Under the pieces are notes generated by a model. That model had not been told where the DNA came from. It saw only the letters and a program-made list of their open reading frames with translations, and did not search any database. 64,000 bases of DNA, taken from NCBI RefSeq assembly GCF_014189855.1, contig NZ_BJFN01000006.1, positions 62,001 through 126,000 of the forward strand, in the 5' to 3' direction. This document shows, piece by piece, positions 1 through 64,000 of the stretch. The translations under genes and the position numbers were made by a program. How positions within the stretch are numbered: the stretch's first letter is position 1; each line of letters begins with the position of its first letter. This DNA comes from Buttiauxella sp. A111 (lineage in GTDB: Bacteria; Pseudomonadota; Gammaproteobacteria; Enterobacterales; Enterobacteriaceae).

Positions 1-171
1 ACCGCGGTATTCATCGTGCTGACCTGTAACATCGTTACCGGCATCATGATTGGTTTTGCCTCACTGGTGATTGGACGCATCGTATCGGGTGAATGGCGCA
101 AGCTGAATATCGGTACCGTAGTCATCGCTATCGCATTAGTCGCGTTCTATGCGGGCGGCTGGGCCATTTAA
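1..171 (+). CDS. ghxP: Guanine/hypoxanthine permease, C-terminal end (partial)
   Basis: Only the last 56 codons are present; the reading frame runs from base 1 to a TAA at 169-171 and ends in AFYAGGWAI. This is a hydrophobic C-terminus with a transmembrane stretch, as in NCS2-family purine permeases. The call rests on the resemblance of this tail to GhxP (YjcD), a proton-coupled guanine and hypoxanthine importer of the inner membrane, and on the next gene being yjcE, its neighbour in E. coli. Other NCS2 paralogues (GhxQ, AdeP, AdeQ) cannot be excluded from 56 residues alone. Confidence 0.75.
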
Positions 172-172
172 T

Positions 173-287
173 CTTCATACTTCACGTTGCAGCTGCGTTG
201 GCTGCACTCACTCACCCCAGTCACTTACTTGTGTAAGCTCCTGGGGATGAGTTCCTTTGCCGCCTTGCTGCAACGCGAATTATTTTG
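173..287. repeat. ERIC element (copy 1)
   Basis: The core at about 219-259 matches the conserved centre of enterobacterial repetitive intergenic consensus elements: CACCCCAGTCACTTACTT, a few bases, then GTAAGCTCCTGGGGATGAG. The flanks form an imperfect long inverted repeat (GTTGCAGC near 186, GCTGCAAC near 269). It sits between ghxP and yjcE and would fold in RNA. Boundaries are approximate. Confidence 0.85.
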
Positions 288-424
288 ATTAAAAGATTTT
301 TAGAACACTCCGTCTAAAACCACTTCAAGTCTTTTCCTGTTTCCTTCCGGTGTATAAAGTTGTTTTATGATAAGAACAACATCCTGCAAAAAGGGTTTCA
401 CAAAACACCGCGACTAAGGAAAGC

Positions 425-2071
425 ATGGAAATCTTCTTTACTATTCTCATCATGACCCTTGTGGTTTCTTTGTCTGGGGTTGCGACACGTATGCTGCCAT
501 TCCAGATCCCGCTCCCGTTAATGCAGATAGCGATAGGTGCGGTGCTCGCCTGGCCGCACTTCGGTTTGCATGTCGATTTCAACCCGGAACTGTTTCTGGT
601 GCTGTTTATTCCACCGTTGCTGTTTGCCGATGGCTGGAAAACCCCGACAAACGAATTTCTCCATCATGGGCGCGAAATCATCGGCCTTGCGCTGGTTCTG
701 GTGCTGGTCACCGTCGTCGGTATTGGCTTCCTGATTTATGCTGTGGTGCCGGGGATCCCGTTAATTCCTGCATTTGCGCTGGCGGCGGTGCTCTCGCCGA
801 CAGATGCCGTGGCGCTTTCGGGCATCGTCGGAGAAGGGCGTATTCCGAAGAAAATCATGGGGATCTTGCAGGGCGAAGCGCTAATGAACGACGCTTCCGG
901 CCTGGTTTCGTTGAAAATGGCCGTGGCGGTTGCCGTGGGTACGATGGTGTTTAGCGTCGGCGGGGCAACATTTGAGTTCTTCAAAGTGGCAATTGGCGGC
1001 CTGCTGGCGGGGATAGCCGTGAGCTGGCTCTACGGCAAATCGTTACGTCTGATGAGCCGCTGGAGCGGTGACGAACCCGCCACGCAAATCCTGTTGCTGT
1101 TACTGCTGCCATTCGCGTCTTACCTGATTGCGGAACACATCGGCGTTTCCGGCATTCTGGCGGCGGTTGCCGCCGGGATGACCATCACCCGTTCTGGCGT
1201 GTTGCGCAGTGCGCCGCTGGCAATGCGCCTGCGTGCAAACAGCGTCTGGGCAATGCTCGAGTTTGTGTTTAACGGCATGGTGTTCTTGCTGTTAGGCCTG
1301 CAATTACCCGGCATCATGAAGACGTCTATTGCGGCGGCAAACGCGGATCCGAACGTAGAATTGTGGATGCTGTTTGTCGATGTCGGGCTTATCTATTTCG
1401 CCCTGATTGGCGTGCGTTTCTTGTGGCTGTGGTCGATGAAACGCATCAGTTTACGCTTTATGAAAAAACGTCCGCTGGAGTTCGGCTCTTACACTATGCG
1501 CGAGTTGGGCATTGCCTCGTTTGCTGGTGTGCGCGGGGCTATTACCCTTGCCGGTGTGTTATCCATTCCGCTGCTGTTAGGTGACGGAACGCCATTCCCG
1601 GCGCGTTATGAGCTTATCTTCCTCGCGGCAGGCGTGATTCTTTTCTCACTGTTTACCGGGGTTATCATGTTGCCGATTTTGCTGCGCAATGTGGAAGTTC
1701 CTGATAAGTCGGTGGCACGCCAGGAAGAGCGAGTTGCCCGTGCGGCAACGGCAGAAGTCGCGATTACCGCGATTGAGAAAATGGAAGAACGCCTGCAATC
1801 TGACGTTAATGAGAACCTCGATGATCAGTTGCTCAAAGAGGTAAGTTCACGCGTGATAGGGAACTTGCGCCGTCGGGCTGATGGGCGAAATGACATGGAA
1901 AGCAGTGAACTGGAAGAGAACCTTGAGCGCCGTTTCCGTCTTGCCGCATTACGTGCCGAGCGTGCAGAGCTTTACCATTTACGCGCGACGCAGAAAATCA
2001 GCAATGACACCTTGATGAAGCTGCTGCACGATCTCGATTTGCTCGAAGCGCTGCTAATCGAACAGCAGTAA
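425..2071 (+). CDS. yjcE: Na+/H+ antiporter YjcE (CPA1 family)
   Basis: 549-codon frame giving 548 residues, the usual length of E. coli YjcE. It is a CPA1-family sodium/proton exchanger of the inner membrane with about a dozen hydrophobic segments between residues 1 and 420. Family-typical motifs are visible: LSPTDAVALSGI at about 122-133, GEALMNDASGLV at about 149-160, and FAGVRGAITLAG near 363. The last 120 residues are charged and cytoplasmic. The ATG is preceded by an AAGGAAAGC ribosome-binding site. ghxP and yjcE are also neighbours in E. coli. Substrate specificity beyond monovalent cation/proton exchange is inferred from the family. Confidence 0.93.
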   Translation: MEIFFTILIMTLVVSLSGVATRMLPFQIPLPLMQIAIGAVLAWPHFGLHVDFNPELFLVLFIPPLLFADGWKTPTNEFLHHGREIIGLALVLVLVTVVGIGFLIYAVVPGIPLIPAFALAAVLSPTDAVALSGIVGEGRIPKKIMGILQGEALMNDASGLVSLKMAVAVAVGTMVFSVGGATFEFFKVAIGGLLAGIAVSWLYGKSLRLMSRWSGDEPATQILLLLLLPFASYLIAEHIGVSGILAAVAAGMTITRSGVLRSAPLAMRLRANSVWAMLEFVFNGMVFLLLGLQLPGIMKTSIAAANADPNVELWMLFVDVGLIYFALIGVRFLWLWSMKRISLRFMKKRPLEFGSYTMRELGIASFAGVRGAITLAGVLSIPLLLGDGTPFPARYELIFLAAGVILFSLFTGVIMLPILLRNVEVPDKSVARQEERVARAATAEVAITAIEKMEERLQSDVNENLDDQLLKEVSSRVIGNLRRRADGRNDMESSELEENLERRFRLAALRAERAELYHLRATQKISNDTLMKLLHDLDLLEALLIEQQ

Positions 2072-2089
2072 CTGGCAAAACAACCCTCA

Positions 2090-2400
2090 TCCTAACCTTC
2101 TCCCTGAGGGAGAAGGGACTGCTCGGCGAAATAGTTGGGGACGGTTTTCTCCCTCTCCTCAGGGAGAAGGGACTGCCTGGCGAAATAATTGAGGGCGGTT
2201 TTCTCCCGCTCCTGAGGGAGAAGGGATAGCTCGGCGGAATAGTTGGGAGCGGTTTCTCCCTCTCCTGAGGGAGAAGGGACTGCTCGGCGTAATAATTGGG
2301 GGCGGTTTTCTCCCTCTCCTGAGGGAGAAGGGACTGCCTGGCGAAATGATTGAGGGCGGTTTTCTCCCTCTCCAGGGGGAGAGGGTTGGGGTGAGGGCAT
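2090..2400. repeat. Tandem array of palindromic 54-bp repeats
   Basis: Five consecutive units begin with AGGGAGAAGGGA at 2107, 2161, 2215, 2268 and 2322, giving periods of 54, 54, 53 and 54 bp, with a terminal copy at 2374. Each unit holds TCTCCCTCTCC..GGGAGAAGGG arms and an 18-25 bp spacer such as CTGCTCGGCGAAATAGTTGG. The array is bounded by CCCTCATCCTAACC on the left and GGTTGGGGTGAGGG on the right, so it looks like an expanded copy of the palindrome found at 11081, 21812, 41277 and 45195. It fills the gap between convergent yjcE and the LysR gene. It is not a CRISPR: spacers are near-identical and repeats are palindromic. Confidence 0.9.
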
Positions 2401-2401
2401 C

Positions 2402-3289
2402 CTACGGATGCTCCGGCCAAAACTCCTTACAGCATGAAATCCACGCCTGAGCGCTATGCGAAATATAAACCCCTTCGCGCCAAATCATCGCCAGTTGCCA
2501 CGTCAAATCGCTGTTTAGCGGCAGCCACATCAGCGTGTTTTTATCAAGCCGCTGGCAAATAGTCTCTGGCAAAATCGCAATCCCAACGCCCGCCTGCACC
2601 ATGGCGGCGAGGAAATCCCACTGCCCGCTGCGCACCGCAATACGCGGTGTAAATCCATGCTCCTGAAACAGCTGAATTAACTGGCGGCTTAATGCGAAAT
2701 CTTCGTTGTAGATGAGTAACGGATGAGCGGCCAGTTCGCCAGGTTCGATACTTTCGCGTGTCGTCCACGGGCCTGAACGCGGCACCAAGACGCAGAGCGG
2801 ATTCTGGACCAAGGGCAACGTGGAGAACGTATGCTCGTCTTCTACCGGAAGGGCGGTCATAGCTAAATCCAGCTCGCCATTAAGCACCGCCTGTTGCACC
2901 GTCAAACCGCCAAATTCAGAAATCTTCAGCTCTACGCCCGGGTAACGCTGGCGATACAGGCTAATGGGCCCCGCCATTAACATGCCGACCATAGGGGGAA
3001 TGCCGAGGCGTAGCACGCCTTTGTTGAGATGGTTAATGTCACCCAATTCGGCTTCCAACTGGCGAAATTCCGCCAAAATAGCCAAGCCGTGTTGGTAAAC
3101 CACCTCACCGGTATCCGTCAGTAAGAGTTTTCGCCCATCACGAATCAGCAGCGTGCAGCCGAGTTCATCTTCGAGATTGCGCAGCATTTTGCTGATGGTC
3201 GGCTGAGTGACGAACATCTTCTGGGCAGCGCGGGTAAAACTTTGCTGGCGAACCACCTCAACAAAATAACGCAGTGTCCTGATGTCCAT
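2402..3289 (-). CDS. LysR-type regulator, probably of the adjacent cidA/lrgB-like genes
   Basis: 295 residues, a normal LysR length. The N-terminal winged helix-turn-helix is clear: MDIRTLRYFVEVVRQQSFTR, then AAQKMFVTQPTISKMLRNLE at about 21-40. The effector-binding domain fills about 90-290. It is transcribed away from the cidA/lrgB-like pair, the usual layout for CidR-like regulators of these genes. The start is preceded by GGGAA at a suitable distance. That it controls the divergent pair is inferred from position; the ligand is unknown. Confidence 0.85.
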   Translation of the reverse strand: MDIRTLRYFVEVVRQQSFTRAAQKMFVTQPTISKMLRNLEDELGCTLLIRDGRKLLLTDTGEVVYQHGLAILAEFRQLEAELGDINHLNKGVLRLGIPPMVGMLMAGPISLYRQRYPGVELKISEFGGLTVQQAVLNGELDLAMTALPVEDEHTFSTLPLVQNPLCVLVPRSGPWTTRESIEPGELAAHPLLIYNEDFALSRQLIQLFQEHGFTPRIAVRSGQWDFLAAMVQAGVGIAILPETICQRLDKNTLMWLPLNSDLTWQLAMIWREGVYISHSAQAWISCCKEFWPEHP

Positions 3290-3392
3290 AACTATTCCCG
3301 TTGACTATACCTCTGATGATTTTAATTCATTTCTTTCAATGACGTTGGCTAACTATAATCGCCTCCTCATATTTTTTTGGAGTGCCACTCTC

Positions 3393-3815
3393 ATGTATGT
3401 GGCGATACGTGGATTTACGCCGGTTATTTTTCGCCGTATGCAAGTGCCAGTACAAGTTGCTCTATACGCGGGATTGTTTGTTTTTGCTCAGCAGTTAGTG
3501 GAATGGTGGCATTTGCCGTTGCCTGCAAACCTGGTCGGGATGTTGCTGCTGTTGGCGCTGATCCTTTGTCGTGTGGTGCCGCTGAAATGGGTGCGTGCAG
3601 GCTCTCGCTGGTTACTGGCTGAAATGTTGCTGTTCTTTGTGCCTGCGGTGGTCGCGGTGGTGAATTACGCAGAACTGCTGATGGTCGATGGCTGGCGCAT
3701 TTTCCTGGTCATTGCTATCAGTACGACGCTGGTGCTCGGTGCAACCGCACTGGTGGTGGATAAGGTCTACCGTTTTGAACTGGCGCGAGAAGCGCGCAGG
3801 CAGGCTAAGCTGTGA
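3393..3815 (+). CDS. CidA/LrgA family membrane protein
   Basis: 140 residues from the chosen ATG, with about four transmembrane segments and a basic C-terminus (FELAREARRQAKL). The family is the holin-like half of the CidAB/LrgAB pairs, linked to murein hydrolase activity and to export of small carboxylates. Upstream in-frame ATGs exist at 3282 and 3339; 3393 is preferred because a GGAG lies 10 bases before it and the 3282 start would overlap the divergent LysR start. Its stop overlaps the GTG start of the next gene, so the two are translationally coupled. Confidence 0.82.
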   Translation: MYVAIRGFTPVIFRRMQVPVQVALYAGLFVFAQQLVEWWHLPLPANLVGMLLLLALILCRVVPLKWVRAGSRWLLAEMLLFFVPAVVAVVNYAELLMVDGWRIFLVIAISTTLVLGATALVVDKVYRFELAREARRQAKL

Positions 3816-4501
3816 ATAATTTCCAGTTGAGTATTCTGTGCCTGGTGATCACTCTCGGGCTCTATTTTGCCAATAAAAAACTCTATCGCCGATTTCGCAA
3901 ACTGCCGTTAATGCCGCTGGTTTTGACCCCATTACTGCTGGTGGCAATGCTCATTTTTGGCCATATCTCCTATCAAAGTTACATGGGTGAGGCGCACTGG
4001 CTATTGTGGCTACTTGGCCCGGCGACAATTGCATTTGCCGTACCGGTTTATGACAACCTCAAGGTGATAAAACGTCACTGGATGTCACTCACCGCAGGCG
4101 TTATCACCGCAACGGTTGTGGCGGTGACCAGTTCGGTCTGGCTGGCGCGGTTATTTACTTTGTCGGATGAAATCCAGCGCAGCCTTGCGGTGCGCTCGAT
4201 TACCACACCTTTTGCACTGGCGGCGGCAAAACCTCTCGGCGGGCAACCTGAACTTGTGGCGCTGTTTGTGGTAGTGACCGGCGTATTTGGAATGGCTGTC
4301 GGTGATGTGTTGTTTTTGCGTCTTGCGATTCGTGAAGGGATGGCAAAAGGGGCTGGTTTCGGTGCCGCTTCTCACGGTGCGGGTACTGCGCGTTCTTACG
4401 AGCTGGGTCCGCAGGAAGGCGTAGTTGCCAGTTTGGTGATGATGTTTTCCGGCGTCGTTTTGGTGGTGCTGGCACCCGTTGTGAGTTGGTTGATGTTCTA
4501 A
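3812..4501 (+). CDS. LrgB/CidB family membrane protein
   Basis: 229 residues, starting at a GTG that overlaps the TGA of the CidA-like gene (GTGA). It has seven or more hydrophobic segments and the family-typical glycine-rich stretches RSITTPFALAAAKPLGGQPE (about 129-148) and GAGFGAASHGAGTARSYELG (about 180-199). LrgB proteins act with the small CidA/LrgA partner in the inner membrane. The pair resembles yohJK of E. coli and cidAB of Klebsiella. Which small molecule is moved cannot be read from the sequence. Confidence 0.88.
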   Translation: MNNFQLSILCLVITLGLYFANKKLYRRFRKLPLMPLVLTPLLLVAMLIFGHISYQSYMGEAHWLLWLLGPATIAFAVPVYDNLKVIKRHWMSLTAGVITATVVAVTSSVWLARLFTLSDEIQRSLAVRSITTPFALAAAKPLGGQPELVALFVVVTGVFGMAVGDVLFLRLAIREGMAKGAGFGAASHGAGTARSYELGPQEGVVASLVMMFSGVVLVVLAPVVSWLMF

Positions 4502-4502
4502 T

Positions 4503-4627
4503 ATACCCTTCGTCTTTCAAGCTGTATGTGCGTTGGCTGCGGTCACTCGCCCGAATCACTTACTTAAGTAAGCTCATCGGGACTCCTTCTCTTGCCGCCT
4601 GCCTACAACTCGAAATCCATTGGGTAT
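4503..4627. repeat. ERIC element (copy 2)
   Basis: A 125-bp element with terminal inverted ATACCC/GGGTAT ends and the ERIC core GAATCACTTACTTAAGTAAG near 4553-4572. It follows the lrgB-like stop directly and may act as a 3' RNA hairpin for that transcript. Confidence 0.8.
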
Positions 4628-4632
4628 GAGCT

Positions 4633-4670
4633 GTGAATATTGTGTCGGGCAGTGAAGCACTGCCCGACAT
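4633..4670. repeat. 38-bp hairpin repeat, left copy
   Basis: Contains a near-perfect dyad, GTCGGGCAGTG then CACTGCCCGAC (4644-4668), just beyond the stop of the minus-strand lipoprotein gene. An almost identical 38-bp copy (two mismatches) lies at 5739-5776. It could serve as a factor-independent terminator, although no strong T-run follows. The two copies flank the peptidase/lipoprotein pair. Confidence 0.8.
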
Positions 4671-4677
4671 TTCATCG

Positions 4678-5181
4678 CTAGTTTTTGGAGAGCGTGGCTG
4701 CGTGGGCTTTGGCCGCACTAATCGCTTTATCATCAAATATGTTTTGCTCAAACCCGTTCGAAACATCCACCACCCGGTAGATTTTCCAATTCCTGTCTTC
4801 CTGGCGCAGATAGTCACGAAGCTTAAGTTTTTTGCCCTCCTGAATACCCAGCCAGACATCCAGCACTTTACCCCCTGCATCGTCTCTGGCGGTTCCGACT
4901 TCAAGAGCGGGTATCCATTCGGCAGCATAATCTTGGCAGTAAGTGAAATAGTCCGCCTCTACAATCTCTTGCTCTTCGATATCCTGAATGGCTTTAAGCC
5001 TTGTCAGCGTTTCTTTCGCGACGTACTGCTGCATTTTGGAGGAGGTCAGTGGGTTCTCGTGACTATCTGAGACAAAATCTGCCAAGTAAAAATGATAAAA
5101 ATCACTGACGGTTGCTTCAGGCGTCTGTGCGTGAGTGGTGCAACCCATTAGCAGGAGTGATACCAGCAATAATGCGCGCAT
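4678..5181 (-). CDS. DUF3828-like lipoprotein, putative immunity protein
   Basis: 167 residues. A lipoprotein signal peptide is clear: MRALLLVSLLLMGCTTHAQ, with the lipobox LLMGC placing Cys14 at the mature N-terminus. The body (ATVSDFYHFYLADFVSDSHE, then ALEVGTARDDAGGKVLDVWL) resembles DUF3828-type periplasmic proteins. Its ATG overlaps the TAA of the upstream peptidase gene (TAATG), so translation is coupled. A periplasmic lipoprotein coupled to a small cell-wall amidase-like protein is the usual form of a type VI secretion immunity gene; that role is an inference. A longer frame exists to 5241 but lacks the lipoprotein signal at its start. Confidence 0.72.
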   Translation of the reverse strand: MRALLLVSLLLMGCTTHAQTPEATVSDFYHFYLADFVSDSHENPLTSSKMQQYVAKETLTRLKAIQDIEEQEIVEADYFTYCQDYAAEWIPALEVGTARDDAGGKVLDVWLGIQEGKKLKLRDYLRQEDRNWKIYRVVDVSNGFEQNIFDDKAISAAKAHAATLSKN

Positions 5182-5549
5182 TAATTTTTCCTGTAGATAA
5201 CATACGATGGATGAGAACTGCGATAGCCAGGCCCTGCCCACATATCACGCTGGCGAAAATCAGAGTACCAGGTGGTGCCATCAAAAATCGCCATATGCCC
5301 GTTCCGGTTTCCGCCTGGATAGGGCTGAATGACGACAACATCTCCAGCGAGTAAATTTTCTCCTTTGCCTATAGCTCTAAAACCTGCGTTCTCCAACAAT
5401 ACTCCATAGTCTTTAGCTGAATTGGTGTGGCCAATTTCGACCCCGCCTGCATTGATCGCTTCTCTGGTGTATTCAGCACAACGACCATGAGAGCTGGCGT
5501 TTGCGTGCCCTCTGGCGTGTTCTACAGCCGCATTTCTGTTCCATCCCAT
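5181..5549 (-). CDS. Small NlpC/P60- or CHAP-like (BPSL0067-type) peptidase, putative type VI effector
   Basis: 122 residues without a signal peptide. A plausible papain-like catalytic pair is visible: Cys24 in SSHGRCAEYTREAI, and His85 in NRNGHMAIFDG, preceded by AGDVVVIQP, the strand that usually leads into the catalytic histidine of NlpC/P60 and CHAP enzymes. Such enzymes cut peptide bonds of peptidoglycan. The start at 5549 has AGGAAATCACG before it. It is followed with a one-base overlap by a lipoprotein gene, which suggests an antibacterial effector and its immunity protein. Enzyme class and target bond are inferred, not demonstrated. Confidence 0.68.
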   Translation of the reverse strand: MGWNRNAAVEHARGHANASSHGRCAEYTREAINAGGVEIGHTNSAKDYGVLLENAGFRAIGKGENLLAGDVVVIQPYPGGNRNGHMAIFDGTTWYSDFRQRDMWAGPGYRSSHPSYVIYRKN

Positions 5550-5738
5550 CGTGATTTCCTTTTTTGATATTGTGAAAACCACAAATAAACCACTGATTTA
5601 AAATGGTTTTATTGCATAAGGTGCCATAGATAAAAAGTATAGAAACTGTTGATGCATGGGTAATGTGGATGAACGTAAGAGAGGCTTTTAACTAGTTGAT
5701 ATTTAGAGATATTATTCTTGATGATTATAACTTTAATC

Positions 5739-5776
5739 GTGAATGTTGCGTCGGGCAGTGAAGCACTGCCCGACAT
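5739..5776. repeat. 38-bp hairpin repeat, right copy
   Basis: Matches 4633-4670 at 36 of 38 positions. The dyad at 5750-5774 lies just after the stop of the minus-strand oxidoreductase gene and may terminate it. The 1,106-bp spacing between copies encloses the whole putative effector/immunity pair. Confidence 0.8.
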
Positions 5777-5790
5777 CACCCAGTAAGTGC

Positions 5791-7086
5791 TTACTTACTT
5801 TTTAGCCGTGAAACCAACTCAAACTCTTTAAAGCAAACCGGGCGCTGTTGTTGCATCGAAATATTCCCGGCAATACCGGTCAGGATCGACATCGCCCCGT
5901 CATGGTGATCGGCGGCACGTTTGAGTGGGTCGTGACCCGGTTCGCCAAATAAGTCGGCCAGCATCGCGTTATCGCCACCGCCGTGCCCACCCGCGCCAAT
6001 ACTGAAATCGGCTTTGTAAGGTGCTGAAAACATCGGGAACACAGTGATGTCACAGCTTTCCAGACTGCCTTCATTTTCACGTTCGCCGCCAGCATTGACA
6101 TAAGACATCTCCACCAGTTTCATCTCAAGCCGTCCGCGACTACCGTTGAACACCACGTTCAACCCTTCCCACGGCAAATATGCGTTCAGTGAATAGGTCA
6201 TCTGCACCTGGTTTTGGTATTTAACCATCACCGACAGGGTGTCTTCGATGTTAATCCCGTCGCTGAATACGCTCTGGTCGCGGAAATAATTGTCTTCATG
6301 TTCCGCTTCCAGATATAGCGCCTTGAGCTGCGCATTGTCCTCCATGTGTAGCGCAAACGGGTCATCTTTGGCCGCAGCAAAACCATGGGCTCGTGGATAA
6401 AACTGCGAAACACCGCGCTTTTCTGCATTCTCTTTACCGTAAAAACGCAGGCCGCCTTCCGCATACACCCGTTCCGGATAACTGCCCAGCCAGAAGTTCA
6501 TCAGGTCAAAGTGATGGGTGGATTTATGCACCAGCAGGCCGCCGCTGTTACGTTTTTCGCGGTGCCAGCGACGGAAATAATCCGCACCATGTTCGGTATT
6601 GAGTAACCATTCGAAATGCACCGAGAACACTTCACCAATGGTTTCATCCATCAGCAGTTCACGGATTTTGCTGTGGTGCGGCGCATAACGATAATTAAAT
6701 GCGACGCGCACTTCCCGGCCAGTCTGTTCGATGGCATCCAGAATGCGCAGGGCGCGCTGCTCATCAATGGTCATCGGTTTTTCGGTAATCACATCGCACC
6801 CTGCGTGTAGCGCTCGCACGATGTAATCGTCATGCGTACGGTCCATGGTGGTGACAATGACAATATCCGGGCGCGTTTCGCGGATCATGGTTTCGAAATC
6901 CGCAGCTTTCCAGGTGGACGCCTGTGCCGCACCGGTGTTGGTCAGCAGCTTATTGGCGTAATTCATGCGCGTCTGATTGGTGTCGCAAAACGCGACTAAC
7001 TGCGCATTGTCTTTCCATTTTCCGCCGATCGCCTCGATATATAAGCCCGCTCGGCCACCGGTTCCCACCAACGCATATTTTTTCAT
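5791..7086 (-). CDS. Gfo/Idh/MocA-family NAD(P)-dependent oxidoreductase
   Basis: 431 residues from the ATG at 7086, which has GAGGATATT upstream; a longer in-frame start at 7134 lacks support. The N-terminus is a Rossmann fold (MKKYALVGTGGRAGLYIEAI). The family lysine motif EKPMTIDE is at about 98-105, and VHKSTHHFDLMNFWLG at about 185 holds the catalytic-region histidine. These enzymes oxidise or epimerise sugars and cyclitols. The product is larger than typical 330-390 residue members. It diverges from the 7167 gene with an 80-bp shared gap, so the two probably act on the same, unidentified carbohydrate. Confidence 0.85.
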   Translation of the reverse strand: MKKYALVGTGGRAGLYIEAIGGKWKDNAQLVAFCDTNQTRMNYANKLLTNTGAAQASTWKAADFETMIRETRPDIVIVTTMDRTHDDYIVRALHAGCDVITEKPMTIDEQRALRILDAIEQTGREVRVAFNYRYAPHHSKIRELLMDETIGEVFSVHFEWLLNTEHGADYFRRWHREKRNSGGLLVHKSTHHFDLMNFWLGSYPERVYAEGGLRFYGKENAEKRGVSQFYPRAHGFAAAKDDPFALHMEDNAQLKALYLEAEHEDNYFRDQSVFSDGINIEDTLSVMVKYQNQVQMTYSLNAYLPWEGLNVVFNGSRGRLEMKLVEMSYVNAGGERENEGSLESCDITVFPMFSAPYKADFSIGAGGHGGGDNAMLADLFGEPGHDPLKRAADHHDGAMSILTGIAGNISMQQQRPVCFKEFELVSRLKSK

Positions 7087-7166
7087 AATATCCTCATATT
7101 CAATAAGGGGTAGATGACGCTGACGTTTATCCACCCTACAATTCCAACCTGGCTTTATTTCCGGTA

Positions 7167-8729
7167 ATGCGTATGAAACTGGTTCCGCATCAATTAATGG
7201 AGTTAAACAGCCCGTTTATTTGGCACTGGCCGTGGTTTGTTTCTTGTGTCAATGCCGCCAGAATTCATGGTTTTACCGGCATTATTCTTCATCAGCAGGA
7301 GTTGCTTTCGCTGCTGGCAACACCGTCACCGTTGAGTTACCGCCACGACGTTGAAAATCTTATTCACCAGCAAAAAAACGCCCTGCAATATTTAAAAAAG
7401 GTCAGTGCTTATTTGCAGGAAAATAACCTCAGCTTTTGGCTACAAGGCGAAGCCGCGCCGACCGATGACATCATCAGACGTAAATTTCCTGAGTTTTCTT
7501 TTGATGAGCGCAGTACGCCTGATTTCTGGAAACAGTTTTATTCGTCGATATTGACCCGGTTATTACCGTTATTACCGCACCTCAGCGGTTTGATATTGAG
7601 CCTGACCACCCCGCAGTTTCAGACTGACGGCTGGCAGCAAAGCCTGCATCACGTCTGGAGCCTGTTACGGGCTCAGGGTAAAAAACTCATTCTGCGCGAT
7701 TTCATTGATACCAGTTGGCCGCGCCAACAACTTTCTCGCGTGTTATCCGGCCTGCCGGATGATGTACGCGCTTCGATAAAAGCCACGGAACTGGATTACC
7801 ATCCCGGTTTTGCTAACCACCCGCATATTGTGGCGCTCAGCGGGCGTAAAAAATGGATCGAATACGATCTCTGGGGCACCGGCTACGGCTGGACGATCCT
7901 GCCCTGCTATCTGGGCGATGAAATCCAGGGGCGTTTAAGCTGGGCGACCAGCCTCGCTGACCACAACATCGAAACCATCACATCACGCGTTGCCTGGCAG
8001 TGGCTGCCTGACGGTCTGACGATGGAATCTGCCAATGCCATCAATCTTTTCGGCTTAAGTGCCGCGAATAACACCGCGCCTTCTTCTGTCATCGACCGCT
8101 GGATTGAGCAGCAAAAACTGGGTTTCCACAGCAAGCTGGACCGCCAGCGTTTTAGCGATTTGTACACCTCAAGTTACGACTGGCTATGCAAAACACCGAA
8201 TCTTCTCGGGCGGCGCATGCACTACCAAAGCCAAATCCCGGAAAGCTATGCTCAGGCGCAGCAACTGCTGCATACCGACATTCGTAGCGCCAACTGGGTA
8301 CAGGCTTTTCAGCCGCTGTTTCCAACCGACGATCCCAAACTCGGTGCCGATCAACGCCAGTTGATTGGACTTGAAAAAGAGAGCGCCCAGTTTCTTGCAA
8401 CCTCTGCGGTACAACAACTCCGCGAACTACGCATCACCTGCCCCAACGACACGCTGGAACGCCTTGAAGCCGCCTGGCGTAACGCCGAAATGTACGGCCA
8501 GCTGTTCTCACGCGTTGCTTTCGCCGTCAGCGACATGCAAATGAGCGAACATTATGGTGATGCCGCCCAGGTGTTGAAGATGTCCACCGGGCACCGGGAA
8601 ACACTGCTGCGTTTTGCAGATACGCTGGAACGTTGGGCTGATTCGCCGCCAGCAGGTAGCCCGCACTATGTTTCATTACTGCTCAATGCTGAACGGTTAC
8701 GTGAGTTCGCCGCGAGCCTGCTGAGATAA
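7167..8729 (+). CDS. Unrecognised 520-residue protein, possibly a glycosidase-like TIM barrel
   Basis: I do not recognise the family with confidence. The protein is soluble, with no signal peptide or membrane segment. The first 300 residues alternate hydrophobic strands and helices in a way that suits a (beta/alpha)8 barrel: GFTGIILHQQ, NLSFWLQGE, LSGLILSLTTPQ, KKLILRDFIDTSW, and EYDLWGTGYGWTILPCYLGDE near 232. The strand-end DLWGTGYGW and PCYLGDEIQ recall GH67-like alpha-glucuronidases. The last 200 residues look helical. It diverges from a Gfo/Idh/MocA oxidoreductase, a pairing common in sugar-acid use. The start could be 7167 or 7173 (ATGCGTATG). Confidence 0.55.
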   Translation: MRMKLVPHQLMELNSPFIWHWPWFVSCVNAARIHGFTGIILHQQELLSLLATPSPLSYRHDVENLIHQQKNALQYLKKVSAYLQENNLSFWLQGEAAPTDDIIRRKFPEFSFDERSTPDFWKQFYSSILTRLLPLLPHLSGLILSLTTPQFQTDGWQQSLHHVWSLLRAQGKKLILRDFIDTSWPRQQLSRVLSGLPDDVRASIKATELDYHPGFANHPHIVALSGRKKWIEYDLWGTGYGWTILPCYLGDEIQGRLSWATSLADHNIETITSRVAWQWLPDGLTMESANAINLFGLSAANNTAPSSVIDRWIEQQKLGFHSKLDRQRFSDLYTSSYDWLCKTPNLLGRRMHYQSQIPESYAQAQQLLHTDIRSANWVQAFQPLFPTDDPKLGADQRQLIGLEKESAQFLATSAVQQLRELRITCPNDTLERLEAAWRNAEMYGQLFSRVAFAVSDMQMSEHYGDAAQVLKMSTGHRETLLRFADTLERWADSPPAGSPHYVSLLLNAERLREFAASLLR

Positions 8730-8924
8730 TCATATGAAGGTGGAATGGGATTGTCGTGCGGCAATCGGCGCGCAAAACCGCGCTACGACTGGCAATGGCT
8801 AAACTCGCGATCAATCTCGCAAAATGGAGAAATTCTCTGTGACGCGAATCACTTTTGTTGGGCGGGAAACTGTGAGCAACGGCGTATTAAGCGAGGGAAA
8901 ATGCGAAGTCGATCGGCGAGAAAT

Positions 8925-8948
8925 TTCCCGGCTCAGGCGAGCCGGGAA
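8925..8948 (-). terminator. Hairpin downstream of actP
   Basis: A perfect 10-bp stem (TTCCCGGCTC / GAGCCGGGAA) with a 4-base loop lies 12 bp past the actP stop. Read on the minus strand it is followed by ATTTCT. It probably ends the acs-yjcH-actP transcript. The rest of 8730-8959 shows no supportable gene. Confidence 0.7.
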
Positions 8949-8959
8949 GGGGAAAACGA

Positions 8960-10618
8960 TCAGTGTGCGCGACCTTGTTCGATACCAATCCCTGTTTGGG
9001 AACGGATGAACTGAGCACGGAATTTCTCACGTTCCAGATTGCCTTCAGGGCTGTTATCGGTGATGGAGAATACCCAGATACCGACAAACGCCACCAGAAT
9101 CGAGAACAGCGCAGGGTATTCATACGGGAAGATGGCTGAAGCGTGACCGAGAACCTGTACCCAAACCGTTGGGCCGAGGACCATCAGAATGACCGCAGTC
9201 AGCAAGCCGAGCCAGCCACCTACCATCGCGCCACGTGTGGTCAGTTTTGACCAGTACATTGAGAGCAAAATAATAGGGAAGTTACAGCTCGCCGCAATCG
9301 AGAACGCCAGGCCGACCATGAAGGCGATGTTTTGTTTCTCGAACAAAATCCCCAGCAGGATAGCCACCACACCCAGCACCAGAACGGTGATTTTCGACAC
9401 TTTCAGCTCATCACGTTCAGATGCCCCTTTGCGGAATACGTTAGCGTAGAGGTCATGCGAAACCGCTGATGCGCCTGCAAGCGTTAAACCGGCGACCACC
9501 GCCAGAATCGTGGCGAAGGCCACTGCCGAAATAAAGCCTAAGAACAAGCTGCCACCCACGGCATCAGCCAGGTGAACCGCTGCCATGTTATTGCCGCCAA
9601 TCAATGCGCCAGCCGCATCTTTAAAGGCAGGGTTTGCCCCCACCAACATGATTGCGCCAAAGCCGATGATAAAGGTCAGGATGTAGAAATAACCCATGAA
9701 ACCGGTGGCATAAAGCACGCTTTTACGTGCTTCGCGGGCATCGCTTACGGTGAAGAAACGCATCAGAATGTGCGGCAAACCGGCGGTACCAAACATCAAA
9801 CCTAACCCCAGCGAAAGCGCTGATATTGGGTCTTTCACCAACCCGCCAGGGCTCATGATGGCGATGCCTTTCGGATGGACTGCGATCGCTTCAGCGAACA
9901 GATTGTTGAAACTAAAGCCGACGTGTTTCATTACCATAAAGGCCATGAAACTTGCGCCGAACAGCAGCAGTACTGCTTTGATGATTTGCACCCAAGTGGT
10001 TGCCAGCATGCCGCCAAACAGCACGTACATCACCATCAACACGCCAACCAGCACCACCGCAACGTGGTAGTTCAGGCCGAACAACAGTTGGATCAGTTTG
10101 CCCGCGCCCACCATCTGGGCAATCAGGTACAGTGCCACGACGACCAGTGAACCACAGGCCGACAGAATACGAATTGGCCCTTGTTTCAGGCGATACGATG
10201 CCACGTCCGCAAAGGTGTATTTGCCCAGGTTTCGCAGACGTTCAGCAATCAGGAACAGAATAATCGGCCAGCCGACCAAAAAGCCCAGTGAGTAAATCAG
10301 GCCGTCATAGCCGGAGGTAAATACCAGCGCCGAAATCCCGAGGAACGACGCGGCAGACATATAATCGCCCGCAATCGCCAGGCCATTCTGGAAGCCCGTG
10401 ATATTGCCGCCTGCGGTGTAGTAATCGCTACGGGTGCGTGTGCGTTTGGACGCCCAGTAAGTAATGCCTAAAGTAAAGGCGACGAAAATGATGAACATAA
10501 TGATCGCCTGCCAGTTGGTTGGCTGGCGTTGCACAGCCCCCGTAATCGCATCAGCCGCAAAGGCAGACGCAGGCAGGCTCAGGAGCGGTGCGGCAAGGAG
10601 GCCGAAAAGACGTTTCAT
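8960..10618 (-). CDS. actP: Acetate/glycolate:cation symporter ActP
   Basis: 552 residues, against 549 for the E. coli protein. ActP is a solute:sodium symporter family permease of the inner membrane that takes up acetate and glycolate. A cleavable-looking signal ([20 protein letters not shown]) is followed by about 13 membrane segments. Family-typical stretches include [20 protein letters not shown] near 66 and a glycine-rich [16 protein letters not shown] near 377. Its ATG overlaps the stop of yjcH (ATGA), so translation is coupled. It is the last gene of the acetate operon with acs and yjcH. Confidence 0.96.
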
Positions 10619-10926
10619 GATACCTTCACCTCGCGCACAACGGCATTATTCAGGCGGTCAAATTCGCCGTTCGCCCGCCAGACATAGACCCCTGTCAGGA
10701 AGAAAGAGATCAAAATCACGCCAACACCAATGGGAATTCCACGTGTCACGGTGGTGCCTTCGTGTAAAGGCGTGCCCAACCAGCCGGGAGCAAAGGCAAT
10801 CAGCAAAATAAAGCTGACGTAAATCACCAGCATGATGAGAGATAAAATGGTGGCAAACCGTTGCCGTTTAGCGACTAACTCCCTGAAATGCTCACTGTCT
10901 TCTATCTGTTGATAAATGTTATTCAT
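10615..10926 (-). CDS. yjcH: DUF485 inner-membrane protein YjcH
   Basis: 103 residues, near the E. coli length, with two transmembrane segments ([20 protein letters not shown] and [16 protein letters not shown]). DUF485 proteins are co-transcribed with ActP-type symporters and probably assist them; no enzyme activity is known. The start at 10926 has GGAGAATCTGTG before it, while the longer frame to 11055 runs through an ERIC element and is rejected. Its stop overlaps the actP start. Confidence 0.93.
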
Positions 10927-10943
10927 CACAGATTCTCCAGAGG

Positions 10944-11069
10944 TTTCCCCTTCGTCTTTTACGCCGCAGGTGTGTTGGCTGCTCTCGCGCACCCCAGTCA
11001 CATAGTTATCTATGCTCCTGGGGACACGCTCGTTTGCCGCCTTCCTGCAACGCAAAATCCTGTGGGGAA
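10944..11069. repeat. ERIC element (copy 3), inside the acetate operon
   Basis: About 126 bp with ends TTTCCCC / GGGGAAA and the core CACCCCAGTCACATAG..CTCCTGGGG. It lies between acs and yjcH, immediately upstream of the yjcH ribosome-binding site, so it is transcribed with the operon mRNA. Confidence 0.82.
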
Positions 11070-11080
11070 AGGGTTTTTAT

Positions 11081-11228
11081 TTTCCCTCTCCTGGGGGAGA
11101 GGGTTAGGGTGAGGGCATTATGTTGATTGCATCCGATTTCCCTCTCCTGGGGGAGAGGGTTAGGGTGAGGGCATTATGTTGCTTGCATCCCCCTCACCCC
11201 GACCCTCTCCCTCAAGGGAGAGGGGGAA
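11081..11228. repeat. Palindromic repeat cluster between acs and yjcH
   Basis: Two direct 56-bp units start with CCCTCTCCTGGGGGAGAGGG at 11084 and 11140, each followed by TTAGGGTGAGGGCATTATGT. A third, inverted unit (CCCTCACCCCGACCCTCTCC) runs to the acs stop. The same family occurs at 2090, 21812, 41277 and 45195. Confidence 0.88.
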
Positions 11229-11231
11229 TGT

Positions 11232-13190
11232 TTACGAAGGCATGGTAATGGCTTGTTTTTCTTCCAGCAGCTTCTCAACAACACCCGGATCGGCAAGCGT
11301 TGAAGTATCACCAAGGTTGCTGGTATCGCCGGCGGCGATTTTGCGCAAAATGCGGCGCATAATTTTGCCGGAGCGCGTTTTCGGTAGTGAATCAGTCCAG
11401 TGCAGGATATCCGGTGTGGCAAGTGGGCCAATCTCTTTGCGTACCCAATTACGCACTTCGGTATACAGCTCAGGTGTCGGTTCTTCGCCGTGGTTTAGCG
11501 TCACATACGCGTAAATCGCCTGGCCTTTAATGTTATGCGGGATCCCAACCACCGCCGCTTCAGCGACTTTCGGGTGCGACACCAGGGCTGACTCGATTTC
11601 TGCGGTGCCCAGACGGTGACCGGAAACGTTCAGCACATCGTCCACGCGTCCGGTAATCCAGTAATAACCGTCTTCGTCACGACGCGCGCCGTCACCGCTG
11701 AAGTACATATTTTTAAACGTCGAGAAATAGGTCTGCTCGAAACGTTCGTGGTCGCCAAACAGCGTGCGCGCCTGGCCTGGCCACGAATCGGTGATCACCA
11801 GGTTGCCTTCGGTTGCACCCTGTTGCGGATTACCTTCGTTATCCACTAAAGCGGGCTGAACGCCAAAGAATGGGCGTGTGGCGGAACCTGCTTTCAGCTC
11901 GATTGCGCCAGGTAGCGGAGTAATCATGAAACCGCCGGTTTCGGTCTGCCACCAGGTGTCGACCACAGGGCATTTTTCATTACCGATTTTCTTCCAGTAC
12001 CATTCCCACGCTTCCGGGTTAATAGGCTCACCCACTGAACCCAAAATGCGCAGCGACGAACGATCGGTATTTTCAATCGCTTTATCGCCTTCAGCCATCA
12101 GCGCACGGATCGCAGTCGGTGCGGTGTAGAGAATATTCACTTTATGCTTATCAACCACCTGCGCCATGCGGTTTGGTGCTGGCCAGTTTGGTACGCCTTC
12201 AAACATCAGCGTGATGGCACCGCACGCCAGCGGGCCGTAAAGCAGGTAGCTGTGGCCGGTGACCCAACCCACGTCTGCGGTACACCAGTAAACGTCGCCC
12301 TGGTGGTAATCGAATACATATTTAAAGGTGGTGGCGGCATACACCAGATAGCCACCCGTGGTGTGCAGCACGCCTTTTGGCTTGCCGGTTGAACCGGAGG
12401 TGTAAAGGATAAACAGCGGATCTTCAGCGTTGACCTCCACTGGCTGGTGGTGTGTGCTGGCTTTTTCGACCAGTTCGTTCCACCACAGATCGCGGCCTTC
12501 ATGCCACTCAACATTTCCACCGGTACGTTTCAGTACCACAACGTGCTCAACGGTTTTAACGCCTGGGTTTTTCAGCGCGTCGTCGACGTTTTTCTTCAGT
12601 GGAATAGAACGCCCGGCACGTACGCCTTCATCGGCGGTAATCACCAGACGAGAGTTGGAGTCGATAATACGGCCCGCGACCGCTTCCGGCGAAAAGCCGC
12701 CAAAAATCACCGAATGCACGGCACCGATACGCGCACAGGCCAGCATTGCAACGGCGGCTTCCGGCACCATCGGCATATAAATTGCGACCACATCGCCTTT
12801 CTTGATGCCCAGCTCTACCAGGGTATTGGCAAAACGGCACACTTCGCGATGCAGTTCGCGATAAGTAATGGTTTTACTTTGGGTCGCGTCATCGCCTTCC
12901 CAGATGATCGCCGTTTGATCACCGCGATCTTTCAGATGCCTGTCCAGGCAGTTGGCGGCCAGATTTAGGGTGCCGTCTTCATACCATTTGATAGAGATGT
13001 TACCAGGGGCGAAAGAGGTGTTTTTCACCTTTTTATAAGGTTTGATCCAATCAAGAATCTTCCCTTGTTCGCCCCAGAATGCATCGGGATCATGTACCGA
13101 GTGTTGGTACATGGACTGGTATTGCTCCGGGTTTATCAGGCAATTGTCCGCAATATTTGCGGGAATGGCGTGTTTATGTATTTGGCTCAT
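11232..13190 (-). CDS. acs: Acetyl-CoA synthetase
   Basis: 652 residues, the exact E. coli length. The cytoplasmic enzyme makes acetyl-CoA from acetate, ATP and CoA through acetyl-AMP. The adenylate-forming motif [13 protein letters not shown] is near residue 262, WWQTETGG near 414, and the C-terminal [11 protein letters not shown] near 604 carries the catalytic lysine that is reversibly acetylated in this family. The ATG has a strong AAGGAG upstream. It is first in acs-yjcH-actP. nrfA, which is divergent from acs in E. coli, is absent here and a DMT transporter gene lies upstream instead. Confidence 0.98.
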
Positions 13191-13272
13191 GGCTTTTTTT
13201 CTCCTTGTAGGATGTTAATAATATGTCAAGCAAACGTTAATAATAGGGCTTTTGAGGGCTTTGTTTACTTTT

Positions 13273-13290
13273 TGGGCGACAGATCACGCA
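13273..13290 (-). promoter_or_regulatory. Weak candidate CRP site upstream of acs
   Basis: On the minus strand the bases CGTGATCTGTCGCCCA match the CRP half-site TGTGA at four of five positions and the second half at three of five, about 85 bp upstream of the acs ATG. CRP activates acs in E. coli, so a site is expected here; the match is only partial. A TTGACA-like hexamer lies near 13222-13227, closer to the gene. Confidence 0.3.
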
Positions 13291-13391
13291 TTAATTAAAT
13301 TGTTGAAAATCTAATCAATAAATCCAGCAAGGAGAGCGTATTTGGCGAGGTTGTTGCACAGAGAGGGTATTGATAAACAGGAGTATTTTGG

Positions 13392-13425
13392 AACGGCATC
13401 TTAATCACACTATGAAGATGCCGTT
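13392..13425. terminator. Hairpin between the DMT transporter gene and the acs promoter
   Basis: An 11-bp perfect stem (AACGGCATCTT / AAGATGCCGTT) with a 12-base loop lies 18 bp past the stop of the 13443-14354 gene. It probably ends that transcript and insulates acs. Confidence 0.75.
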
Positions 13426-13442
13426 TGCTTTATGCGGCGTGA

Positions 13443-14354
13443 TTACCACGGATACTCTTCAATCTCTTCCACTAACGTTTTCTTCCCGCTAAAGCTAATG
13501 CCGCATAGCCCGAGAACGATAAGTACAATCCCGGCACCTTCGAGAGTATTGGGTACTTCACCTAACAACCACCAGGCAAACAGCACGCCTAATAAGGGAA
13601 TGACGAGGGTGCTCATACTGGCGACTGCCGTGGATAAATGTTTGAGAACAAACAGCCACGTCACCCAGGCGATGGCGGTGGCGAGAATTGCACAGTAGGC
13701 CAGTGCACCAAAGACATAGCTATTCCACACAATCGGCTGGTGGTGGAAGATGATCGCCAGAACGCACAGCACCAGCGCCCCGTAAAGCATTTGCCAGGCG
13801 GTTAATGAGAGCAAATTCAGATGGGGCTGGCGCTGATACATCTTCTTGATAACCAGTGCGCTAGCCGCCCAACTAAGGCCAGAAAGCAGCGCCAGAATCG
13901 GGCTTAATAACGAGCCTGTCATATTCCAGGGTTGCAGAATCAACACTAACCCAATCAGGGCGACGGCCATAAATGTACCCTGAATCCGACGAATACGTTC
14001 GTTCAACAGCGGTACTGCCAGCAATATTGCCCAGAACGGCATGGTGTAAGTCAGAATGGCCACTTTCCCTGCGCCGCCGCTAATTAGCGCCAGCTGCGAC
14101 AAACCATTCATGCCAACGGTTTGCAGCATCGCAATCAGTAGAGTGGATTTAAACGGCGGCGGTTTGAGCTTGCCGCTGCGTACTTTCACCAGAACCAGCA
14201 GCAATATCGCGCCGAGTAAACAGCGCAGGGCGGTGATATCAAACGCACCCATGTATTGCATCACGGATTTCAGCACAATCCAGTGAAAGCTCCAGACCAG
14301 CGTAATAAAGGCAAGCCCTGCAAGAGCGAGGCGGCTGTTTTTTGAATCAGACAT
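13443..14354 (-). CDS. EamA-type drug/metabolite transporter (DMT superfamily)
   Basis: 303 residues with ten hydrophobic segments arranged as two five-helix EamA repeats, the standard DMT layout. The first repeat begins LALAGLAFITLVWSFHWIVL and the second LLSPILALLSGLSWAASALV. Members export amino acids, purines or other metabolites from the cytoplasm, and the substrate cannot be told from the sequence. It is divergent from the AraC-type regulator at 14495, which probably controls it; this gene pair is absent from the matching E. coli interval. Confidence 0.87.
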   Translation of the reverse strand: MSDSKNSRLALAGLAFITLVWSFHWIVLKSVMQYMGAFDITALRCLLGAILLLVLVKVRSGKLKPPPFKSTLLIAMLQTVGMNGLSQLALISGGAGKVAILTYTMPFWAILLAVPLLNERIRRIQGTFMAVALIGLVLILQPWNMTGSLLSPILALLSGLSWAASALVIKKMYQRQPHLNLLSLTAWQMLYGALVLCVLAIIFHHQPIVWNSYVFGALAYCAILATAIAWVTWLFVLKHLSTAVASMSTLVIPLLGVLFAWWLLGEVPNTLEGAGIVLIVLGLCGISFSGKKTLVEEIEEYPW

Positions 14355-14494
14355 GGTGAACCTGCGAAATAGAAAGAGGGAGGTTTGCCGCGATGCGGCG
14401 TTTCCGAATGGCGTTATTATTGCAGCTCTCTCTTGGCGTTAATCCTCATTAGCTGTCAATATGTATCGAATACCCGCCAATCTGAAAACATGCC

Positions 14495-15286
14495 ATGCTC
14501 CTGAAAGATAAACGGCCACCTTTGCCGATGGATGTTGTTGATTTACAAGAGTTGCCGCGCCCAATTCACAGCCGTTCATACACCATGTATAGCGGAACGC
14601 ATTTTGCGCCGCACACGCACTCCTTCGCGCAATTTTTATTCGCACGTGCTGGCAATATGCGTATTGCGGTGAACGGCACAAGCTGGGTGATCCCAACGCT
14701 GTATGGCATGTGGATCCAGGCCAACATCGAACATGAAGTGTGGGCGCTGGATGATGTTTTTCTGGAAAGCCTGGATGTTCAACCCGACGTACCCATCTTG
14801 CAACAAAGCCAATGCCGGGTGCTGCTGGTCAACAACGTGGTGCGCGAGCTGATTCACCACGTGACTTTGCATGTTCCCAGGCTTTATGACATCGCAAGTA
14901 AAGACGATCGGCTGCTTTTGGTGTTGCTGGAGTTGATAGAAGATCTGCCGGAAGCCCAATTCGCGCTACCGTGGCCGTTAGATGAACGCTGGCGTAAGCT
15001 CTGTTTTTCCATGCAGAACTCACCGCATCTTCCTCATACTCAGGACGAATGTGCAAAAAGCATGAACATGTCGGAACGCACTTTCTCCCGCCATTTTAGT
15101 CAGCAAACGGGAATGCCGTTTAATAGCTGGAAGCAGCGGATGCGCTTATTGCAGGGGATTGTGATGCTGCGCCAGCATAAGCCGGTGACGGAGGTGGCGT
15201 TGAATCTGGGCTATAGCAGTACGTCGGCGTTTACTTATGCCTTCCGGCAATTGTTTGGCGTGCCGCCTTCGCGATTTGAGTTTTAA
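14495..15286 (+). CDS. AraC-family regulator with N-terminal cupin
   Basis: 263 residues. An N-terminal cupin-type sensing domain (GTHFAPHTHSFAQFLFARAG at about 34-53) is followed by a two-helix-turn-helix AraC DNA-binding domain (MNMSERTFSRHFSQQTGMPF near 190, then EVALNLGYSSTSAFTYAFRQ near 232). This arrangement is typical of AraC proteins that control a neighbouring exporter. It diverges from the DMT transporter gene across about 140 bp, so regulation of that gene is the simplest reading. A bidirectional terminator follows at 15292. Confidence 0.87.
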   Translation: MLLKDKRPPLPMDVVDLQELPRPIHSRSYTMYSGTHFAPHTHSFAQFLFARAGNMRIAVNGTSWVIPTLYGMWIQANIEHEVWALDDVFLESLDVQPDVPILQQSQCRVLLVNNVVRELIHHVTLHVPRLYDIASKDDRLLLVLLELIEDLPEAQFALPWPLDERWRKLCFSMQNSPHLPHTQDECAKSMNMSERTFSRHFSQQTGMPFNSWKQRMRLLQGIVMLRQHKPVTEVALNLGYSSTSAFTYAFRQLFGVPPSRFEF

Positions 15287-15291
15287 AAAAA

Positions 15292-15315
15292 AGCACCGAA
15301 GAAATCTCCGGTGCT
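15292..15315. terminator. Bidirectional terminator after the AraC gene
   Basis: The stem AGCACCG / CGGTGCT is preceded by a run of A and followed by TTGTGTTTTG. It lies 5 bp beyond the AraC stop, and the A-run allows function in both directions, towards fdhF as well. Confidence 0.82.
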
Positions 15316-15324
15316 TTGTGTTTT

Positions 15325-15355
15325 GTAGGTCGGGTAAGCGTCAGCGCCACCCGAC
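15325..15355. repeat. REP-like palindrome
   Basis: GTAGGTCGGGTAAGCG followed by TCAGCGCCACCCGAC is the typical form of an enterobacterial REP/PU unit. It sits in the convergent gap between the AraC gene and fdhF. Confidence 0.72.
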
Positions 15356-15370
15356 ACAGCCCGACTAAAA

Positions 15371-17518
15371 TCAGCCCGCAGCGCTCTCGCGCAGACTGGC
15401 TTTTAGCTTGCTGTACTCATCAATCACATACTGCTCGGCGGCACGCTGATCGGCAATCGGCTCCACACGCACGGCGCAATACTTGTACTCCGGCGTTTTG
15501 GTAATCGGGCTGAGGTTTTCAGTCACCAGCTCGTTACAGGCACCAATCCACCACTGATACGTCATGTAAACCGCGCCCTTATTCGGACGTTCGCTCACAT
15601 TCGCACGCGTGATGACGCGACCTTTGCGGGAATTGACCCACACCAGCGCTTCATCTTCGATACCCAAGCGAGCGGCATCGTCGATGTGGATTTGCGCGTA
15701 TCCTGGTTCATCCGCCAGCGCAGCCAGTGCCGCACAGTTACCGGTCATTGAACGGCAAGAGTAGTGGCCCACTTCACGCACCGTTGAAAGCACCATTGGG
15801 TACTCTTCGGTGACTTTGTCGATTGGCGGCGCCCAGTCGCAGGTAAAGAATTCACCCAGACCATTTTCACGGTCGAACTTACCGTCATACAGGAACGAAG
15901 TTCCCTGGTCGCTTTCCGCAACATCGCGGCAAGGCCACTGGATATAACCCAATTCGCCCATTTTCTCGTAGGTGGCACCATAGAAGTCAGGGCACAAGCC
16001 ACGCAACTCATCCCAAATTTCCTGGGTGTTGTTGTAGCTCATCGGGTAGCCCATACGGGTGGCGATTTCACTGATAATCTGCCAGTCCGTTTTCAAATCC
16101 CACTTCGGTTCTACCGCTTTAAAGAAGCGCTGGAAACCACGGTCAGCGGCGGTATAAACGCCTTCATGTTCACCCCAGGAGGTGGACGGCAAAATCACAT
16201 CGGCCGCAGCCGCGGTTTTGGTCATGAAGATGTCTTGCACAATCACCAGTTCAAGCTCTTCAAACGCTTTACGTACGGCTGAAAGCTCCGCATCCGTTTG
16301 AAGCGGATCTTCACCCATGATGTACGCCGCATGCACTTCGCCATGGGCGACGCGGTGTGGCAATTCGCTGATGCGATAACCGGTGTGCGCAGGTAAAGAA
16401 TCTACGCCCCAGGCTTTTGCGAACTTCTCGCGGCTTGCTTCATCTTTCACGTACTGATAGCCCGGATAGGTATCCGGCAGTGCGCCCATATCGCAAGCGC
16501 CCTGAACGTTGTTCTGGCCACGAACCGGGTTTACACCAACGTTTGGTTTACCCAGGTTACCGGTCATCAACGCAAGACTTGTCAGCGAGCGAACGGTTTC
16601 CACACCCTGATAGAACTGGGTCACGCCCATGCCCCACAGAATTGTGGCCGTTTTTGCGTTTGCATACATACGCGCTGCGTTGCGAATTTCCGACGCGCTC
16701 ACGCCAGTAATTTCTTCAACGGATTCAGGCGTGTAGCCTGCAACAATTTTGCGATACTCGTCGAAACCTTCGGTACGGGCAGCCACAAAGGACTGGTCAT
16801 ACAGGTTTTCTTCAATAATCACATGCGCCATTGCGTTAAGCAGGGCGATGTTAGAACCATTTTTTAACTGCAAATGCATATCAGCGATGCGCGCGGTTTC
16901 AATTTTTCGCGGATCGACAACAATGATTTGCGCCCCTTTTTGCTTCGCACGAATCACGCGGTTAGCAACGATAGGGTGTGAATCTGCCGGGTTGTACCCG
17001 AACACAAACACTAAATCGGTATCCTCAATCTCGACGATTGAGTTGCTCATAGCGCCGTTACCGACCGATTGGTGCAGACCTGCAACCGATGGGCCGTGTC
17101 AGACGCGTGCGCAGCAGTCAACGTTATTGGTACCAATAACGGCGCGCGCAAATTTTTGCATCACATAGTTGGTTTCGTTGCCAGTACCACGGGAAGAACC
17201 GGTGGTCATGATGGCATCGGAGCCGTGTTTCGCTTTGATTTCGCTAAGACGAGTGCTGACGTAGTTCAGTGCTTCATCCCAGGAAACATTTTCGAGTTTG
17301 CCGCCTTTCTGGCGACGAATCATCGGTGATTTCAGGCGCGGGGTAAGGATTTTAGTATCGTTAATAAAATCCCAGCCGTAGTAACCCTTCAGGCAAAGAT
17401 CGCCCTGGTTAGTTTTACCTTGAGCCGCTTCCGCCTTGACGACTTTGCCGTTATCGACCACGAGGTTGATTTTGCAACCTGAGGCACAATAGGGGCAAAC
17501 CGTGACGACTTTTTTCAT
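15371..17518 (-). CDS. fdhF: Formate dehydrogenase H, selenocysteine-containing
   Basis: A single 715-codon gene split by an in-frame TGA at 17099-17101 (codon 140). The residues around it (CCARV-U-HGPSVAGLH) are those of E. coli FdhF, where this UGA is read as selenocysteine, and the total length of 715 is also the same. The enzyme is a molybdopterin oxidoreductase with an N-terminal Fe4S4 motif (CPYCASGCKINL, then DLCLKG). It oxidises formate to CO2 as part of the formate hydrogenlyase complex on the cytoplasmic face. It stands alone, divergent from a response regulator gene. It is not a pseudogene: both sides of the UGA are fully conserved. Confidence 0.96.
17062..17101 (-). promoter_or_regulatory. 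bSECIS element for selenocysteine insertion
   Basis: The roughly 40 bases from the UGA onward on the coding strand (TGACACGGCCCATCGGTTGC, then AGGTCTGCACCAATCGGTC) match the E. coli fdhF SECIS closely. The GGTTGCAGGTCTGCACC portion forms the apical stem-loop that SelB binds. Confidence 0.9.
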
Positions 17519-17589
17519 CAGTGTTGCTCCAGTCAATGCTGTTATAGGTGGTGTGACACTAAACAGCTGATCACATCTTCCCATTCCAA

Positions 17590-17605
17590 TGCATTATCTA
17601 TGCCA
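17590..17605 (-). promoter_or_regulatory. Sigma-54 promoter for fdhF
   Basis: On the minus strand TGGCATAGATAATGCA fits the -24/-12 pattern, with GG and GC correctly 10 bases apart, about 70 bp upstream of the fdhF ATG. E. coli fdhF is transcribed by sigma-54 RNA polymerase with FhlA. The FhlA sites should lie further upstream, around 17650-17700, which holds GTCGAC and GTGACG words, but I cannot define them. Confidence 0.75.
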
Positions 17606-17808
17606 TATAAAAAGAAAGGGAATAACAGCCATCTTACGGCGATAAAAACGGCAAAACGCTGACGAAAAACAGGTCATCGTCAAAAGTGACGTGTCGACTT
17701 AAGCAGGGTTTGTGACACTGGTTGAAAATTCAGCATGGGTATGCGGCACTCCTTCAACTATCACCCACAATGATTATTTCAAACCTGCATCCTCCACGGA
17801 GATGAACC

Positions 17809-18543
17809 ATGAAGCCTGCCATATTGCTGGTGGATGACGATCTGGCAATTTGTGATGTGCTACGCGACGTGCTCAATGAACACGTTTTTGAGGTGAGGGT
17901 TTGCCATTCGGGGAACGACGCGCTGACAGCGATAACCCAACAGCCGGAAATCGCGCTGGTGCTGCTGGATATGATCCTACCTGATATCAATGGGCTGCTT
18001 GTGCTGCAACACATTCAGCGCCAGCGCCCGGATTTACCGGTGGTGATGCTAACCGGGCTGGGTAGCGAATCCGATGTGGTTGTCGGGCTGGAAATGGGCG
18101 CAGATGATTACATCGCCAAACCGTTTAACCCGCGTGTGGTGGTGGCTCGCGTCAAAGCCGTGCTGCGCCGCAGCGGGGCGCTGGCGATCGAAACAACCAC
18201 AACAAAAACCAGTGGCCTGCATTTCAATGGCTGGCGACTGGATACCGAACGTTGCCAGCTTTTAAACCCACAGCTTGAACAGATTGACCTAACCCAGGGC
18301 GAATACGGCTTATTACTGGCGCTGATGCAAAACGCGCGCAAAGTACTATCGCGTGAAAGATTGCTGGAACTGACTCACAGCGAAAGCCTGGAAGTATTCG
18401 ACCGAACTATAGATGTGCTCATTATGCGCTTGCGCAGGAAAATAGAAATAAACCCACACCAGCCTGCATTAATTAAAACTATTCGTGGCATAGGTTATGT
18501 ATTTTCGGCAGATGTTATTCAGGCTGAGAATAGTGCTGCGTAA
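17809..18543 (+). CDS. OmpR/PhoB-family response regulator without adjacent kinase
   Basis: 244 residues. A receiver domain occupies about 1-120 with an acidic pocket (VDDD at 8-11), phosphoacceptor Asp54 in LVLLDMILPD, and Lys in DDYIAKPFNP near 104. A winged-helix domain follows (LTQGEYGLLLALMQNARKVL, then VDVLIMRLRRKIE and TIRGIGYVF-like residues). No kinase gene is adjacent; the nearest is the hybrid kinase at 29035, 10 kb away. It is divergent from fdhF across a 290-bp gap. The target is unknown. Confidence 0.88.
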   Translation: MKPAILLVDDDLAICDVLRDVLNEHVFEVRVCHSGNDALTAITQQPEIALVLLDMILPDINGLLVLQHIQRQRPDLPVVMLTGLGSESDVVVGLEMGADDYIAKPFNPRVVVARVKAVLRRSGALAIETTTTKTSGLHFNGWRLDTERCQLLNPQLEQIDLTQGEYGLLLALMQNARKVLSRERLLELTHSESLEVFDRTIDVLIMRLRRKIEINPHQPALIKTIRGIGYVFSADVIQAENSAA

Positions 18544-18552
18544 TACAGAAAT

Positions 18553-18680
18553 TATATTCTCTAAATAATTGAAGTCGCAGCCAGGCGGCAAGTGGGCAAA
18601 TCCAGAGTAGCTTACTAAATTAAGTGACTGGGGTGCGCGAGGGCAGCCAACAACGCTGCGGCTTAAATTATGACGAGTAT
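18553..18680. repeat. ERIC element (copy 4, inverted)
   Basis: Carries the ERIC core in the opposite orientation (TTAAGTGACTGGGGTGCGCG at about 18620-18639), with arms GAAGTCGCAGCC and GCTGCGGCTTAAATT. It lies just after the response regulator gene. The ends are approximate. Confidence 0.8.
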
Positions 18681-18752
18681 AAAATGGGTGCTTAAGACTT
18701 ATCCCTTCTCCTTCACAAGTTGGGCGGGGCGAACCCCGCCCGGATAGCTTTA

Positions 18753-18902
18753 CTATTCGGAGCAGGCCAGCCTGGCCGCTACCTCCTGTTTGTCATTCCT
18801 TATTTTCACTTCGCATAAATTACGTCGTGTTAATAAGGTAATCGCTATTAGTGTTACACAAACAATTAATAAACAAATGACAACAGTTTTTGTCGGCTTC
18901 AT
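18753..18902 (-). CDS. hok: Hok/Gef-family type I toxin
   Basis: 49 residues: a hydrophobic membrane helix (TVVICLLIVCVTLIAITLLT) followed by RRNLCEVKIRNDKQEVAARL, the pattern shared by Hok proteins (TR-x-LCE..R-x..EVAA). Such peptides depolarise the inner membrane. The ATG at 18902 is preceded by AAGGAG. The leader upstream contains a sok-like antisense region. The reading frame stays open upstream to 19082, unlike plasmid hok loci where mok is in another frame. Only the Hok part is supported as the toxin. Confidence 0.85.
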   Translation of the reverse strand: MKPTKTVVICLLIVCVTLIAITLLTRRNLCEVKIRNDKQEVAARLACSE

Positions 18903-18949
18903 GCCTGTTACTCCTTGCCTTTCGGTGAGTAAGAGGCTAACCTCAACTT

Positions 18950-19004
18950 GTCTAGGGGTTGGGGATAGCCTCGGGTTAACGTCAAAGTTGCCCGGGGCTT
19001 TCTT
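18950..19004 (+). ncRNA. sok: Putative Sok antisense RNA
   Basis: Opposite the hok leader is a terminator-like hairpin at 18969-18997 (CCTCGGG, TAAC, loop GTCAAA, GTTG, CCCGGGG) followed by CTTTCTTATTCC. The layout and GTTAA..CGGGGCT words resemble Sok of plasmid R1. A possible promoter is TTGCCT at 18915, 17 bp, then TAACCT at 18938, giving a start near 18950. The RNA would pair with the hok leader 50-100 bases upstream of the toxin start. This rests on structure and position only. Confidence 0.55.
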
Positions 19005-19210
19005 ATTCCTTGAATTCAAAGAATATCCCTCACTCATGCTCAGGACTGAAAGCCCTAAGCACCCGACGCGTATTCTACGCATTTTTTATTTATTTCAAAT
19101 GAAATTAATAATGTAATTTATTATTTAAAATTACATTGTTCTGGAATCTCTCTCGCAAAATAAATTCTAAATATTGATGCCGTTATTATTAATGGATCGT
19201 CTAATAAAGA

Positions 19211-20218
19211 CTAACCATTATCACTAATAAATATCTGTAATTCCGTCAGGGTTTTTGCACCATCAATCGCATTGGCGCATAAAAGATTCGCGCGGGCGCA
19301 GGCGTGGGCTAATTTCAGGCTATCGATAAGCGGCCATTTTTCATGGCAGCCATATAATATTCCGGCGCAGAACGCATCACCGGCACCGACGCTGCCGATA
19401 ATTTCTTTCTGAGTTAACATAAACGACGGCACCCAAATCCCTTCGCTTCCCGGTTCAACACCCCATGCACCTTCTGGGCAGTGAATAACGACGCGTTGCC
19501 GCACGCCCGCTTCCAGCAGTTGGTTTGCTGCCTGGGCGATATGTTCGATATGGGGTGAGCCATCCGTGTGGCGAATGTCCAGCCCGCTAAACTCACCGGC
19601 TTCCAGTTCATTAATCACCAGATAATCCAGCCAGCGCAGGGCAGGGAGCACCATCGGGCGGTAGCGCGGGTCGCCCTGGCGTGAGACTAAATCAAGCGAT
19701 GTTTCGTAACCTTGCTGCGCCATCATCGCCAACAATCTGGCGCTGCGCGTGCCATACTCCGCGTCTTCCATATCCAGACTATCGAGCAGTAATAAATAAC
19801 CGAGATGGAAGATTTTGAACGACGATTCAAGGCGGTCAAAGGCGGGTAAATCGAGCAGGCGATTGGCACCCGGTGAGTGAAAAAACGTGCGCTGTCCGCT
19901 CGGGTCAGTCATCACCTGAGACATTGACGTCGGCGCGAAAGTGGTGCGGTGCACGTGTTGGCGATTCACATGATACTGATCCAACATCGCCATAATGTAG
20001 TCGCCGTCGTGGTCGTCTCCCACCAGACCCACCGCCTGAAGCGGCAGGCCGACGTGCATTTTCGCCAGCGTCAGCAACACGTTTAAAGGTGCGCCACCGG
20101 TTGAACGTTCACTGTGGACAATTTCCGCAAGCCACCCGCGTTGCGGCCATTGCACAATTTGATGCACATGATCGACCAACATATTTCCGGCGGCAATAAT
20201 CCCGCTGCGCTCTGTCAT
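19211..20218 (-). CDS. PfkB-family carbohydrate kinase
   Basis: 335 residues with the ribokinase fold. The N-terminal AGNMLVDHVHQIVQWPQRGW and the GG pair in SERSTGGAPLNVLLTLAKM (about 38-56) mark the substrate site. The C-terminal signature GSVGAGDAFCAGILYG near 281 holds the catalytic Asp and anion hole. It phosphorylates a sugar or ketose with ATP. It is the last gene of a six-gene sugar operon behind an aldolase and a D-lyxose-isomerase-type enzyme, so the likely substrate is the ketose made by that isomerase. The exact phosphate position is unknown. Confidence 0.87.
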   Translation of the reverse strand: MTERSGIIAAGNMLVDHVHQIVQWPQRGWLAEIVHSERSTGGAPLNVLLTLAKMHVGLPLQAVGLVGDDHDGDYIMAMLDQYHVNRQHVHRTTFAPTSMSQVMTDPSGQRTFFHSPGANRLLDLPAFDRLESSFKIFHLGYLLLLDSLDMEDAEYGTRSARLLAMMAQQGYETSLDLVSRQGDPRYRPMVLPALRWLDYLVINELEAGEFSGLDIRHTDGSPHIEHIAQAANQLLEAGVRQRVVIHCPEGAWGVEPGSEGIWVPSFMLTQKEIIGSVGAGDAFCAGILYGCHEKWPLIDSLKLAHACARANLLCANAIDGAKTLTELQIFISDNG

Positions 20219-20227
20219 AGTCCCTCC

Positions 20228-21088
20228 TCACGCCTTGCCTGAACTGCCAAAAACCTGCATTTGCTGGGCGACAACGTCAGTAATCGCCTCCTCAATCCCC
20301 AACAGTAACTCGGCGAATTCGTCATAAATGGCGTGTCGTTGATTCATCCGTTGCTCTATCGCGCCGAGAGCAGCCTGCGACATCCCGGTATAGAAATTGA
20401 TTTTGTGGATACCGAGGGTTATCGCTTTGCGGAAATCCTCGTCGCTAATACCTGAACCACCGTGCAGCACCAGCGGCAGACCAGTTTGCTGACGAATAGC
20501 GGCCAGACGATCAAAATCGAGTTTCGGCTCGCCTTTATATTTGCCGTGAGCATTACCGATGGCGACGGCCAGCGTGTCGATACCGGTTCTGTCGACAAAA
20601 TCACGCGCAACAGAAGGGTCGGTGAATTTGTCGCTGTCGGCCTCGCCATACAGCGCGCCGCCTTCATCACCGCCTACTGCGCCAAGTTCTGCTTCAACCG
20701 AAACTCCCACCGCGTGGCACATCTTCACCACCTCACGGGTCTGGCGAACATTCTCTTCATATTCAAGTGTAGAACCATCGAACATCACTGAACTAAAACC
20801 AAGGCGTAAAGCGCGAACGACTGCCTCAAAATGCAGACCGTGATCGAGATTGAGCACCACCGGAATATCGTGGCGCGCCGCTTCGAATTTGACGGCTTCA
20901 ACCAGTGAATCCAGTGACACATACTTAAAATGGACTTCAGCGATGTTGATAATAAAGGGTGAGTTTTCCTGTTTTGCAGCGGCAAAAAGGGCACGTAGAA
21001 AATGGCTGTCGAGCACGTTAAACGCCCCTAATGCATAGCCGTTTGCACGTGCATGAGCCAATCCATCTGCGAGTGAAATTAAAGCCAT
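20228..21088 (-). CDS. Class II (zinc) ketose-bisphosphate-type aldolase
   Basis: 286 residues from the ATG at 21088, which has a GGGGGAT site; the longer frame to 21433 overlaps the isomerase gene and is rejected. Class II aldolase hallmarks are present: VVLNLDHGLHFE near 77 (metal and catalytic region), IGNAHGKYKGEPKLDF near 176, and the phosphate/metal motif VLHGGSGISDE near 206. The enzyme cleaves a phosphorylated ketose to a triose or glycolaldehyde phosphate, as FbaA, GatY and KbaY do. It lies 10 bp before the kinase, so the product probably feeds glycolysis. Confidence 0.88.
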   Translation of the reverse strand: MALISLADGLAHARANGYALGAFNVLDSHFLRALFAAAKQENSPFIINIAEVHFKYVSLDSLVEAVKFEAARHDIPVVLNLDHGLHFEAVVRALRLGFSSVMFDGSTLEYEENVRQTREVVKMCHAVGVSVEAELGAVGGDEGGALYGEADSDKFTDPSVARDFVDRTGIDTLAVAIGNAHGKYKGEPKLDFDRLAAIRQQTGLPLVLHGGSGISDEDFRKAITLGIHKINFYTGMSQAALGAIEQRMNQRHAIYDEFAELLLGIEEAITDVVAQQMQVFGSSGKA

Positions 21089-21110
21089 GAGGATCCCCCT
21101 TGAACATAAA

Positions 21111-21794
21111 TTAAAGGTGTTGGCGATATTCGTTGCACAGCAACTGCTGCACGGGAGCGTCTTCGATGATGGTGTTAAAGCGTTCGAGTGGCTTAAGAAA
21201 ACGGTTGTCGCGGTCGTCATCATTGACCATCGACACTTCCCCAACCAGCACGTCGCCATAGCCTGGCTCGCCCCAGAAACTGTGGTAAATACCCGGTATA
21301 AGGCAAATGCTTTCCCCTGGTGAGAGGCGCAACTGACTACCCGCCGCGTGAGTCTGGCGGCAGCCATCGATAACGACCGTGACGTCGGTCTCTTCGGTCT
21401 GCTCGAACTGATCGGAATTCCACAGTTCAACAATCAAATTACCGCCGCCGCGATTAATAATGTCTTCGCGTTTGCGCCAGTGAAAATGCATCGGCGTGAG
21501 CTGTCCTTCACGCACATGCATGATTTTTTCGGCATAGCATTTGGCATACGGCGTGCCATCGGGTGAACCGTTACGTAGCGTGAACAGCGTCAGGCCTTGA
21601 GCAAGAAAGTTGTTACCACCGAACGCTGTCACGTCCCAGCCCAATTTGAGATCGAACACTTCCTGCCAGATTTGTTTATCCACCTGTTGCCATTTTGCCT
21701 GGTCAAATGAGGCGAATGGCGGCAGATGAACGTCGTGCTGCATAAAGAAATGACGCGTCTGTGAGAGGATCTCGTTCACTTCGGAGCGTTTCAT
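21111..21794 (-). CDS. D-lyxose isomerase (cupin family)
   Basis: 227 residues, the size of the E. coli O157 D-lyxose isomerase. It is a cupin enzyme with metal ligands in PMHFHWRKREDIINRGGG (His-x-His and Glu, about 102-119) and IPGIYHSFWGEPGYG (His, about 175-189). The family interconverts D-lyxose and D-xylulose, with weaker D-mannose/D-fructose activity. It lies between the transporter genes and the aldolase and kinase genes, giving a route transporter, isomerase, kinase, aldolase. The physiological sugar could be lyxose, mannose or a rarer relative. Confidence 0.85.
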   Translation of the reverse strand: MKRSEVNEILSQTRHFFMQHDVHLPPFASFDQAKWQQVDKQIWQEVFDLKLGWDVTAFGGNNFLAQGLTLFTLRNGSPDGTPYAKCYAEKIMHVREGQLTPMHFHWRKREDIINRGGGNLIVELWNSDQFEQTEETDVTVVIDGCRQTHAAGSQLRLSPGESICLIPGIYHSFWGEPGYGDVLVGEVSMVNDDDRDNRFLKPLERFNTIIEDAPVQQLLCNEYRQHL

Positions 21795-21811
21795 TTTGTC
21801 TCCTGAAAACC

Positions 21812-21962
21812 ACCTTCGCCCTCACCCTAACCCTCTCCCACGGGGAGAGGGGACAGTGCGGAGAGGGGATGAAGGCGCGGGGATCGTTTTCCCTCTCACC
21901 GTTGGCAGAAGGGACGGTACGATTTTCCCCCTCTCCTTTGGGAGAGGGCCGGGGTGAGGGGA
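21812..21962. repeat. Palindromic repeat cluster between isomerase and binding-protein genes
   Basis: Starts with CCCTCACCCTAACCCTCTCC and ends with GGGAGAGGGCCGGGGTGAGG, with degraded internal units. It belongs to the family at 2090, 11081, 41277 and 45195. It fills the gap between two genes of the same operon and ends at the stop of the binding-protein gene. Confidence 0.85.
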
Positions 21963-21967
21963 AAAGG

Positions 21968-22900
21968 TTATTTCACCGTCCAGCCCTTATAAGTCCCGAT
22001 ATTGTTTTTATCGATCATCGTCACCGGGATCAGCACTGGCTCTTTCGGCGCAGGTTTGCCTTGCAGAATGTCGTAACCAATCTCTACCGCTTTCGCCGCC
22101 ATCACTTGCGGATCTTGCGCAGGCGTTGCCACAAACAGCGTACTTCCACCACGTTTCAGCGCTTCTTCCGCATCCGGGCTGCCATCCACGCCAACAATAA
22201 AGAACTCATTACGTTGTGCCTGTTTCGCTGCCAGATCGGCGCCGATCGCGGTCGGATCGTTGATCGCAAATACGCCGTCGATCTTCGGATTCGCCGCCAG
22301 TAATGACGTCATTACTTCCAGACCACCTTCACGGCTGCCTTTGGCGTTCTGGTTAGATGAAAGCACTTTGATCTCTGGATGCTTTTTAAACTCGGTTTCG
22401 CAGCCTTCAACACGGTTCTGCACGGCGGAAACTGGAGGCCCGTTGATGATCACCACATTGCCTTTGTTTTTCAGACGATCCGAAATGTACTTACAGGCCA
22501 TTTCACCCGCCTGGGTGTTGTTCGACGTGATCGTTGCATCCGCACCTTCCGCGGCAACGTCAACCGCTACCACCACGATCCCGGCATCTTTCGCGCGTTT
22601 CACCGCAGGACCGATCCCTTTAGAGTCCGCCGCGTTGAGGATTATCATGTCGACTTTGGCAGCGATAAAATTATCAATTTGAGAAACCTGCTGGCCGAGA
22701 TCGTAACCACTGGAAACCAGCGTCACTTTCACGTTATCGCCTGCAAGTTTGCGGGCTTCAAGCTCCGCCCCTTTGGTAATCTGCACGAAGAACGGGTTGG
22801 CGAGATCGCCCACCGTCACCCCGATGGATTTCAGTTCTTTTGCCTGAACAAATGGCGCGCTCGCAATCAGGAGTGCAGCGGCTATTAGCTTTAAACGCAT
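21968..22900 (-). CDS. Periplasmic sugar-binding protein (RbsB-like)
   Basis: 310 residues with a signal peptide (MRLKLIAAALLIASAPFVQA, cut before KE). The mature protein has the two-lobe Peripla_BP_4 pattern: SIGVTVGDLANPFFVQITKG at the start, MIILNAADSKGIGPAVKRAK near 85, GVFAINDPTAIGADLAAKQA near 210, and FFIVGVDGSPDAEEALKRGG near 233. It delivers a monosaccharide to the permease encoded next to it. It is the third gene of the ATPase-permease-binding protein set, and the palindromic repeats that follow may stabilise its message over downstream genes. Confidence 0.92.
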   Translation of the reverse strand: MRLKLIAAALLIASAPFVQAKELKSIGVTVGDLANPFFVQITKGAELEARKLAGDNVKVTLVSSGYDLGQQVSQIDNFIAAKVDMIILNAADSKGIGPAVKRAKDAGIVVVAVDVAAEGADATITSNNTQAGEMACKYISDRLKNKGNVVIINGPPVSAVQNRVEGCETEFKKHPEIKVLSSNQNAKGSREGGLEVMTSLLAANPKIDGVFAINDPTAIGADLAAKQAQRNEFFIVGVDGSPDAEEALKRGGSTLFVATPAQDPQVMAAKAVEIGYDILQGKPAPKEPVLIPVTMIDKNNIGTYKGWTVK

Positions 22901-22945
22901 GTTGTTTTCCTCACGTAGGGTTGAGTTTTGTTGTTATGGATACAG

Positions 22946-23968
22946 CTATGCACTTTGATGGTGACGGGTACGGTATTTGTCGATCAGCACCGCAATGATG
23001 ATCACCGCACCCTTGATCACCAGTTGCCAGAAATACGAAACGCCCATCAGCGTCATGCCATTGTTAAGCGTGGCGATAATCAATGCGCCAACCAGCGTGC
23101 CGGTTATCGTGCCAATACCACCGACAAAACTGGTGCCACCGAGGATAACCGCCGCAATGGCATCCAACTCATAACCTGCGCCGAGGTTGCCGTTGGCGCT
23201 ATATAATCGCGATGCACTCATCACACCGCCCAGGCCTGAAAGCAGTCCGCTCATGCCATAAACGAACAGCAGAACCATCCAGACTTTAATCCCCGTCAGA
23301 CGTGCCGCCTGCATGTTGCCGCCGACCGCATAAATATGAACGCCGAGCGTGGTGCGCCGCAGGATGAACCAGCACACTACAATCACCGCCAGCGCAATCA
23401 CTACCAGCCACGGAATCGGTCCGAGATATGAGTTACCAATCCATTCAAAATTGATATTGGAATTAATCACCGTGGTGCCGTCAGCCAGTAAATAGGCCGC
23501 ACCGCGCAAAGCGGTATAGGTGCCGAGCGTGACGATAAACGGCGGTAATCCTGCCCAGGCGACCAACATGCCATTAAACAATCCAAGCCCGGTACCCATC
23601 ATCAGTGCGGCAGGAATCGACAGCGATTCCCAGCCCGGCATCAGCGAAACCACCATCGCAGTCACCGCTGTGGTGCCAAGAATCGAGCCGACAGAAAGGT
23701 CGATACCGCCGGTCAAAATAATGAAAGTCATCCCGGCGGCGAGAACGATATTGATCGACGACTGGCGGGCAATGTTCAGCAGGTTAGATTCGGTAAAAAA
23801 GTTCGGCGTAATAAAACCAAATACCGCCACGATCAGGATCAAAATCGGCAAAATACCGACGGTTTGCATCAAATCGCCGAATAACGCTTTTTTCAACGAG
23901 GCGGATTTGCCGACGTGTTGCGGTGTGGTTGGCGCCAGCGGCGTTGCTTTACGTTGATCAATTGCCAT
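22946..23968 (-). CDS. Sugar ABC transporter permease (RbsC-like)
   Basis: 340 residues from the ATG at 23968, with eight to ten membrane segments and the BPD_transp_2 features [20 protein letters not shown] near 85 and the cytoplasmic EAA-like loop [20 protein letters not shown] near 266. The start overlaps the ATPase stop by 11 bp. A longer frame to 24001 is possible, but the downstream start has a GGCGG site and a normal N-terminus ([20 protein letters not shown]). It forms the membrane channel of the importer. Confidence 0.92.
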
Positions 23969-25484
23969 GGTGAACCGCCTTTTTGTGGGCATCTTCGACA
24001 CCGGTTGCCAGCGTCATAATATTTTCTTGAGTGATGTCGGCGGGGTGTAATTCGCCCGCGATGCTACCTTCGCGCATCACATAAACCCGGTCGCTCATCC
24101 CGACGATTTCCGGCAATTCGCTGGAGATCATCAGGATCGCCACGCCCTGTTTTGCCATCTGGCTCATGATTCGGTAGATCTCACTTTTCGCGCCGACATC
24201 GACACCGCGCGTGGGCTCATCAAGGATCAAAATACGCGGGCCGATCGCCACCCAGCGTGAAATCAGCAACTTTTGCTGATTGCCTCCGGATAAACCGCCA
24301 GCGCGAACTTGTGCATGTGGTACGCGGATATTCAGCAGGCTGATGGCATCGTCAGAAATGGTCTGGGCTTTTTTGCGGTCGAGCCAGCCGTAGTGCGCGT
24401 CACGCTCAATCGTTGCCATAGTGATGTTGTCTTGTGCGGCGAGTTCGAGGAACAAACCCTGCTCTTTGCGGTTTTCTGTGAGAAAGCCAATGCCGTGGTG
24501 AATAGCTTCACGAGGTGAATGAATCTTGACGGGTTTGCCGTCAATTTCGATGCTCCCACCGGTGGATTTGCGCACACCGAAAATGAGTTGTGCCAGTTCG
24601 GAACGTCCGGCACCGACCAGACCCGCCAGCCCGACGATTTCGCCAGATTTCACCTGTAAACTCACCGGTTGAACTTTGGCCCCATCCGTCAGGTGGTGAA
24701 CATTCAGGCGCACGCTGCCCAGTGGAATATCGCGTTCTTTATTGAACAGATCGCTCAGCGGACGCCCCACCATCATGCGCACCAGTTCATTGGCGTTAAG
24801 GTGCTCGCGGGTCAGGCTGCCGACGTATTGTCCGTCGCGCAGTACGCTTACGCGGTCAGAAAGTTCGTACACTTCCGCCATGCGGTGGCTGATATAGATA
24901 ATCGCCATCCCTTCATCGCGCAGTCGCATAATCAGTTCGAACAGGCGGTGAGTTTCACGAGAAGAAAGGGCGGCGGTGGGTTCATCCATCACCAGGATGC
25001 GGCTCTTGCGGTGCAGTGCGCGGGCAATTTCCACCTGTTGCTGCTCGGCAATCGTCAGACGTGAGACTAAATCACTGGCCTTAAACTGCGCACCCAGACG
25101 GTCAATAACCGTTTGGGCCTGCACCACCATCTCTTTGCGTTTCACTAAACCGCCACGTGAAAGCTCGCTGCCCAGAAAAATGTTCTCGGCGACCGTCAGG
25201 TTGGGGGCGAGTTGCATCTCTTGATAAATCAGCGTGATGCCTGCGCTGAGTGCGTCTTTTGGCCCCTTAATGCTGTAAGGCACTCCTTCAATCAGGATTT
25301 CGCCGCTGGTGGCGGTGTAGGCACCGGCCAAAATCTTCATCAGCGTGCTTTTCCCCGCGCCGTTTTCCCCCATTAATGCGTGAATTTCACCGGGGAATAC
25401 CGTTAAGTCGACACCTTTCAACGCATAAAACTTGCCGAATGACTTGGCAATATTGCGCATCTCCAGAATGGGAACGCGATTCAT
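23958..25484 (-). CDS. Sugar ABC transporter ATPase, duplicated (RbsA-like)
   Basis: 508 residues with two ATP-binding cassettes. In the first, Walker [15 protein letters not shown] is at about 39-52, signature [15 protein letters not shown] near 144 and Walker [12 protein letters not shown] near 161. In the second, the A-region [16 protein letters not shown] is degenerate near 289, with [15 protein letters not shown] near 400 and [14 protein letters not shown] near 418. This is the standard RbsA/AraG/MglA layout. It is the first gene of the six-gene operon; its promoter must lie in the AT-rich gap beyond 25485. Confidence 0.94.
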
Positions 25485-26549
25485 GGCGCGACTCCTGCGG
25501 GTGAAGTTTTCATTGCTCGCAGTTAAACACGCCCAGGTAAATGGAAGATGTCAAAAGCCGTTCATATTTGTCATATATCTATTCTTCTTCAGGATGCTGG
25601 TGTGTTGGTTGCAACGCGTATGAGGATGGGTAAATTGTTTGTGGGCTATTTGATTATTATTTACGACAATTAATTTTGACCCATATAAATGAAGTTCAAT
25701 AAAGACATTATTAGCCATTTATTATTGGGTGACGATAATGTTGATCCACTGAAAGCATACTCAGTGAATAAGCTATTAAATCAGCCAGCATATCTGTAAC
25801 GCGTATATCACGAATGAACACCGCTCAGCTTGAGGATCCGTAACGGAAAGGGCCAAAATCAACACAAAATGAACGGTTATAGAGATAGATTATTAGTCTG
25901 CTGTTTGTGTTTTTTTGTAGTGTAAAATGTGCTTTTTTACCTCTTTAACTTGGTTGTTGTTGCTGTGTTGAGAGTAATTATCAATACAATCAACTTGATC
26001 TTATGCTGATGCCTGGAGCTAAGCTGATGCTCCCGGCAGCAGAGAAAAAGTATGTTAATGGGGCTGAATGCGTCGTTGAAAAGTGTGACTTAAGTCATGT
26101 TTTTCAATCAGATAATGGAAAAGATGTATTTATTTTATTATTTCCAGAAATCACTTTCTTATTTGGTCATATTAGTTATGACTGTTATTTTTTTAATAAA
26201 AATAATGATAATTACCTTGTCTATTGTGCATATGTTGCATTATATTTCGCCCCGATACAGTTTCATCCCATTTCAGGTAGTAAGTCTGCTTATGACCTCT
26301 CTTAAGCAGTTTCTGGTTATGTACGGATATTGTTATTACAGGAAGTTATGAAAAAAAATCATTTCAAGCAGAACATGCACCTTCGAGAGAAGTAGCGCAA
26401 CTCTTTGTCATCATTCAAGTTGTATGAGCCAGCATTTGTATAATTCAAATGCGATATTGTATTTTGTTCTGCAACTCGAATTATATAGGGTATAGATAAG
26501 TATTATATCTATGCTGAGCACCTATTTTCTAAAAATAATATATAAGATT
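25485..26549. other. 1-kb AT-rich intergenic region
   Basis: Separates the divergent sugar operon and the autotransporter gene. It is clearly richer in A and T than the flanking core genes. It must hold both promoters, but no operator stands out. A degenerate ERIC remnant lies at 26413-26497, and a possible shorter one (TTCTTCAGG..GTGTTGGTTGCAACGCG) at 25580-25632. A 100-codon frame at 26003-26305 has no recognisable protein features and no good ribosome-binding site, so I do not call it. Confidence 0.6.
26413..26497. repeat. Shortened, degenerate ERIC-like element
   Basis: The left arm (TTCAAGTTGTATGAGCCAG) and right arm (CTGCAACTCGAATTATATAG, then GGTAT) match the ends of the ERIC copy at 4503-4627 (TTCAAGCTGTATGTGCG and CTACAACTCGAAAT..GGGTAT). 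The roughly 40-bp conserved core is missing. It would still fold as a hairpin just upstream of the autotransporter gene. Confidence 0.5.
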
Positions 26550-28694
26550 ATGAAATTAAATAAACGTAACAATTTTAAATTGTCATTACTGGCGTATTTG
26601 ACCGTGTCTAATGTCTCCATTTCTCATGCGAAAATGGATTATGATCTCTCGGTTTTAAAAGATGTTGGACAAGCTGCAGCCATATCATCCGATGGTAGCG
26701 TGACCGGTGGTACGTATGAGCTATCTAATGATGTTTACCGTTCCTTTATTCGTAAAGACGGGAAAGATATTGATATCTCAGTATTAAACAATGATGGCCG
26801 TAACGTTTATGTTACCGGTATTTCAGATAATGGTGAGGTCGCCACCGGTTATTTTAATGATGTTCAATCCAATGAATCAGAAGCCTATATTTATAATCTG
26901 AAAACGGACAGCGTAAAAATTGTAGGTAAAGATAAAGGCCTTAAGGAAGTTTCTGCACTTGCGGTGTCTGGTGATGGTAACACCATTGTTGGTTTAGCCG
27001 ACGAGCGCGCATATCGCTTCTCAGAAACTCAAGGGCTTTCATTTTTATCTAACAGCAATTCTGGTTTTTCTAGCGCCAATGGTGTCAATTATGATGGCAA
27101 TGTTATTGTTGGCAGAGCGACATTTAATAACGAAGCTCAGGCATTTAAATATACCGAAGCTAAAGGTATGGTCTCTTTAGGGACATTGCGTAAAGCCAAT
27201 GATGGTGCATCAAGCGCTAATGCCGTCTCTTCAAATGGGCTGGTGACTGTTGGTTATTCAGAAAATGACCAGAATGAAATGCATGCCATTCGCCATACTG
27301 ATGCAGAAGGCATGAAAGATCTGGGTACTCTGAAAAAAGATAATACCGGTTATTCATCCGCTTCCGGCGTCTCGCATGATGGTGAATTTATTGTCGGTTC
27401 TTCGTGGAACGAAGATGATTCTGAGCGCGGATTTGTCTATGTCTCCAGCGCGAAAAAAATGTATGAGCTCAAACCTCTGGGTAATCAACAGGGTGGCGAG
27501 ACCAGTGCCGAGGCGATTTCTGATGATGGCAAAGTCGTTGCCGGTTATGTTGAGGCGAACAATGGCGAAACGAGTGCGGTGCTGTGGAAATTAAATTATA
27601 CCCCGGACATGCTGCCACTTGAGCCGTCCAGGCCCGTGGACCCTGTTGAACCGCTGACGCCAGTTGACCCTGCTGAACCAACTACACCGGTTGACCCTGT
27701 TGCTCCGCAGCCGCCAGTTGACCCAATTGCGCCGCCGGAACCGCGTGGGCCTTCAATATCAGACCCTATTGATATCAATAAAACGCGCCAGTCAATCAAC
27801 AAAATGGCAGAAAATGGCTACAGGATCCTCGACCTTTATCAGACCGCGCTATACAACCTGGCTGAAAGTCGCTGCCAGCTGGGCGATAGCGACTACTGCG
27901 TAGGTTTATTTACTCAGTATGATAATGTTCACCAAAATAACCGTATTGCTACGGGCCTGTTTGGTTCATTCCGCTTCCCGGCAGAAAACTGGACTATGGG
28001 TGCATCCCTGAATTTAGCCAATAACACGAATCTGGTCGAAGGTTATAAAACCAGTGGTAACAACCATCCTGGTGTGGGCACATGGTTGCGTTACCAGGAG
28101 AATAAAGATAACGCTGGTTTCAGTTCAGAAATTTCCGCAGCCTTCCTGCAACAAGGGCTGGATATCACCCGTGCCGCTCAATATGGTACTGAAGCAGGTG
28201 AAGGAAATTCTAAGATTAAAGGTTACTACGCGAAGTTAACCGCGAGCTACGGTATTGTTGCCAGTGAACAAACACGCATCACACCTTTGGCTGCGCTGAA
28301 ATATCATAATGTTTATCGTGCGGGTTACACTGAACAAGATAATATTAATTTCCCTGCCACTTATGGGCGCATGGGGAATGAAAACTTCGATCTTCAATTA
28401 GGCGTTGATATGAATCATCAGCTCACGGAAACTATCGAATTAGACGGTGGTATTGGTGCTGATATTAAGCTTAATCACAAGCGTGATGCATTTACTGGGC
28501 TGATTCAGTATGTAAACGACGCAGACTCTATTTACGATCGTGGAGATAGCCAAAGCGTTAAGCCTTATGCACGAGTTGGCGTCAATTACTACATTACCCC
28601 TAATTCCACTCTGCGTGGCAATGTGGGTTACCAGACTACCGATTACCAAAATGACGGTATGCAGGTTGGGTTGAGTTATTCTTACCACTGGTAA
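26550..28694 (+). CDS. HAF-repeat autotransporter (type Va)
   Basis: 714 residues. A signal peptide (KLNKRNNFKLSLLAYLTVSN, then VSISHA) is followed by a passenger of about 320 residues built of 45-50-residue HAF-type repeats whose cores read AISSDGSVTGG, AVSGDGNTIVG, GVNYDGNVIVG, AVSSNGLVTVG, GVSHDGEFIVG and AISDDGKVVAG. A proline-rich linker (about 351-402) repeats PVDPVEPLTP, PVDPAEP and PVDPVAP. The C-terminal 280 residues form an autotransporter beta-barrel that ends in aromatic YSYHW. The passenger would be displayed on the cell surface, perhaps as an adhesin. The start at 26511 is also possible, but 26550 gives a normal signal peptide. Codon use is AT-rich, suggesting acquisition. Confidence 0.85.
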   Translation: MKLNKRNNFKLSLLAYLTVSNVSISHAKMDYDLSVLKDVGQAAAISSDGSVTGGTYELSNDVYRSFIRKDGKDIDISVLNNDGRNVYVTGISDNGEVATGYFNDVQSNESEAYIYNLKTDSVKIVGKDKGLKEVSALAVSGDGNTIVGLADERAYRFSETQGLSFLSNSNSGFSSANGVNYDGNVIVGRATFNNEAQAFKYTEAKGMVSLGTLRKANDGASSANAVSSNGLVTVGYSENDQNEMHAIRHTDAEGMKDLGTLKKDNTGYSSASGVSHDGEFIVGSSWNEDDSERGFVYVSSAKKMYELKPLGNQQGGETSAEAISDDGKVVAGYVEANNGETSAVLWKLNYTPDMLPLEPSRPVDPVEPLTPVDPAEPTTPVDPVAPQPPVDPIAPPEPRGPSISDPIDINKTRQSINKMAENGYRILDLYQTALYNLAESRCQLGDSDYCVGLFTQYDNVHQNNRIATGLFGSFRFPAENWTMGASLNLANNTNLVEGYKTSGNNHPGVGTWLRYQENKDNAGFSSEISAAFLQQGLDITRAAQYGTEAGEGNSKIKGYYAKLTASYGIVASEQTRITPLAALKYHNVYRAGYTEQDNINFPATYGRMGNENFDLQLGVDMNHQLTETIELDGGIGADIKLNHKRDAFTGLIQYVNDADSIYDRGDSQSVKPYARVGVNYYITPNSTLRGNVGYQTTDYQNDGMQVGLSYSYHW

Positions 28695-28708
28695 TTTTAT
28701 TCCCTCTG

Positions 28709-28747
28709 CCCTTCAGGTTGCAGGTACGTTGACTGCAACCTGAAGGG
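28709..28747 (+). terminator. Long-stem hairpin after the autotransporter gene
   Basis: A 15-bp perfect stem (CCCTTCAGGTTGCAG / CTGCAACCTGAAGGG) with a 9-base loop GTACGTTGA, followed by TTTGGGT. It begins 14 bp past the stop. The arms resemble ERIC ends, so this may be a shrunken ERIC copy that now serves as a terminator. Confidence 0.75.
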
Positions 28748-28800
28748 TTTGGGTATTCATTAGCAGTCTAAAAAATAACGCTGAATATAAAGCATCGAAC

Positions 28801-28836
28801 AAAACCGGAAAGGAATATTCACTTCCGGTTTTTTTT
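28801..28836 (+). terminator. Rho-independent terminator
   Basis: Stem AAAACCGGAA / TTCCGGTTTT with loop AGGAATATTCAC, followed by four more T residues. It is a classical terminator in the 340-bp gap between the autotransporter and the hybrid kinase. The rest of that gap, 28837-29034, shows no gene. Confidence 0.85.
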
Positions 28837-29034
28837 CGCCCATTAAATTTAGAGGAGAGGCTGATTCGCTTATTCATCTCTTTATTTAAGGTGTGGGTGC
28901 TTTACTTCTGCTGGGAGGAATACTAGACATAGGTTGGAGAATCAGGCGATTCTGTTTTCGGTTGTTATGACGAAGGGAAAGCCGGGTCATTCCCTTGCAA
29001 AGAGCGAGGGAGCCAAATCAGCACGGAGCCAACC

Positions 29035-31599
29035 ATGCCGCAACCCCGCACACCGTTCTTCGCAAGCGCCCGAGGACGCCTGTTGTCCTTCAACCTTCTG
29101 GTGGTGGCGGTAACATTGTTGGTGTGTGGCGTGGCGGTGCTGGGGTTTAATCACGCCAGCCGTTTACAAGAACAGGTTCAGGGACAAACGCTCAGTGACA
29201 TGTCTGGCAGCATGGAGCTGGCGCGGGATACAGCGAATGTGGCGACGGCAGCGGTGCGCCTCACGCAGGTGGTTGGTGCGCTGGAATACCAAAGTGAAGC
29301 GCAGCGTTTGAAACAAACACAGCTTGCGTTGCAAAACTCACTTAATCACCTGGCGAATGCGCCTTTAGCTCACCACGAACCCGCGCTGGTCAAACGCATT
29401 ACCGAGCGGAGCAACGAACTGGAAAGCAGCGTGACACGCATGCTGGAACTCGGCCATCGCCGCCATCTGGAACGTAATGCGCTACTCAGTGCGCTGTATC
29501 AGAACCAAAGTTATCTGCATCATATTCAGGATATTAATGCCCGGGACGGATTAGACGTTCCCGAAGCCCGGCTGTTAACTGAAATGGACCGGCTGATTCT
29601 GATCGCCATTCAAACGCCTTCCCCAAAAGCCACCGTGGTGCAGCTTACTGAAGTGATGACACAGCTTCCGACCCATGCCGATTCGCCACTGGTTGATGGC
29701 ATATTGCAGGAGTTCACGGCGCATTTGCGTCAGTTGCTGCCGCTTTCTCAGGCGTTGGATAACAGCGATCTAGGCATCGCCTGGTTTATGTATCACATCA
29801 AAGCGCTAGTGGCGTTCCTGAATCAGGACATCAACCAGTATGTGCAAAAGGTGGCGCAGGAGTCGCTCAACCGTACAGACCAAAGCCATAAAGAGCTGCA
29901 ATCGATGATTGCTTTTATCGGTCTGTTTGCCCTACTGGCGCTGGTGATCACCGGTTTTGCTGGCTGGTACATTTACCGCAATCTTGGCTCAAATCTCACG
30001 GCGATTTCCCATGCCATGACGCGGCTGGCCCGTGGCGAGAGGGATGTCAGCGTACCTGCGTTACAGCGGCGTGATGAACTGGGCGAACTGGCGCGAGCAT
30101 TTAACGTTTTTGCACGTAATACCGCCTCGCTTGAACACACCTCTAAATTACTCAAAGAAAAAAGCACCCAACTGGAAACCACTTTTCATGCGATGCGCGA
30201 CGGTTTTGCCCTGTTTGATAACGAGGGGATCTTAGTCGTGTGGAACCCGCAATATCCGTTGTTGCTGGGGCTTCCAGCAGAGCGGCTACAGCGCGGACAA
30301 CACTATTTAAGCCTGCTCAAACACGTGACGCCCTTGCAGGAGCATATTCTCGAAAACCTCTCACGCCCGCTACCCAAACCACAAGAACTGCGGCTGGCAG
30401 ATAATCGCACTATTGAGTTGCGTTTTAGCCCTGTGCCGGGGCGCGGAATGGTGAACGTCGTACTGGAGCGTACCGAGCGCAAAGCACTGGAAGAAGCGCT
30501 GGTTCACAGCCAAAAAATGAAAGCGGTAGGGCAGTTAACCGGTGGCCTGGCGCATGATTTTAATAATCTGCTGGCGGTGATTATCGGCAGCCTTGAGCTG
30601 ACATCGGTGGATTCACCCGACGCAGTACGCATCCAGCGAGCCTTAAAAGCCGCTGAGCGGGGGGCGCAACTCACTCAGCGTTTGCTGGCGTTTTCTCGCA
30701 AGCAATCGCTGCATCCGCACGCCGTTTCGATGAAAAACTTGTTGGAAAATCTCGATCCACTGATTCGTCACTCGCTCCCCGCAGCCCTGACGCTTGAGAT
30801 TGAAGCGCAGCATCCCGCCTGGCCTGCATGGATCGATGTGAATCAACTTGAGAATGCGATTATCAATCTGGTGATGAATGCGCGGGATGCCATGGATGGG
30901 CAAAGTGGCACGATTAAGATCCGCACCTGGAATCAGCGAGTTGTGCGCACGGATGGGGGCAAACAGGACATGGTGGCGCTGGAGGTTATCGACAGTGGTC
31001 ATGGTATGTCAGAGGAGGTCAAAGCCCAGGTATTTGAGCCGTTCTTCACCACCAAACAGACCGGCAGCGGAAGTGGTCTGGGTTTATCGATGGTCTATGG
31101 ATTTGTGCGCCAGTCAGGGGGGCGAGTACAAATTGAAAGTGCGCCTGGGCAAGGAACGCTGGTGCGTTTGCAGCTCCCACGAGCGCCCGCACAAGCGCTC
31201 AGCGAAGCCTTGCCTGAGCCGCTGGCGGCGAATACCGATGAAGATCAATTGGTGTTGGTGTTGGAAGATGAGCTCGACGTGCGCCAGACGCTGTGTGAGC
31301 AGTTACATCAATTGGGCTATCTGACGCTGGAAACCGGCGACAGCCAGCAGGCGCTGCAATTTCTCAAGGATGTACCGGAGATTCAGGTTCTGATTAGCGA
31401 CCTGATGTTACCCGGGCCGATGAGTGGCGCTGATGTTATCCAACACGCTCGCGATAACTATCCACATCTCACGTGCTTGCTGATCAGCGGCCAGGATTTG
31501 CGCCGCAGCAGCCAGCAATTTCCCCAGGTGGAGCTCCTGCGCAAACCTTTTAATCAGCAAAAACTGGCACAATCTTTACGCAGAAGTAGACATTCGTAA
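29035..31599 (+). CDS. Hybrid sensor histidine kinase (orphan)
   Basis: 854 residues. A membrane segment at about 14-35 and another near 292-312 enclose a helical periplasmic domain of the TorS/four-helix type. HAMP follows (about 313-366, ERDVSVPALQRRDELGELAR), then a PAS-like region (about 375-475). The kinase core has phospho-acceptor His507 in GGLAHDFNNLLAVI, an N-box NLVMNARDAM near 608, and GSGSGLGLSMVYGFVRQSGG near 680. The C-terminal receiver has Asp789 in VLISDLMLPG. No HPt domain and no adjacent regulator are present. The OmpR-type regulator at 17809 is a possible partner. Stimulus unknown. Confidence 0.88.
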   Translation: MPQPRTPFFASARGRLLSFNLLVVAVTLLVCGVAVLGFNHASRLQEQVQGQTLSDMSGSMELARDTANVATAAVRLTQVVGALEYQSEAQRLKQTQLALQNSLNHLANAPLAHHEPALVKRITERSNELESSVTRMLELGHRRHLERNALLSALYQNQSYLHHIQDINARDGLDVPEARLLTEMDRLILIAIQTPSPKATVVQLTEVMTQLPTHADSPLVDGILQEFTAHLRQLLPLSQALDNSDLGIAWFMYHIKALVAFLNQDINQYVQKVAQESLNRTDQSHKELQSMIAFIGLFALLALVITGFAGWYIYRNLGSNLTAISHAMTRLARGERDVSVPALQRRDELGELARAFNVFARNTASLEHTSKLLKEKSTQLETTFHAMRDGFALFDNEGILVVWNPQYPLLLGLPAERLQRGQHYLSLLKHVTPLQEHILENLSRPLPKPQELRLADNRTIELRFSPVPGRGMVNVVLERTERKALEEALVHSQKMKAVGQLTGGLAHDFNNLLAVIIGSLELTSVDSPDAVRIQRALKAAERGAQLTQRLLAFSRKQSLHPHAVSMKNLLENLDPLIRHSLPAALTLEIEAQHPAWPAWIDVNQLENAIINLVMNARDAMDGQSGTIKIRTWNQRVVRTDGGKQDMVALEVIDSGHGMSEEVKAQVFEPFFTTKQTGSGSGLGLSMVYGFVRQSGGRVQIESAPGQGTLVRLQLPRAPAQALSEALPEPLAANTDEDQLVLVLEDELDVRQTLCEQLHQLGYLTLETGDSQQALQFLKDVPEIQVLISDLMLPGPMSGADVIQHARDNYPHLTCLLISGQDLRRSSQQFPQVELLRKPFNQQKLAQSLRRSRHS

Positions 31600-31777
31600 G
31601 CTGCATTGCAAATCAATGAAAAGGTCACTCGCAAACAATTGACTCAGAGTCCAGAAGAAGACATTAATAGAAAGACCCCTTCCAGTATCCCAGGAGGAAG
31701 TGGGTGGGTTTAGGAACACAACTTAGCCGCCACATTTATTGTTATGCACCTCATTGATCATCCTGTAGCAAGGACTA

Positions 31778-31803
31778 AGCCCCTCTGCAAAGAGGGGCTG
31801 ACT
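31778..31803. terminator. Hairpin terminator in the kinase-yjdP gap
   Basis: Perfect 9-bp stem AGCCCCTCT / AGAGGGGCT with a GCAA loop, followed by GACTTTACC. The 31600-31975 gap holds nothing else I can support. Confidence 0.7.
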
Positions 31804-31975
31804 TTACCCCTCTTTCCGCATGTCACCTGTTGAATCAACGTCAATGACACGTTATTAAATTATCGACACCTGGTATCACTGAAAAAGAGTTGTTCTACGA
31901 ATTGAGAATACTCCGCTGTTGAGATGCGGGGACTTTCCCTATCGTTTTCAGAGTTACCAGACATCAGACAGGCTT

Positions 31976-32320
31976 ATGAATCGATACTCCACCTTACTGC
32001 TGCTCGGCAGCCTGACCATGGCAACATTTGCCCGTGCTGATGCGCTGGATGGTCTGTTTGATAATTCCATTGTCAGCTCAATTTCGCAGGCACTTAATGA
32101 TGCCTACCATCCTGACAATGGCCGCAACAATGACGACAATAACTCGTATGAGGATGATTCGCGCGCGCGTAATAACGACAATGAAAGACGTCGGTATGAG
32201 GATCGCCAGCGGCAGCTTGAAGACCGGCGTCGCCAGTTGGATGAGCAGCAACGCCAGTTAGATAATCAACGTCGCCAGCTTGAAGACGATGAACGCCGCC
32301 TGGATGAGGATTATCGTTAA
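31976..32320 (+). CDS. yjdP: Small secreted coiled-coil protein YjdP
   Basis: 114 residues with a signal peptide (MNRYSTLLLLGSLTMATFAR, cut near ADA). An acidic Asn/Asp-rich middle is followed by a highly charged tail made of seven-residue repeats of the form RRQLDEQ, RQLDNQR, RQLEDDE, which should form a helix or coiled coil. This matches E. coli YjdP, also encoded beside phnP. Its function is unknown. The start at 31976 is chosen because it opens the signal peptide; a TTG frame from 31919 is longer but has no support. It is convergent with phnP. Confidence 0.87.
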   Translation: MNRYSTLLLLGSLTMATFARADALDGLFDNSIVSSISQALNDAYHPDNGRNNDDNNSYEDDSRARNNDNERRRYEDRQRQLEDRRRQLDEQQRQLDNQRRQLEDDERRLDEDYR

Positions 32321-32385
32321 GTTTTTTGTATGAGATGAGTTTCGGGCGGGTGGCGAGTTGCTACGTCATCTGCTCTCAATTCATG

Positions 32386-33144
32386 CTACGCCTCGCAAAT
32401 CACCATTCCATCAAACCCAGCTTCATACCCTTTTGGCAGTTCGTTCTCTATCAACCAACAATCAAACTGATGGCTGATGTGCGTGAGGATCACTCGCGGG
32501 CAGCCGATGTATTCATTCAGTTTAACGACGGTATTCAGATCGCAATGGTTGTTAGGCGTTTGCGCTCTCGGCTCGTGGCTGCAATCAATCACGATAACCT
32601 GCGGCTTGTTGTTTGCCAGAAACTTCAACGTCTTATCCGGCAACCCGGCGGTATCACTTAACCATGCCACGCGGCTGTGCGGCGTTTCGAACAGATAACC
32701 GAGCGTGAGTTTTGAATGGTTAAGTGGCAGAGGCGTGATGCGCAGCGCTTGCAGCGTAAACCCAACAAAGGGTTCAAGCCGGTGGCTGAAATCCAGAATG
32801 CCGGGGTGTTTAAACAGATCGTCGCAGCCGTGTTCATCGGCGGGGCCATAAACCGGGATCTTCTCGCCCACGCCCCAACGCAGCGGGAACAGGCCCTGCA
32901 CGTGATCCATATGGTAATGCGTCAGTAAAAATTGCTGAAATTCGCCAGGCTGCCAGTGGTCCATCAAATCAGGAATGCCCGCATCCAGAAGCGTCACCGC
33001 ATCGTTGAACTTCACCACTGCGCTACAAGGCTTGCGGCGATATTGCGGTTTTTTGCGAGCCCGCTCGCAGGCCGCACAAGTGCAACCAAAAGCAGGAACC
33101 AGTTGTGCACCGCCGGTACCGCTAAGCGTGAGTGTCAGGCTCAT
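32386..33144 (-). CDS. phnP: Phosphoribosyl 1,2-cyclic phosphate phosphodiesterase
   Basis: 252 residues, the E. coli length, from the ATG at 33144. It is a metallo-beta-lactamase fold enzyme with the metal motif THYHMDH at about 75-81 and a [20 protein letters not shown] segment near 20-39 that carries the structural zinc site. In the C-P lyase pathway it opens 5-phosphoribosyl 1,2-cyclic phosphate to ribose 1,5-bisphosphate. Its start overlaps the end of phnO by 23 bp. It is the last gene of the operon. Confidence 0.95.
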
Positions 33145-33589
33145 AGGGGTTCTCCACCGGTTTGGTAAAGCGAACATGCGTTGGTTGATAACCTTCTCGT
33201 TCGTAGAATCGATGGGCATCGAGGCGCTTTTTGCTGGTGGAAAGCTCGGTCAGTTCCGCGCCGTTAAGACGCGCATGATCTTCGGCCCAGGCCAATAATT
33301 TACTGCCCACGCCATAGCCGCGTGCCTGCGGCATCACCACCAGTTCCTGAATCTCACCGACCCAGTTCACATGATGCAGGTGGAACTGCATATGCAAACC
33401 GATCATGCCGACCACTTCACCGTTAAGCACCGCGAGTTGGTAATGCAAATGGCTATCTGCGAGGTTTGCCGCAAACCCAGCATTAAACGCCTGGCGGTTA
33501 AATTCGGCCTGCTTTAGCTCGCAAATCAAAGCGTAAACGGCATCGGTGTCGGCAAGTGTCGCAGGGCGTAATTCAATAGTGTCAGACAT
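33122..33589 (-). CDS. phnO: Aminoalkylphosphonate N-acetyltransferase
   Basis: 155 residues, slightly longer than E. coli PhnO (144) because of a C-terminal extension. It is a GNAT-family fold with the acetyl-CoA loop [20 protein letters not shown] at about 82-101 and [13 protein letters not shown] before it. It acetylates aminomethylphosphonate and related compounds, allowing their use or detoxification by C-P lyase. The start overlaps the end of phnN by 8 bp. Confidence 0.94.
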
Positions 33590-34169
33590 GGCGCGGCTCT
33601 TTTTTGTAAAAATGGACGATATTGGTATTGCGCTGGCTTTCTACCATACGCATAAACGATAAGACAGCCTCCGCCAGGCTGCCATCGTTATTAAGTACCA
33701 GACAATCGTCTAAATCCGGGGCATAGAAGGCCGCACGTTGCAGGCGTTGCTCGATTTGCTGTGTGCTTTCGCGCCCGCGTTGCTCGAGCCGCTTACGCAA
33801 AACATCGGTCGAAACATGCAGACAAATCGGCACCAGTGCTTCGCCATAACGCGCCCGCGCTTGCGCCAGATGCTGGCGTGAGCCATTCACCACCACATCG
33901 AAGCCAGACTCGAGCCAGATATCCAACTCAATGCCGACGCCATAACGTTGGTGGTGCGCTTGCCAGTACAAAGCGAACAAACCTTGCTGCTGGCGCTGGG
34001 TGAACTCCTTTTCACTCAGCGCGACGTGATTTTCACAGCCCGCGTCGGCGGCGCGAGTGATGTAACGGTGAGCCACCAGCAGTTGATTATTCTCCTGCTG
34101 GCGCAGCGCGCTCAGCAGGCTGTCTTTTCCTGAGCCTGACGGCCCCATCAACCAGACTATTTTGCTCAT
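33582..34169 (-). CDS. phnN: Ribose 1,5-bisphosphate phosphokinase
   Basis: 195 residues against 185 in E. coli. A guanylate-kinase-like P-loop, [15 protein letters not shown], lies at about 8-22. It converts ribose 1,5-bisphosphate to PRPP with ATP, the last step that returns C-P lyase sugar phosphate to metabolism. The start shares one base with the phnM stop (TGATG). Confidence 0.95.
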
Positions 34170-35305
34170 CAGAACACCCGTATTCCCTGACGCCAGACAT
34201 GGCCGACGTGGATGTGATCGTTATGAAGATGCGCCAGTACCATGTCGGCACGCTTACCCTCTGCCAGTATGCCGCGATCGGCCAGATTCAGCGCTTTGGC
34301 TGGGTTACGCGTCACCAGCGCGACGGCTTGCGGCAACGTAATGCTGTTGGTTTCGTCTTGCGCCACGCGGAAAGTCGCGTCCAGCAAACTGGCCGGATAA
34401 TAATCCGAGGAGAGAATATCCAGCAGGCCGACTTGTGCCAGTTGATGGGCTGCCACGTTGCCGGAATGCGAGCCGCCTCGCACGATATTCGGCGCGCCCA
34501 TGAGTACGCTCAAGCCATGTTCGCGTGAGGCCTGTGCGGCTTCAAGCGTGGTGGGGAATTCGGCAATCACGCTGCCCAGTTCGTGGGATTCTGCGACGTG
34601 CGCTTTAGTTGCATCGTCGTGGCTGGCAAGGGCGATATTGCGTTCGCGGCACTCGGCGGCAATCGCCACGCGATTAGGCTGCGACCATCGTTCGGCCAGA
34701 GCCAGTTGCTCGGCTTCATAGCTATTCATATCGGCGTCGCTCAGTGAATATTTTCCCTGATAATATTCGCGATATTTGACCCGATTTGCGAACTGGCGCT
34801 GGCCCGGCGAGTGGTCCATCAATGACACCAGCGACACGCCATCACGTTGGATTAACTGCTGAAACAGCGGCAATGTGGTGTGATGCGGCAGTTCGCAACG
34901 CAGATGCAGGCGGTGCTCGGCGCGGTTGATGCCACGCGCCTGGCTGTGCAACACCGCATTAATCATCTTCTCCAGGTTTTCCAGACGGTCACCGCCGTCG
35001 CGTACATCGCCCAGCGCCACGGCATCCAGCACCGTCGTAATACCGCTGGCGACCATCATCGCGTCGTGGCTACTCATCGCAGAATGCGCCGGCCAGTCGA
35101 CTTTCGGGCGCGGGGTGAAGAATTTATCGAGGTTATCGGTATGCAGTTCGATAAGCCCTGGCAGCAACCAGCCGCCTTCGCCGTCTTGCGCTTGTGGCAA
35201 TTGACTTGGGCTGTCGGCAAAGTTACGAATCACCCCTTCACTCACTTCCAGCGACCCACTCACCACTTCATTTTCCAGCACTAATTTTACGTTATTGATA
35301 ATCAT
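34169..35305 (-). CDS. phnM: Alpha-D-ribose 1-methylphosphonate 5-triphosphate diphosphatase
   Basis: 378 residues from the ATG at 35305, exactly the E. coli length. It is an amidohydrolase-fold enzyme with metal-binding motifs [17 protein letters not shown] near 52, [11 protein letters not shown] near 150, and [15 protein letters not shown] near 238. It removes pyrophosphate from ribose 1-methylphosphonate 5-triphosphate to give the substrate of PhnJ. The start overlaps phnL by 14 bp. Confidence 0.96.
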
Positions 35306-36008
35306 GCTGTGCCTCCACTGCTGCCATCGGGGTTGCCATATTGTGCAGTCTGTCTGCGACCTGATTACGCACGGCCTCGTCGTGGAATATCCCAACTACC
35401 GCAGCACCTCGTGCTTTGGCTTCCAGAATCAGCTCTACGACCGCCGCGCTATTTTTCGCATCCAGCGAGGCAGTCGGTTCATCCAGCAGCAAAATGGGGT
35501 AATCAACGATAAAGCCACGGGCGATATTCACACGCTGTTGTTCGCCGCCGGAAAACGTGGACGGAGCGAGGTTCCACAGGCGCTCCGGCACGTTCAGACG
35601 GGTGAGTAACATGGAGGCTTTGTCTTCACAGACGTCACGCGATACGCCTAAATCCAGCAGTGGCTGCATCACCACTTCAAGCGCTGAAATACGCGGGATA
35701 ACGCGCAAGAATTGGCTGACCCAGCCGATGGTCTGACGGCGCACTGCCAGCACGTCACGCGCCGGAGCTTGCACAATATCCAGCCACTGCTCGTTATGCT
35801 TGACCCAGATATGCCCAACATCCGGCAAATAGTTGGCGTACAGCGAGCGTAAAAGCGTGGATTTTCCGCTGCCGGAGTGGCCGTGTAGCACGACGCATTC
35901 TCCACCTTTCACTTCAAGCGAGGCGTTCGACAGCACCGGCAGACGAATGCCGTGCTGGTGGTGTAACACAAAGGTTTTGCTCAGGTTTTCAACCCGTAAT
36001 CTGGTCAT
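35292..36008 (-). CDS. phnL: C-P lyase ABC-type ATPase subunit PhnL
   Basis: 238 residues. ABC ATPase motifs: Walker [16 protein letters not shown] near 41, signature [15 protein letters not shown] near 160, Walker [16 protein letters not shown] near 180. It is required with PhnGHI for making the ribose 1-methylphosphonate triphosphate intermediate; it is not a transporter despite the fold. The ATG at 36008 is preceded by AGGTG; an upstream GTG at 36017 is a poorer choice. Confidence 0.95.
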
Positions 36009-36017
36009 CGTGTGCAC

Positions 36018-36776
36018 CTAATTCTGAAGGACGGAAGAAACAAGCAGTTGGGTATACGGGTGGTGCGGGTCGTCGAGTACGCGATCAGTCAGGCCACTTT
36101 CCACGACTTGCCCCTGCTTCATCACCAGCAGGCGGTCAGCCAGCAAACGCGCCACGCCCAAATCGTGAGTCACAATCACCACCGCCAGGTTCAGCTCGCG
36201 CACCAGGCCGCGTAATAAATCGAGCAAACGCGCCTGTACCGAAACGTCCAGCCCACCGGTTGGCTCATCCATAAACACCAGCTTCGGGTGCGTCACCAGG
36301 TTGCGTGCGATTTGCAGGCGTTGCTGCATGCCGCCAGAAAATGTCGTTGGCAAGTCGTCGATACGCGAGGCCGGGATTTCCACTTCCTCTAACCAGCGCT
36401 GGGCGGTGGCCCGAATGTCACCGTAATGGCGCGCACCGGTTGCCATTAAACGCTCGCCGATATTGCCGCCTGCCGAAACGTGGCGGCGCAGGCCGTCCAT
36501 CGCGTGTTGGTGAACCACGCCCCATTCGGTGCGCAGTAAGCGGCGGCGCTCGCCTTCGCTCATGCCGTACAGCGACGAATCCAGGTAAACCACTTCGCCG
36601 TTTTGCGGTGCCAGGCGCGCCGAGATCGATTTCAGCAGCGTGGTTTTGCCAGAGCCAGATTCGCCCACAATCCCCAGCACTTCGCCGGGATAAAGCTCGA
36701 ATGAAACGTCGCTGAAGCCTTTGCCGGGTGCATAAAGGTGCGTCAGATTGTTGACGGAAAGTAAGGGTTGAGTCAT
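36018..36776 (-). CDS. phnK: C-P lyase ABC-type ATPase subunit PhnK
   Basis: 252 residues, as in E. coli. Walker A GESGSGKTTLLKSIS near 37, signature FSGGMQQRLQIARNL near 148, Walker B VFMDEPTGGLDVS near 168. PhnK binds the PhnGHIJ core complex and couples ATP use to C-P bond cleavage. Its ATG overlaps the phnJ stop (ATGA). Confidence 0.96.
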   Translation of the reverse strand: MTQPLLSVNNLTHLYAPGKGFSDVSFELYPGEVLGIVGESGSGKTTLLKSISARLAPQNGEVVYLDSSLYGMSEGERRRLLRTEWGVVHQHAMDGLRRHVSAGGNIGERLMATGARHYGDIRATAQRWLEEVEIPASRIDDLPTTFSGGMQQRLQIARNLVTHPKLVFMDEPTGGLDVSVQARLLDLLRGLVRELNLAVVIVTHDLGVARLLADRLLVMKQGQVVESGLTDRVLDDPHHPYTQLLVSSVLQN

Positions 36777-37618
36777 TGGCTTGCGGCCTCGCTGTTCTGG
36801 CGGCAGAAATCGGTATCGGAGCAGACGAACATGCGGTTGCCCGCATCGTCGAGCACCACTTCATCCAGGTAACTTTGGTGAGAGCCGCAGATGGCGCACG
36901 GTTCTTCCCATTCCTGAACGGTGAACGGATGGTCGTCAAAATCGAGACTTTCGACGCGGGTATACGGGGGCACCGCGTAGATGCGTTTTTCACGCCCGGC
37001 ACCGAACAGTTGCAGCGCGGGCATCATGTCCATTTTCGGGTTGTCGAATTTCGGAATTGGTGACGGGTCCATCACGTAGCGCTGGTTCACTTTCACCGGG
37101 TAGGCGTAAGTGGTGGCGATGTGGCCGAAACGGGCGATGTCTTCGTACAATTTCACTTGCATCACGCCGTACTCTTCCAGCGCGTGCATGGTGCGGGTTT
37201 CGGTTTCACGCGGTTCGATAAAGCGCAGCGGCTCAGGGATCGGCACCTGATAAATCAGGATCTGATCTTCAGTCAGCGGCGTTTCCGGGATGCGGTGGCG
37301 CGTCTGAATCAGCGTGGCGTCGGCGGTAGATTCGGTAGTGGCAACGTTGGTCACGCGCTTGAAGAAGTTGCGAATCGACACCGCATTGGTGGTGTCGTCT
37401 GCGCCCTGATCAATCACCTTCAGCACGTCGTTTTCACCAATCACACTGGCGGTAATTTGAATGCCGCCGGTTCCCCAGCCGTAGGGCATCGGCATTTCAC
37501 GCCCGCCAAACGGCACCTGATAACCCGGAATGGCGACCGCTTTCAGGATGGCGCGGCGCAGGGTGCGCTTGGTTTGTTCATCAAGATAAGCAAAGTTGTA
37601 GCCGCTTAAATTAGCCAT
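36773..37618 (-). CDS. phnJ: Carbon-phosphorus lyase, radical SAM subunit PhnJ
   Basis: 281 residues, the E. coli length. Four cysteines near the C-terminus (CAIC at about 241-244, FVCSDTDFC at about 264-272) match the unusual non-CxxxCxxC Fe4S4 site of this radical SAM enzyme. It cleaves the C-P bond to give an alkane, such as methane from methylphosphonate, and 5-phosphoribosyl 1,2-cyclic phosphate. It overlaps the phnI end by 8 bp. Confidence 0.97.
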   Translation of the reverse strand: MANLSGYNFAYLDEQTKRTLRRAILKAVAIPGYQVPFGGREMPMPYGWGTGGIQITASVIGENDVLKVIDQGADDTTNAVSIRNFFKRVTNVATTESTADATLIQTRHRIPETPLTEDQILIYQVPIPEPLRFIEPRETETRTMHALEEYGVMQVKLYEDIARFGHIATTYAYPVKVNQRYVMDPSPIPKFDNPKMDMMPALQLFGAGREKRIYAVPPYTRVESLDFDDHPFTVQEWEEPCAICGSHQSYLDEVVLDDAGNRMFVCSDTDFCRQNSEAASQ

Positions 37619-38675
37619 TTGCGCGCTCCTTAATCAGACGGTTCAGCAGTTCCAGTTCGGCCTGGAAATCGACGTAGTGCGGCAGTTTCAGATGCGAGAC
37701 AAAGCCAGCGGCTTCGACGTTATCGGCATGGGCCAGCACGAACTCTTCATCCTGCGCGGGGCCAGCGACGGTTTCGTCGTAGTCCGGGGCTTGCAGGGCG
37801 CGGTCAACCAGCGCCATCGCCATCGCTTTGCGTTCGCTCATGCCAAACACCAGCCCGTAGCCACGGGTGAAGTGTGGATCTTCGTTCTCTGGTGCCACAA
37901 AGCCGTTCACCATTTCGCACTCGGTTATCAGCAGTTCGCCGATGTTCACCGCAAAACCCAGCTCTTCCGGCGTGATTTCCAGATCCACATAACCGCTGCG
38001 AATTTCCCCCGCGAACGGGTGGTTGCGCCCGTAACCGCGTTGGGTGGAGTAGGCGAGTGCCAGCAAATAACCTTCGTCGCCGCGCACCAGTTGTTGCAGG
38101 CGCGAGGAGCGTGAGCACGGATAAACCGGCGGCTGGCGGGTGATGTCATCAGGCTGTTCGCCGTTGTCTTCTTCGGCTTTTGCCAGCCCCTGTTTTTCCA
38201 GCAGGCTGAAAACATGCGGTGCGGGCTCTGCGTTGTCGTCATCCTTTTTAAGCTGTGGCGTTTCGCCGTTTGCCAGCAAGGTGAAGTCCAGCAGACGGTG
38301 GGTGTAATCGTAAGTCGGGCCGAGCAACTGGCCGCCCGGCACGTCTTTGTAGACGGCGGAAATACGGCGCTCTAAGCGCATATCGGCGGTGTTCAGCGGT
38401 TCGCTTACGGCCAGACGCGGCAGCGTGGTGCGGTAAGCGCGCAGCAGGAAGATGGCTTCGACCATATCGCCGCTGGCCTGTTTGATGGCAAGTGCCGCCA
38501 GTTCGCGGTCGGCAATGCCGCCTTCGGTCATCACGCGGTCAACCGCCAGCCCTAACTGCTGTTCGATTTGTGCGACGTTCAGTTCAGCCAGGTTTTGGCT
38601 GCCACGGCGGTTGTGTTCCTGGAGTTCGTGGGCGGCGGCAATCGCCTTTTCGCCCCCTTTGACGGCGACGTACAT
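37611..38675 (-). CDS. phnI: C-P lyase core subunit PhnI
   Basis: 354 residues from the ATG at 38675, the E. coli length. It starts [20 protein letters not shown] and holds the conserved PPVYPCSRSSRLQQLVRGDE near 194 and RGYGRNHPFAGEIRSGY near 222. With PhnG, PhnH and PhnL it transfers the phosphonate to the C1 of ATP ribose, displacing adenine. The start shares a base with the phnH stop (TGATG). Confidence 0.96.
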   Translation of the reverse strand: MYVAVKGGEKAIAAAHELQEHNRRGSQNLAELNVAQIEQQLGLAVDRVMTEGGIADRELAALAIKQASGDMVEAIFLLRAYRTTLPRLAVSEPLNTADMRLERRISAVYKDVPGGQLLGPTYDYTHRLLDFTLLANGETPQLKKDDDNAEPAPHVFSLLEKQGLAKAEEDNGEQPDDITRQPPVYPCSRSSRLQQLVRGDEGYLLALAYSTQRGYGRNHPFAGEIRSGYVDLEITPEELGFAVNIGELLITECEMVNGFVAPENEDPHFTRGYGLVFGMSERKAMAMALVDRALQAPDYDETVAGPAQDEEFVLAHADNVEAAGFVSHLKLPHYVDFQAELELLNRLIKERANG

Positions 38676-39259
38676 CAGCACACCTCCACGTGAGTGGTGC
38701 GAGGAATAGCCAGCAGGCGGTCGCCGCAGGTCAGGATTAAGTCGATGCCCAGCGGGAACGGGTGCGGGCGCTCGGTGAGTTCGTGAATCACGCAGTCCGG
38801 CAACTGCGGGGCAATCATGCGTTCTTCGCGAATACCCGCACCGGTTAAGCGCAACATGCGGCCACCGCTCAGGCTTGGCACTTGCAAAATCAGTGTCGCG
38901 CTGGTGTCGGGAGCGACGTCGGTGCCTTGCGCCAGTGCGTTGAGTTGCTCGGCAGTAATCGTGCTATCGGCGACGGCAAACTGCGCATGTTCTGGTGTTT
39001 GAGTTACAGGGGCATTTGTATGAAAACGGACATTTTGCAGCGCTACGTCATTGCTTAACGCCTCGCTAATCCATACCGACGTGTCGTTGTCGGCAAGTGT
39101 GAGCAGCACGCTGGTGGAGGCGACATTCAACGGTTTCCAGCCATGTTGCAGCGAATGCAGGGCGACGATCACGCCCGGTTCGCTCATCGCTTTGAGCAGA
39201 CGACGGAAACTCTGTTGGGCATCCTGCACGGGTAGGTTAAAAGCGGTCATCAGGGTCAT
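38675..39259 (-). CDS. phnH: C-P lyase core subunit PhnH
   Basis: 194 residues, the E. coli length, beginning [20 protein letters not shown] and ending [20 protein letters not shown] then PRTTHVEVC. PhnH is a PLP-transferase-fold protein without PLP that completes the PhnGHIJ core complex. Its start overlaps the phnG stop by four bases. Confidence 0.96.
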
Positions 39260-39717
39260 GCGTTATCTCCGCGAACCAGAGTGAAGAAGTCGACTCGGCT
39301 GCTATTAATTTGTGTGCGGCGTGCGGCCAGGCGCTGTTCGCGGTTTGCTACCAGCGGCGCAATTAAGGTTTCCTGCAAAGTCCGAAATCGAACTTTTTCC
39401 TGCATCAGCGCGTCGATGACTGCGCAAAGTTCAGCGTGGGTTTTATTGCGCCCTAATGAATAGCTGTAACCGTAAGTGCCATTGGCAAGCTGCACGACGG
39501 CGCGGGTTAGCGTGGTATCACCGGCAAAAAAGCGTTGCCCGGTTGCGCCCATCCGCGCCTGAATCTGTACCAGCCCAGTTTCGGGTTGGCGGATAACCTG
39601 ATATTCAGGATTCAGTTTTTGTTCTGCCCAAAGTGCTGCCAGTTCTTGTGGCTGGCTGTGGGCGAGCACGGCCATCCACTGCTGGCGCTGTGCGACATCA
39701 AAATGCGGTGCGTCCAT
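39256..39717 (-). CDS. phnG: C-P lyase core subunit PhnG
   Basis: 153 residues against 150 in E. coli, with conserved [17 protein letters not shown] near 14 and [20 protein letters not shown] near 46. It is a core subunit of the phosphonate ribosyltransferase step. The ATG follows the phnF stop with no gap (TAAATG). Confidence 0.95.
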
Positions 39718-40443
39718 TTAGTGCTCCATGGTGAATTCAATCATGTCGGCACGGGTCAGACTGACGGAGTATTCCGCAGGTCTGGCGTGGCCTTCACGGT
39801 GGTTAAGGGTGCGTACGCAGAGCAGCGGCGCCATATTGGGGATTTCCAGCAGGCGGCTTTCTTTGGCCTGAGCGCGGCGTGCGCTGATGCGTGTTTGAGT
39901 GCGTTTAAGGCTGATACCGAGCTGTGCCTGGATAACGTCGTGTAGCGAACCGCTGTTGAAGTGTTGCAGCGTGGGCCACCAGGAAAGGTCGGCAAAGTAG
40001 TGGTCAATCAGGCACACCGCGATGCCGTTAACGCGGCGCAATGTGCGCAGATGAATAATGTTCTCACCTTCGGTGATGCCCAGCGCGTCAGCCACATGGC
40101 TTGAGGCCGGGCGCAATACGGCGAGTAAGCGCTCGCTGGTGGGGTGGCTTCCCTGGTCGAGCAGGTTCTGGCTAAAACGAGCCTGCGCGTTCAGCGGGTA
40201 ATCGAACGGACGCATCAACACCAGCACGCCGATTCCCTGGCGGCGCTGTACCCAGCCCTTTTCGACTAACTGGTCGATGGCGCGGCGCAGCGTGTGGCGA
40301 TTCACCTCAAAACGTGCCGCCAGTTGGCTTTCGGCTGGCAGGTAGTCGCCACAGCGGTAGTTTTTACGCAGCTCCTGTTCGAGCAGGGCGGCGATTTCCT
40401 GATAACGCGTCGGGTAACTGGTCGGATGTCTGGATAAGTGCAT
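39718..40443 (-). CDS. phnF: GntR-family (HutC-type) regulator PhnF
   Basis: 241 residues from the ATG at 40443, the E. coli length. The N-terminal winged helix reads YLPAESQLAARFEVNRHTLR and then RAIDQLVEKGW (about 36-66). The C-terminal UTRA effector domain ends NHREGHARPAEYSVSLTRAD. PhnF is thought to regulate phosphonate genes; its ligand in enterics is not established. It lies inside the operon between phnE and phnG. Confidence 0.95.
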   Translation of the reverse strand: MHLSRHPTSYPTRYQEIAALLEQELRKNYRCGDYLPAESQLAARFEVNRHTLRRAIDQLVEKGWVQRRQGIGVLVLMRPFDYPLNAQARFSQNLLDQGSHPTSERLLAVLRPASSHVADALGITEGENIIHLRTLRRVNGIAVCLIDHYFADLSWWPTLQHFNSGSLHDVIQAQLGISLKRTQTRISARRAQAKESRLLEIPNMAPLLCVRTLNHREGHARPAEYSVSLTRADMIEFTMEH

Positions 40444-40459
40444 CGTCAACAAAGCCTCG

Positions 40460-41242
40460 TTAAATAAAGTGCTTACGCAGTCGTTGCGACAGGAAATCCA
40501 GCAGGCTGACGGTGATGATGATGACAATCATCAGCGCGCAGGTTTGCTGGAACTGGAATCCACGAATCGCTTCCCAAAGTGTTACGCCAATCCCGCCTGC
40601 GCCCACCATGCCGACCACCGTTGCCGAGCGGACATTCGACTCGAAGCGGTAGAGCGAGTAGGAGATAAGCAGTGGCATCACTTGTGGCAGCACGCCGTAA
40701 ATGATCTCTTCAAGTTTGTTGGCACCGGTGGCGCGAATGCCTTCAACCGGGCCGGGTTCGATGGCTTCCACCGCTTCAGAAAGCAGTTTCGAGAGCACGC
40801 CGGTAGTGTGGATAAACAGTGCTAAAACACCTGCGAGTGGGCCCAGGCCGACGGCGACCACGAATAACATCGCGAACACCATTTCGTTGATGGCGCGGCA
40901 GGCGTCCATCAGGCGGCGCATCGGTTGGTAAACCCACCATGGCACCAGGTTGTCGGCGCACATCAGTCCACAAGGTATGGAAAGGACGATGGAAAGTGCG
41001 GTACCCCAGACGGCGATTTGCAGCGTGACGCCCATTTCGCTGAGGTATTGCTGCCACTGGCTGAAATCAGGTGGGAAGAAGTCGGCGGCGAAGGTCGCCA
41101 TATTGCCCGCATCGCGGAACAAGGTGAGCGGGGCCATTTCCGCGCCTTGCCAGGAGGCAACGAGTACCGCCAGCAAAATCGCCCAGCTGAGTAGCGAGAA
41201 CCAGCTACGTTTGGGTGCGGCGACTTGAATGGTTTGTTGCAT
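40460..41242 (-). CDS. phnE: Phosphonate ABC transporter permease, intact
   Basis: 260 residues with six or more membrane segments and the permease EAA-type loop [20 protein letters not shown] near 167. The frame is uninterrupted, unlike E. coli K-12, where an 8-bp duplication breaks phnE and makes the operon cryptic. It forms the inner-membrane channel with PhnC and PhnD. The start at 41242 is set by length; the longer frame runs into the palindromic repeat. Confidence 0.95.
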
Positions 41243-41276
41243 GTGGTGCTCCGTTAATCGTATGAGTTCGGACGCC

Positions 41277-41382
41277 CTCACCCTTTGAAAACCACCCTCA
41301 CCCTAACCCTCTCCCTGAGGGAGAGGGGGCTGACCGAGTAGTTTCCCCCTCTCCTGGGGGAGAGGGTCGGGGTGAGGGCTAA
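41277..41382. repeat. Palindromic repeat pair between phnD and phnE
   Basis: CCCTCACCCTAACCCTCTCC then CTGAGGGAGAGGGGGCTGAC, followed by an inverted unit CCCCTCTCCTGGGGGAGAGG and GTCGGGGTGAGGGC ending just before the phnD stop. It forms stable hairpins within the phn message. Confidence 0.87.
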
Positions 41383-41386
41383 TCGA

Positions 41387-42403
41387 TCACTGAACCGCTT
41401 TATTCACACTGCTCATCGCAGAAAGCGCGGCGGTCAGGCGGTCCAGATCACTAAGCTGGTTTTGAATCTCGGTGACTTTGGAGTTTTTTTCCGGCTCGGC
41501 TAACCCTTTGTTGTCCTTCACGCCTTGCATCTGTTTGAACAGAGCAAGCTGGCGAATTGGCACCAGTTGCAGGTCGCTGGATGGGCGGAACGGTGCCCAT
41601 GTCAGGCCTTTCAACACGGCCGCTTCTTCCGGGGTTTTGCCGTAAGTCATAAAGAAGTCGTAAATTTTGTCTTTGGTGGTTTCGGACAGGTTCTTACGCC
41701 ACACGATCGGATCACCTGGGATCAACGGGGATTTCCAGATGACTTTCAGATCTTTGAATTTCTCAGGTGCGGTTTTCTTTAAACGATCGAGGTTTTCAGT
41801 GTTGTTGGTCGCGACATCCACTTGCTTGTTGGCGACGGCCAGGGCGTTGGTTTCGTGGTTGGCATTCACGGAGCGTTTAAATTCATTGGCAGCCGCGTTG
41901 TTCTTAGCGAAGACGTAATACCCAGGGACCAAATAACCCGATGTAGAGTTAGGATCGCCGTTGCCAAAAGTCAGCTCTTTGCGCTTCGCCAGCATGTCTT
42001 GCAGGTTGTTGATCGGACTGTCTTTGTTGACGATCAACACGCTCCAGTAACCCGGAGAACCGTCTGCCGCAACGGTCTGAGCAAATACTTGCCCGTTAGC
42101 GCGGTCTACCGCTTCCATCGCGGAAAGGTTGCCGTACCAGGCGATATCCACTTTGTTAAAACGCATCCCCTGGATGATCCCTGCGTAGTCCGGCGCGAAG
42201 AAAGCATTCACTTTCACGCCCAGTTTCTTCTCCATATCCTTGAGGAACGGGTCCCACTGTGGTTTCAGGTTTTGCTGCGATTCTGTCGAGATAATGCCGA
42301 AGTTCAGCGCTTTCTCTTGTTCATCCGCATGAGCTGCGCTGAACAGGGTGCTGACGCTTAACAGGCTGGTAAAGACAAGGGCTTTAGCGGCTTTGTAGCT
42401 CAT
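41387..42403 (-). CDS. phnD: Periplasmic phosphonate-binding protein
   Basis: 338 residues from the ATG at 42403, the E. coli length. The signal peptide (MSYKAAKALVFTSLLSVSTL, cut near SAAHA-D) leads into EQEKALNFGIISTESQQNLK. The ligand-site region NKVDIAWYGNLSAMEAVDRA near 98 and FGNGDPNSTSGYLVPGYYVF near 153 are conserved. It binds phosphonates such as 2-aminoethylphosphonate for PhnCE. Confidence 0.97.
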   Translation of the reverse strand: MSYKAAKALVFTSLLSVSTLFSAAHADEQEKALNFGIISTESQQNLKPQWDPFLKDMEKKLGVKVNAFFAPDYAGIIQGMRFNKVDIAWYGNLSAMEAVDRANGQVFAQTVAADGSPGYWSVLIVNKDSPINNLQDMLAKRKELTFGNGDPNSTSGYLVPGYYVFAKNNAAANEFKRSVNANHETNALAVANKQVDVATNNTENLDRLKKTAPEKFKDLKVIWKSPLIPGDPIVWRKNLSETTKDKIYDFFMTYGKTPEEAAVLKGLTWAPFRPSSDLQLVPIRQLALFKQMQGVKDNKGLAEPEKNSKVTEIQNQLSDLDRLTAALSAMSSVNKAVQ

Positions 42404-42435
42404 GGCTGACTTATTCCTGAAGGTGGATAAAAGTA

Positions 42436-43221
42436 TTAAGCAGCGACCGCGTCGACGCGATTCATACTGCGGTAAAGATTTCCCAGCCGTTCGTTGTCGA
42501 ACGCTGAGCTGCTTCCGTCGTAAAACACATGACCCTGGCGCAGTGCGACAATGCGTTCGCAATAGCGCAGGGCGTAGTCCACCTGATGCAGCGTCACCAC
42601 CACGGTGATGCCGTCCAGACGGTTAATGTCGTGCAGGGTTTCCATCACTATGCGTGCAGATTCCGGGTCGAGGGAGGCAATCGGCTCATCGGCCAGAATC
42701 ACTTTCGCCTGCTGCATCAGCGCACGGGCAATTGCCACGCGCTGCTGCTGCCCACCGGACAGGGTGGAGACGCGCTGATACGCAAACTGCGCCATGCCGA
42801 CACGGGTCAGTGCCTGCAATGCGCGTTGTTTCTGCTCGCGGGTAAACCAGTTAAAACAGGTACGCCAGAACGGCGTGGAACCGAGCGCGCCAATCAGTAC
42901 GTTTTCCAGTACCGTCAGGCGATTCACCAGGTTGAACTGCTGGAAGATGTAGCCGGTGTGGGCGCGGCTTTTGCGTATGTCACTTGCCAGGCGACCCGCT
43001 TTTTGTACGGTGCGGCCGAGCAATTCAACGTGGCAGTCTGCTGATTTATCGGAAGTAATCAGGCCGCTCAGGTGACGTAAGAGGGTAGATTTGCCTGAAC
43101 CAGACGGCCCCAGCAGAGCAACCATCTCACCTTCATTAACAACCAGATCAACCGCATTCAGCGCCTGATGTTGGTTGAAGGTTTTGCTCAGTTTGTTGAC
43201 GCGAATAATTGTTTGCATCAT
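42436..43221 (-). CDS. phnC: Phosphonate ABC transporter ATPase
   Basis: 261 residues. Walker [16 protein letters not shown] near 37, signature [15 protein letters not shown] near 154, Walker [16 protein letters not shown] near 175. It energises phosphonate import and is the first gene of the 14-gene phn operon. Two adjacent ATGs (43221 and 43218) are possible; the E. coli protein starts at the second. Confidence 0.97.
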
Positions 43222-43261
43222 TCGGCTCCTTAAAAAAGTTGCCTCATGGTGCCGATAGAAT

Positions 43262-43279
43262 GTGACGATTTTGTTAAAG
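43262..43279 (-). promoter_or_regulatory. Candidate Pho box upstream of phnC
   Basis: Minus-strand CTTTAACAAAATCGTCAC has the 7-4-7 spacing of a PhoB site (CTGTCAT, four A-rich bases, CTGTCAC), matching about 4 and 5 of the 7 positions. It lies about 44 bp upstream of the phnC start. phn genes are PhoB-activated in E. coli, so a site is expected; this is the best word I find. Confidence 0.4.
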
Positions 43280-43410
43280 ATAAGTTTCGATATGATGAAG
43301 AGTGAGCGGTAGCCTGGAAGTCATCAAGCTAATCAGCTATTTGTCGTATTGTTTGGCGCTTCGTTTTTGGCTTTGCTTACAGTTACCCGCCGGTCATTGG
43401 GAAGGTAACA

Positions 43411-44625
43411 ATGAGCAAGAATATTATTTTTTGTGCCGATGGCACATGGACCGCTCCCGGTTTTGAATCAAAGCCGGATGATGAAACCGTCGCCAGTAAT
43501 GTTTATCAGTTATTTATTGATTTTAAAGGTATTGTTGACCAGCAAAGTTTGTTGTTAGCCAATGAGCAAGAAAAAACGCTGACGGATAGCAGCGGCAATG
43601 TGGTGCAAGTCGCGAAATACATTTATGGAATGGGTGATCCGCATAATGGCCTGATCAAGCGATTGGGTGGCGCATTTGGCGCAGATTTGATCGTGCCGAT
43701 CATTCGCGGGTACACCTTTATCAGCCGCCATTGGCAGCCGGGCGATCGGATCTATTTGGTGGGATTTAGCCACGGTGCCTATACCGCGCGTGTTCTGGCG
43801 GAGATGATCATCGATCGTGGCTTATTAAATCGTGAAAAGCTGAAATTAAATCAGCGCAATAAAGATGAGGCGTGGCGGTTTGCCGCGTCGGTGTGTGCGC
43901 AGTTTCTTGCCCATTCGCCGGAAATGAGCCCGAGCCTGCTAGGGAGCGTGGTGCGCGAGTTGCCGGGTTTTTTTTGCGACAGCGTTGACCCTACCTGTAT
44001 TTCGCGTCCGGCCTCCATTGAGGCTGTCGCGGTGTGGGAAACGGTCGGGCTGATGGGCATCCCCAGGTATTTCACCGATAAACGCTACAACGTTTTCCGC
44101 TTTAACAATACCGAGCTGCATCCACGGGTGAAATACGGGCTACAAGCACTGGCGATTGATGAGCAGCGTGTCGATTTAGAACCCGTATTGTGGGACAACC
44201 GCGATCGTATTTTGCAGGTGATGTTTCCTGGTATTCATCAGGATGTGGGTGGGGGATATCAAAACACTCAGGAGGACCGCGGTTTGTCGAATGGCGCGTA
44301 TTTGTGGATGCATGATGCGCTCGACGATTTGGGGATTAATCTTGCACCCAGCGAGGTTATTGCAGACCCGCTTGGGCTGCTGCATTGCGATTGGTATCCA
44401 CCAACCCGATATTTGCGCATCACCCCTCGACAGCTTCCTCCACCGGTGACTTCGTCAATGATGGTTCACCAGTCGGTTATCGAGCGGCTAAGTGGCGGCC
44501 CAATGTTGTTGCAGCAGTCAGCGATAACCGGGGAATGTCTGCCAGGACCTTATGCGCCGCAACCGTTACAGAACTATTTACATGGGCAGGGCGCCATCCC
44601 TATTAACTGGGCAATAGCGCGGTAG
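43411..44625 (+). CDS. DUF2235 alpha/beta hydrolase (Tle1-like fold)
   Basis: 404 residues. A DUF2235 domain runs from the N-terminus (KNIIFCADGTWTAPGF) to about 290. The nucleophile motif VGFSHGAYTAR places Ser120, and His276 in GIHQDVGGGYQ is the expected catalytic histidine. The acidic triad position, normally Asp in VWDTVG, reads VWETVG with Glu210. The domain occurs in type VI phospholipase effectors (Tle1) and also in stand-alone cytoplasmic hydrolases. No signal peptide, PAAR or immunity gene is adjacent, so an effector role is not supported here. It diverges from phnC and has GGAAGG before its ATG. Confidence 0.8.
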   Translation: MSKNIIFCADGTWTAPGFESKPDDETVASNVYQLFIDFKGIVDQQSLLLANEQEKTLTDSSGNVVQVAKYIYGMGDPHNGLIKRLGGAFGADLIVPIIRGYTFISRHWQPGDRIYLVGFSHGAYTARVLAEMIIDRGLLNREKLKLNQRNKDEAWRFAASVCAQFLAHSPEMSPSLLGSVVRELPGFFCDSVDPTCISRPASIEAVAVWETVGLMGIPRYFTDKRYNVFRFNNTELHPRVKYGLQALAIDEQRVDLEPVLWDNRDRILQVMFPGIHQDVGGGYQNTQEDRGLSNGAYLWMHDALDDLGINLAPSEVIADPLGLLHCDWYPPTRYLRITPRQLPPPVTSSMMVHQSVIERLSGGPMLLQQSAITGECLPGPYAPQPLQNYLHGQGAIPINWAIAR

Positions 44626-44632
44626 GTGTAGA

Positions 44633-44666
44633 GGTGCTGCCGTCTGTCATCGCAGGCGGCAGCACC
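44633..44666. terminator. Convergent-gene hairpin
   Basis: Ten-bp stem GGTGCTGCCG / CGGCAGCACC with a 14-base loop, between the stop of the DUF2235 gene and the stop of yjdN. It probably works for both directions. Confidence 0.75.
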
Positions 44667-44676
44667 CTAAAACGTT

Positions 44677-45117
44677 TTACATCGGTTTTTCGACATTCAC
44701 CATCCACGGGATACCGTACTTATCGGTCAACATGCCAAAGCCTTTGGCCCAGAATGTTTCGCCCCATGGCATAGTGACATTTCCACCGGCGGCCAGGTTA
44801 TCAAACCACCGTTTACCTTCGTCGACATCTTTACTGGTCAGGCTCAGTGAGTAGCCTGAATGTTTCACCTGATCGGTGGCCATATTGCCGTCACTCATCA
44901 TGACTTCACTGTCACCTATTCGGACATTGGCATGCATGATTTTATCATCAGGCCAGTTAAATCCACTGTTGCAGCCTTCTGCTGCATTGTTTGCTTCCTC
45001 CTTTGGCATTTCGCCAAAAGTCATTTTAAACAGCAGTTCAGCACCGATAGCTTGTTTATAAAACGCGATAGCTTCTTCGCAGGTGCCGTCAAAAAAGATG
45101 TAGGGGCCAACAGACAT
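44677..45117 (-). CDS. yjdN: VOC-fold protein YjdN (formerly PhnB)
   Basis: 146 residues from the ATG at 45117. A glyoxalase/3-demethylubiquinone-methyltransferase-like fold: PYIFFDGTCEEAIAFYKQAI at the start, KIMHANVRIGDSEVMMSDGN near 60, and FWAKGFGMLTDKYGIPWMVN near 122. It matches E. coli YjdN, encoded beside yjdM. Despite the old name it is not needed for phosphonate use and its substrate is unknown. The longer frame to 45267 runs into repeats. Confidence 0.9.
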   Translation of the reverse strand: MSVGPYIFFDGTCEEAIAFYKQAIGAELLFKMTFGEMPKEEANNAAEGCNSGFNWPDDKIMHANVRIGDSEVMMSDGNMATDQVKHSGYSLSLTSKDVDEGKRWFDNLAAGGNVTMPWGETFWAKGFGMLTDKYGIPWMVNVEKPM

Positions 45118-45194
45118 GGTTTTTTCCTCATATGCGGAGTGCATATGAAGTGTAGATGTGGGAATAAGGGCAAGCCAGGCGGGGGACGGACGCT

Positions 45195-45398
45195 TTTCAC
45201 CCTCCTGAAGGAGAAGGGATGGTACGGTTTCTCCCTCTCCTGGGGGAGAGGGCTGGGGTGAGGGCAATTCTCATTAAAACTGAAAACCATCCTCACCCTA
45301 ACCCTCTCCTTGAAGGAGAGGGGATGGTCTGGAGTTCTTCCTCTCCTTGAAGGAGAGGGGATTGTTCGGTGTTCTTCCTCACCCATTAGGAGAGGGAA
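45195..45398. repeat. Palindromic repeat cluster between yjdM and yjdN
   Basis: Four or five units of the GGGAGAGGG/CCCTCTCC family (CCTCCTGAAGGAGAAGGGAT, CTCCTGGGGGAGAGGGCTGG, two AACCCTCTCCTTGAAGGAGA-like units and CTCACCCATTAGGAGAGG). The two CCTTGAAGGAGAGGGGAT units recur about 46 bp apart. Confidence 0.85.
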
Positions 45399-45403
45399 AA
45401 GAC

Positions 45404-45739
45404 TTAGTTCTTTTTCACAAACTCTGACTTCAATTTCATCGGGCCAAAACCATCGATTTTGCAATCAATGTTATGGTCGCCTTCAACCAGACGGATACCC
45501 TTCACTTTGGTACCGATCTTCAGCATTGAAGAACTGCCCTTAACTTTCAAATCTTTCACTACGGTGACGTTATCGCCGTCAGCCAGCAGGTTGCCGTTGG
45601 CATCTTTAACAATCAGCTGGTCGCTGTCTTGTGCGGGTTCGGCATCATTCCATTCATGCGCACATTCCGGGCAGACAAACATACCGTTGTCTTCATAGGT
45701 GTACTCGGAACTGCATTTCGGGCAATGAGGGAGAGTCAT
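45404..45739 (-). CDS. yjdM: Zinc-ribbon protein YjdM (formerly PhnA)
   Basis: 111 residues, exactly the E. coli length, from the ATG at 45739. An N-terminal zinc ribbon ([20 protein letters not shown], with Cys pairs at 6/9 and 23/26) precedes a small beta domain ([20 protein letters not shown]). In E. coli it is not required for phosphonate use despite its old name. Conservation is very high, so the frame is secure; the molecular role is unknown. Confidence 0.95.
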
Positions 45740-46106
45740 CTTAATATCCTCAAAAATAGCGGCTTTCCGCCAAAAGTAGCGCAATTATACATTAAAACCC
45801 TACTTTTGCAGGGATTATTGCCGCTACGCCTTGCGCCATGAGGATGAGTTGAACGCAAAGATTGATATTTTGTATCTGTAATCAATTGCTAAATTCGGGA
45901 TGAAAATACAGAATTAGCTTATTGAAATGCGCTATTGTTTCTTTCTTTGTCTATATCATCAGATAAATTTTTTTGAAACGTAAGCTTAATAAAAATATCG
46001 AATAATTGATTTCCGCACGAAATTATAATTTCCGGTACTGAATTGACCTGTAAATATAACTATTTTTATAAAAATCCGGATAATTTTATTTAAGTAAGGA
46101 TTTTTT
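45740..46106. other. Divergent yjdM-crfC intergenic region
   Basis: A 367-bp AT-rich gap that must contain the yjdM promoter on one strand and the crfC promoter on the other. The crfC ATG is preceded by TAAGGA. No operator, RNA gene or repeat stands out. Confidence 0.5.
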
Positions 46107-48470
46107 ATGCACACACAAGCAATATTTGAGTTAAGTCAGGAGGCTGAGCGGCTATTACAACTCGCCCTGCAAAACCTTAATTCCTTAAAAGCAACCTCTT
46201 TTACTACACAGAATGAAGAAAATAACGCTGGGCAATCGCAAATGGGGCCGGTTGTCCCGTCTGCGTTTTGCCCGCACACCCTTCAACAGCAGCAGGCAAT
46301 GCTGCAAAATGAATTACGCAAAATCACCCAGAATGAGATGGTGCTGGCCATTGTAGGCACGGTAAAAGCAGGGAAATCCACCACCATCAACGCCATTATT
46401 GGCACAGAAGTTTTGCCTAATCGCAATCGCCCGATGACAGCATTACCGACATTGATTCGTCACACGCCAGGCCAGCGTGAGCCAGTTTTGCATTTTCCTT
46501 ACGTGCAACCCATCGACCAATTAATGCATGCGTTGCAACTTCGTTTGCAACAAACCGACAGAGCAACGCTTGGCAGGCATTTAGAAATTGATCGGGATAT
46601 GGCGGCGTTATTAACCAGAATAACTGAAGGGGAATCTTTCGCTAAACATTATCTGGGGGCTCAGCCTATTTTTCATTGTCTGAAAAGCCTTAATGATTTA
46701 GTGCGTTTATCCAAAGCGCTGGATGTTGCTTTTCCCTTTAAAGCCTATGCAGCAATTGAACATGTTCCGGTAATTGAAGTGGAGTTTGTCCATTTAGCGG
46801 GAATTAATGAAGGTTATGGGCAACTGACATTATTAGATACGCCTGGCCCGAATGAAGCCGGGCAACCGCATCTGAAAAAAATGCTACAGGAACAACTGGC
46901 GCAAGCGTCTGCTGTGCTGGCAGTACTGGATTACACCCAGTTGAAGTCAGTTTCTGACGAAGATGTGCGAAAAGCGATATTAGGCACCGGTTCTTCCGTG
47001 CCGTTGTACGCGCTGGTGAACAAGTTTGATCAAAAAGACAGAAACGGCGACGACGAAGAACAAATTAAAGCATTGATTTCCGGCACGCTGATGAAAGGGA
47101 TGATTGAGCCGAGCCATGTTTTCCCGGTTTCTTCCATGTGGGGATATCTGGCCAATCGCGCGCGTCATGAACTGGCATTACACACTCAGTTGCCGAACCC
47201 CGATGAACATCGCTGGGTGCAAGATTTTGCTGATGCCGCGCTGGGCCGTCGTTGGAAACGTGATGATTTGGCGGATAGCGATGTTGTGCACCAGGCGGCG
47301 GAACTGCTTTGGCAAGACTCGCAGTTTGCCGAACCCATCAAAAAGGTGCTTCATGCCGCACACGCCAATGCCTCGATGTACGCACTGCGGTCTGCCTGCC
47401 AGAAATTACTTAACTACACGCAGGGCGCGGAAGAATACCTGAATTTTCGCCGCCAGGGCTTGCGCATCGCCAGTGAGCAATTGCAGCAGAATATTGCGGC
47501 AATTGAAGAGGACATGAGCCTGGCCGCTGAAAGCCAGCAGTCGGCAAGTGCGGTTGCGCGCAGTAACGTAAACCAGGCTGTGCAAGCGATGGGGGATTTT
47601 ATCCGCCGTTATGAGCAACAGATTAATGCCAACGTAGCCGATTATTTCCAGCAAGGCATGGTGCCTGAAAAACTGACTCGCCCGGTGATGTCGTTTGGAA
47701 CTCGTCGCAGTGTCGATTTTGACGCCCGCGATGAAACGCTGAATTTTGACGATGAACAATCGGCGCAAATTGCGCTGCACAGAATCCGCGCCTCATGCGA
47801 AATCATCCTGACCGCTGCGCAAGAAAAGATGAATGAGGAGCTGATGCATCTGTTCAGTTATCTGGAAGTTGAACTGGCGGATACGCTGCGTAACATCTTA
47901 AAACCCATTGAATCCCGAGTCTCACAAGGGCTCGCCCAGGCAGGGTTTCGTACCCATTTCAGCCTGCCGGTGTTCCATGTCGGATTGTTAAATTTCAATG
48001 CCCATAAAGCATTCAATGAGCTTATCGAAGAGCAGGATATTCCGGTCGCGCAATTACGCCGTCCGGCTGGGATGCGAGGCACCGTCGCACGCTGGCTCAA
48101 TAGCGAGGAGTGGGGTTGGGAAGGGTACACCGTGATGCAAAGTCGCTATGTCATTTCGTTGCCCGATGTACAACGCAAGCTGTGCGAGCATGTTGCCAGT
48201 TTCCTGTTGCAGCTCAATCGCACCCTGGCTATGCAAATTGAGAATGCAGTGAGTGAGGGAATGACAGCCTTCTTTGCCGATTTTTCCCAGACGTTGGATG
48301 CGATACGCCTGAATCTGCAACAAAGTTTGTTGGCGCGTCAGCAAAATGAAGACGCGGTAATGGCTTTGCGTCAGCGGCTTGAGCTGTGCGTGCGAACCAC
48401 GCGCTACATCCACGAAGACACCCGCCTGCTGCGGGACGATATTCAGACGCTATTTACGGTAGAACAGTAA
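46107..48470 (+). CDS. crfC: Dynamin-like GTPase CrfC
   Basis: 787 residues, about 45 more than E. coli CrfC (YjdA). GTPase motifs are clear: P-loop GTVKAGKSTTINAIIGTEVL from about 84, LTLLDTPGPNEAGQPHLKKM near 246, and VNKFDQKDRNGDDEE near 307. A long helical stalk fills the C-terminal half. In E. coli CrfC binds the sliding clamp and links sister replication forks. The stop overlaps the yjcZ start (TAATG), so the pair is coupled. Confidence 0.94.
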   Translation: MHTQAIFELSQEAERLLQLALQNLNSLKATSFTTQNEENNAGQSQMGPVVPSAFCPHTLQQQQAMLQNELRKITQNEMVLAIVGTVKAGKSTTINAIIGTEVLPNRNRPMTALPTLIRHTPGQREPVLHFPYVQPIDQLMHALQLRLQQTDRATLGRHLEIDRDMAALLTRITEGESFAKHYLGAQPIFHCLKSLNDLVRLSKALDVAFPFKAYAAIEHVPVIEVEFVHLAGINEGYGQLTLLDTPGPNEAGQPHLKKMLQEQLAQASAVLAVLDYTQLKSVSDEDVRKAILGTGSSVPLYALVNKFDQKDRNGDDEEQIKALISGTLMKGMIEPSHVFPVSSMWGYLANRARHELALHTQLPNPDEHRWVQDFADAALGRRWKRDDLADSDVVHQAAELLWQDSQFAEPIKKVLHAAHANASMYALRSACQKLLNYTQGAEEYLNFRRQGLRIASEQLQQNIAAIEEDMSLAAESQQSASAVARSNVNQAVQAMGDFIRRYEQQINANVADYFQQGMVPEKLTRPVMSFGTRRSVDFDARDETLNFDDEQSAQIALHRIRASCEIILTAAQEKMNEELMHLFSYLEVELADTLRNILKPIESRVSQGLAQAGFRTHFSLPVFHVGLLNFNAHKAFNELIEEQDIPVAQLRRPAGMRGTVARWLNSEEWGWEGYTVMQSRYVISLPDVQRKLCEHVASFLLQLNRTLAMQIENAVSEGMTAFFADFSQTLDAIRLNLQQSLLARQQNEDAVMALRQRLELCVRTTRYIHEDTRLLRDDIQTLFTVEQ

Positions 48471-49345
48471 TGAACAGCCTGGTACAGGGTACTCAAACCC
48501 GCGCTTTGGAATGTGTTGCAGAGAAATTTGTCGTCGATTTTGCAAAAAATAGGGGGGTTACACGTGAGTTGTGGCACAGCCAGCAAAGCAAAGCGTATTT
48601 CCAACGGCTGACCGGCGAGTTTATTGGCAGCAGCCAGTTGCAAAAATGGGCGGTGGACGATGTGTTACTCGAGACGCCTGAATTCACGTTAGCGATGCTC
48701 GGGCAGCTCTGCCAACGTGTGGTGAAAAAACATCGGGCGATGACGAAAGTCTATGACAGCGTCTGTTCTATGTCCGCCGCTTCTGCGCGAATGAATAACG
48801 AGGCCCTGGAAACTCGACAGCTGTTTGCTCTCGTGCAACAGCAACTGGCGCTGCGCATTGGCAAGCTGGAGGCGCAACTAAACGGCACCGATCTCACGCA
48901 TCTGGGGATCGTGCATTGCGAGCAAGTTTTTGCCCGCTGGCAGGCTGGACACTATTTATCATTTTCGCCCGCTGGACGCTGTTATGTCGCGTTGCAGGAG
49001 CTGTACTGGGGCACTTTTGGCGATGCGCTGCGTTTCGGCAGCACGTTACAGGCAAGTGAGCTGATAGAACAGGCGCGAGCGTTGGCCATCAGGCAGCTGG
49101 CGCAAGATGTGAATGCCTCCGCTCGCACTCGTCATTACTATTATGAATGGCTGATGTTTCCGTCTACGCCTTCAATGATGGAAAGCAAAGACGCGCTGAC
49201 ATGGCTGGGTGACGATTGTGACCGCGAGTATCAGCCGGTGAGTTTTGCTACCACCCAAACGCATTTGGGAGTTTCTCTCGGCATGCCACGCATTTGTTCC
49301 GCAATGCGTCTGGGAAGTGCGATGGTCGATGAGGTGTTTATCTGA
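48470..49345 (+). CDS. yjcZ: CrfC partner protein YjcZ
   Basis: 291 residues, close to the 292 of E. coli YjcZ. It is soluble and largely helical, with LVQGTQTRALECVAEKFVVD at the start and the conserved WGTFGDALRFGSTLQASELI near 180. Its ATG overlaps the crfC stop. The function is poorly known; over-expression studies in E. coli link it to motility, and co-occurrence with CrfC suggests a shared role. A frame that starts at 48386 inside crfC is rejected. Confidence 0.9.
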   Translation: MNSLVQGTQTRALECVAEKFVVDFAKNRGVTRELWHSQQSKAYFQRLTGEFIGSSQLQKWAVDDVLLETPEFTLAMLGQLCQRVVKKHRAMTKVYDSVCSMSAASARMNNEALETRQLFALVQQQLALRIGKLEAQLNGTDLTHLGIVHCEQVFARWQAGHYLSFSPAGRCYVALQELYWGTFGDALRFGSTLQASELIEQARALAIRQLAQDVNASARTRHYYYEWLMFPSTPSMMESKDALTWLGDDCDREYQPVSFATTQTHLGVSLGMPRICSAMRLGSAMVDEVFI

Positions 49346-49493
49346 TGATCTCAGGATTGAATATGCGGCAAAATATCTGAAGACATTTCCTACACATGTC
49401 ATCAAGAATATGATCGATATCATATTAAGCAGGATTAATTTAAATGAAAGGTAATGAACTGAATAAATAGAAGCCATTTTCTTTGCTGGGTTG

Positions 49494-49504
49494 TACACAG
49501 TGTA
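49494..49504. promoter_or_regulatory. Small palindrome upstream of evgA
   Basis: TACAC-A-GTGTA within TTGTACACAGTGTAAAT resembles the inner part of the EvgA consensus (TACA-GT-TGTA) but with one extra base. It lies 120 bp before evgA. It could be an autoregulatory site; the match is weak. Confidence 0.25.
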
Positions 49505-49623
49505 AATATTTAAGGACACCTTTTCCTGGTATATCTAAATGTCATCCACCCCTGAATCCTCTCTAAAAAGTAATAATATAGCTAACTTCGCTATTTTTTA
49601 TTACATCAGGATTTCTTAACGCA

Positions 49624-50238
49624 ATGAACGCGATAATCGTTGACGATCATCCATTGGCGCGGATCGCCATTCGCAATTTACTCGATACTAATGGCATCAC
49701 CGTCATCACTGAGCTCGATAGCGGCGAACATGCGGTGCAAACCACGGAGAGGCTCAAACCGGATCTGCTGATAATCGATGTTGATATCCCCTGCATTAGC
49801 GGCATTGAGGTGCTGGAACAATTACGCAAACGCCATTTCGCGGGCTTTATCATTATCATCTCGGCCAAAAACGAACTGTTTTATGGCAAGCGTAGCGCAG
49901 AGTGTGGCGCGAATGGGTTTGTCAGTAAAAAAGAGGGGATGAACAATATTCTCGCCGCCATCGACGCGGCAAAGAATGGTTATAGCTATTTCCCTTTCTC
50001 TCTTGAACGTTTTATTGGTACCAGCATTACTGAGCAAGACAAACTGGATACGTTATCGACCCAGGAAATGAAGGTGCTGCGTTATATTCTCAATGGCATT
50101 GATTACACCACCATCGCCAGCAAAATGAATATCAGTAATAAAACGGTGAGCACGTATAAAACCCGCTTAATGGAAAAACTAGATTGCTCCTCATTGATGG
50201 AACTCTACGATTATGCGCAAAGAAATAAAATAGGGTAA
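49624..50238 (+). CDS. evgA: Response regulator EvgA
   Basis: 204 residues, the E. coli length. The receiver domain has IVDDHP at 5-10 and phosphoacceptor Asp52 in LIIDVDIP, the same residue number as in E. coli. The C-terminal LuxR/NarL-type helix-turn-helix reads IASKMNISNKTVSTYKTRLM near 163. EvgA activates acid-resistance and efflux genes, including yfdX and the gad/hde set, in E. coli. It is followed after 4 bp by evgS, so they form one operon, and its target genes lie just downstream. Confidence 0.95.
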   Translation: MNAIIVDDHPLARIAIRNLLDTNGITVITELDSGEHAVQTTERLKPDLLIIDVDIPCISGIEVLEQLRKRHFAGFIIIISAKNELFYGKRSAECGANGFVSKKEGMNNILAAIDAAKNGYSYFPFSLERFIGTSITEQDKLDTLSTQEMKVLRYILNGIDYTTIASKMNISNKTVSTYKTRLMEKLDCSSLMELYDYAQRNKIG

Positions 50239-50242
50239 TGAG

Positions 50243-53200
50243 ATGCTGGCTCGTTTGTTTATTTATTTGATGATTGTTTTTGGCTTGAGCAGTTTTTCCA
50301 CCTTTGGCGCGACACAAGTTATTGAGCTTAAAAGTAACTACCAGCCCGCAGTGCTGGATATTCGTTTAAACCCGGAAGAACGGTTTTGGCTGGAGCACAA
50401 AAAAAACCTCACTGTCGGTACCTGGTTGCCGGAAGTTTCCCCTATCGATTATGAAAGTACCGGGGGAATTTATCAGGGAGTGAATGCCGATTACCTGGCC
50501 CTGATGCAAAAAAATCTGCATATTAAAATTACTATTAAACAGTACGATAGCGAGAAAGAAGCCCTTGCGGCGCTTTCGAGGCACGAAGTCGATACGCTGC
50601 TCACTCAGCTGTCTGTCCACAAAGATGTGGGAAGCGCTCTGTTGACGACTTCGGCGTTGATCAAAACCTGGCCGACGCTTGTGACTTCGCTCAAAAATAC
50701 CTTGCTGCCGCTAAAAACGGATAAGGAAGTGACCCTTGCCTGCGTGCAGGATTGCGCATTTTCCAGTGTCGCCAAAGAAGCCTTCCCTAACGCCAGAATG
50801 GCCTTTTACGATGATGACTATCAGGCATTGTCATCGGTGCGGGACGGTAAAAATCAATATTTTATAGGTAATAACGTAACCACCGGGAATTATATTTCTA
50901 AATACTTCTCGCAATCGCTGGTTATAACTCACTACTTCAACAAGCAAGAGCAATACAATTACTTTATCACCAGTAAGAACCAGCCGTTGTTGCGAAATAT
51001 CCTCGAAGCTTTCATTACTTCTATTAGTAATGAAACGCATATGCGGATGATGCAGAACTGGTTGAATCGCGGCAATCTTTCCTACCTGAATTCACCTATT
51101 CCGTTCAGTAAGGAAGAGCAGGAATGGCTTAAAAAACATCGTAATATTAAGGTGTTGATTAACCCTAACTATCCACCGTTTACGCTTATCGACCAGGGTG
51201 GCGAGCTACGCGGCATCATGGCTGATTTACTCAATATTATTCAGCTACAAACCGGGCTTGAATTTCAGCCGGTGATGGTTAATTCCGGCAACAAAATGGC
51301 ACCAGACCAATGGGACATGATCCCCGCCGCTACGCTAAATAATGCGCCGCAGAAATTCATCTCGTTTAGCGATTCGCTGATGAGTATCTCGTATGTGATT
51401 GTCACTCCACACCAGGAAAACGCCGACCTGTTGCTCACAAAACCCCTGCGCATTGCCGTCGCCGCGGGGACTATTTTGACCAACGATTTACATCAACGTT
51501 ATCCGCAGGCGACCCTGGTTGAAACGGAAAACATCGTTGAGGCAATGAAAATGGTGGAGAAGGGCGAGGTCGATGCGGCGATTACGAGCGAGCTATCCGC
51601 CCGCTACATGATTGATCATTATTATCTGCAAAAAATGTACTACATGCGGCTACCCGGAATGCCGAGCGCCTCGCTGAGGTTTGCGATGGCGCGCGATGAA
51701 CCAGAACTGAACGCCATTATGAGTAAGGCGCTGCAAGCGATTCCTCCACGCGATATTCTGCAAATGACGGAGAAGTGGTCGAAAATTTCTAGCGTACAGA
51801 AAGACACCTGGAGCCTTTATAGCAAGCAGTTTTATCAGCTGGTGTTCTTCGCGTTAGTGCTGATTGCCATTAGCCTGGGATGGGGGTTATCGCTTTCGCG
51901 TGAGGTGCGCAAAAGAAAACAGTCACAACGGCAACTCGAAGAAGAATTGCAGCTTAAAGAGGCGCTCTCACATGAGCTGGAGGCTGAAAAAGATAAAGCG
52001 ATTCAAGCCACGAAAGCGAAAAGTCGATTCCTTGCGAGTATGAGCCACGAACTGCGTACTCCGGTGAGTTCGATTGTTGGTTTTTTAGAGCTGCTGTCGA
52101 GTTCGGATCTCAACGCCGCTCAGCGCAAAGAGGCGATAGCGCTTGCCGCGGCTACTGCACAATCGCTGCTGGGGTTGATCGGGAAGATCCTGGACGTTGA
52201 TAAGATTGAGTCCGGCAAATACCAGATTGCCCCACAATGGACGGATTTGTCGCAGCTTATCGACGTTCAGTGCCACTCTTTTGACGCACTGGCCAGACAG
52301 AAAGGCGTAGAGCTGCGTTTTAGCAGTCATCTTGCGGCGGATGATCGTGTGCTGATTGACCCGCAAGCCTGGAGGCAAATTCTCAACAATCTGGTCGGCA
52401 ATGCGCTGAAGTTTACCGAGCAAGGGCATGTAGAGGTTTCTTGCCGTCTGACACCCGGTGAGGATAAACATGGGACTTTGACCGTGACGGTTAGCGATAC
52501 CGGCTGCGGGATCAGTACGGAAGAACAGAAGACATTATTCCACCGTTATGTTCAGGCAGGTCAGGGGCGTAAACATATCGGATCTGGGCTGGGGCTGGTT
52601 ATCACCAAAGAGTTGGTGACGCTGATGGGCGGCACGCTGGAACTCAGTAGCCAGCAGTCGCAAGGTTCCACTTTCACCATTACGCTTGCGGTTGAAATCG
52701 CACAGCAAACCCGTACCCCGATGAAGAATACTCCAGCCGCTTTGTCGCCACTGCCTCGTTTGTCGATTTTGATTGCTGACGATAACCCGACGAATCGACT
52801 GCTGCTAAAACGCCAGTTGAATGCCATTGGCTACAACGTGGATGAAGCCTGTGACGGCGAGGAGGCTGAAGCCAAAATCGCCCACAAGCAGTACGATTTG
52901 TTGATAACTGACCTGAACATGCCGAAAAAAGATGGCCTCGCGCTGACGGCATCTTTACGTCGCAAGAATGTGCGGCTGCAAATCTGGGGACTTACCGCCA
53001 GTGCACTTTCGCAGTCACGCGAGCAATGCCTGCAAAGTGGGATGAATCAGTGCCTGTTTAAACCGATTTCGATTCAAACGTTGACTCATGAGCTGAGTAA
53101 ACTCGATATGGGGCGTGCGTCCTCTGGCAACACGCGACATTTGAAACTGAGTATTCTGACTGAGAACACCGGTGGTGACAGGACGTTGATGAACGAGATT

Positions 53201-53473
53201 CTGGAAACGTTCCGCGAAGCGTCGGCCAATGATTTGCAAGTCGCCGTGCGCTCAATTGAGCAGGATGAACCTAAGATGTTTTTGCACGCGTTACACCGTT
53301 TGCATGGCTCGGCACAGATTCTGGAAATCACAGCGCTTCAGGCGTTGTGTGAACCTTTCGAATCACGCCGACATGATGCGATACCGCTTGAGGAACGTAA
53401 GGAAACGCTTGAGAAAATTTCTGCGGTGATGCGGGAAATCGACATTGAGATAGACAGTTTGATAAGCCACTAG
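50243..53473 (+). CDS. evgS: Tripartite sensor kinase EvgS lacking the PAS domain
   Basis: 1,076 residues, about 120 fewer than E. coli EvgS (1,197). Order: signal peptide, two periplasmic Venus-flytrap (SBP_bac_3) domains at about 45-275 and 288-515, membrane helix at about 529-550, then a charged coiled coil (QSQRQLEEELQLKEALSHEL) running straight into HisKA (His602 in SMSHELRTPVSS). HATPase follows (NLVGNALKF, HIGSGLGLVI), then receiver (Asp890 in LLITDLNMPKKDG) and HPt (His1018 in HALHRLHGSAQI). The E. coli protein has a PAS domain between membrane helix and HisKA; no such segment fits in the roughly 50 residues here. Each phosphorelay residue is intact. Confidence 0.93.
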   Translation: MLARLFIYLMIVFGLSSFSTFGATQVIELKSNYQPAVLDIRLNPEERFWLEHKKNLTVGTWLPEVSPIDYESTGGIYQGVNADYLALMQKNLHIKITIKQYDSEKEALAALSRHEVDTLLTQLSVHKDVGSALLTTSALIKTWPTLVTSLKNTLLPLKTDKEVTLACVQDCAFSSVAKEAFPNARMAFYDDDYQALSSVRDGKNQYFIGNNVTTGNYISKYFSQSLVITHYFNKQEQYNYFITSKNQPLLRNILEAFITSISNETHMRMMQNWLNRGNLSYLNSPIPFSKEEQEWLKKHRNIKVLINPNYPPFTLIDQGGELRGIMADLLNIIQLQTGLEFQPVMVNSGNKMAPDQWDMIPAATLNNAPQKFISFSDSLMSISYVIVTPHQENADLLLTKPLRIAVAAGTILTNDLHQRYPQATLVETENIVEAMKMVEKGEVDAAITSELSARYMIDHYYLQKMYYMRLPGMPSASLRFAMARDEPELNAIMSKALQAIPPRDILQMTEKWSKISSVQKDTWSLYSKQFYQLVFFALVLIAISLGWGLSLSREVRKRKQSQRQLEEELQLKEALSHELEAEKDKAIQATKAKSRFLASMSHELRTPVSSIVGFLELLSSSDLNAAQRKEAIALAAATAQSLLGLIGKILDVDKIESGKYQIAPQWTDLSQLIDVQCHSFDALARQKGVELRFSSHLAADDRVLIDPQAWRQILNNLVGNALKFTEQGHVEVSCRLTPGEDKHGTLTVTVSDTGCGISTEEQKTLFHRYVQAGQGRKHIGSGLGLVITKELVTLMGGTLELSSQQSQGSTFTITLAVEIAQQTRTPMKNTPAALSPLPRLSILIADDNPTNRLLLKRQLNAIGYNVDEACDGEEAEAKIAHKQYDLLITDLNMPKKDGLALTASLRRKNVRLQIWGLTASALSQSREQCLQSGMNQCLFKPISIQTLTHELSKLDMGRASSGNTRHLKLSILTENTGGDRTLMNEILETFREASANDLQVAVRSIEQDEPKMFLHALHRLHGSAQILEITALQALCEPFESRRHDAIPLEERKETLEKISAVMREIDIEIDSLISH

Positions 53474-53510
53474 AAAAGCGGGTTACCGCTTAGGCTAATC
53501 CTTCCCATAA

Positions 53511-53590
53511 CGGCATCCGACCTACGAGACGATAATGCAAACGCAGCTTTCGTAGGTCGGATTAGCGAAGCGACATCCGACATTCAAGAC
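53511..53590. repeat. REP/BIME-like inverted repeat pair
   Basis: CGGCATCCGACCTACGAGAC and, 20 bp on, CGTAGGTCGGATTAGCGAAG then CGACATCCGAC form an inverted pair of REP-type palindromes. It lies between the convergent evgS and yfdX ends and may act as terminator and mRNA stabiliser for both. Confidence 0.75.
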
Positions 53591-53619
53591 GAAAATCACT
53601 TCGGCAATGTTAACGCTGC

Positions 53620-54252
53620 TTAGTTGGTTGCAGCGAACATTTCGCTATCCACTACGATACCGTCTTCAGCACCTTTCAGTACCAAATTAGCCTCGTAGTA
53701 TTTGCCGTCTGCCAACAGTTTTTGAGCCTGAGCCACCGCTTTACGGGTTTGGTTCAGTGGCATCAAATATTGATTTTCCATTACGCCAATACCCGCCAGA
53801 CGTAAGGTATCCATTGCCCCTTTTTTATCGCCTTTTGCCAGTTTTTCATTGGCAGACTTGATGGCGCTCTCTTTGGCCGGTGACGCAATATAGTCTTCAG
53901 ATAAGGTGACATTGGCATTAATGATGACGTATTGATCGTCAATCATCTTCGCTTTGGAATCGGTTTTGACAAATTTCTTCCAGTCCACGCTGTCATCTTT
54001 AAGCAGCGTCGCCGCGTCATCAGTCAGTTTTTTAGCCGTGGCGGGTTCGCCGTGAAACAGTGCCAGTCGTGCGAATTGGATATCACGCATGGCATTCGCG
54101 CCCTGTACGGCAACCTGCATCACGTCAGCAGCTTCTTTTTGGATTTGTGCGGTTGCAGCAGCGGTTTGCGCTGGAGTCGCTGTTGTTGCAGCAAATACCG
54201 GTGCAGAACTCATCATGGTTGCCAGTACACCAGCCAGAATTAATTTTTTCAT
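53620..54252 (-). CDS. yfdX: Acid-stress periplasmic protein YfdX
   Basis: 210 residues from the ATG at 54252 (E. coli 211). It has a signal peptide ([20 protein letters not shown], cut near FAA), then an all-helical YfdX domain with [20 protein letters not shown] near 40 and [20 protein letters not shown] near 153. In E. coli yfdX is one of the strongest EvgA targets. Here it is immediately beside evgS and divergent from hdeD, which supports membership of the same regulon. The exact function in acid stress is not settled. Confidence 0.92.
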
Positions 54253-54354
54253 TATCTTCTCCTCAATAAAATGGGTGTTAATCACCAACGGAGCCAGAAT
54301 AGAAAATAACGCTAAGGATGAAAATCAGAGCGCAGAATGAATATTGCAGGAGCC

Positions 54355-54393
54355 ATCTGACGCTTGTCAGATTGCTGAGACAGACGTCAGATT
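54355..54393. promoter_or_regulatory. Candidate operator between yfdX and hdeD
   Basis: A perfect 7-4-7 dyad ATCTGAC-GCTT-GTCAGAT (54355-54372) is followed by a second GTCAGATT at 54386, exactly 20 bp after the first GTCAGATT at 54366, i.e. about two helical turns. It lies 103 bp upstream of yfdX and 90 bp upstream of hdeD, so one factor could control both. EvgA is the obvious candidate by context, although the word differs from the E. coli EvgA consensus. Confidence 0.5.
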
Positions 54394-54482
54394 GGGCGTA
54401 TAGCAATGGGGCTTCACTCTTATTTACCTCGTCGGGTAACTGGTTTTACTATTTTAAGTATCAACTACAGGGTGGATATCAA

Positions 54483-55085
54483 ATGTTCATATTTAACCAA
54501 TTTAGAGTGAAAGCGCTTAGTGAAGCTTCACGTCTTCAATATAAAAGACATGCCATGGTTATGGCAGTGCTTCTATATCTATGCGGTGCTTGCTGTCTTA
54601 TTTTCCCCTTTATGGCTGGGATGTACCTCTGCTATATCATTGGCATGCTGTTTATGGTCTGCGGTTTTTACACTCTTTATAGCCTGGTGGTTTTTCGTTC
54701 CCAGCACTGGCGCTCTAAATTTGTCAGCGCGGTGTTTGCCATAGCCTGGTTATTGTTGGGCTACAGCTTCGTCTCTCATCCGCTGGTTGGAATGAATTCG
54801 TTATCAATAGTATTTTGCTGCTTGTTTATTGTCGGTGGGGTTTCACGCATCGTGTCAGGGTTCACTATGCGAGGCCACGTAGGCGCTATCCCGAACATTT
54901 TTATCGGTATTTTTGATCTGCTGATTGCGATTATCTGGCTAGGGATGACGCCTGAACAATCGTATCTCTTTACGACCGCATTTATTGGCATTGAGATGAT
55001 TTTCAGCGCAGTGAGTTTTCTCATTTTGCGCAAGAAATTGACGACTGCTCCGCAGATTAAACAAGCTTTTTCAAATTCACAATAA
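54483..55085 (+). CDS. hdeD: HdeD-family acid-resistance membrane protein
   Basis: 200 residues from the ATG at 54483 with GGTGG upstream; the frame to 54318 runs through the operator region and is rejected. It has six membrane helices in three pairs, the DUF308 layout of HdeD (MAVLLYLCGACCLIFPFMAG, then WLLLGYSFVSHPLVGMNSLS and FIGIFDLLIAIIWLGMTPEQ). In E. coli HdeD gives acid resistance at high cell density. It is first in hdeD-hdeB-gadB-gadC. Confidence 0.88.
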   Translation: MFIFNQFRVKALSEASRLQYKRHAMVMAVLLYLCGACCLIFPFMAGMYLCYIIGMLFMVCGFYTLYSLVVFRSQHWRSKFVSAVFAIAWLLLGYSFVSHPLVGMNSLSIVFCCLFIVGGVSRIVSGFTMRGHVGAIPNIFIGIFDLLIAIIWLGMTPEQSYLFTTAFIGIEMIFSAVSFLILRKKLTTAPQIKQAFSNSQ

Positions 55086-55100
55086 ACACTGGATTAACTT

Positions 55101-55403
55101 ATGAAGAATAAAGTATTTATTTCGTTAATTGTTTCTGCTGCCGCTTTATCTGGCTCAATGAATAGTGCTTTCGCTGCTCAAGAAACGACGCCGCAGAATA
55201 TGACCTGTCAGGAGTTTATAAACATGAACCCAAAATATATGACGCCAGTCGCCTTTTGGGTGGTGAATAAAGATACCGACTTTAAAGGTGGTGATTATGT
55301 CCACTGGCAGGAAGTTGAAACCGTATCGGTACCAAGAATTTATAAACAGTGTCAAAAAACACCTAAAGCAAAATTGGGTGAACTGACTCATAGCGTTAAG
55401 TAA
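55101..55403 (+). CDS. hdeB: Periplasmic acid chaperone HdeB
   Basis: 100 residues with a signal peptide (MKNKVFISLIVSAAALSGSM, cut near AFA-A). The mature part has the HdeB signature NMTCQEFINMNPKYMTPVAF near 33-52 and a second cysteine in IYKQCQKTP near 84, giving the single disulfide of HdeA/HdeB. It resembles HdeB rather than HdeA (MTCQEF-x-N/L-NPK-MTPVA-W). It binds unfolded periplasmic proteins at low pH. It lies 15 bp after hdeD and no separate hdeA is present. Confidence 0.9.
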   Translation: MKNKVFISLIVSAAALSGSMNSAFAAQETTPQNMTCQEFINMNPKYMTPVAFWVVNKDTDFKGGDYVHWQEVETVSVPRIYKQCQKTPKAKLGELTHSVK

Positions 55404-55461
55404 ATCTACACTCACGATTAATTGAACTGTTAAATGAAATGAGACCAATAGAGGAGTTATT

Positions 55462-56859
55462 ATGATCATATCAACTCAGTCTGTCGAAGATGAAAATGAC
55501 GATATTTATGCATCCGTAGAGTTATTGGCACCGCTACCTAAAACCGCATTTCCGGTAAAAGAAAGTAATCCACGTAATGTTTTTCATGCCATTCATGATG
55601 AACTGATGCTGGACGGCAACTCCCGCCAAAATCTGGCGACCTTTTGCCAGACCTGGGTTGATGATGAGATCCGCCAGTTAATGGATCTCTCCATCGACAA
55701 AAACATGATTGATAAAGATGAGTATCCGCAAACCGCTGAAATTGAGCAGCGTTGCGTGAATATGCTCGCCGACCTTTGGCATTCCCCGTCAGCAACCGAC
55801 ACGATGGGTTGCTCAACGATAGGTTCTTCAGAAGCCGCAATGCTTGGCGGCCTGGCGATGAAATGGCGTTGGCGTAAACGCCGTGAACTGGCCGGGAAAT
55901 CGACTGATAAACCGAATTTGATTTGCGGCCCGGTACAGATTTGTTGGCACAAATTCGCCCGCTACTTTGACGTTGAGTTACGTGAAATTCCACTGGAAGG
56001 CGATCGCCTGATGATGACCGCCGAAGAAGTGCTTAAATATGCGGATGAAAACACTATCGGTGTCGTGCCAACGTTGGGCATTACCTTTACCTGCCAGTAC
56101 GAGCCGGTAAAAGAAATTAATGATGCGCTGGATGATTTGTCCGCGAAGACCGGGATTGATATTCCCATTCACGTCGATGGTGCCAGTGGGGGTTTCCTTG
56201 CTCCGTTCTGCGCACCGGAAATCGAATGGGACTTTCGTCTGCCACGTGTGAAATCCATTAATGCTTCCGGCCACAAATTCGGCCTTGCACCACTGGGTGC
56301 CGGTTGGGTGGTATGGCGTGAAAAACAGGATCTGCCAGAGGATTTGGTCTTCAACGTTAATTACCTCGGCGGCAATATGCCGACCTTTGCGCTGAACTTC
56401 TCGCGTCCTGGTGGGCAAATTGTCGCTCAGTATTACAACTTCCTGCGTCTGGGCTGTGAAGGCTACCGTAAAATTCATATGGCTTGTTACCACACTGCGC
56501 AGTATCTGGCGCGTGAGATTGCCGCTATTGGCCCATTCGAGGTTATTTATGACGGTAATCAACAACATGGTATCCCTGGGCTGACATGGACGTTAAAAGC
56601 GGACCACCAGAATTGTGGCTACACGCTTTACGACCTTGCCGACCGCCTGCGTAGCCGCGGCTGGCAGGTGCCAGCTTATTCCATGCCAACTCACCGCGAA
56701 GACTTAGTGGTGCAGCGAATTCTGGTTCGCCATGGTATGAGTACCGATTTGGCCGAATTGCTGATTGCTGATCTGAAACGCACCCTTGCAACGCTTGAGC
56801 AAAATCCTGTCACACGTCCGCTGACCATCGAGGAAGCGGGTGGCTTCAACCACGCATAA
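55462..56859 (+). CDS. gadB: Glutamate decarboxylase
   Basis: 465 residues. PLP-dependent group II decarboxylase with the cofactor lysine at Lys272 in [13 protein letters not shown] and the substrate-site stretch [20 protein letters not shown] near 115. It converts glutamate plus a proton to GABA and CO2 in acid stress. The tail GGFNHA keeps the penultimate histidine used for pH-dependent closure of the active site in E. coli GadB (FKHT). Sequence between motifs differs widely from E. coli GadA/B, so it is a distinct lineage. RBS GAGGAG precedes the ATG. Confidence 0.94.
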
Positions 56860-56887
56860 AACCCTTTCTTATCAGTATCAATCATTC

Positions 56888-56913
56888 AGAGAGCCTGTCG
56901 ATTTCGGCTCTCT
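56888..56913 (+). terminator. Intercistronic hairpin between gadB and gadC
   Basis: Eight-bp perfect stem AGAGAGCC / GGCTCTCT with a 10-base loop, followed by TCCATAATTTTG. It lies 28 bp past gadB. The weak T-run suggests partial termination or a processing/stability signal that would lower gadC relative to gadB. Confidence 0.55.
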
Positions 56914-56971
56914 TCCATAATTTTGTATGAGCATCAATAGGTTATTCATGCCTGAAGATGTGGAGAGGCTT

Positions 56972-58492
56972 ATGTCCAGTACAACGACGAGCGGCCCTAC
57001 AAGATCGCTCACTTTGCTCGGCTTTTTCGCCATTACCGCCTCTATGGTGATGGCAGTTTATGAATATCCAACGTTTGCTACCTCAGGTTTTAGCCTGATT
57101 TTCTTTCTCCTGATGGGCGGTATTTTCTGGTTTATCCCCGTGGGACTGTGTGCCGCAGAAATGGCGACCGTAGAAGGCTGGCAAGAAGGCGGCCTCTACG
57201 CCTGGGTTTCTAATACGCTCGGGGAGCGCTGGGGATTTGCAGCGATCTCCTTTAGCTATTTGCAAATCGCCATCGGTTTTATCCCGATGCTTTACTTTGT
57301 GCTTGGTGCACTCTCTTACATTCTCAGTTGGCCTGCGTTAAACACCGATCCGCTGGTGAGAACAGTGGCTTCCATCGTTATTTTGTGGGGGCTGGCGCTG
57401 ACTCAATTCAAAGGGACGCGCTATACCGCGATAATTGCCAAACTCGGCTTCTTCTTTGGGATTTTATTCCCGGCAATTGTGTTGGTGGGGTTGGCGGTGG
57501 CCTGGCTTTATCACGGGCAGCCGCTGGCCATTGAGATGTCGGCGAAAACCTTCTTCCCTGATTTTTCCCAGATTGGCACATTAGTGGTGTTTGTGGCGTT
57601 TGTGCTCAGTTACATGGGCGTTGAAGCCTCGGCAACCCACGTTAATGAAATGACAAACCCAGCCCGCGATTATCCTCTGGCGATGTTCCTGCTGGTGATT
57701 GCCGCCATTGTGTTGAGCTCCATTGGTGGCCTGTCCGTCGCAGCGGTGATCCCGCACAATGAAATCAACCTTTCTGCGGGCGTTATGCAGGCGTTCAGCA
57801 CCTTGATAAATTATTACGGACCTGAATATGAGTGGGCGGTTCGCGTGATAGCTGCATTGTTAATGCTGGGGGTATTGGCAGAAATCGCGTCGTGGATTGT
57901 AGGCCCTTCCCGCGGCATGTTAGTGACGGCACAAGACGGTTTATTGCCTTCACGCTTCGCCAAAGTGAACAAAAATGGTGTCCCAGTAGCACTGGTGATT
58001 TCCCAATTAACCATCACAACCATCGCATTGATTGTTCTCACCAATACCGGTGGCGGTAGCAATATGTCATTCCTGATTGCGCTGTCACTCACCGTGGTTA
58101 TTTACCTGTGCAGCTACCTGATGCTGTTTCTGGGATATATCCAGTTGGTTCGCCATCAGCGTGATAGAACGCGTGCCTTCCAGATCCCCGGAGGGAAGTC
58201 GGTGAAGCTGGCTATCGCCTGTTCAGGTCTGCTGGTTTCAGTATTGGCGTTTGTGGTTTCGTTTATTCCACCGAGCTCTCTGCCTGGCACCCATGCCCAT
58301 GATATCTATGCCGGCTTGCTGGTAATCTGCTTCGGTCTGGTATTTATTCTGCCGTTTATCGTTTATATGTTCCGCGACCATTCACGAATAAGGCACGCGC
58401 CGCATATCGTCCCTGTGACCGTTGATAACGCGCCGACAGGCCATTTTGCGATTCACCCGAAAGCCCGTCCGTCACATTATCCAAAGCCATAA
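56972..58492 (+). CDS. gadC: Glutamate/GABA antiporter GadC
   Basis: 506 residues from the ATG at 56972, which has GGAGAGG four bases upstream; the frame extends to 56927 but with weaker signals. It is an APC-superfamily antiporter with 12 helices and conserved [20 protein letters not shown] at the start and [20 protein letters not shown] near 214. The C-terminal plug [15 protein letters not shown] corresponds to the pH-sensitive plug that blocks E. coli GadC at neutral pH. It exchanges external glutamate for GABA made by GadB. Confidence 0.95.
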
Positions 58493-58591
58493 ATTAAATG
58501 TTGTGCCATCTGCTCAACCGCAAAGTGTGGATGGCACTCTCGCGAGTTTATTTTTAGGGAAGGGGAGGGGCGTCCATCACATCACTACACT

Positions 58592-58639
58592 TTCAAATAA
58601 GACATCGAACGAACGGGATAGTATTGGCACATCTGCTTT
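58592..58639 (-). pseudogene. Relic of a DUF4150/PAAR-like effector gene
   Basis: Minus-strand bases translate as KADVPILSRSFDVLFE. The matching part of the Tle3 effector reads RAETEWISHSFDVFFE: half of the positions are identical and most others conservative, and 14 bases (AAGACATCGAACGA on the plus strand) are identical. No open gene surrounds it; a stop follows soon after. I read it as the decayed end of another DUF4150 gene. The rest of 58493-58717 shows nothing else. Confidence 0.4.
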
Positions 58640-58717
58640 GCAAAATATTAATCGAGTCTCTATATCAGCCCTTATTCTCTGTCACTGCTTCTTTATATAG
58701 TGAAATCATTTATTTCC

Positions 58718-59395
58718 TCATGATGATGGCGGTAATCCTAAATCCGGGTCGCAGCGCATTTTGTCCCAACCGGTGTAGTTTTTAACTTCGGGGACTTTGT
58801 TGGGGATGTTCTGGAAATTCTTTCGATTAGCATCAATAGTCCAGGATTCAGGGCCGGCAAAAGAATTCCAGGATGCATACTCTTTACCCCATTTCCCCCC
58901 TTGTCCTGATTCAGGATCTACAGCATCAAACGGTTTTGAACTCATGTAGATATCACCGGTTTTTGTCAGCATAAAGCCCTGGTCGTTGACTACGGTGAAA
59001 GACTCGATTTCATCGCGATGAGGTTGATCATCTGCATATCTAACGGCACCGCCACCAGGGGAGAAACTTGCTCCATCCCAGGTGCGTCCATAATCTTTTG
59101 AAATAGAAAAACCATCACCCTCAAATGAGGTTATGGCGATATAGCGCTCCGAGGGGTGGATAAATTTTTTAGTGAATATCCTGTAGCCATCAGATACATC
59201 GTAAATCTGATATCGGATGTTTAATGTTGTATCGATGTAACGTAGCCCTCCCTGGCAGTTAAATCCTGTCAGCTCCAGGTAACGATGGTCATCAAAGCGG
59301 TAAACCACCTGCGTTGGCGGTGTTTTCGGTGCTGAATGACAACCGCTAATCAGACTAATGCCAAGTACAATTAACACTTTTTTAAATGGTTTCAT
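58718..59395 (-). CDS. Tli3-like lipoprotein, immunity to the Tle3 effector
   Basis: 225 residues from the ATG at 59395 (AAGGAAACG upstream). It has a lipoprotein signal MKPFKKVLIVLGISLISGCH with the lipobox ISGC, so it should be tethered in the periplasm. The body holds QVVYRFDDHRYLELTGFNCQ near 30 and an ITSFEGDGFSISKDYGRTWD segment near 86 that looks like a beta-propeller blade or sialidase-type turn. It lies 13 bp behind the Tle3 effector gene and matches the immunity lipoproteins found with Tle3. Protection is inferred from position and family. Confidence 0.8.
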   Translation of the reverse strand: MKPFKKVLIVLGISLISGCHSAPKTPPTQVVYRFDDHRYLELTGFNCQGGLRYIDTTLNIRYQIYDVSDGYRIFTKKFIHPSERYIAITSFEGDGFSISKDYGRTWDGASFSPGGGAVRYADDQPHRDEIESFTVVNDQGFMLTKTGDIYMSSKPFDAVDPESGQGGKWGKEYASWNSFAGPESWTIDANRKNFQNIPNKVPEVKNYTGWDKMRCDPDLGLPPSS

Positions 59396-59408
59396 TAACG
59401 TTTCCTTG

Positions 59409-61931
59409 TCAGACCTGTGGTTTTGGCATATCCCACTGAAGAATACCCGCCGTCTGGTTTTCCGTATCACGCTTGTTTCCTGGTATCACTTTCTGGCGTG
59501 AACCGTAATCATTGACTACCCCGAAGTGGCCTAATGGCATGCCATTAGGTCGCTCTGGCTTATTCATAAATTGTTTGATACGCCCAAAAGGTAAAATACC
59601 TTCCTGGTAGTACGTTTTTACACCTTCAATCGGATTGTCAGGCCTGCGCCAGTCTGCCTGCAATAACAATCGATTCCAGAAATCCTTATTCTCAAAAGAT
59701 TTATTCTGCCCGATAGCCATGTCATAAACTGTTGCCTTTGTCGAAACCTCTTTATTGGTCACGATGGAAGAGTGCTGGCTATACTCAGAGGGATTATCCG
59801 TTATCACTTTATTCAACTCTGCCTCCGTCATTCGCCGCCAGACAATCAGCAACTGAAAAGAGTCCCGGTTGCCGGATACGTTACCTTTTAATATTTCCCA
59901 CGGTGAATACCTGATATTTAATTCGTTCAACTGAGCCTGGCCCAGCGCAGAGCCATCGGCCAGAAGATAAAATTGCGGGGTGTCGGGGACATGAATAGTT
60001 TCAGAAATTAATCTTTCTGCTTTCATGGCGGCTTTGGCAATTTTGGGGTCATTGCCGCTTAATTCAGCTTTATAACCCTTTCCCTGGCCCATCAGTTTAA
60101 ATGTAAAAGGGGCCGGGAGAAGCGGGGCGTTGATGGTGACGTCGGTAAAGTCGTAACCCGTATTTTTAGAGTCGTCCGGTTTGTGTGCAGGCATTACATA
60201 ATGAAAACCTGTTCTATCGCCAATCCGTATGTCTTTGCAAAAAGCGCGTTGGCAAAGGTTATTGCCCAGTTGTGCTTTGATTTCGTCCGGAATACCTCTC
60301 CAGCCAAATCCCTGAATGGGTGACATGGACACCACCTGGTCGTTAGGGCAGAAATAATTGTAAACCCGGCCAAAATTGTTGCGGTTATAAAGTGGATTTT
60401 TCCAGAGGGTTAGCTGTGCTTGTTGAGGCAGACAGCCTGTATCCGTTATTTTCTGAATATAGGCCGCGTTATGAGAAAGTGAGCCCTGCGGCGCGAGTGG
60501 GTTTTTTGCCATCAGATTACAAAAATGGGCAAAGGTCTTTTTTCGGGCGTCGCTGGTTTGTTGGTTACCGGGCATGGCGTTTTCCAGCCAGCGGTTTTCC
60601 AGCGCATAAGGCGAATGGTTCAGGATGGCACAATCTGCCGGAGGGAAACCTTCGGCCTCAACCCACATATTCGCCAGCATAGTGATAATGGTGCCCTGGC
60701 TGTGGGCGACGATATTAATCGTGTCATTTTGAGTTTTCTCATTGCGGCGGATATCCAGGATCAAATCCGCCAGCCTTCGCGCGGCATAAGCCTGGTAAAT
60801 GCGATGCGGGTTCTGGTAAATCGGGTGGCTCCAGTCGTGGCTGTTGAATACTTCAGTACGTGACATCAGCTTGGCAATCATGGCCAGTATCACCCCTGCG
60901 GCTCCCGGCCCGAACATATCGGGAATATTGGTGGTCGCATTGGCGAATGTTCCTCCGCCTTTGGAGGATACAGAGTCTAACCAGTTATACAGGTTGTCGA
61001 TGTTTTCATTGTTGTGCGCTGCAATATTATCTGCGTCATCTTCGCGGTAGGTATCGTAGGCTAGGTCAGCTTCATTGCCTTTTTTCTCTGGTTTGAGTTC
61101 GTCTTTGTAGCGTAGCTGGTCTTGTTTAAAAACATCGTGATCGACCGGTTTATACCCCCAGTAAAAAGGGATCACTGGTGAAAGGGCAACGTTACCGCCT
61201 ACATCTGTAATCATGAATTTGTCAGCGTCCCAGCGGTGATGCTGTATATCTTTGCGCCCCAGCCGTTCATTTAGCCCGGCACAAATGCCTTCATCCTGGG
61301 TCTGATAGGCCTCACCCACATCGTTCACACCATGCACCAGAATCACGATACAGGGCATGGCCTGTGGTGGGTCATCATCTGTTGGAGGGGGAGTTGAGTC
61401 ATTCTTGTCGGACGATGGGGGTGTTGACGCATTTTCATCAGACCGCGGGGCTGGTGGTGGTGCGGACTGCTTCCCGTCTTCTGACCCGGAACTGGCGGAT
61501 GAATTATCTGGCAGTTCTGGCACTGGTGGTAGTGGGGCCTGCATAAGACCTGCCATATTCACCGTGTTCCCATGATTCATAAGTAGTTTGTCAGTCAAAC
61601 GACACGCTGGTTTCTTCTCAAAAAAGACATCGAACGAGTGGGATATCCATTCTGTTTCAGCCCTGTTGGTTCCCGAAATGACCCCGCCCATACTTCCCGG
61701 CTCATCAAAAACGCTACGAGCAAACTGTGAGCCCATATTGGCAATCATGTTGCCGCCATCCGCAGACACACTGACTGTCCCTTTGACCAGGTCTGCCGAA
61801 TAGGCTTCATTCTCATAGGGGATGGGGATGGCGAAAGGTGGCGTTTTACAGACATCGGGCAATGTGTTGTGGCTGACGCCCTCACTTCCTTTATGGCAGA
61901 GCGTAATTCCATTGATATTAATTGTCAGCAT
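59409..61931 (-). CDS. Type VI effector: DUF4150 (PAAR-like) fused to Tle3 phospholipase
   Basis: 840 residues. Residues about 1-130 form a DUF4150 PAAR-like domain (CHKGSEGVSHNTLPDVCKTP, PIPYENEAYSADLVKGT, GTNRAETEWISHSFDVFFEK) that would cap the VgrG spike. A Pro/Ser/Asp-rich linker spans about 132-195. The alpha/beta hydrolase domain starts CIVILVHGVNDVGEAYQTQD near 196 and has nucleophile Ser411 in NIVAHSQGTIITM. A C-terminal DUF3274-like region follows. Tle3 enzymes hydrolyse phospholipids of rival cells. The start overlaps the upstream gene end by 14 bp, and an immunity lipoprotein gene follows. Confidence 0.87.
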   Translation of the reverse strand: MLTININGITLCHKGSEGVSHNTLPDVCKTPPFAIPIPYENEAYSADLVKGTVSVSADGGNMIANMGSQFARSVFDEPGSMGGVISGTNRAETEWISHSFDVFFEKKPACRLTDKLLMNHGNTVNMAGLMQAPLPPVPELPDNSSASSGSEDGKQSAPPPAPRSDENASTPPSSDKNDSTPPPTDDDPPQAMPCIVILVHGVNDVGEAYQTQDEGICAGLNERLGRKDIQHHRWDADKFMITDVGGNVALSPVIPFYWGYKPVDHDVFKQDQLRYKDELKPEKKGNEADLAYDTYREDDADNIAAHNNENIDNLYNWLDSVSSKGGGTFANATTNIPDMFGPGAAGVILAMIAKLMSRTEVFNSHDWSHPIYQNPHRIYQAYAARRLADLILDIRRNEKTQNDTINIVAHSQGTIITMLANMWVEAEGFPPADCAILNHSPYALENRWLENAMPGNQQTSDARKKTFAHFCNLMAKNPLAPQGSLSHNAAYIQKITDTGCLPQQAQLTLWKNPLYNRNNFGRVYNYFCPNDQVVSMSPIQGFGWRGIPDEIKAQLGNNLCQRAFCKDIRIGDRTGFHYVMPAHKPDDSKNTGYDFTDVTINAPLLPAPFTFKLMGQGKGYKAELSGNDPKIAKAAMKAERLISETIHVPDTPQFYLLADGSALGQAQLNELNIRYSPWEILKGNVSGNRDSFQLLIVWRRMTEAELNKVITDNPSEYSQHSSIVTNKEVSTKATVYDMAIGQNKSFENKDFWNRLLLQADWRRPDNPIEGVKTYYQEGILPFGRIKQFMNKPERPNGMPLGHFGVVNDYGSRQKVIPGNKRDTENQTAGILQWDMPKPQV

Positions 61932-62958
61932 GCTGGCTTCCTTGAGTTTTTGACATGACTACCGCGCCACGCCGCCCGTCATCCGACGTGGAAAGTAGTA
62001 GCGTATTGCTGGGGTGTTCTGATGAGCGCATTCGCCATGCAGTCAGCGCCATGTGTGCCACCAGACTGGCGCATCCCAGATCGCCTGATGCCAGTACGGG
62101 CGTTTCTCGTATGAGCCCTTCACCGTTATAACGATGCATTGCGAACAGGGTAAAACCCAGTTCGTCTGCGCGGTAAGGCTCACCGTTAATATCGCTCACG
62201 AGATGGTGTAATTCGGTTATGTTTGCCGCCTCAAGCGCCAGTGATGCGGCCTGACGCAACCCTTTTCCGTGACAGACGCCTTTGTCTGAATACAACACAT
62301 CTTCAATAGATTGCCCGCTACCCCGGATGTGGCACCATGGCTTGCATCCTGTGCCAGGAGATGCCAGCACCAGTGCAGCCGCGCCCTCGGAAGGTACCCG
62401 TCCATAAGGATTGACTATCTTGTTTTCCTGAAATGTTCGGTGAGCATTGTGGAGTAAGTTTTCACCGTCCAGCCACTGCAGAGAGGGCGCTAACAGCCAT
62501 GATTCGACGGCGAGCAGCACGAAGGACGCTGCTTCCGTTGCCAAATCCATCATGCCGACAGCCTCGGCACTTCCACCGTGCAGAACATGAACCGGGGTGT
62601 CGTACCAGCCGGTAATTTCCTTCACTGCTTCTTTTACCGCTGCGGTCAGTTCAGGGGTGATGCCTGGCCTGTCCAGAGGTGGAAGCAAAATAGATACCCG
62701 ACCAGGGGGAGGGTGCTTCAGTGCTGGTTGGTTATTTATTAGTTCCGTCAGCACTTGCCAGAGTAACTGCCGAAAACGTTCAACCAGGGAGACCGAAACT
62801 ATTTCTGGGAAATAGCAGGCTCTTATCGGTGAGCCACGCTGATCCACATAAATCGGGTGCTTTCTTATCAGAGAAAACTGAAGGCGGTGAGCAACGGCGG
62901 CCAACGGGAGTGTTGGCCCGGAAGGGAAGATACAGGCGGCTGCGACAATAGCTTTCAC
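61918..62958 (-). CDS. Ketoacyl-synthase-like protein without catalytic cysteine, type VI accessory
   Basis: 346 residues from a GTG at 62958 whose GTGA overlaps the DUF2169 stop; GGGAGG lies seven bases upstream. The thiolase-type fold is recognisable from NPYGRVPSEGAAALVLASPG near 186, like the GEGAAALVLE motif of ketoacyl synthases, and ELHHLVSDINGEPYRADELG near 245. Where these enzymes have TACASG, this protein reads VLHGGSAEAVGMM, with no cysteine. It is probably a binding or loading factor, not an enzyme. Such genes recur between DUF2169 and DUF4150 effector genes in type VI loci. Confidence 0.72.
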   Translation of the reverse strand: MKAIVAAACIFPSGPTLPLAAVAHRLQFSLIRKHPIYVDQRGSPIRACYFPEIVSVSLVERFRQLLWQVLTELINNQPALKHPPPGRVSILLPPLDRPGITPELTAAVKEAVKEITGWYDTPVHVLHGGSAEAVGMMDLATEAASFVLLAVESWLLAPSLQWLDGENLLHNAHRTFQENKIVNPYGRVPSEGAAALVLASPGTGCKPWCHIRGSGQSIEDVLYSDKGVCHGKGLRQAASLALEAANITELHHLVSDINGEPYRADELGFTLFAMHRYNGEGLIRETPVLASGDLGCASLVAHMALTAWRMRSSEHPSNTLLLSTSDDGRRGAVVMSKTQGSQHADN

Positions 62959-63980
62959 AGTAATGCCTCCCATTCTGGAAACTGCACAGGAAGGGCTTTC
63001 GTTTTGACAGACAGAAGAGGCTTTTCCGACACTGTGGTGGACTCAAGCTGATTAACCAGATGATGGCAAGGAAGTGCGCTATGCCAGACCATGCTAACGC
63101 GAGGAAAATCAGGTTCGATAATGACCGTGTGGAGCGTAGCCTGGTGGAGGCGAATCCTTCCATCATAAAACTGGGTGCTGAAGGCGGGGACAAGACGCGG
63201 GAGGGCAAAGATAAGCAGCCCATTGTGGCCATAGTCGGATGGTGTGAGATTTCCCAGACTGACGACCTCACCGCCTTTCAGTCGCCCACCTGCATACATT
63301 GGCGGCGGTGTACATTGCCAGTAACGTTCATCCAGGTCGTCCGGCAGCAATGGCGCACGGTGGCGTTGCCAGTTTTCGTCATATGTCCCAGCAAACTGAG
63401 AGCGGCCCGGCCATTGCCGCGGCACAGCACCAAACCCTGGCATAGTTTCGTCGCCATAAAATTCAATATTAGGCAGGGCTGATAGCCCCTTTTCAGGAGT
63501 CGCAGTGACAGAGATTCCCACAGGATTAACATCACTCATGCAAGTCGGGATACAGCTTCCCCGACTCATGTTGCTATAATTGAGAGGTATTTTGTTAAAG
63601 GGAACTGGATGACTGTACTGCTTGCCGTCCCAAATCCGTTCGCCATAAGCACGGGCAAGCCGGGTAACATTTCCGACTTTGAGCCCTATGGGCAGAGTGC
63701 GGAACGCTTTTCCATTTGGAGAATGAACGTGCCCGTTGAGTACGACATCGGTGGCTGTCTTGGTTGGGCCAAAGTCCGTGTCATAAAGTAATGTCTTGCC
63801 ATCATCCTGAAATACCGGCCCGGTATTGGGCTGTAGCTGAATGGCAGACAGTACAGTTATACCACCAGGCAATATATCCCAGGTGGCTTTTAGCGCAATG
63901 GTCCAGATTTCTTCTCCCTGCCTGCTTCTTATCCAGCTTCCCTTTACAGCATAGGGCGTCTGATTTTTTACTTGCCACAT
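62955..63980 (-). CDS. DUF2169 type VI secretion accessory protein
   Basis: 341 residues, complete, with GGAGCAG before the ATG. It starts MWQVKNQTPYAVKGSWIRSR and has the DUF2169 stretches LKATWDILPGGITVLSAIQL, LYDTDFGPTKTATDVVLNGH and RVSMVWHSALPCHHLVNQLE. DUF2169 proteins are encoded beside PAAR/DUF4150 effectors and are thought to act as adaptors for loading onto the VgrG spike. It is first in the visible part of the minus-strand operon DUF2169 - KS-like - Tle3 - Tli3; the gene before it lies outside the window. Confidence 0.85.
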   Translation of the reverse strand: MWQVKNQTPYAVKGSWIRSRQGEEIWTIALKATWDILPGGITVLSAIQLQPNTGPVFQDDGKTLLYDTDFGPTKTATDVVLNGHVHSPNGKAFRTLPIGLKVGNVTRLARAYGERIWDGKQYSHPVPFNKIPLNYSNMSRGSCIPTCMSDVNPVGISVTATPEKGLSALPNIEFYGDETMPGFGAVPRQWPGRSQFAGTYDENWQRHRAPLLPDDLDERYWQCTPPPMYAGGRLKGGEVVSLGNLTPSDYGHNGLLIFALPRLVPAFSTQFYDGRIRLHQATLHTVIIEPDFPRVSMVWHSALPCHHLVNQLESTTVSEKPLLSVKTKALPVQFPEWEALL

Positions 63981-64000
63981 ATCACTGCTCCGGTTGGTTA

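Follow-up and report, generated by a model that had tools for sequence, protein, structure and literature searches.

A standard example of layered stress circuits in bacteria is the acid network of Escherichia coli K-12, made up of EvgAS, YdeO, and GadE together with GadX and GadW. In this strain, oxalate genes stand between evgS and yfdX (evgAS-yfdE-yfdV-oxc-frc-yfdX), hdeD/hdeB and gadBC lie elsewhere, and an acid fitness island running from slp to gadA holds HdeB, HdeD, and glutamate decarboxylase. Both hdeD/hdeB and gadBC of K-12 are listed as GadE dependent (PMC4222967). A more compact arrangement is already published: the kvhAS-yfdX-hdeDB locus of Klebsiella pneumoniae CG43 consists of an evgAS-type pair and a yfdX gene divergent from hdeD-hdeB, and AR2 genes are reported to be lacking in three Klebsiella strains (PMC6394985).

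Here, we describe a block of seven genes, evgA, evgS, yfdX, hdeD, hdeB, gadB, and gadC, in a 64-kb stretch of Buttiauxella DNA (the window). All seven lie within positions 49624 to 58492 (Table 1), their K-12 counterparts occupy three separate places, and the block itself contains no gadE, gadX, gadW, or ydeO, as a sequence-only reading of the window had claimed. We consider it likely that this is a compact acid resistance locus that relies on a single regulator step in place of the E. coli cascade, with EvgA probably controlling the block directly and bypassing YdeO and GadE.

Table 1. Features of the block and its surroundings, in window coordinates
Feature	Position	Strand	Evidence
yjcZ (rdcB in the K-12 record)	48473-49345		
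Weak EvgA-type site upstream of evgA	49388-49403	+	2 mismatches to TCYKACANNTGTMRGA; 22/500 shuffles as high
evgA, LuxR-type response regulator	49624-50238	+	NCBIfam EvgA equivalog, 372 bits (cutoff, 251); 69% identity to K-12
evgS-type hybrid kinase without PAS domain	50243-53473	+	1,076 aa; two SBP_bac_3 stretches, HisKA, HATPase_c, receiver, Hpt
Inverted repeat, 13-bp arms, evgS/yfdX gap	53515-53562		Sequence
yfdX	53620-54252	-	Pfam YfdX; NCBIfam PRK10316, 325 (256); 59% identity to K-12
EvgA-type palindrome TCTGACGCTTGTCAGA, yfdX/hdeD gap (candidate site)	54356-54371		1 mismatch to consensus; 3/500 shuffles as high
Second GTCAGATTG copy, 20 bp past first	54386-54394		Possible degenerate second EvgA site
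hdeD, first gene of presumed operon	54483-55085	+	NCBIfam HdeD, narrowly, 190.4 (189); 34% identity to K-12
hdeB, periplasmic acid chaperone family	55101-55403	+	Pfam HdeA/HdeB family; NCBIfam HdeB equivalog, 129 (124); 43% identity to K-12
gadB, glutamate decarboxylase	55462-56859	+	TIGR01788, 649 (380); 61% identity to K-12
gadC, glutamate/GABA antiporter	56927-58492	+	TIGR00910, 788 (674); 70% identity to K-12
Hairpin 3' of gadC, possible terminator	58503-58537		Sequence

The block follows the Klebsiella order from the evgA- and evgS-type genes through the divergent yfdX to hdeD and hdeB. A sensor without a PAS domain and a palindrome at the same place are also present in the K. pneumoniae locus L055 and in L100, which closely resembles it; unlike the block, both lack gadBC, and Klebsiella has an additional HdeB-like gene (24% identity) upstream of the regulator. 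With K-12, the block has in common EvgA, YfdX, and EvgA-type palindromes. Two loci from other genera (L159 and L161) represent a bridging form, in which the oxalate genes are kept and hdeD-hdeB come after yfdX. In contrast to the acid fitness island, the block is devoid of gadE, gadX, gadW, mdtEF, slp, and hdeA; its HdeB scores 26 bits against the NCBIfam HdeA model, for which the cutoff is 85. This hdeB is the sole PF06411 match in the genome at an E value of ≤0.001, and gadB is likewise the sole match at ≤1e-100. Both GadB and GadC exceed their equivalog cutoffs as members of AR2, GadB has the penultimate His seen in K-12, and the C-terminal segment of GadC resembles that of K-12; glutamate-dependent survival at low pH is predicted. 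The inverted repeat between evgS and yfdX is one that we take to resemble a REP element.

The sensor differs from its K-12 counterpart in a way that the sequence-only reading did not note. It scores 965 bits against the NCBIfam EvgS equivalog, below the cutoff of 1995, and is 38% and 49% identical to K-12 EvgS over two stretches. Two periplasmic binding-protein-like domains, HisKA, the ATPase, the receiver, and Hpt are all kept, and the alignment columns of the K-12 relay residues H721, D1009, and H1137 hold H, D, and H. However, a domain search returned no PAS match, and the alignment places 8 residues where K-12 EvgS, a protein of 1,197 amino acids with a PAS domain, has 121 (positions 580 to 700), so the cytoplasmic PAS domain, including C671 and C683, is missing. 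In a tree of EvgS proteins (39 rows, 37 of them different), sensors of this PAS-less type are common to a clade of relatives; L139 and L160 were left out as short and L042 as a near-copy of L099, and L138 and L171 have no EvgS frame of at least 700 amino acids. A structure model of the sensor is of low confidence (mean pLDDT of 66, pTM of 0.33, and values below 50 over residues 545 to 605); it has helices at 517 to 554 and 565 to 598 with no PAS fold between them, and the argument for PAS loss is independent of it.

The PAS domain of K-12 EvgS is held to be its redox switch. Because the Buttiauxella sensor has no such domain, a redox gate placed there cannot operate likewise, and aeration may matter less for the response. 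The literature on aeration is itself divided, in that K-12 EvgS is described as shut down without air (PMC8174306), whereas evgA-dependent induction of ydeO without air has been stated elsewhere, from data not displayed in that paper (PMC4222967). Residues H226 and P522 of EvgS are reported to be needed for acid induction (PMC5573083); the sensor has Q and S in these columns, and Q at 226 also occurs in PAS-containing EvgS relatives of genus g126.

The DNA-binding part of EvgA includes a stretch, ISNKTVSTYK, that is identical to that of K-12. Evidence for its candidate binding site in the yfdX/hdeD gap comes from position. A matrix built from four K-12 sites only (upstream of evgA, frc, yfdX, and safA) was applied to the yfdX-hdeD region in 7 of the 15 enterobacterial loci analyzed, and it picked out the window palindrome and, in all seven, the corresponding place, with 0 to 3 of 500 shuffles scoring as high in each; the offset is +104 in the window and +99 to +105 in these relatives. 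A genome-wide count of the palindrome was rejected as evidence, as 3 places match with at most one mismatch compared with 11 for a reversed control pattern; the palindrome is not enriched, and location alone therefore counts. Citrobacter loci have a second EvgA-type site 18 bp past the first, and six of seven have a zero-mismatch site upstream of evgA, where the weak site in the window possibly serves evgA autoregulation.

Work in Klebsiella CG43S3 suggests another activator for this region, because deletion of rcsB reduces the activity of the yfdX, hdeDB, and hdeB1 promoters at pH 4.4 and the DNA between yfdX and hdeDB is a binding target of RcsB (PMC6394985). RcsB might then be the main activator, with EvgAS only a neighbor or helper. 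The RcsB element given in PMC6394985, however, has no match with two or fewer mismatches in window positions 54253 to 54482, and its 52 matches in the whole 64-kb window compare with a shuffle mean of 40.6 (5 of 100 shuffles reach 52), while the EvgA palindrome in the region is conserved. We regard a leading role for RcsB as unlikely, although RcsB and EvgA may act together.

The genes hdeD, hdeB, gadB, and gadC, which are separated by gaps of 15, 58, and 67 bp, are presumed from this layout to form one operon. Across hdeD, hdeB, and gadB, up to where gadC begins, the plus strand has no terminator-like hit, and the matrix scan of the window found no EvgA site on either side of gadB, in its gaps to hdeB and gadC. 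Two promoter-like hits fall across the gadB start, and a separate gadB promoter is therefore possible, with such hits numbering 12 in the region, no more than in shuffles (mean, 14.0). The terminator scan did not pick up the hairpin beyond gadC, and similar sequence is found at the right edge of other Buttiauxella genomes with or without the block.

Direct control by EvgA would be called into question by intermediate regulators encoded elsewhere, which the sequence-only reading had proposed to look for. No GadE match was found in the window's genome, whereas 3/3 Escherichia-type controls match at 94 to 99%, and a scan for an assumed form of the GadE box gave no match anywhere in the window. 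Nor is there a strong match to YdeO, GadX, or GadW, the best E value being 4.3e-14 in this genome, whereas two Escherichia-type genomes reach 2.5e-115 or lower. An unrecognized intermediate, such as a distant AraC-type regulator elsewhere, could nevertheless stand between EvgA and gadBC, in the role that YdeO and GadE have in K-12. At ≤0.001, the YdeO/GadX/GadW profile has 20 matches in the genome; three reach 1e-12 or lower, and most cover the C-terminal DNA-binding part. Much stronger AraC-type matches occur in genomes with evgA-linked gadBC, including G177 as well as G319 and G126 (1e-47 and 5e-46, respectively), and those in Buttiauxella genomes G019 and G165 are of medium strength (2e-24 and 4e-23). 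An intermediate regulator is thus possible in G319, G126, G019, and G165. Against such an intermediate in the window's genome stand the gap in E values, the failure to find GadE, and the position of gadBC in a presumed operon behind an EvgA-type site with only hdeD and hdeB between, and we judge it very unlikely there. Among the 17 genomes with both EvgA and GadB, G177 alone has a clear GadE, which lies next to a second gadB accompanied by hdeA and hdeB; in G061, GadE also occurs together with the evgAS core, but the locus there lacks gadBC.

The gene order recurs in related genomes, a comparison that the sequence-only reading had suggested. Of 49 loci found, 34 are distant response regulators (23 to 42% identity) and lie outside the analysis; the remaining 15 enterobacterial loci all have the evgAS-yfdX-hdeD core, which is accompanied by hdeB in 13 and followed by gadBC in 7. 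Of the Buttiauxella type strains with the block, B. noackiae is one, and B. agrestis is another, in which hdeB is lacking. EvgA and GadB are both present in 17 of the 392 family genomes searched, EvgA being counted at an E value of ≤1e-60, a threshold that takes in distant paralogues. In 12 of these 17, gadBC lies within 10 kb of evgA (4.5 to 8.8 kb away), and this linkage occurs in six of nine genera and at least four arrangements; among the five unlinked genomes, G106, G287, and G348 have only distant EvgA paralogues, at 49 to 54% identity. The linked gadBC of g126, g78, g41, and g35 stand in gene orders unlike that of the block, and EvgS has a PAS domain in the first three, unlike in the block, and is PAS-less in g35. 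Four g126 genomes carry gadBC on the strand opposite evgAS, with palindromes of zero or one mismatch about 190 to 200 bp upstream of gadB (0/500 shuffles as high in each). Near gadB, L157 has a weak EvgA-type site (34/500 shuffles as high), and none was found in L165 and L167 (271 and 158 of 500). In a tree of the fetched GadB genes, from which eight rows were left out as copies (one being K-12 gadA) and in which L203 was assumed to be a copy of L204, all 11 evgA-linked rows lie outside the five-row group that holds the K-12-type copies. Among open-license papers, we found none describing gadBC joined to evgAS; the arrangements dealt with in PMC6250119 are those of glsA and gadBC.

The chromosomal setting bears on how the block arose. 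It starts directly after yjcZ, as the sequence-only reading had noted, and such direct contact with evgA was observed in the window alone: about 3.6 to 6.3 kb of other genes intervene in L042, L043, L044, and L046, and yjcZ was not found within 7 and 10 kb upstream in L045 and L047, respectively. The suggestion that the block was inserted as a unit finds partial support, since evgA and gadB are absent from two of the six Buttiauxella genomes although the neighbors are kept, a pattern in which gain and loss are indistinguishable. Its argument from a displaced proP fails, because the conserved right-hand neighbor in Buttiauxella, also present in the two block-less genomes, is a different gene, which we take to be DMT-transporter-like. 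No proP match was found across 80 kb of the window's own contig (L127 to L130), of which 60 kb lies beyond the window. Recent import was also considered, and megablast of positions 49345 to 58600 against plasmids and complete E. coli genomes returned no match. The spot between yjcZ and the right-hand neighbor holds PTS-type genes, the block, or T6SS genes in different Buttiauxella genomes, and acid genes could have gathered at so variable a place by coincidence, without shared control. Given that the evgA-gadBC linkage recurs across genera in differing arrangements and that the yfdX/hdeD site holds its offset, we find this scarcely credible.

Under direct EvgA control, mild acid, the presumed signal, would activate EvgS, which by homology would phosphorylate EvgA through the relay. 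EvgA would then bind the palindrome and switch on the two divergent units, one being yfdX and the other hdeD-hdeB-gadB-gadC as a single transcript, making YdeO and GadE unnecessary. In keeping with the established functions of their families, HdeB, YfdX, and HdeD would protect the periplasm and membrane, GadB would use up protons by decarboxylating glutamate, and GadC would swap glutamate for GABA.

We tentatively propose, at somewhat less than even confidence, that the PAS-losing EvgS lineage made EvgAS a sensor read mainly from the periplasm, with chaperones and, for some members, also the glutamate pump under its one-step control. If this is true, direct EvgA control of gadBC would be widespread outside Escherichia, with the EvgA-YdeO-GadE cascade a special case, and cells carrying the window's locus would be expected to show glutamate acid resistance even in the absence of air, a condition under which K-12 EvgS is reportedly shut down. 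Because PAS-less sensors are natural deletions of the presumed redox-gating part, what EvgS senses, and where, becomes addressable by comparing natural proteins. Should gadBC commonly be under direct EvgA control elsewhere, the layering of this circuit would be a local elaboration, and natural one-step versions would be available for comparison.

The gene set that had been read from the sequence alone as one compact block (evgAS, yfdX and hdeD-hdeB-gadB-gadC) is present as described, as evidenced by gene calls and by domain and family-model matches. The window's genome comprises 4.89 Mb in 37 contigs, and the closest named EvgA proteins are from Buttiauxella (91 to 93% identity), which points to that genus. 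The gap sizes within the block suggest that hdeD-hdeB-gadB-gadC is one operon, transcribed away from yfdX.

Features of the block, the window, and related loci (window coordinates unless a genome or contig stretch is named; G000 is the window's genome, L011, L128, and L131 are contig stretches)
Feature	Location	Remark
evgS-yfdX gap		146 bp
yfdX-hdeD gap		230 bp
hdeD-hdeB gap		15 bp
hdeB-gadB gap		58 bp
gadB-gadC gap		67 bp
EvgA-type palindrome	54356 (start)	between yfdX and hdeD
T6SS genes downstream of block	58718-63980; L128:1582-3546	Tle3-type phospholipase with PAAR-like domain; Tli3-type immunity protein; VgrG-like protein
Tle1-like phospholipase-type protein	43411-44625	close relatives in Buttiauxella genomes G019, G250, and G317
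Presumed formate-dehydrogenase-like gene	15371-17584	residue 162 of the frame as read is an in-frame TGA, likely a selenocysteine codon
Protein with autotransporter beta-domain	26511-28694	
Second EvgA/EvgS-like pair	G000:C2:302595-303203; L131:4369-8213	EvgA 44%, EvgS about 30%; adjacent genes presumably fimbria-like
K-12 gadBC	L011:2955-6046	GadC 70% to the window's

The main proposal of the sequence-only reading, that EvgA may control hdeD-hdeB-gadB-gadC directly, without YdeO and GadE, appears strengthened from several sides by sequence comparison, namely, the lack of a GadE match, a site between yfdX and hdeD, and the linkage of gadBC to evgA. Some results do not fit: strong AraC-type matches in three genomes with the same linkage, and two loci lacking a site near gadB. 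Cross-talk from the second EvgA/EvgS-like pair is possible.

Seventeen genomes carry both EvgA (E ≤ 1e-60) and GadB (E ≤ 1e-100), and in 12 of them, from 6 of 9 genera, gadBC lie 4.5 to 8.8 kb from evgA. The arrangements differ: gadBC follow hdeD and hdeB in Buttiauxella (without hdeB in B. agrestis G019) and in Citrobacter sp. FP75 (G319), yfdX in genome G173, and evgS, on the same strand, in genomes G337 and G177; in genus g126 they are encoded on the other strand from evgAS, near hdeB and adi genes. Among the five unlinked genomes, a close EvgA (66 to 67%) is present in G056 and G119, with gadB on a different contig or 42 kb away; the EvgA relatives in G106, G287, and G348 are all distant ones, 23 to 45 kb from gadB. 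In a GadB tree, the 11 evgA-linked rows all lie outside the five-row group with the K-12-type copies (support, 100) but do not form a single clade, and 10 of 35 inner branches are open. Five other loci (L212, L215, L217, L219, and L220) encode GadC proteins of only 29 to 33% to the window's, beside GadB copies of 57 to 65% identity; because K-12 GadC is far closer, the K-12 gadB-gadC pair may be of mixed origins.

In K-12, the regulatory chain is reported to run from EvgAS through YdeO to GadE (PMC4222967). A look for gadE and ydeO elsewhere in the window's genome bore out what had been read from the block: two GadE searches, covering 18 and 20 genomes, gave no match there, and the best match to a YdeO/GadX/GadW profile (E = 4.3e-14) lies mainly over the DNA-binding part. 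GadE was matched in 4 of the 18 genomes (best, 46 to 53%), including G061, whose core locus lacks gadBC, and in 5 of the 20, including all three Escherichia-type genomes (94 to 99%). The larger search included all 17 EvgA- and GadB-bearing genomes, of which only G177 has a clear GadE; one copy there is grouped with hdeA, hdeB, and a second gadB (L212; 57% identity to the window's copy), away from the evgA-linked gadBC. G337 gave a single marginal match (4e-4, 21%). Counting against direct EvgA control, the YdeO/GadX/GadW profile reaches about 1e-46 to 1e-48 in G319, G126, and G177, all with evgA-linked gadBC, and about 1e-24 and 1e-23 in the Buttiauxella genomes G019 and G165 (B. noackiae).

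Alignment of yfdX-hdeD and evgA upstream regions yielded the palindrome TCYKACANNTGTMRGA, which K-12 also carries, with 0 to 1 mismatch, ahead of evgA, frc, yfdX, and safA. To keep the test noncircular, a scoring matrix was built from these four K-12 sites alone and compared with 500 dinucleotide shuffles. The top position in the window's yfdX-hdeD region is 54356 (3/500 shuffles as high), and in all seven relatives tested it is the corresponding one (+99 to +105; 0 to 3/500). The window's hdeB-gadB and gadB-gadC gaps gave no site (228 and 345 of 500). In four g126 genomes, the region upstream of gadB scored 0/500 each; near gadB, locus L157 was weak (34/500), and loci L165 and L167 had no site (271 and 158 of 500). 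Genome-wide, the palindrome is not enriched (3 places, one of them 54356, versus 11 for a reversed control pattern).

Positions 580 to 700 of K-12 EvgS (121 residues) align with just 8 residues in the window's EvgS; the alignment shows a clean seam, with the PAS domain gone. In K-12, the reported redox control involves C671 and C683, both located in this domain, and EvgS is reported to shut down without air (PMC8174306); a contrasting report mentions evgA-dependent ydeO induction without air, as data not shown (PMC4222967). H226 and P522, reported as required for acid induction (PMC5573083), align with Q and S in the window's EvgS, of which Q at 226 is also found in PAS-containing relatives; the relay residues are conserved. 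In a quick, midpoint-rooted tree with SH-aLRT support, the PAS domain is missing from all 17 rows (15 different) of a clade containing Buttiauxella, Citrobacter, Klebsiella, Erwinia, and G173 (support, 99), next to the PAS-containing E. coli group, and the simplest reading is a single loss in this clade. A separate second PAS-less group comprises 10 distant relatives. The predicted structure of the window's EvgS was of low confidence and was left out of the argument.

The same gene order was partly recovered in related genera. An EvgA search of named genomes, which overlap the genomes searched elsewhere (e.g., G019/L046, G374/L043 of B. massiliensis, and G319/L054), gave 49 loci, of which 15 with EvgA identity of at least 75% were analyzed. 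evgA-evgS-yfdX-hdeD is present in all 15 and hdeB in 13, and gadBC follow directly in 7 (Citrobacter sp. FP75 plus six Buttiauxella loci); in the six remaining Citrobacter loci, mdtF and mdtE take that place. The two loci in which no hdeB turned up are L046 (B. agrestis, with the same result for its counterpart G019) and L049 (Citrobacter sp. On2M); as the remaining unit is intact, HdeB seems dispensable there. K-12 also has evgAS and yfdX in one locus, but with four oxalate genes in between. Loci L159 and L161, from two other genera, combine this arrangement (evgS with PAS, yfdE-yfdV-oxc-frc, and yfdX) with hdeD-hdeB directly after yfdX, linking the E. coli form to the Klebsiella/Buttiauxella form. 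The window and K-12 orders therefore appear to be versions of a single older locus, with any direction of change being an inference.

Six Buttiauxella genomes were compared at the chromosomal spot; evgA and gadB were matched in four of them but in neither G250 nor G317. In G250, the right-hand neighbor gene comes about 0.5 kb after yjcZ; in G317, what we take to be a PTS/glucosidase-like set lies in between; in G019, that presumed set precedes the block, and the same neighbor follows. In the window's genome, about 33 kb including T6SS genes separate the block from this gene. A right-edge hairpin sequence is common to G317, which lacks the block, G019, and G374, and the window has a similar one; neither an integrase nor long repeats were noticed at the block ends in the course of the comparison and an inverted-repeat scan. 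The block is therefore accessory, a unit at a chromosomal spot that varies; as to its proposed insertion as a unit, gain and loss both fit.

The shared core is ordinary and already known, its Klebsiella form being published as kvhAS-yfdX-hdeDB (PMC6394985). Its linkage to gadBC, the lack of a GadE match, and a sensor without PAS together set this locus apart as a new variant.
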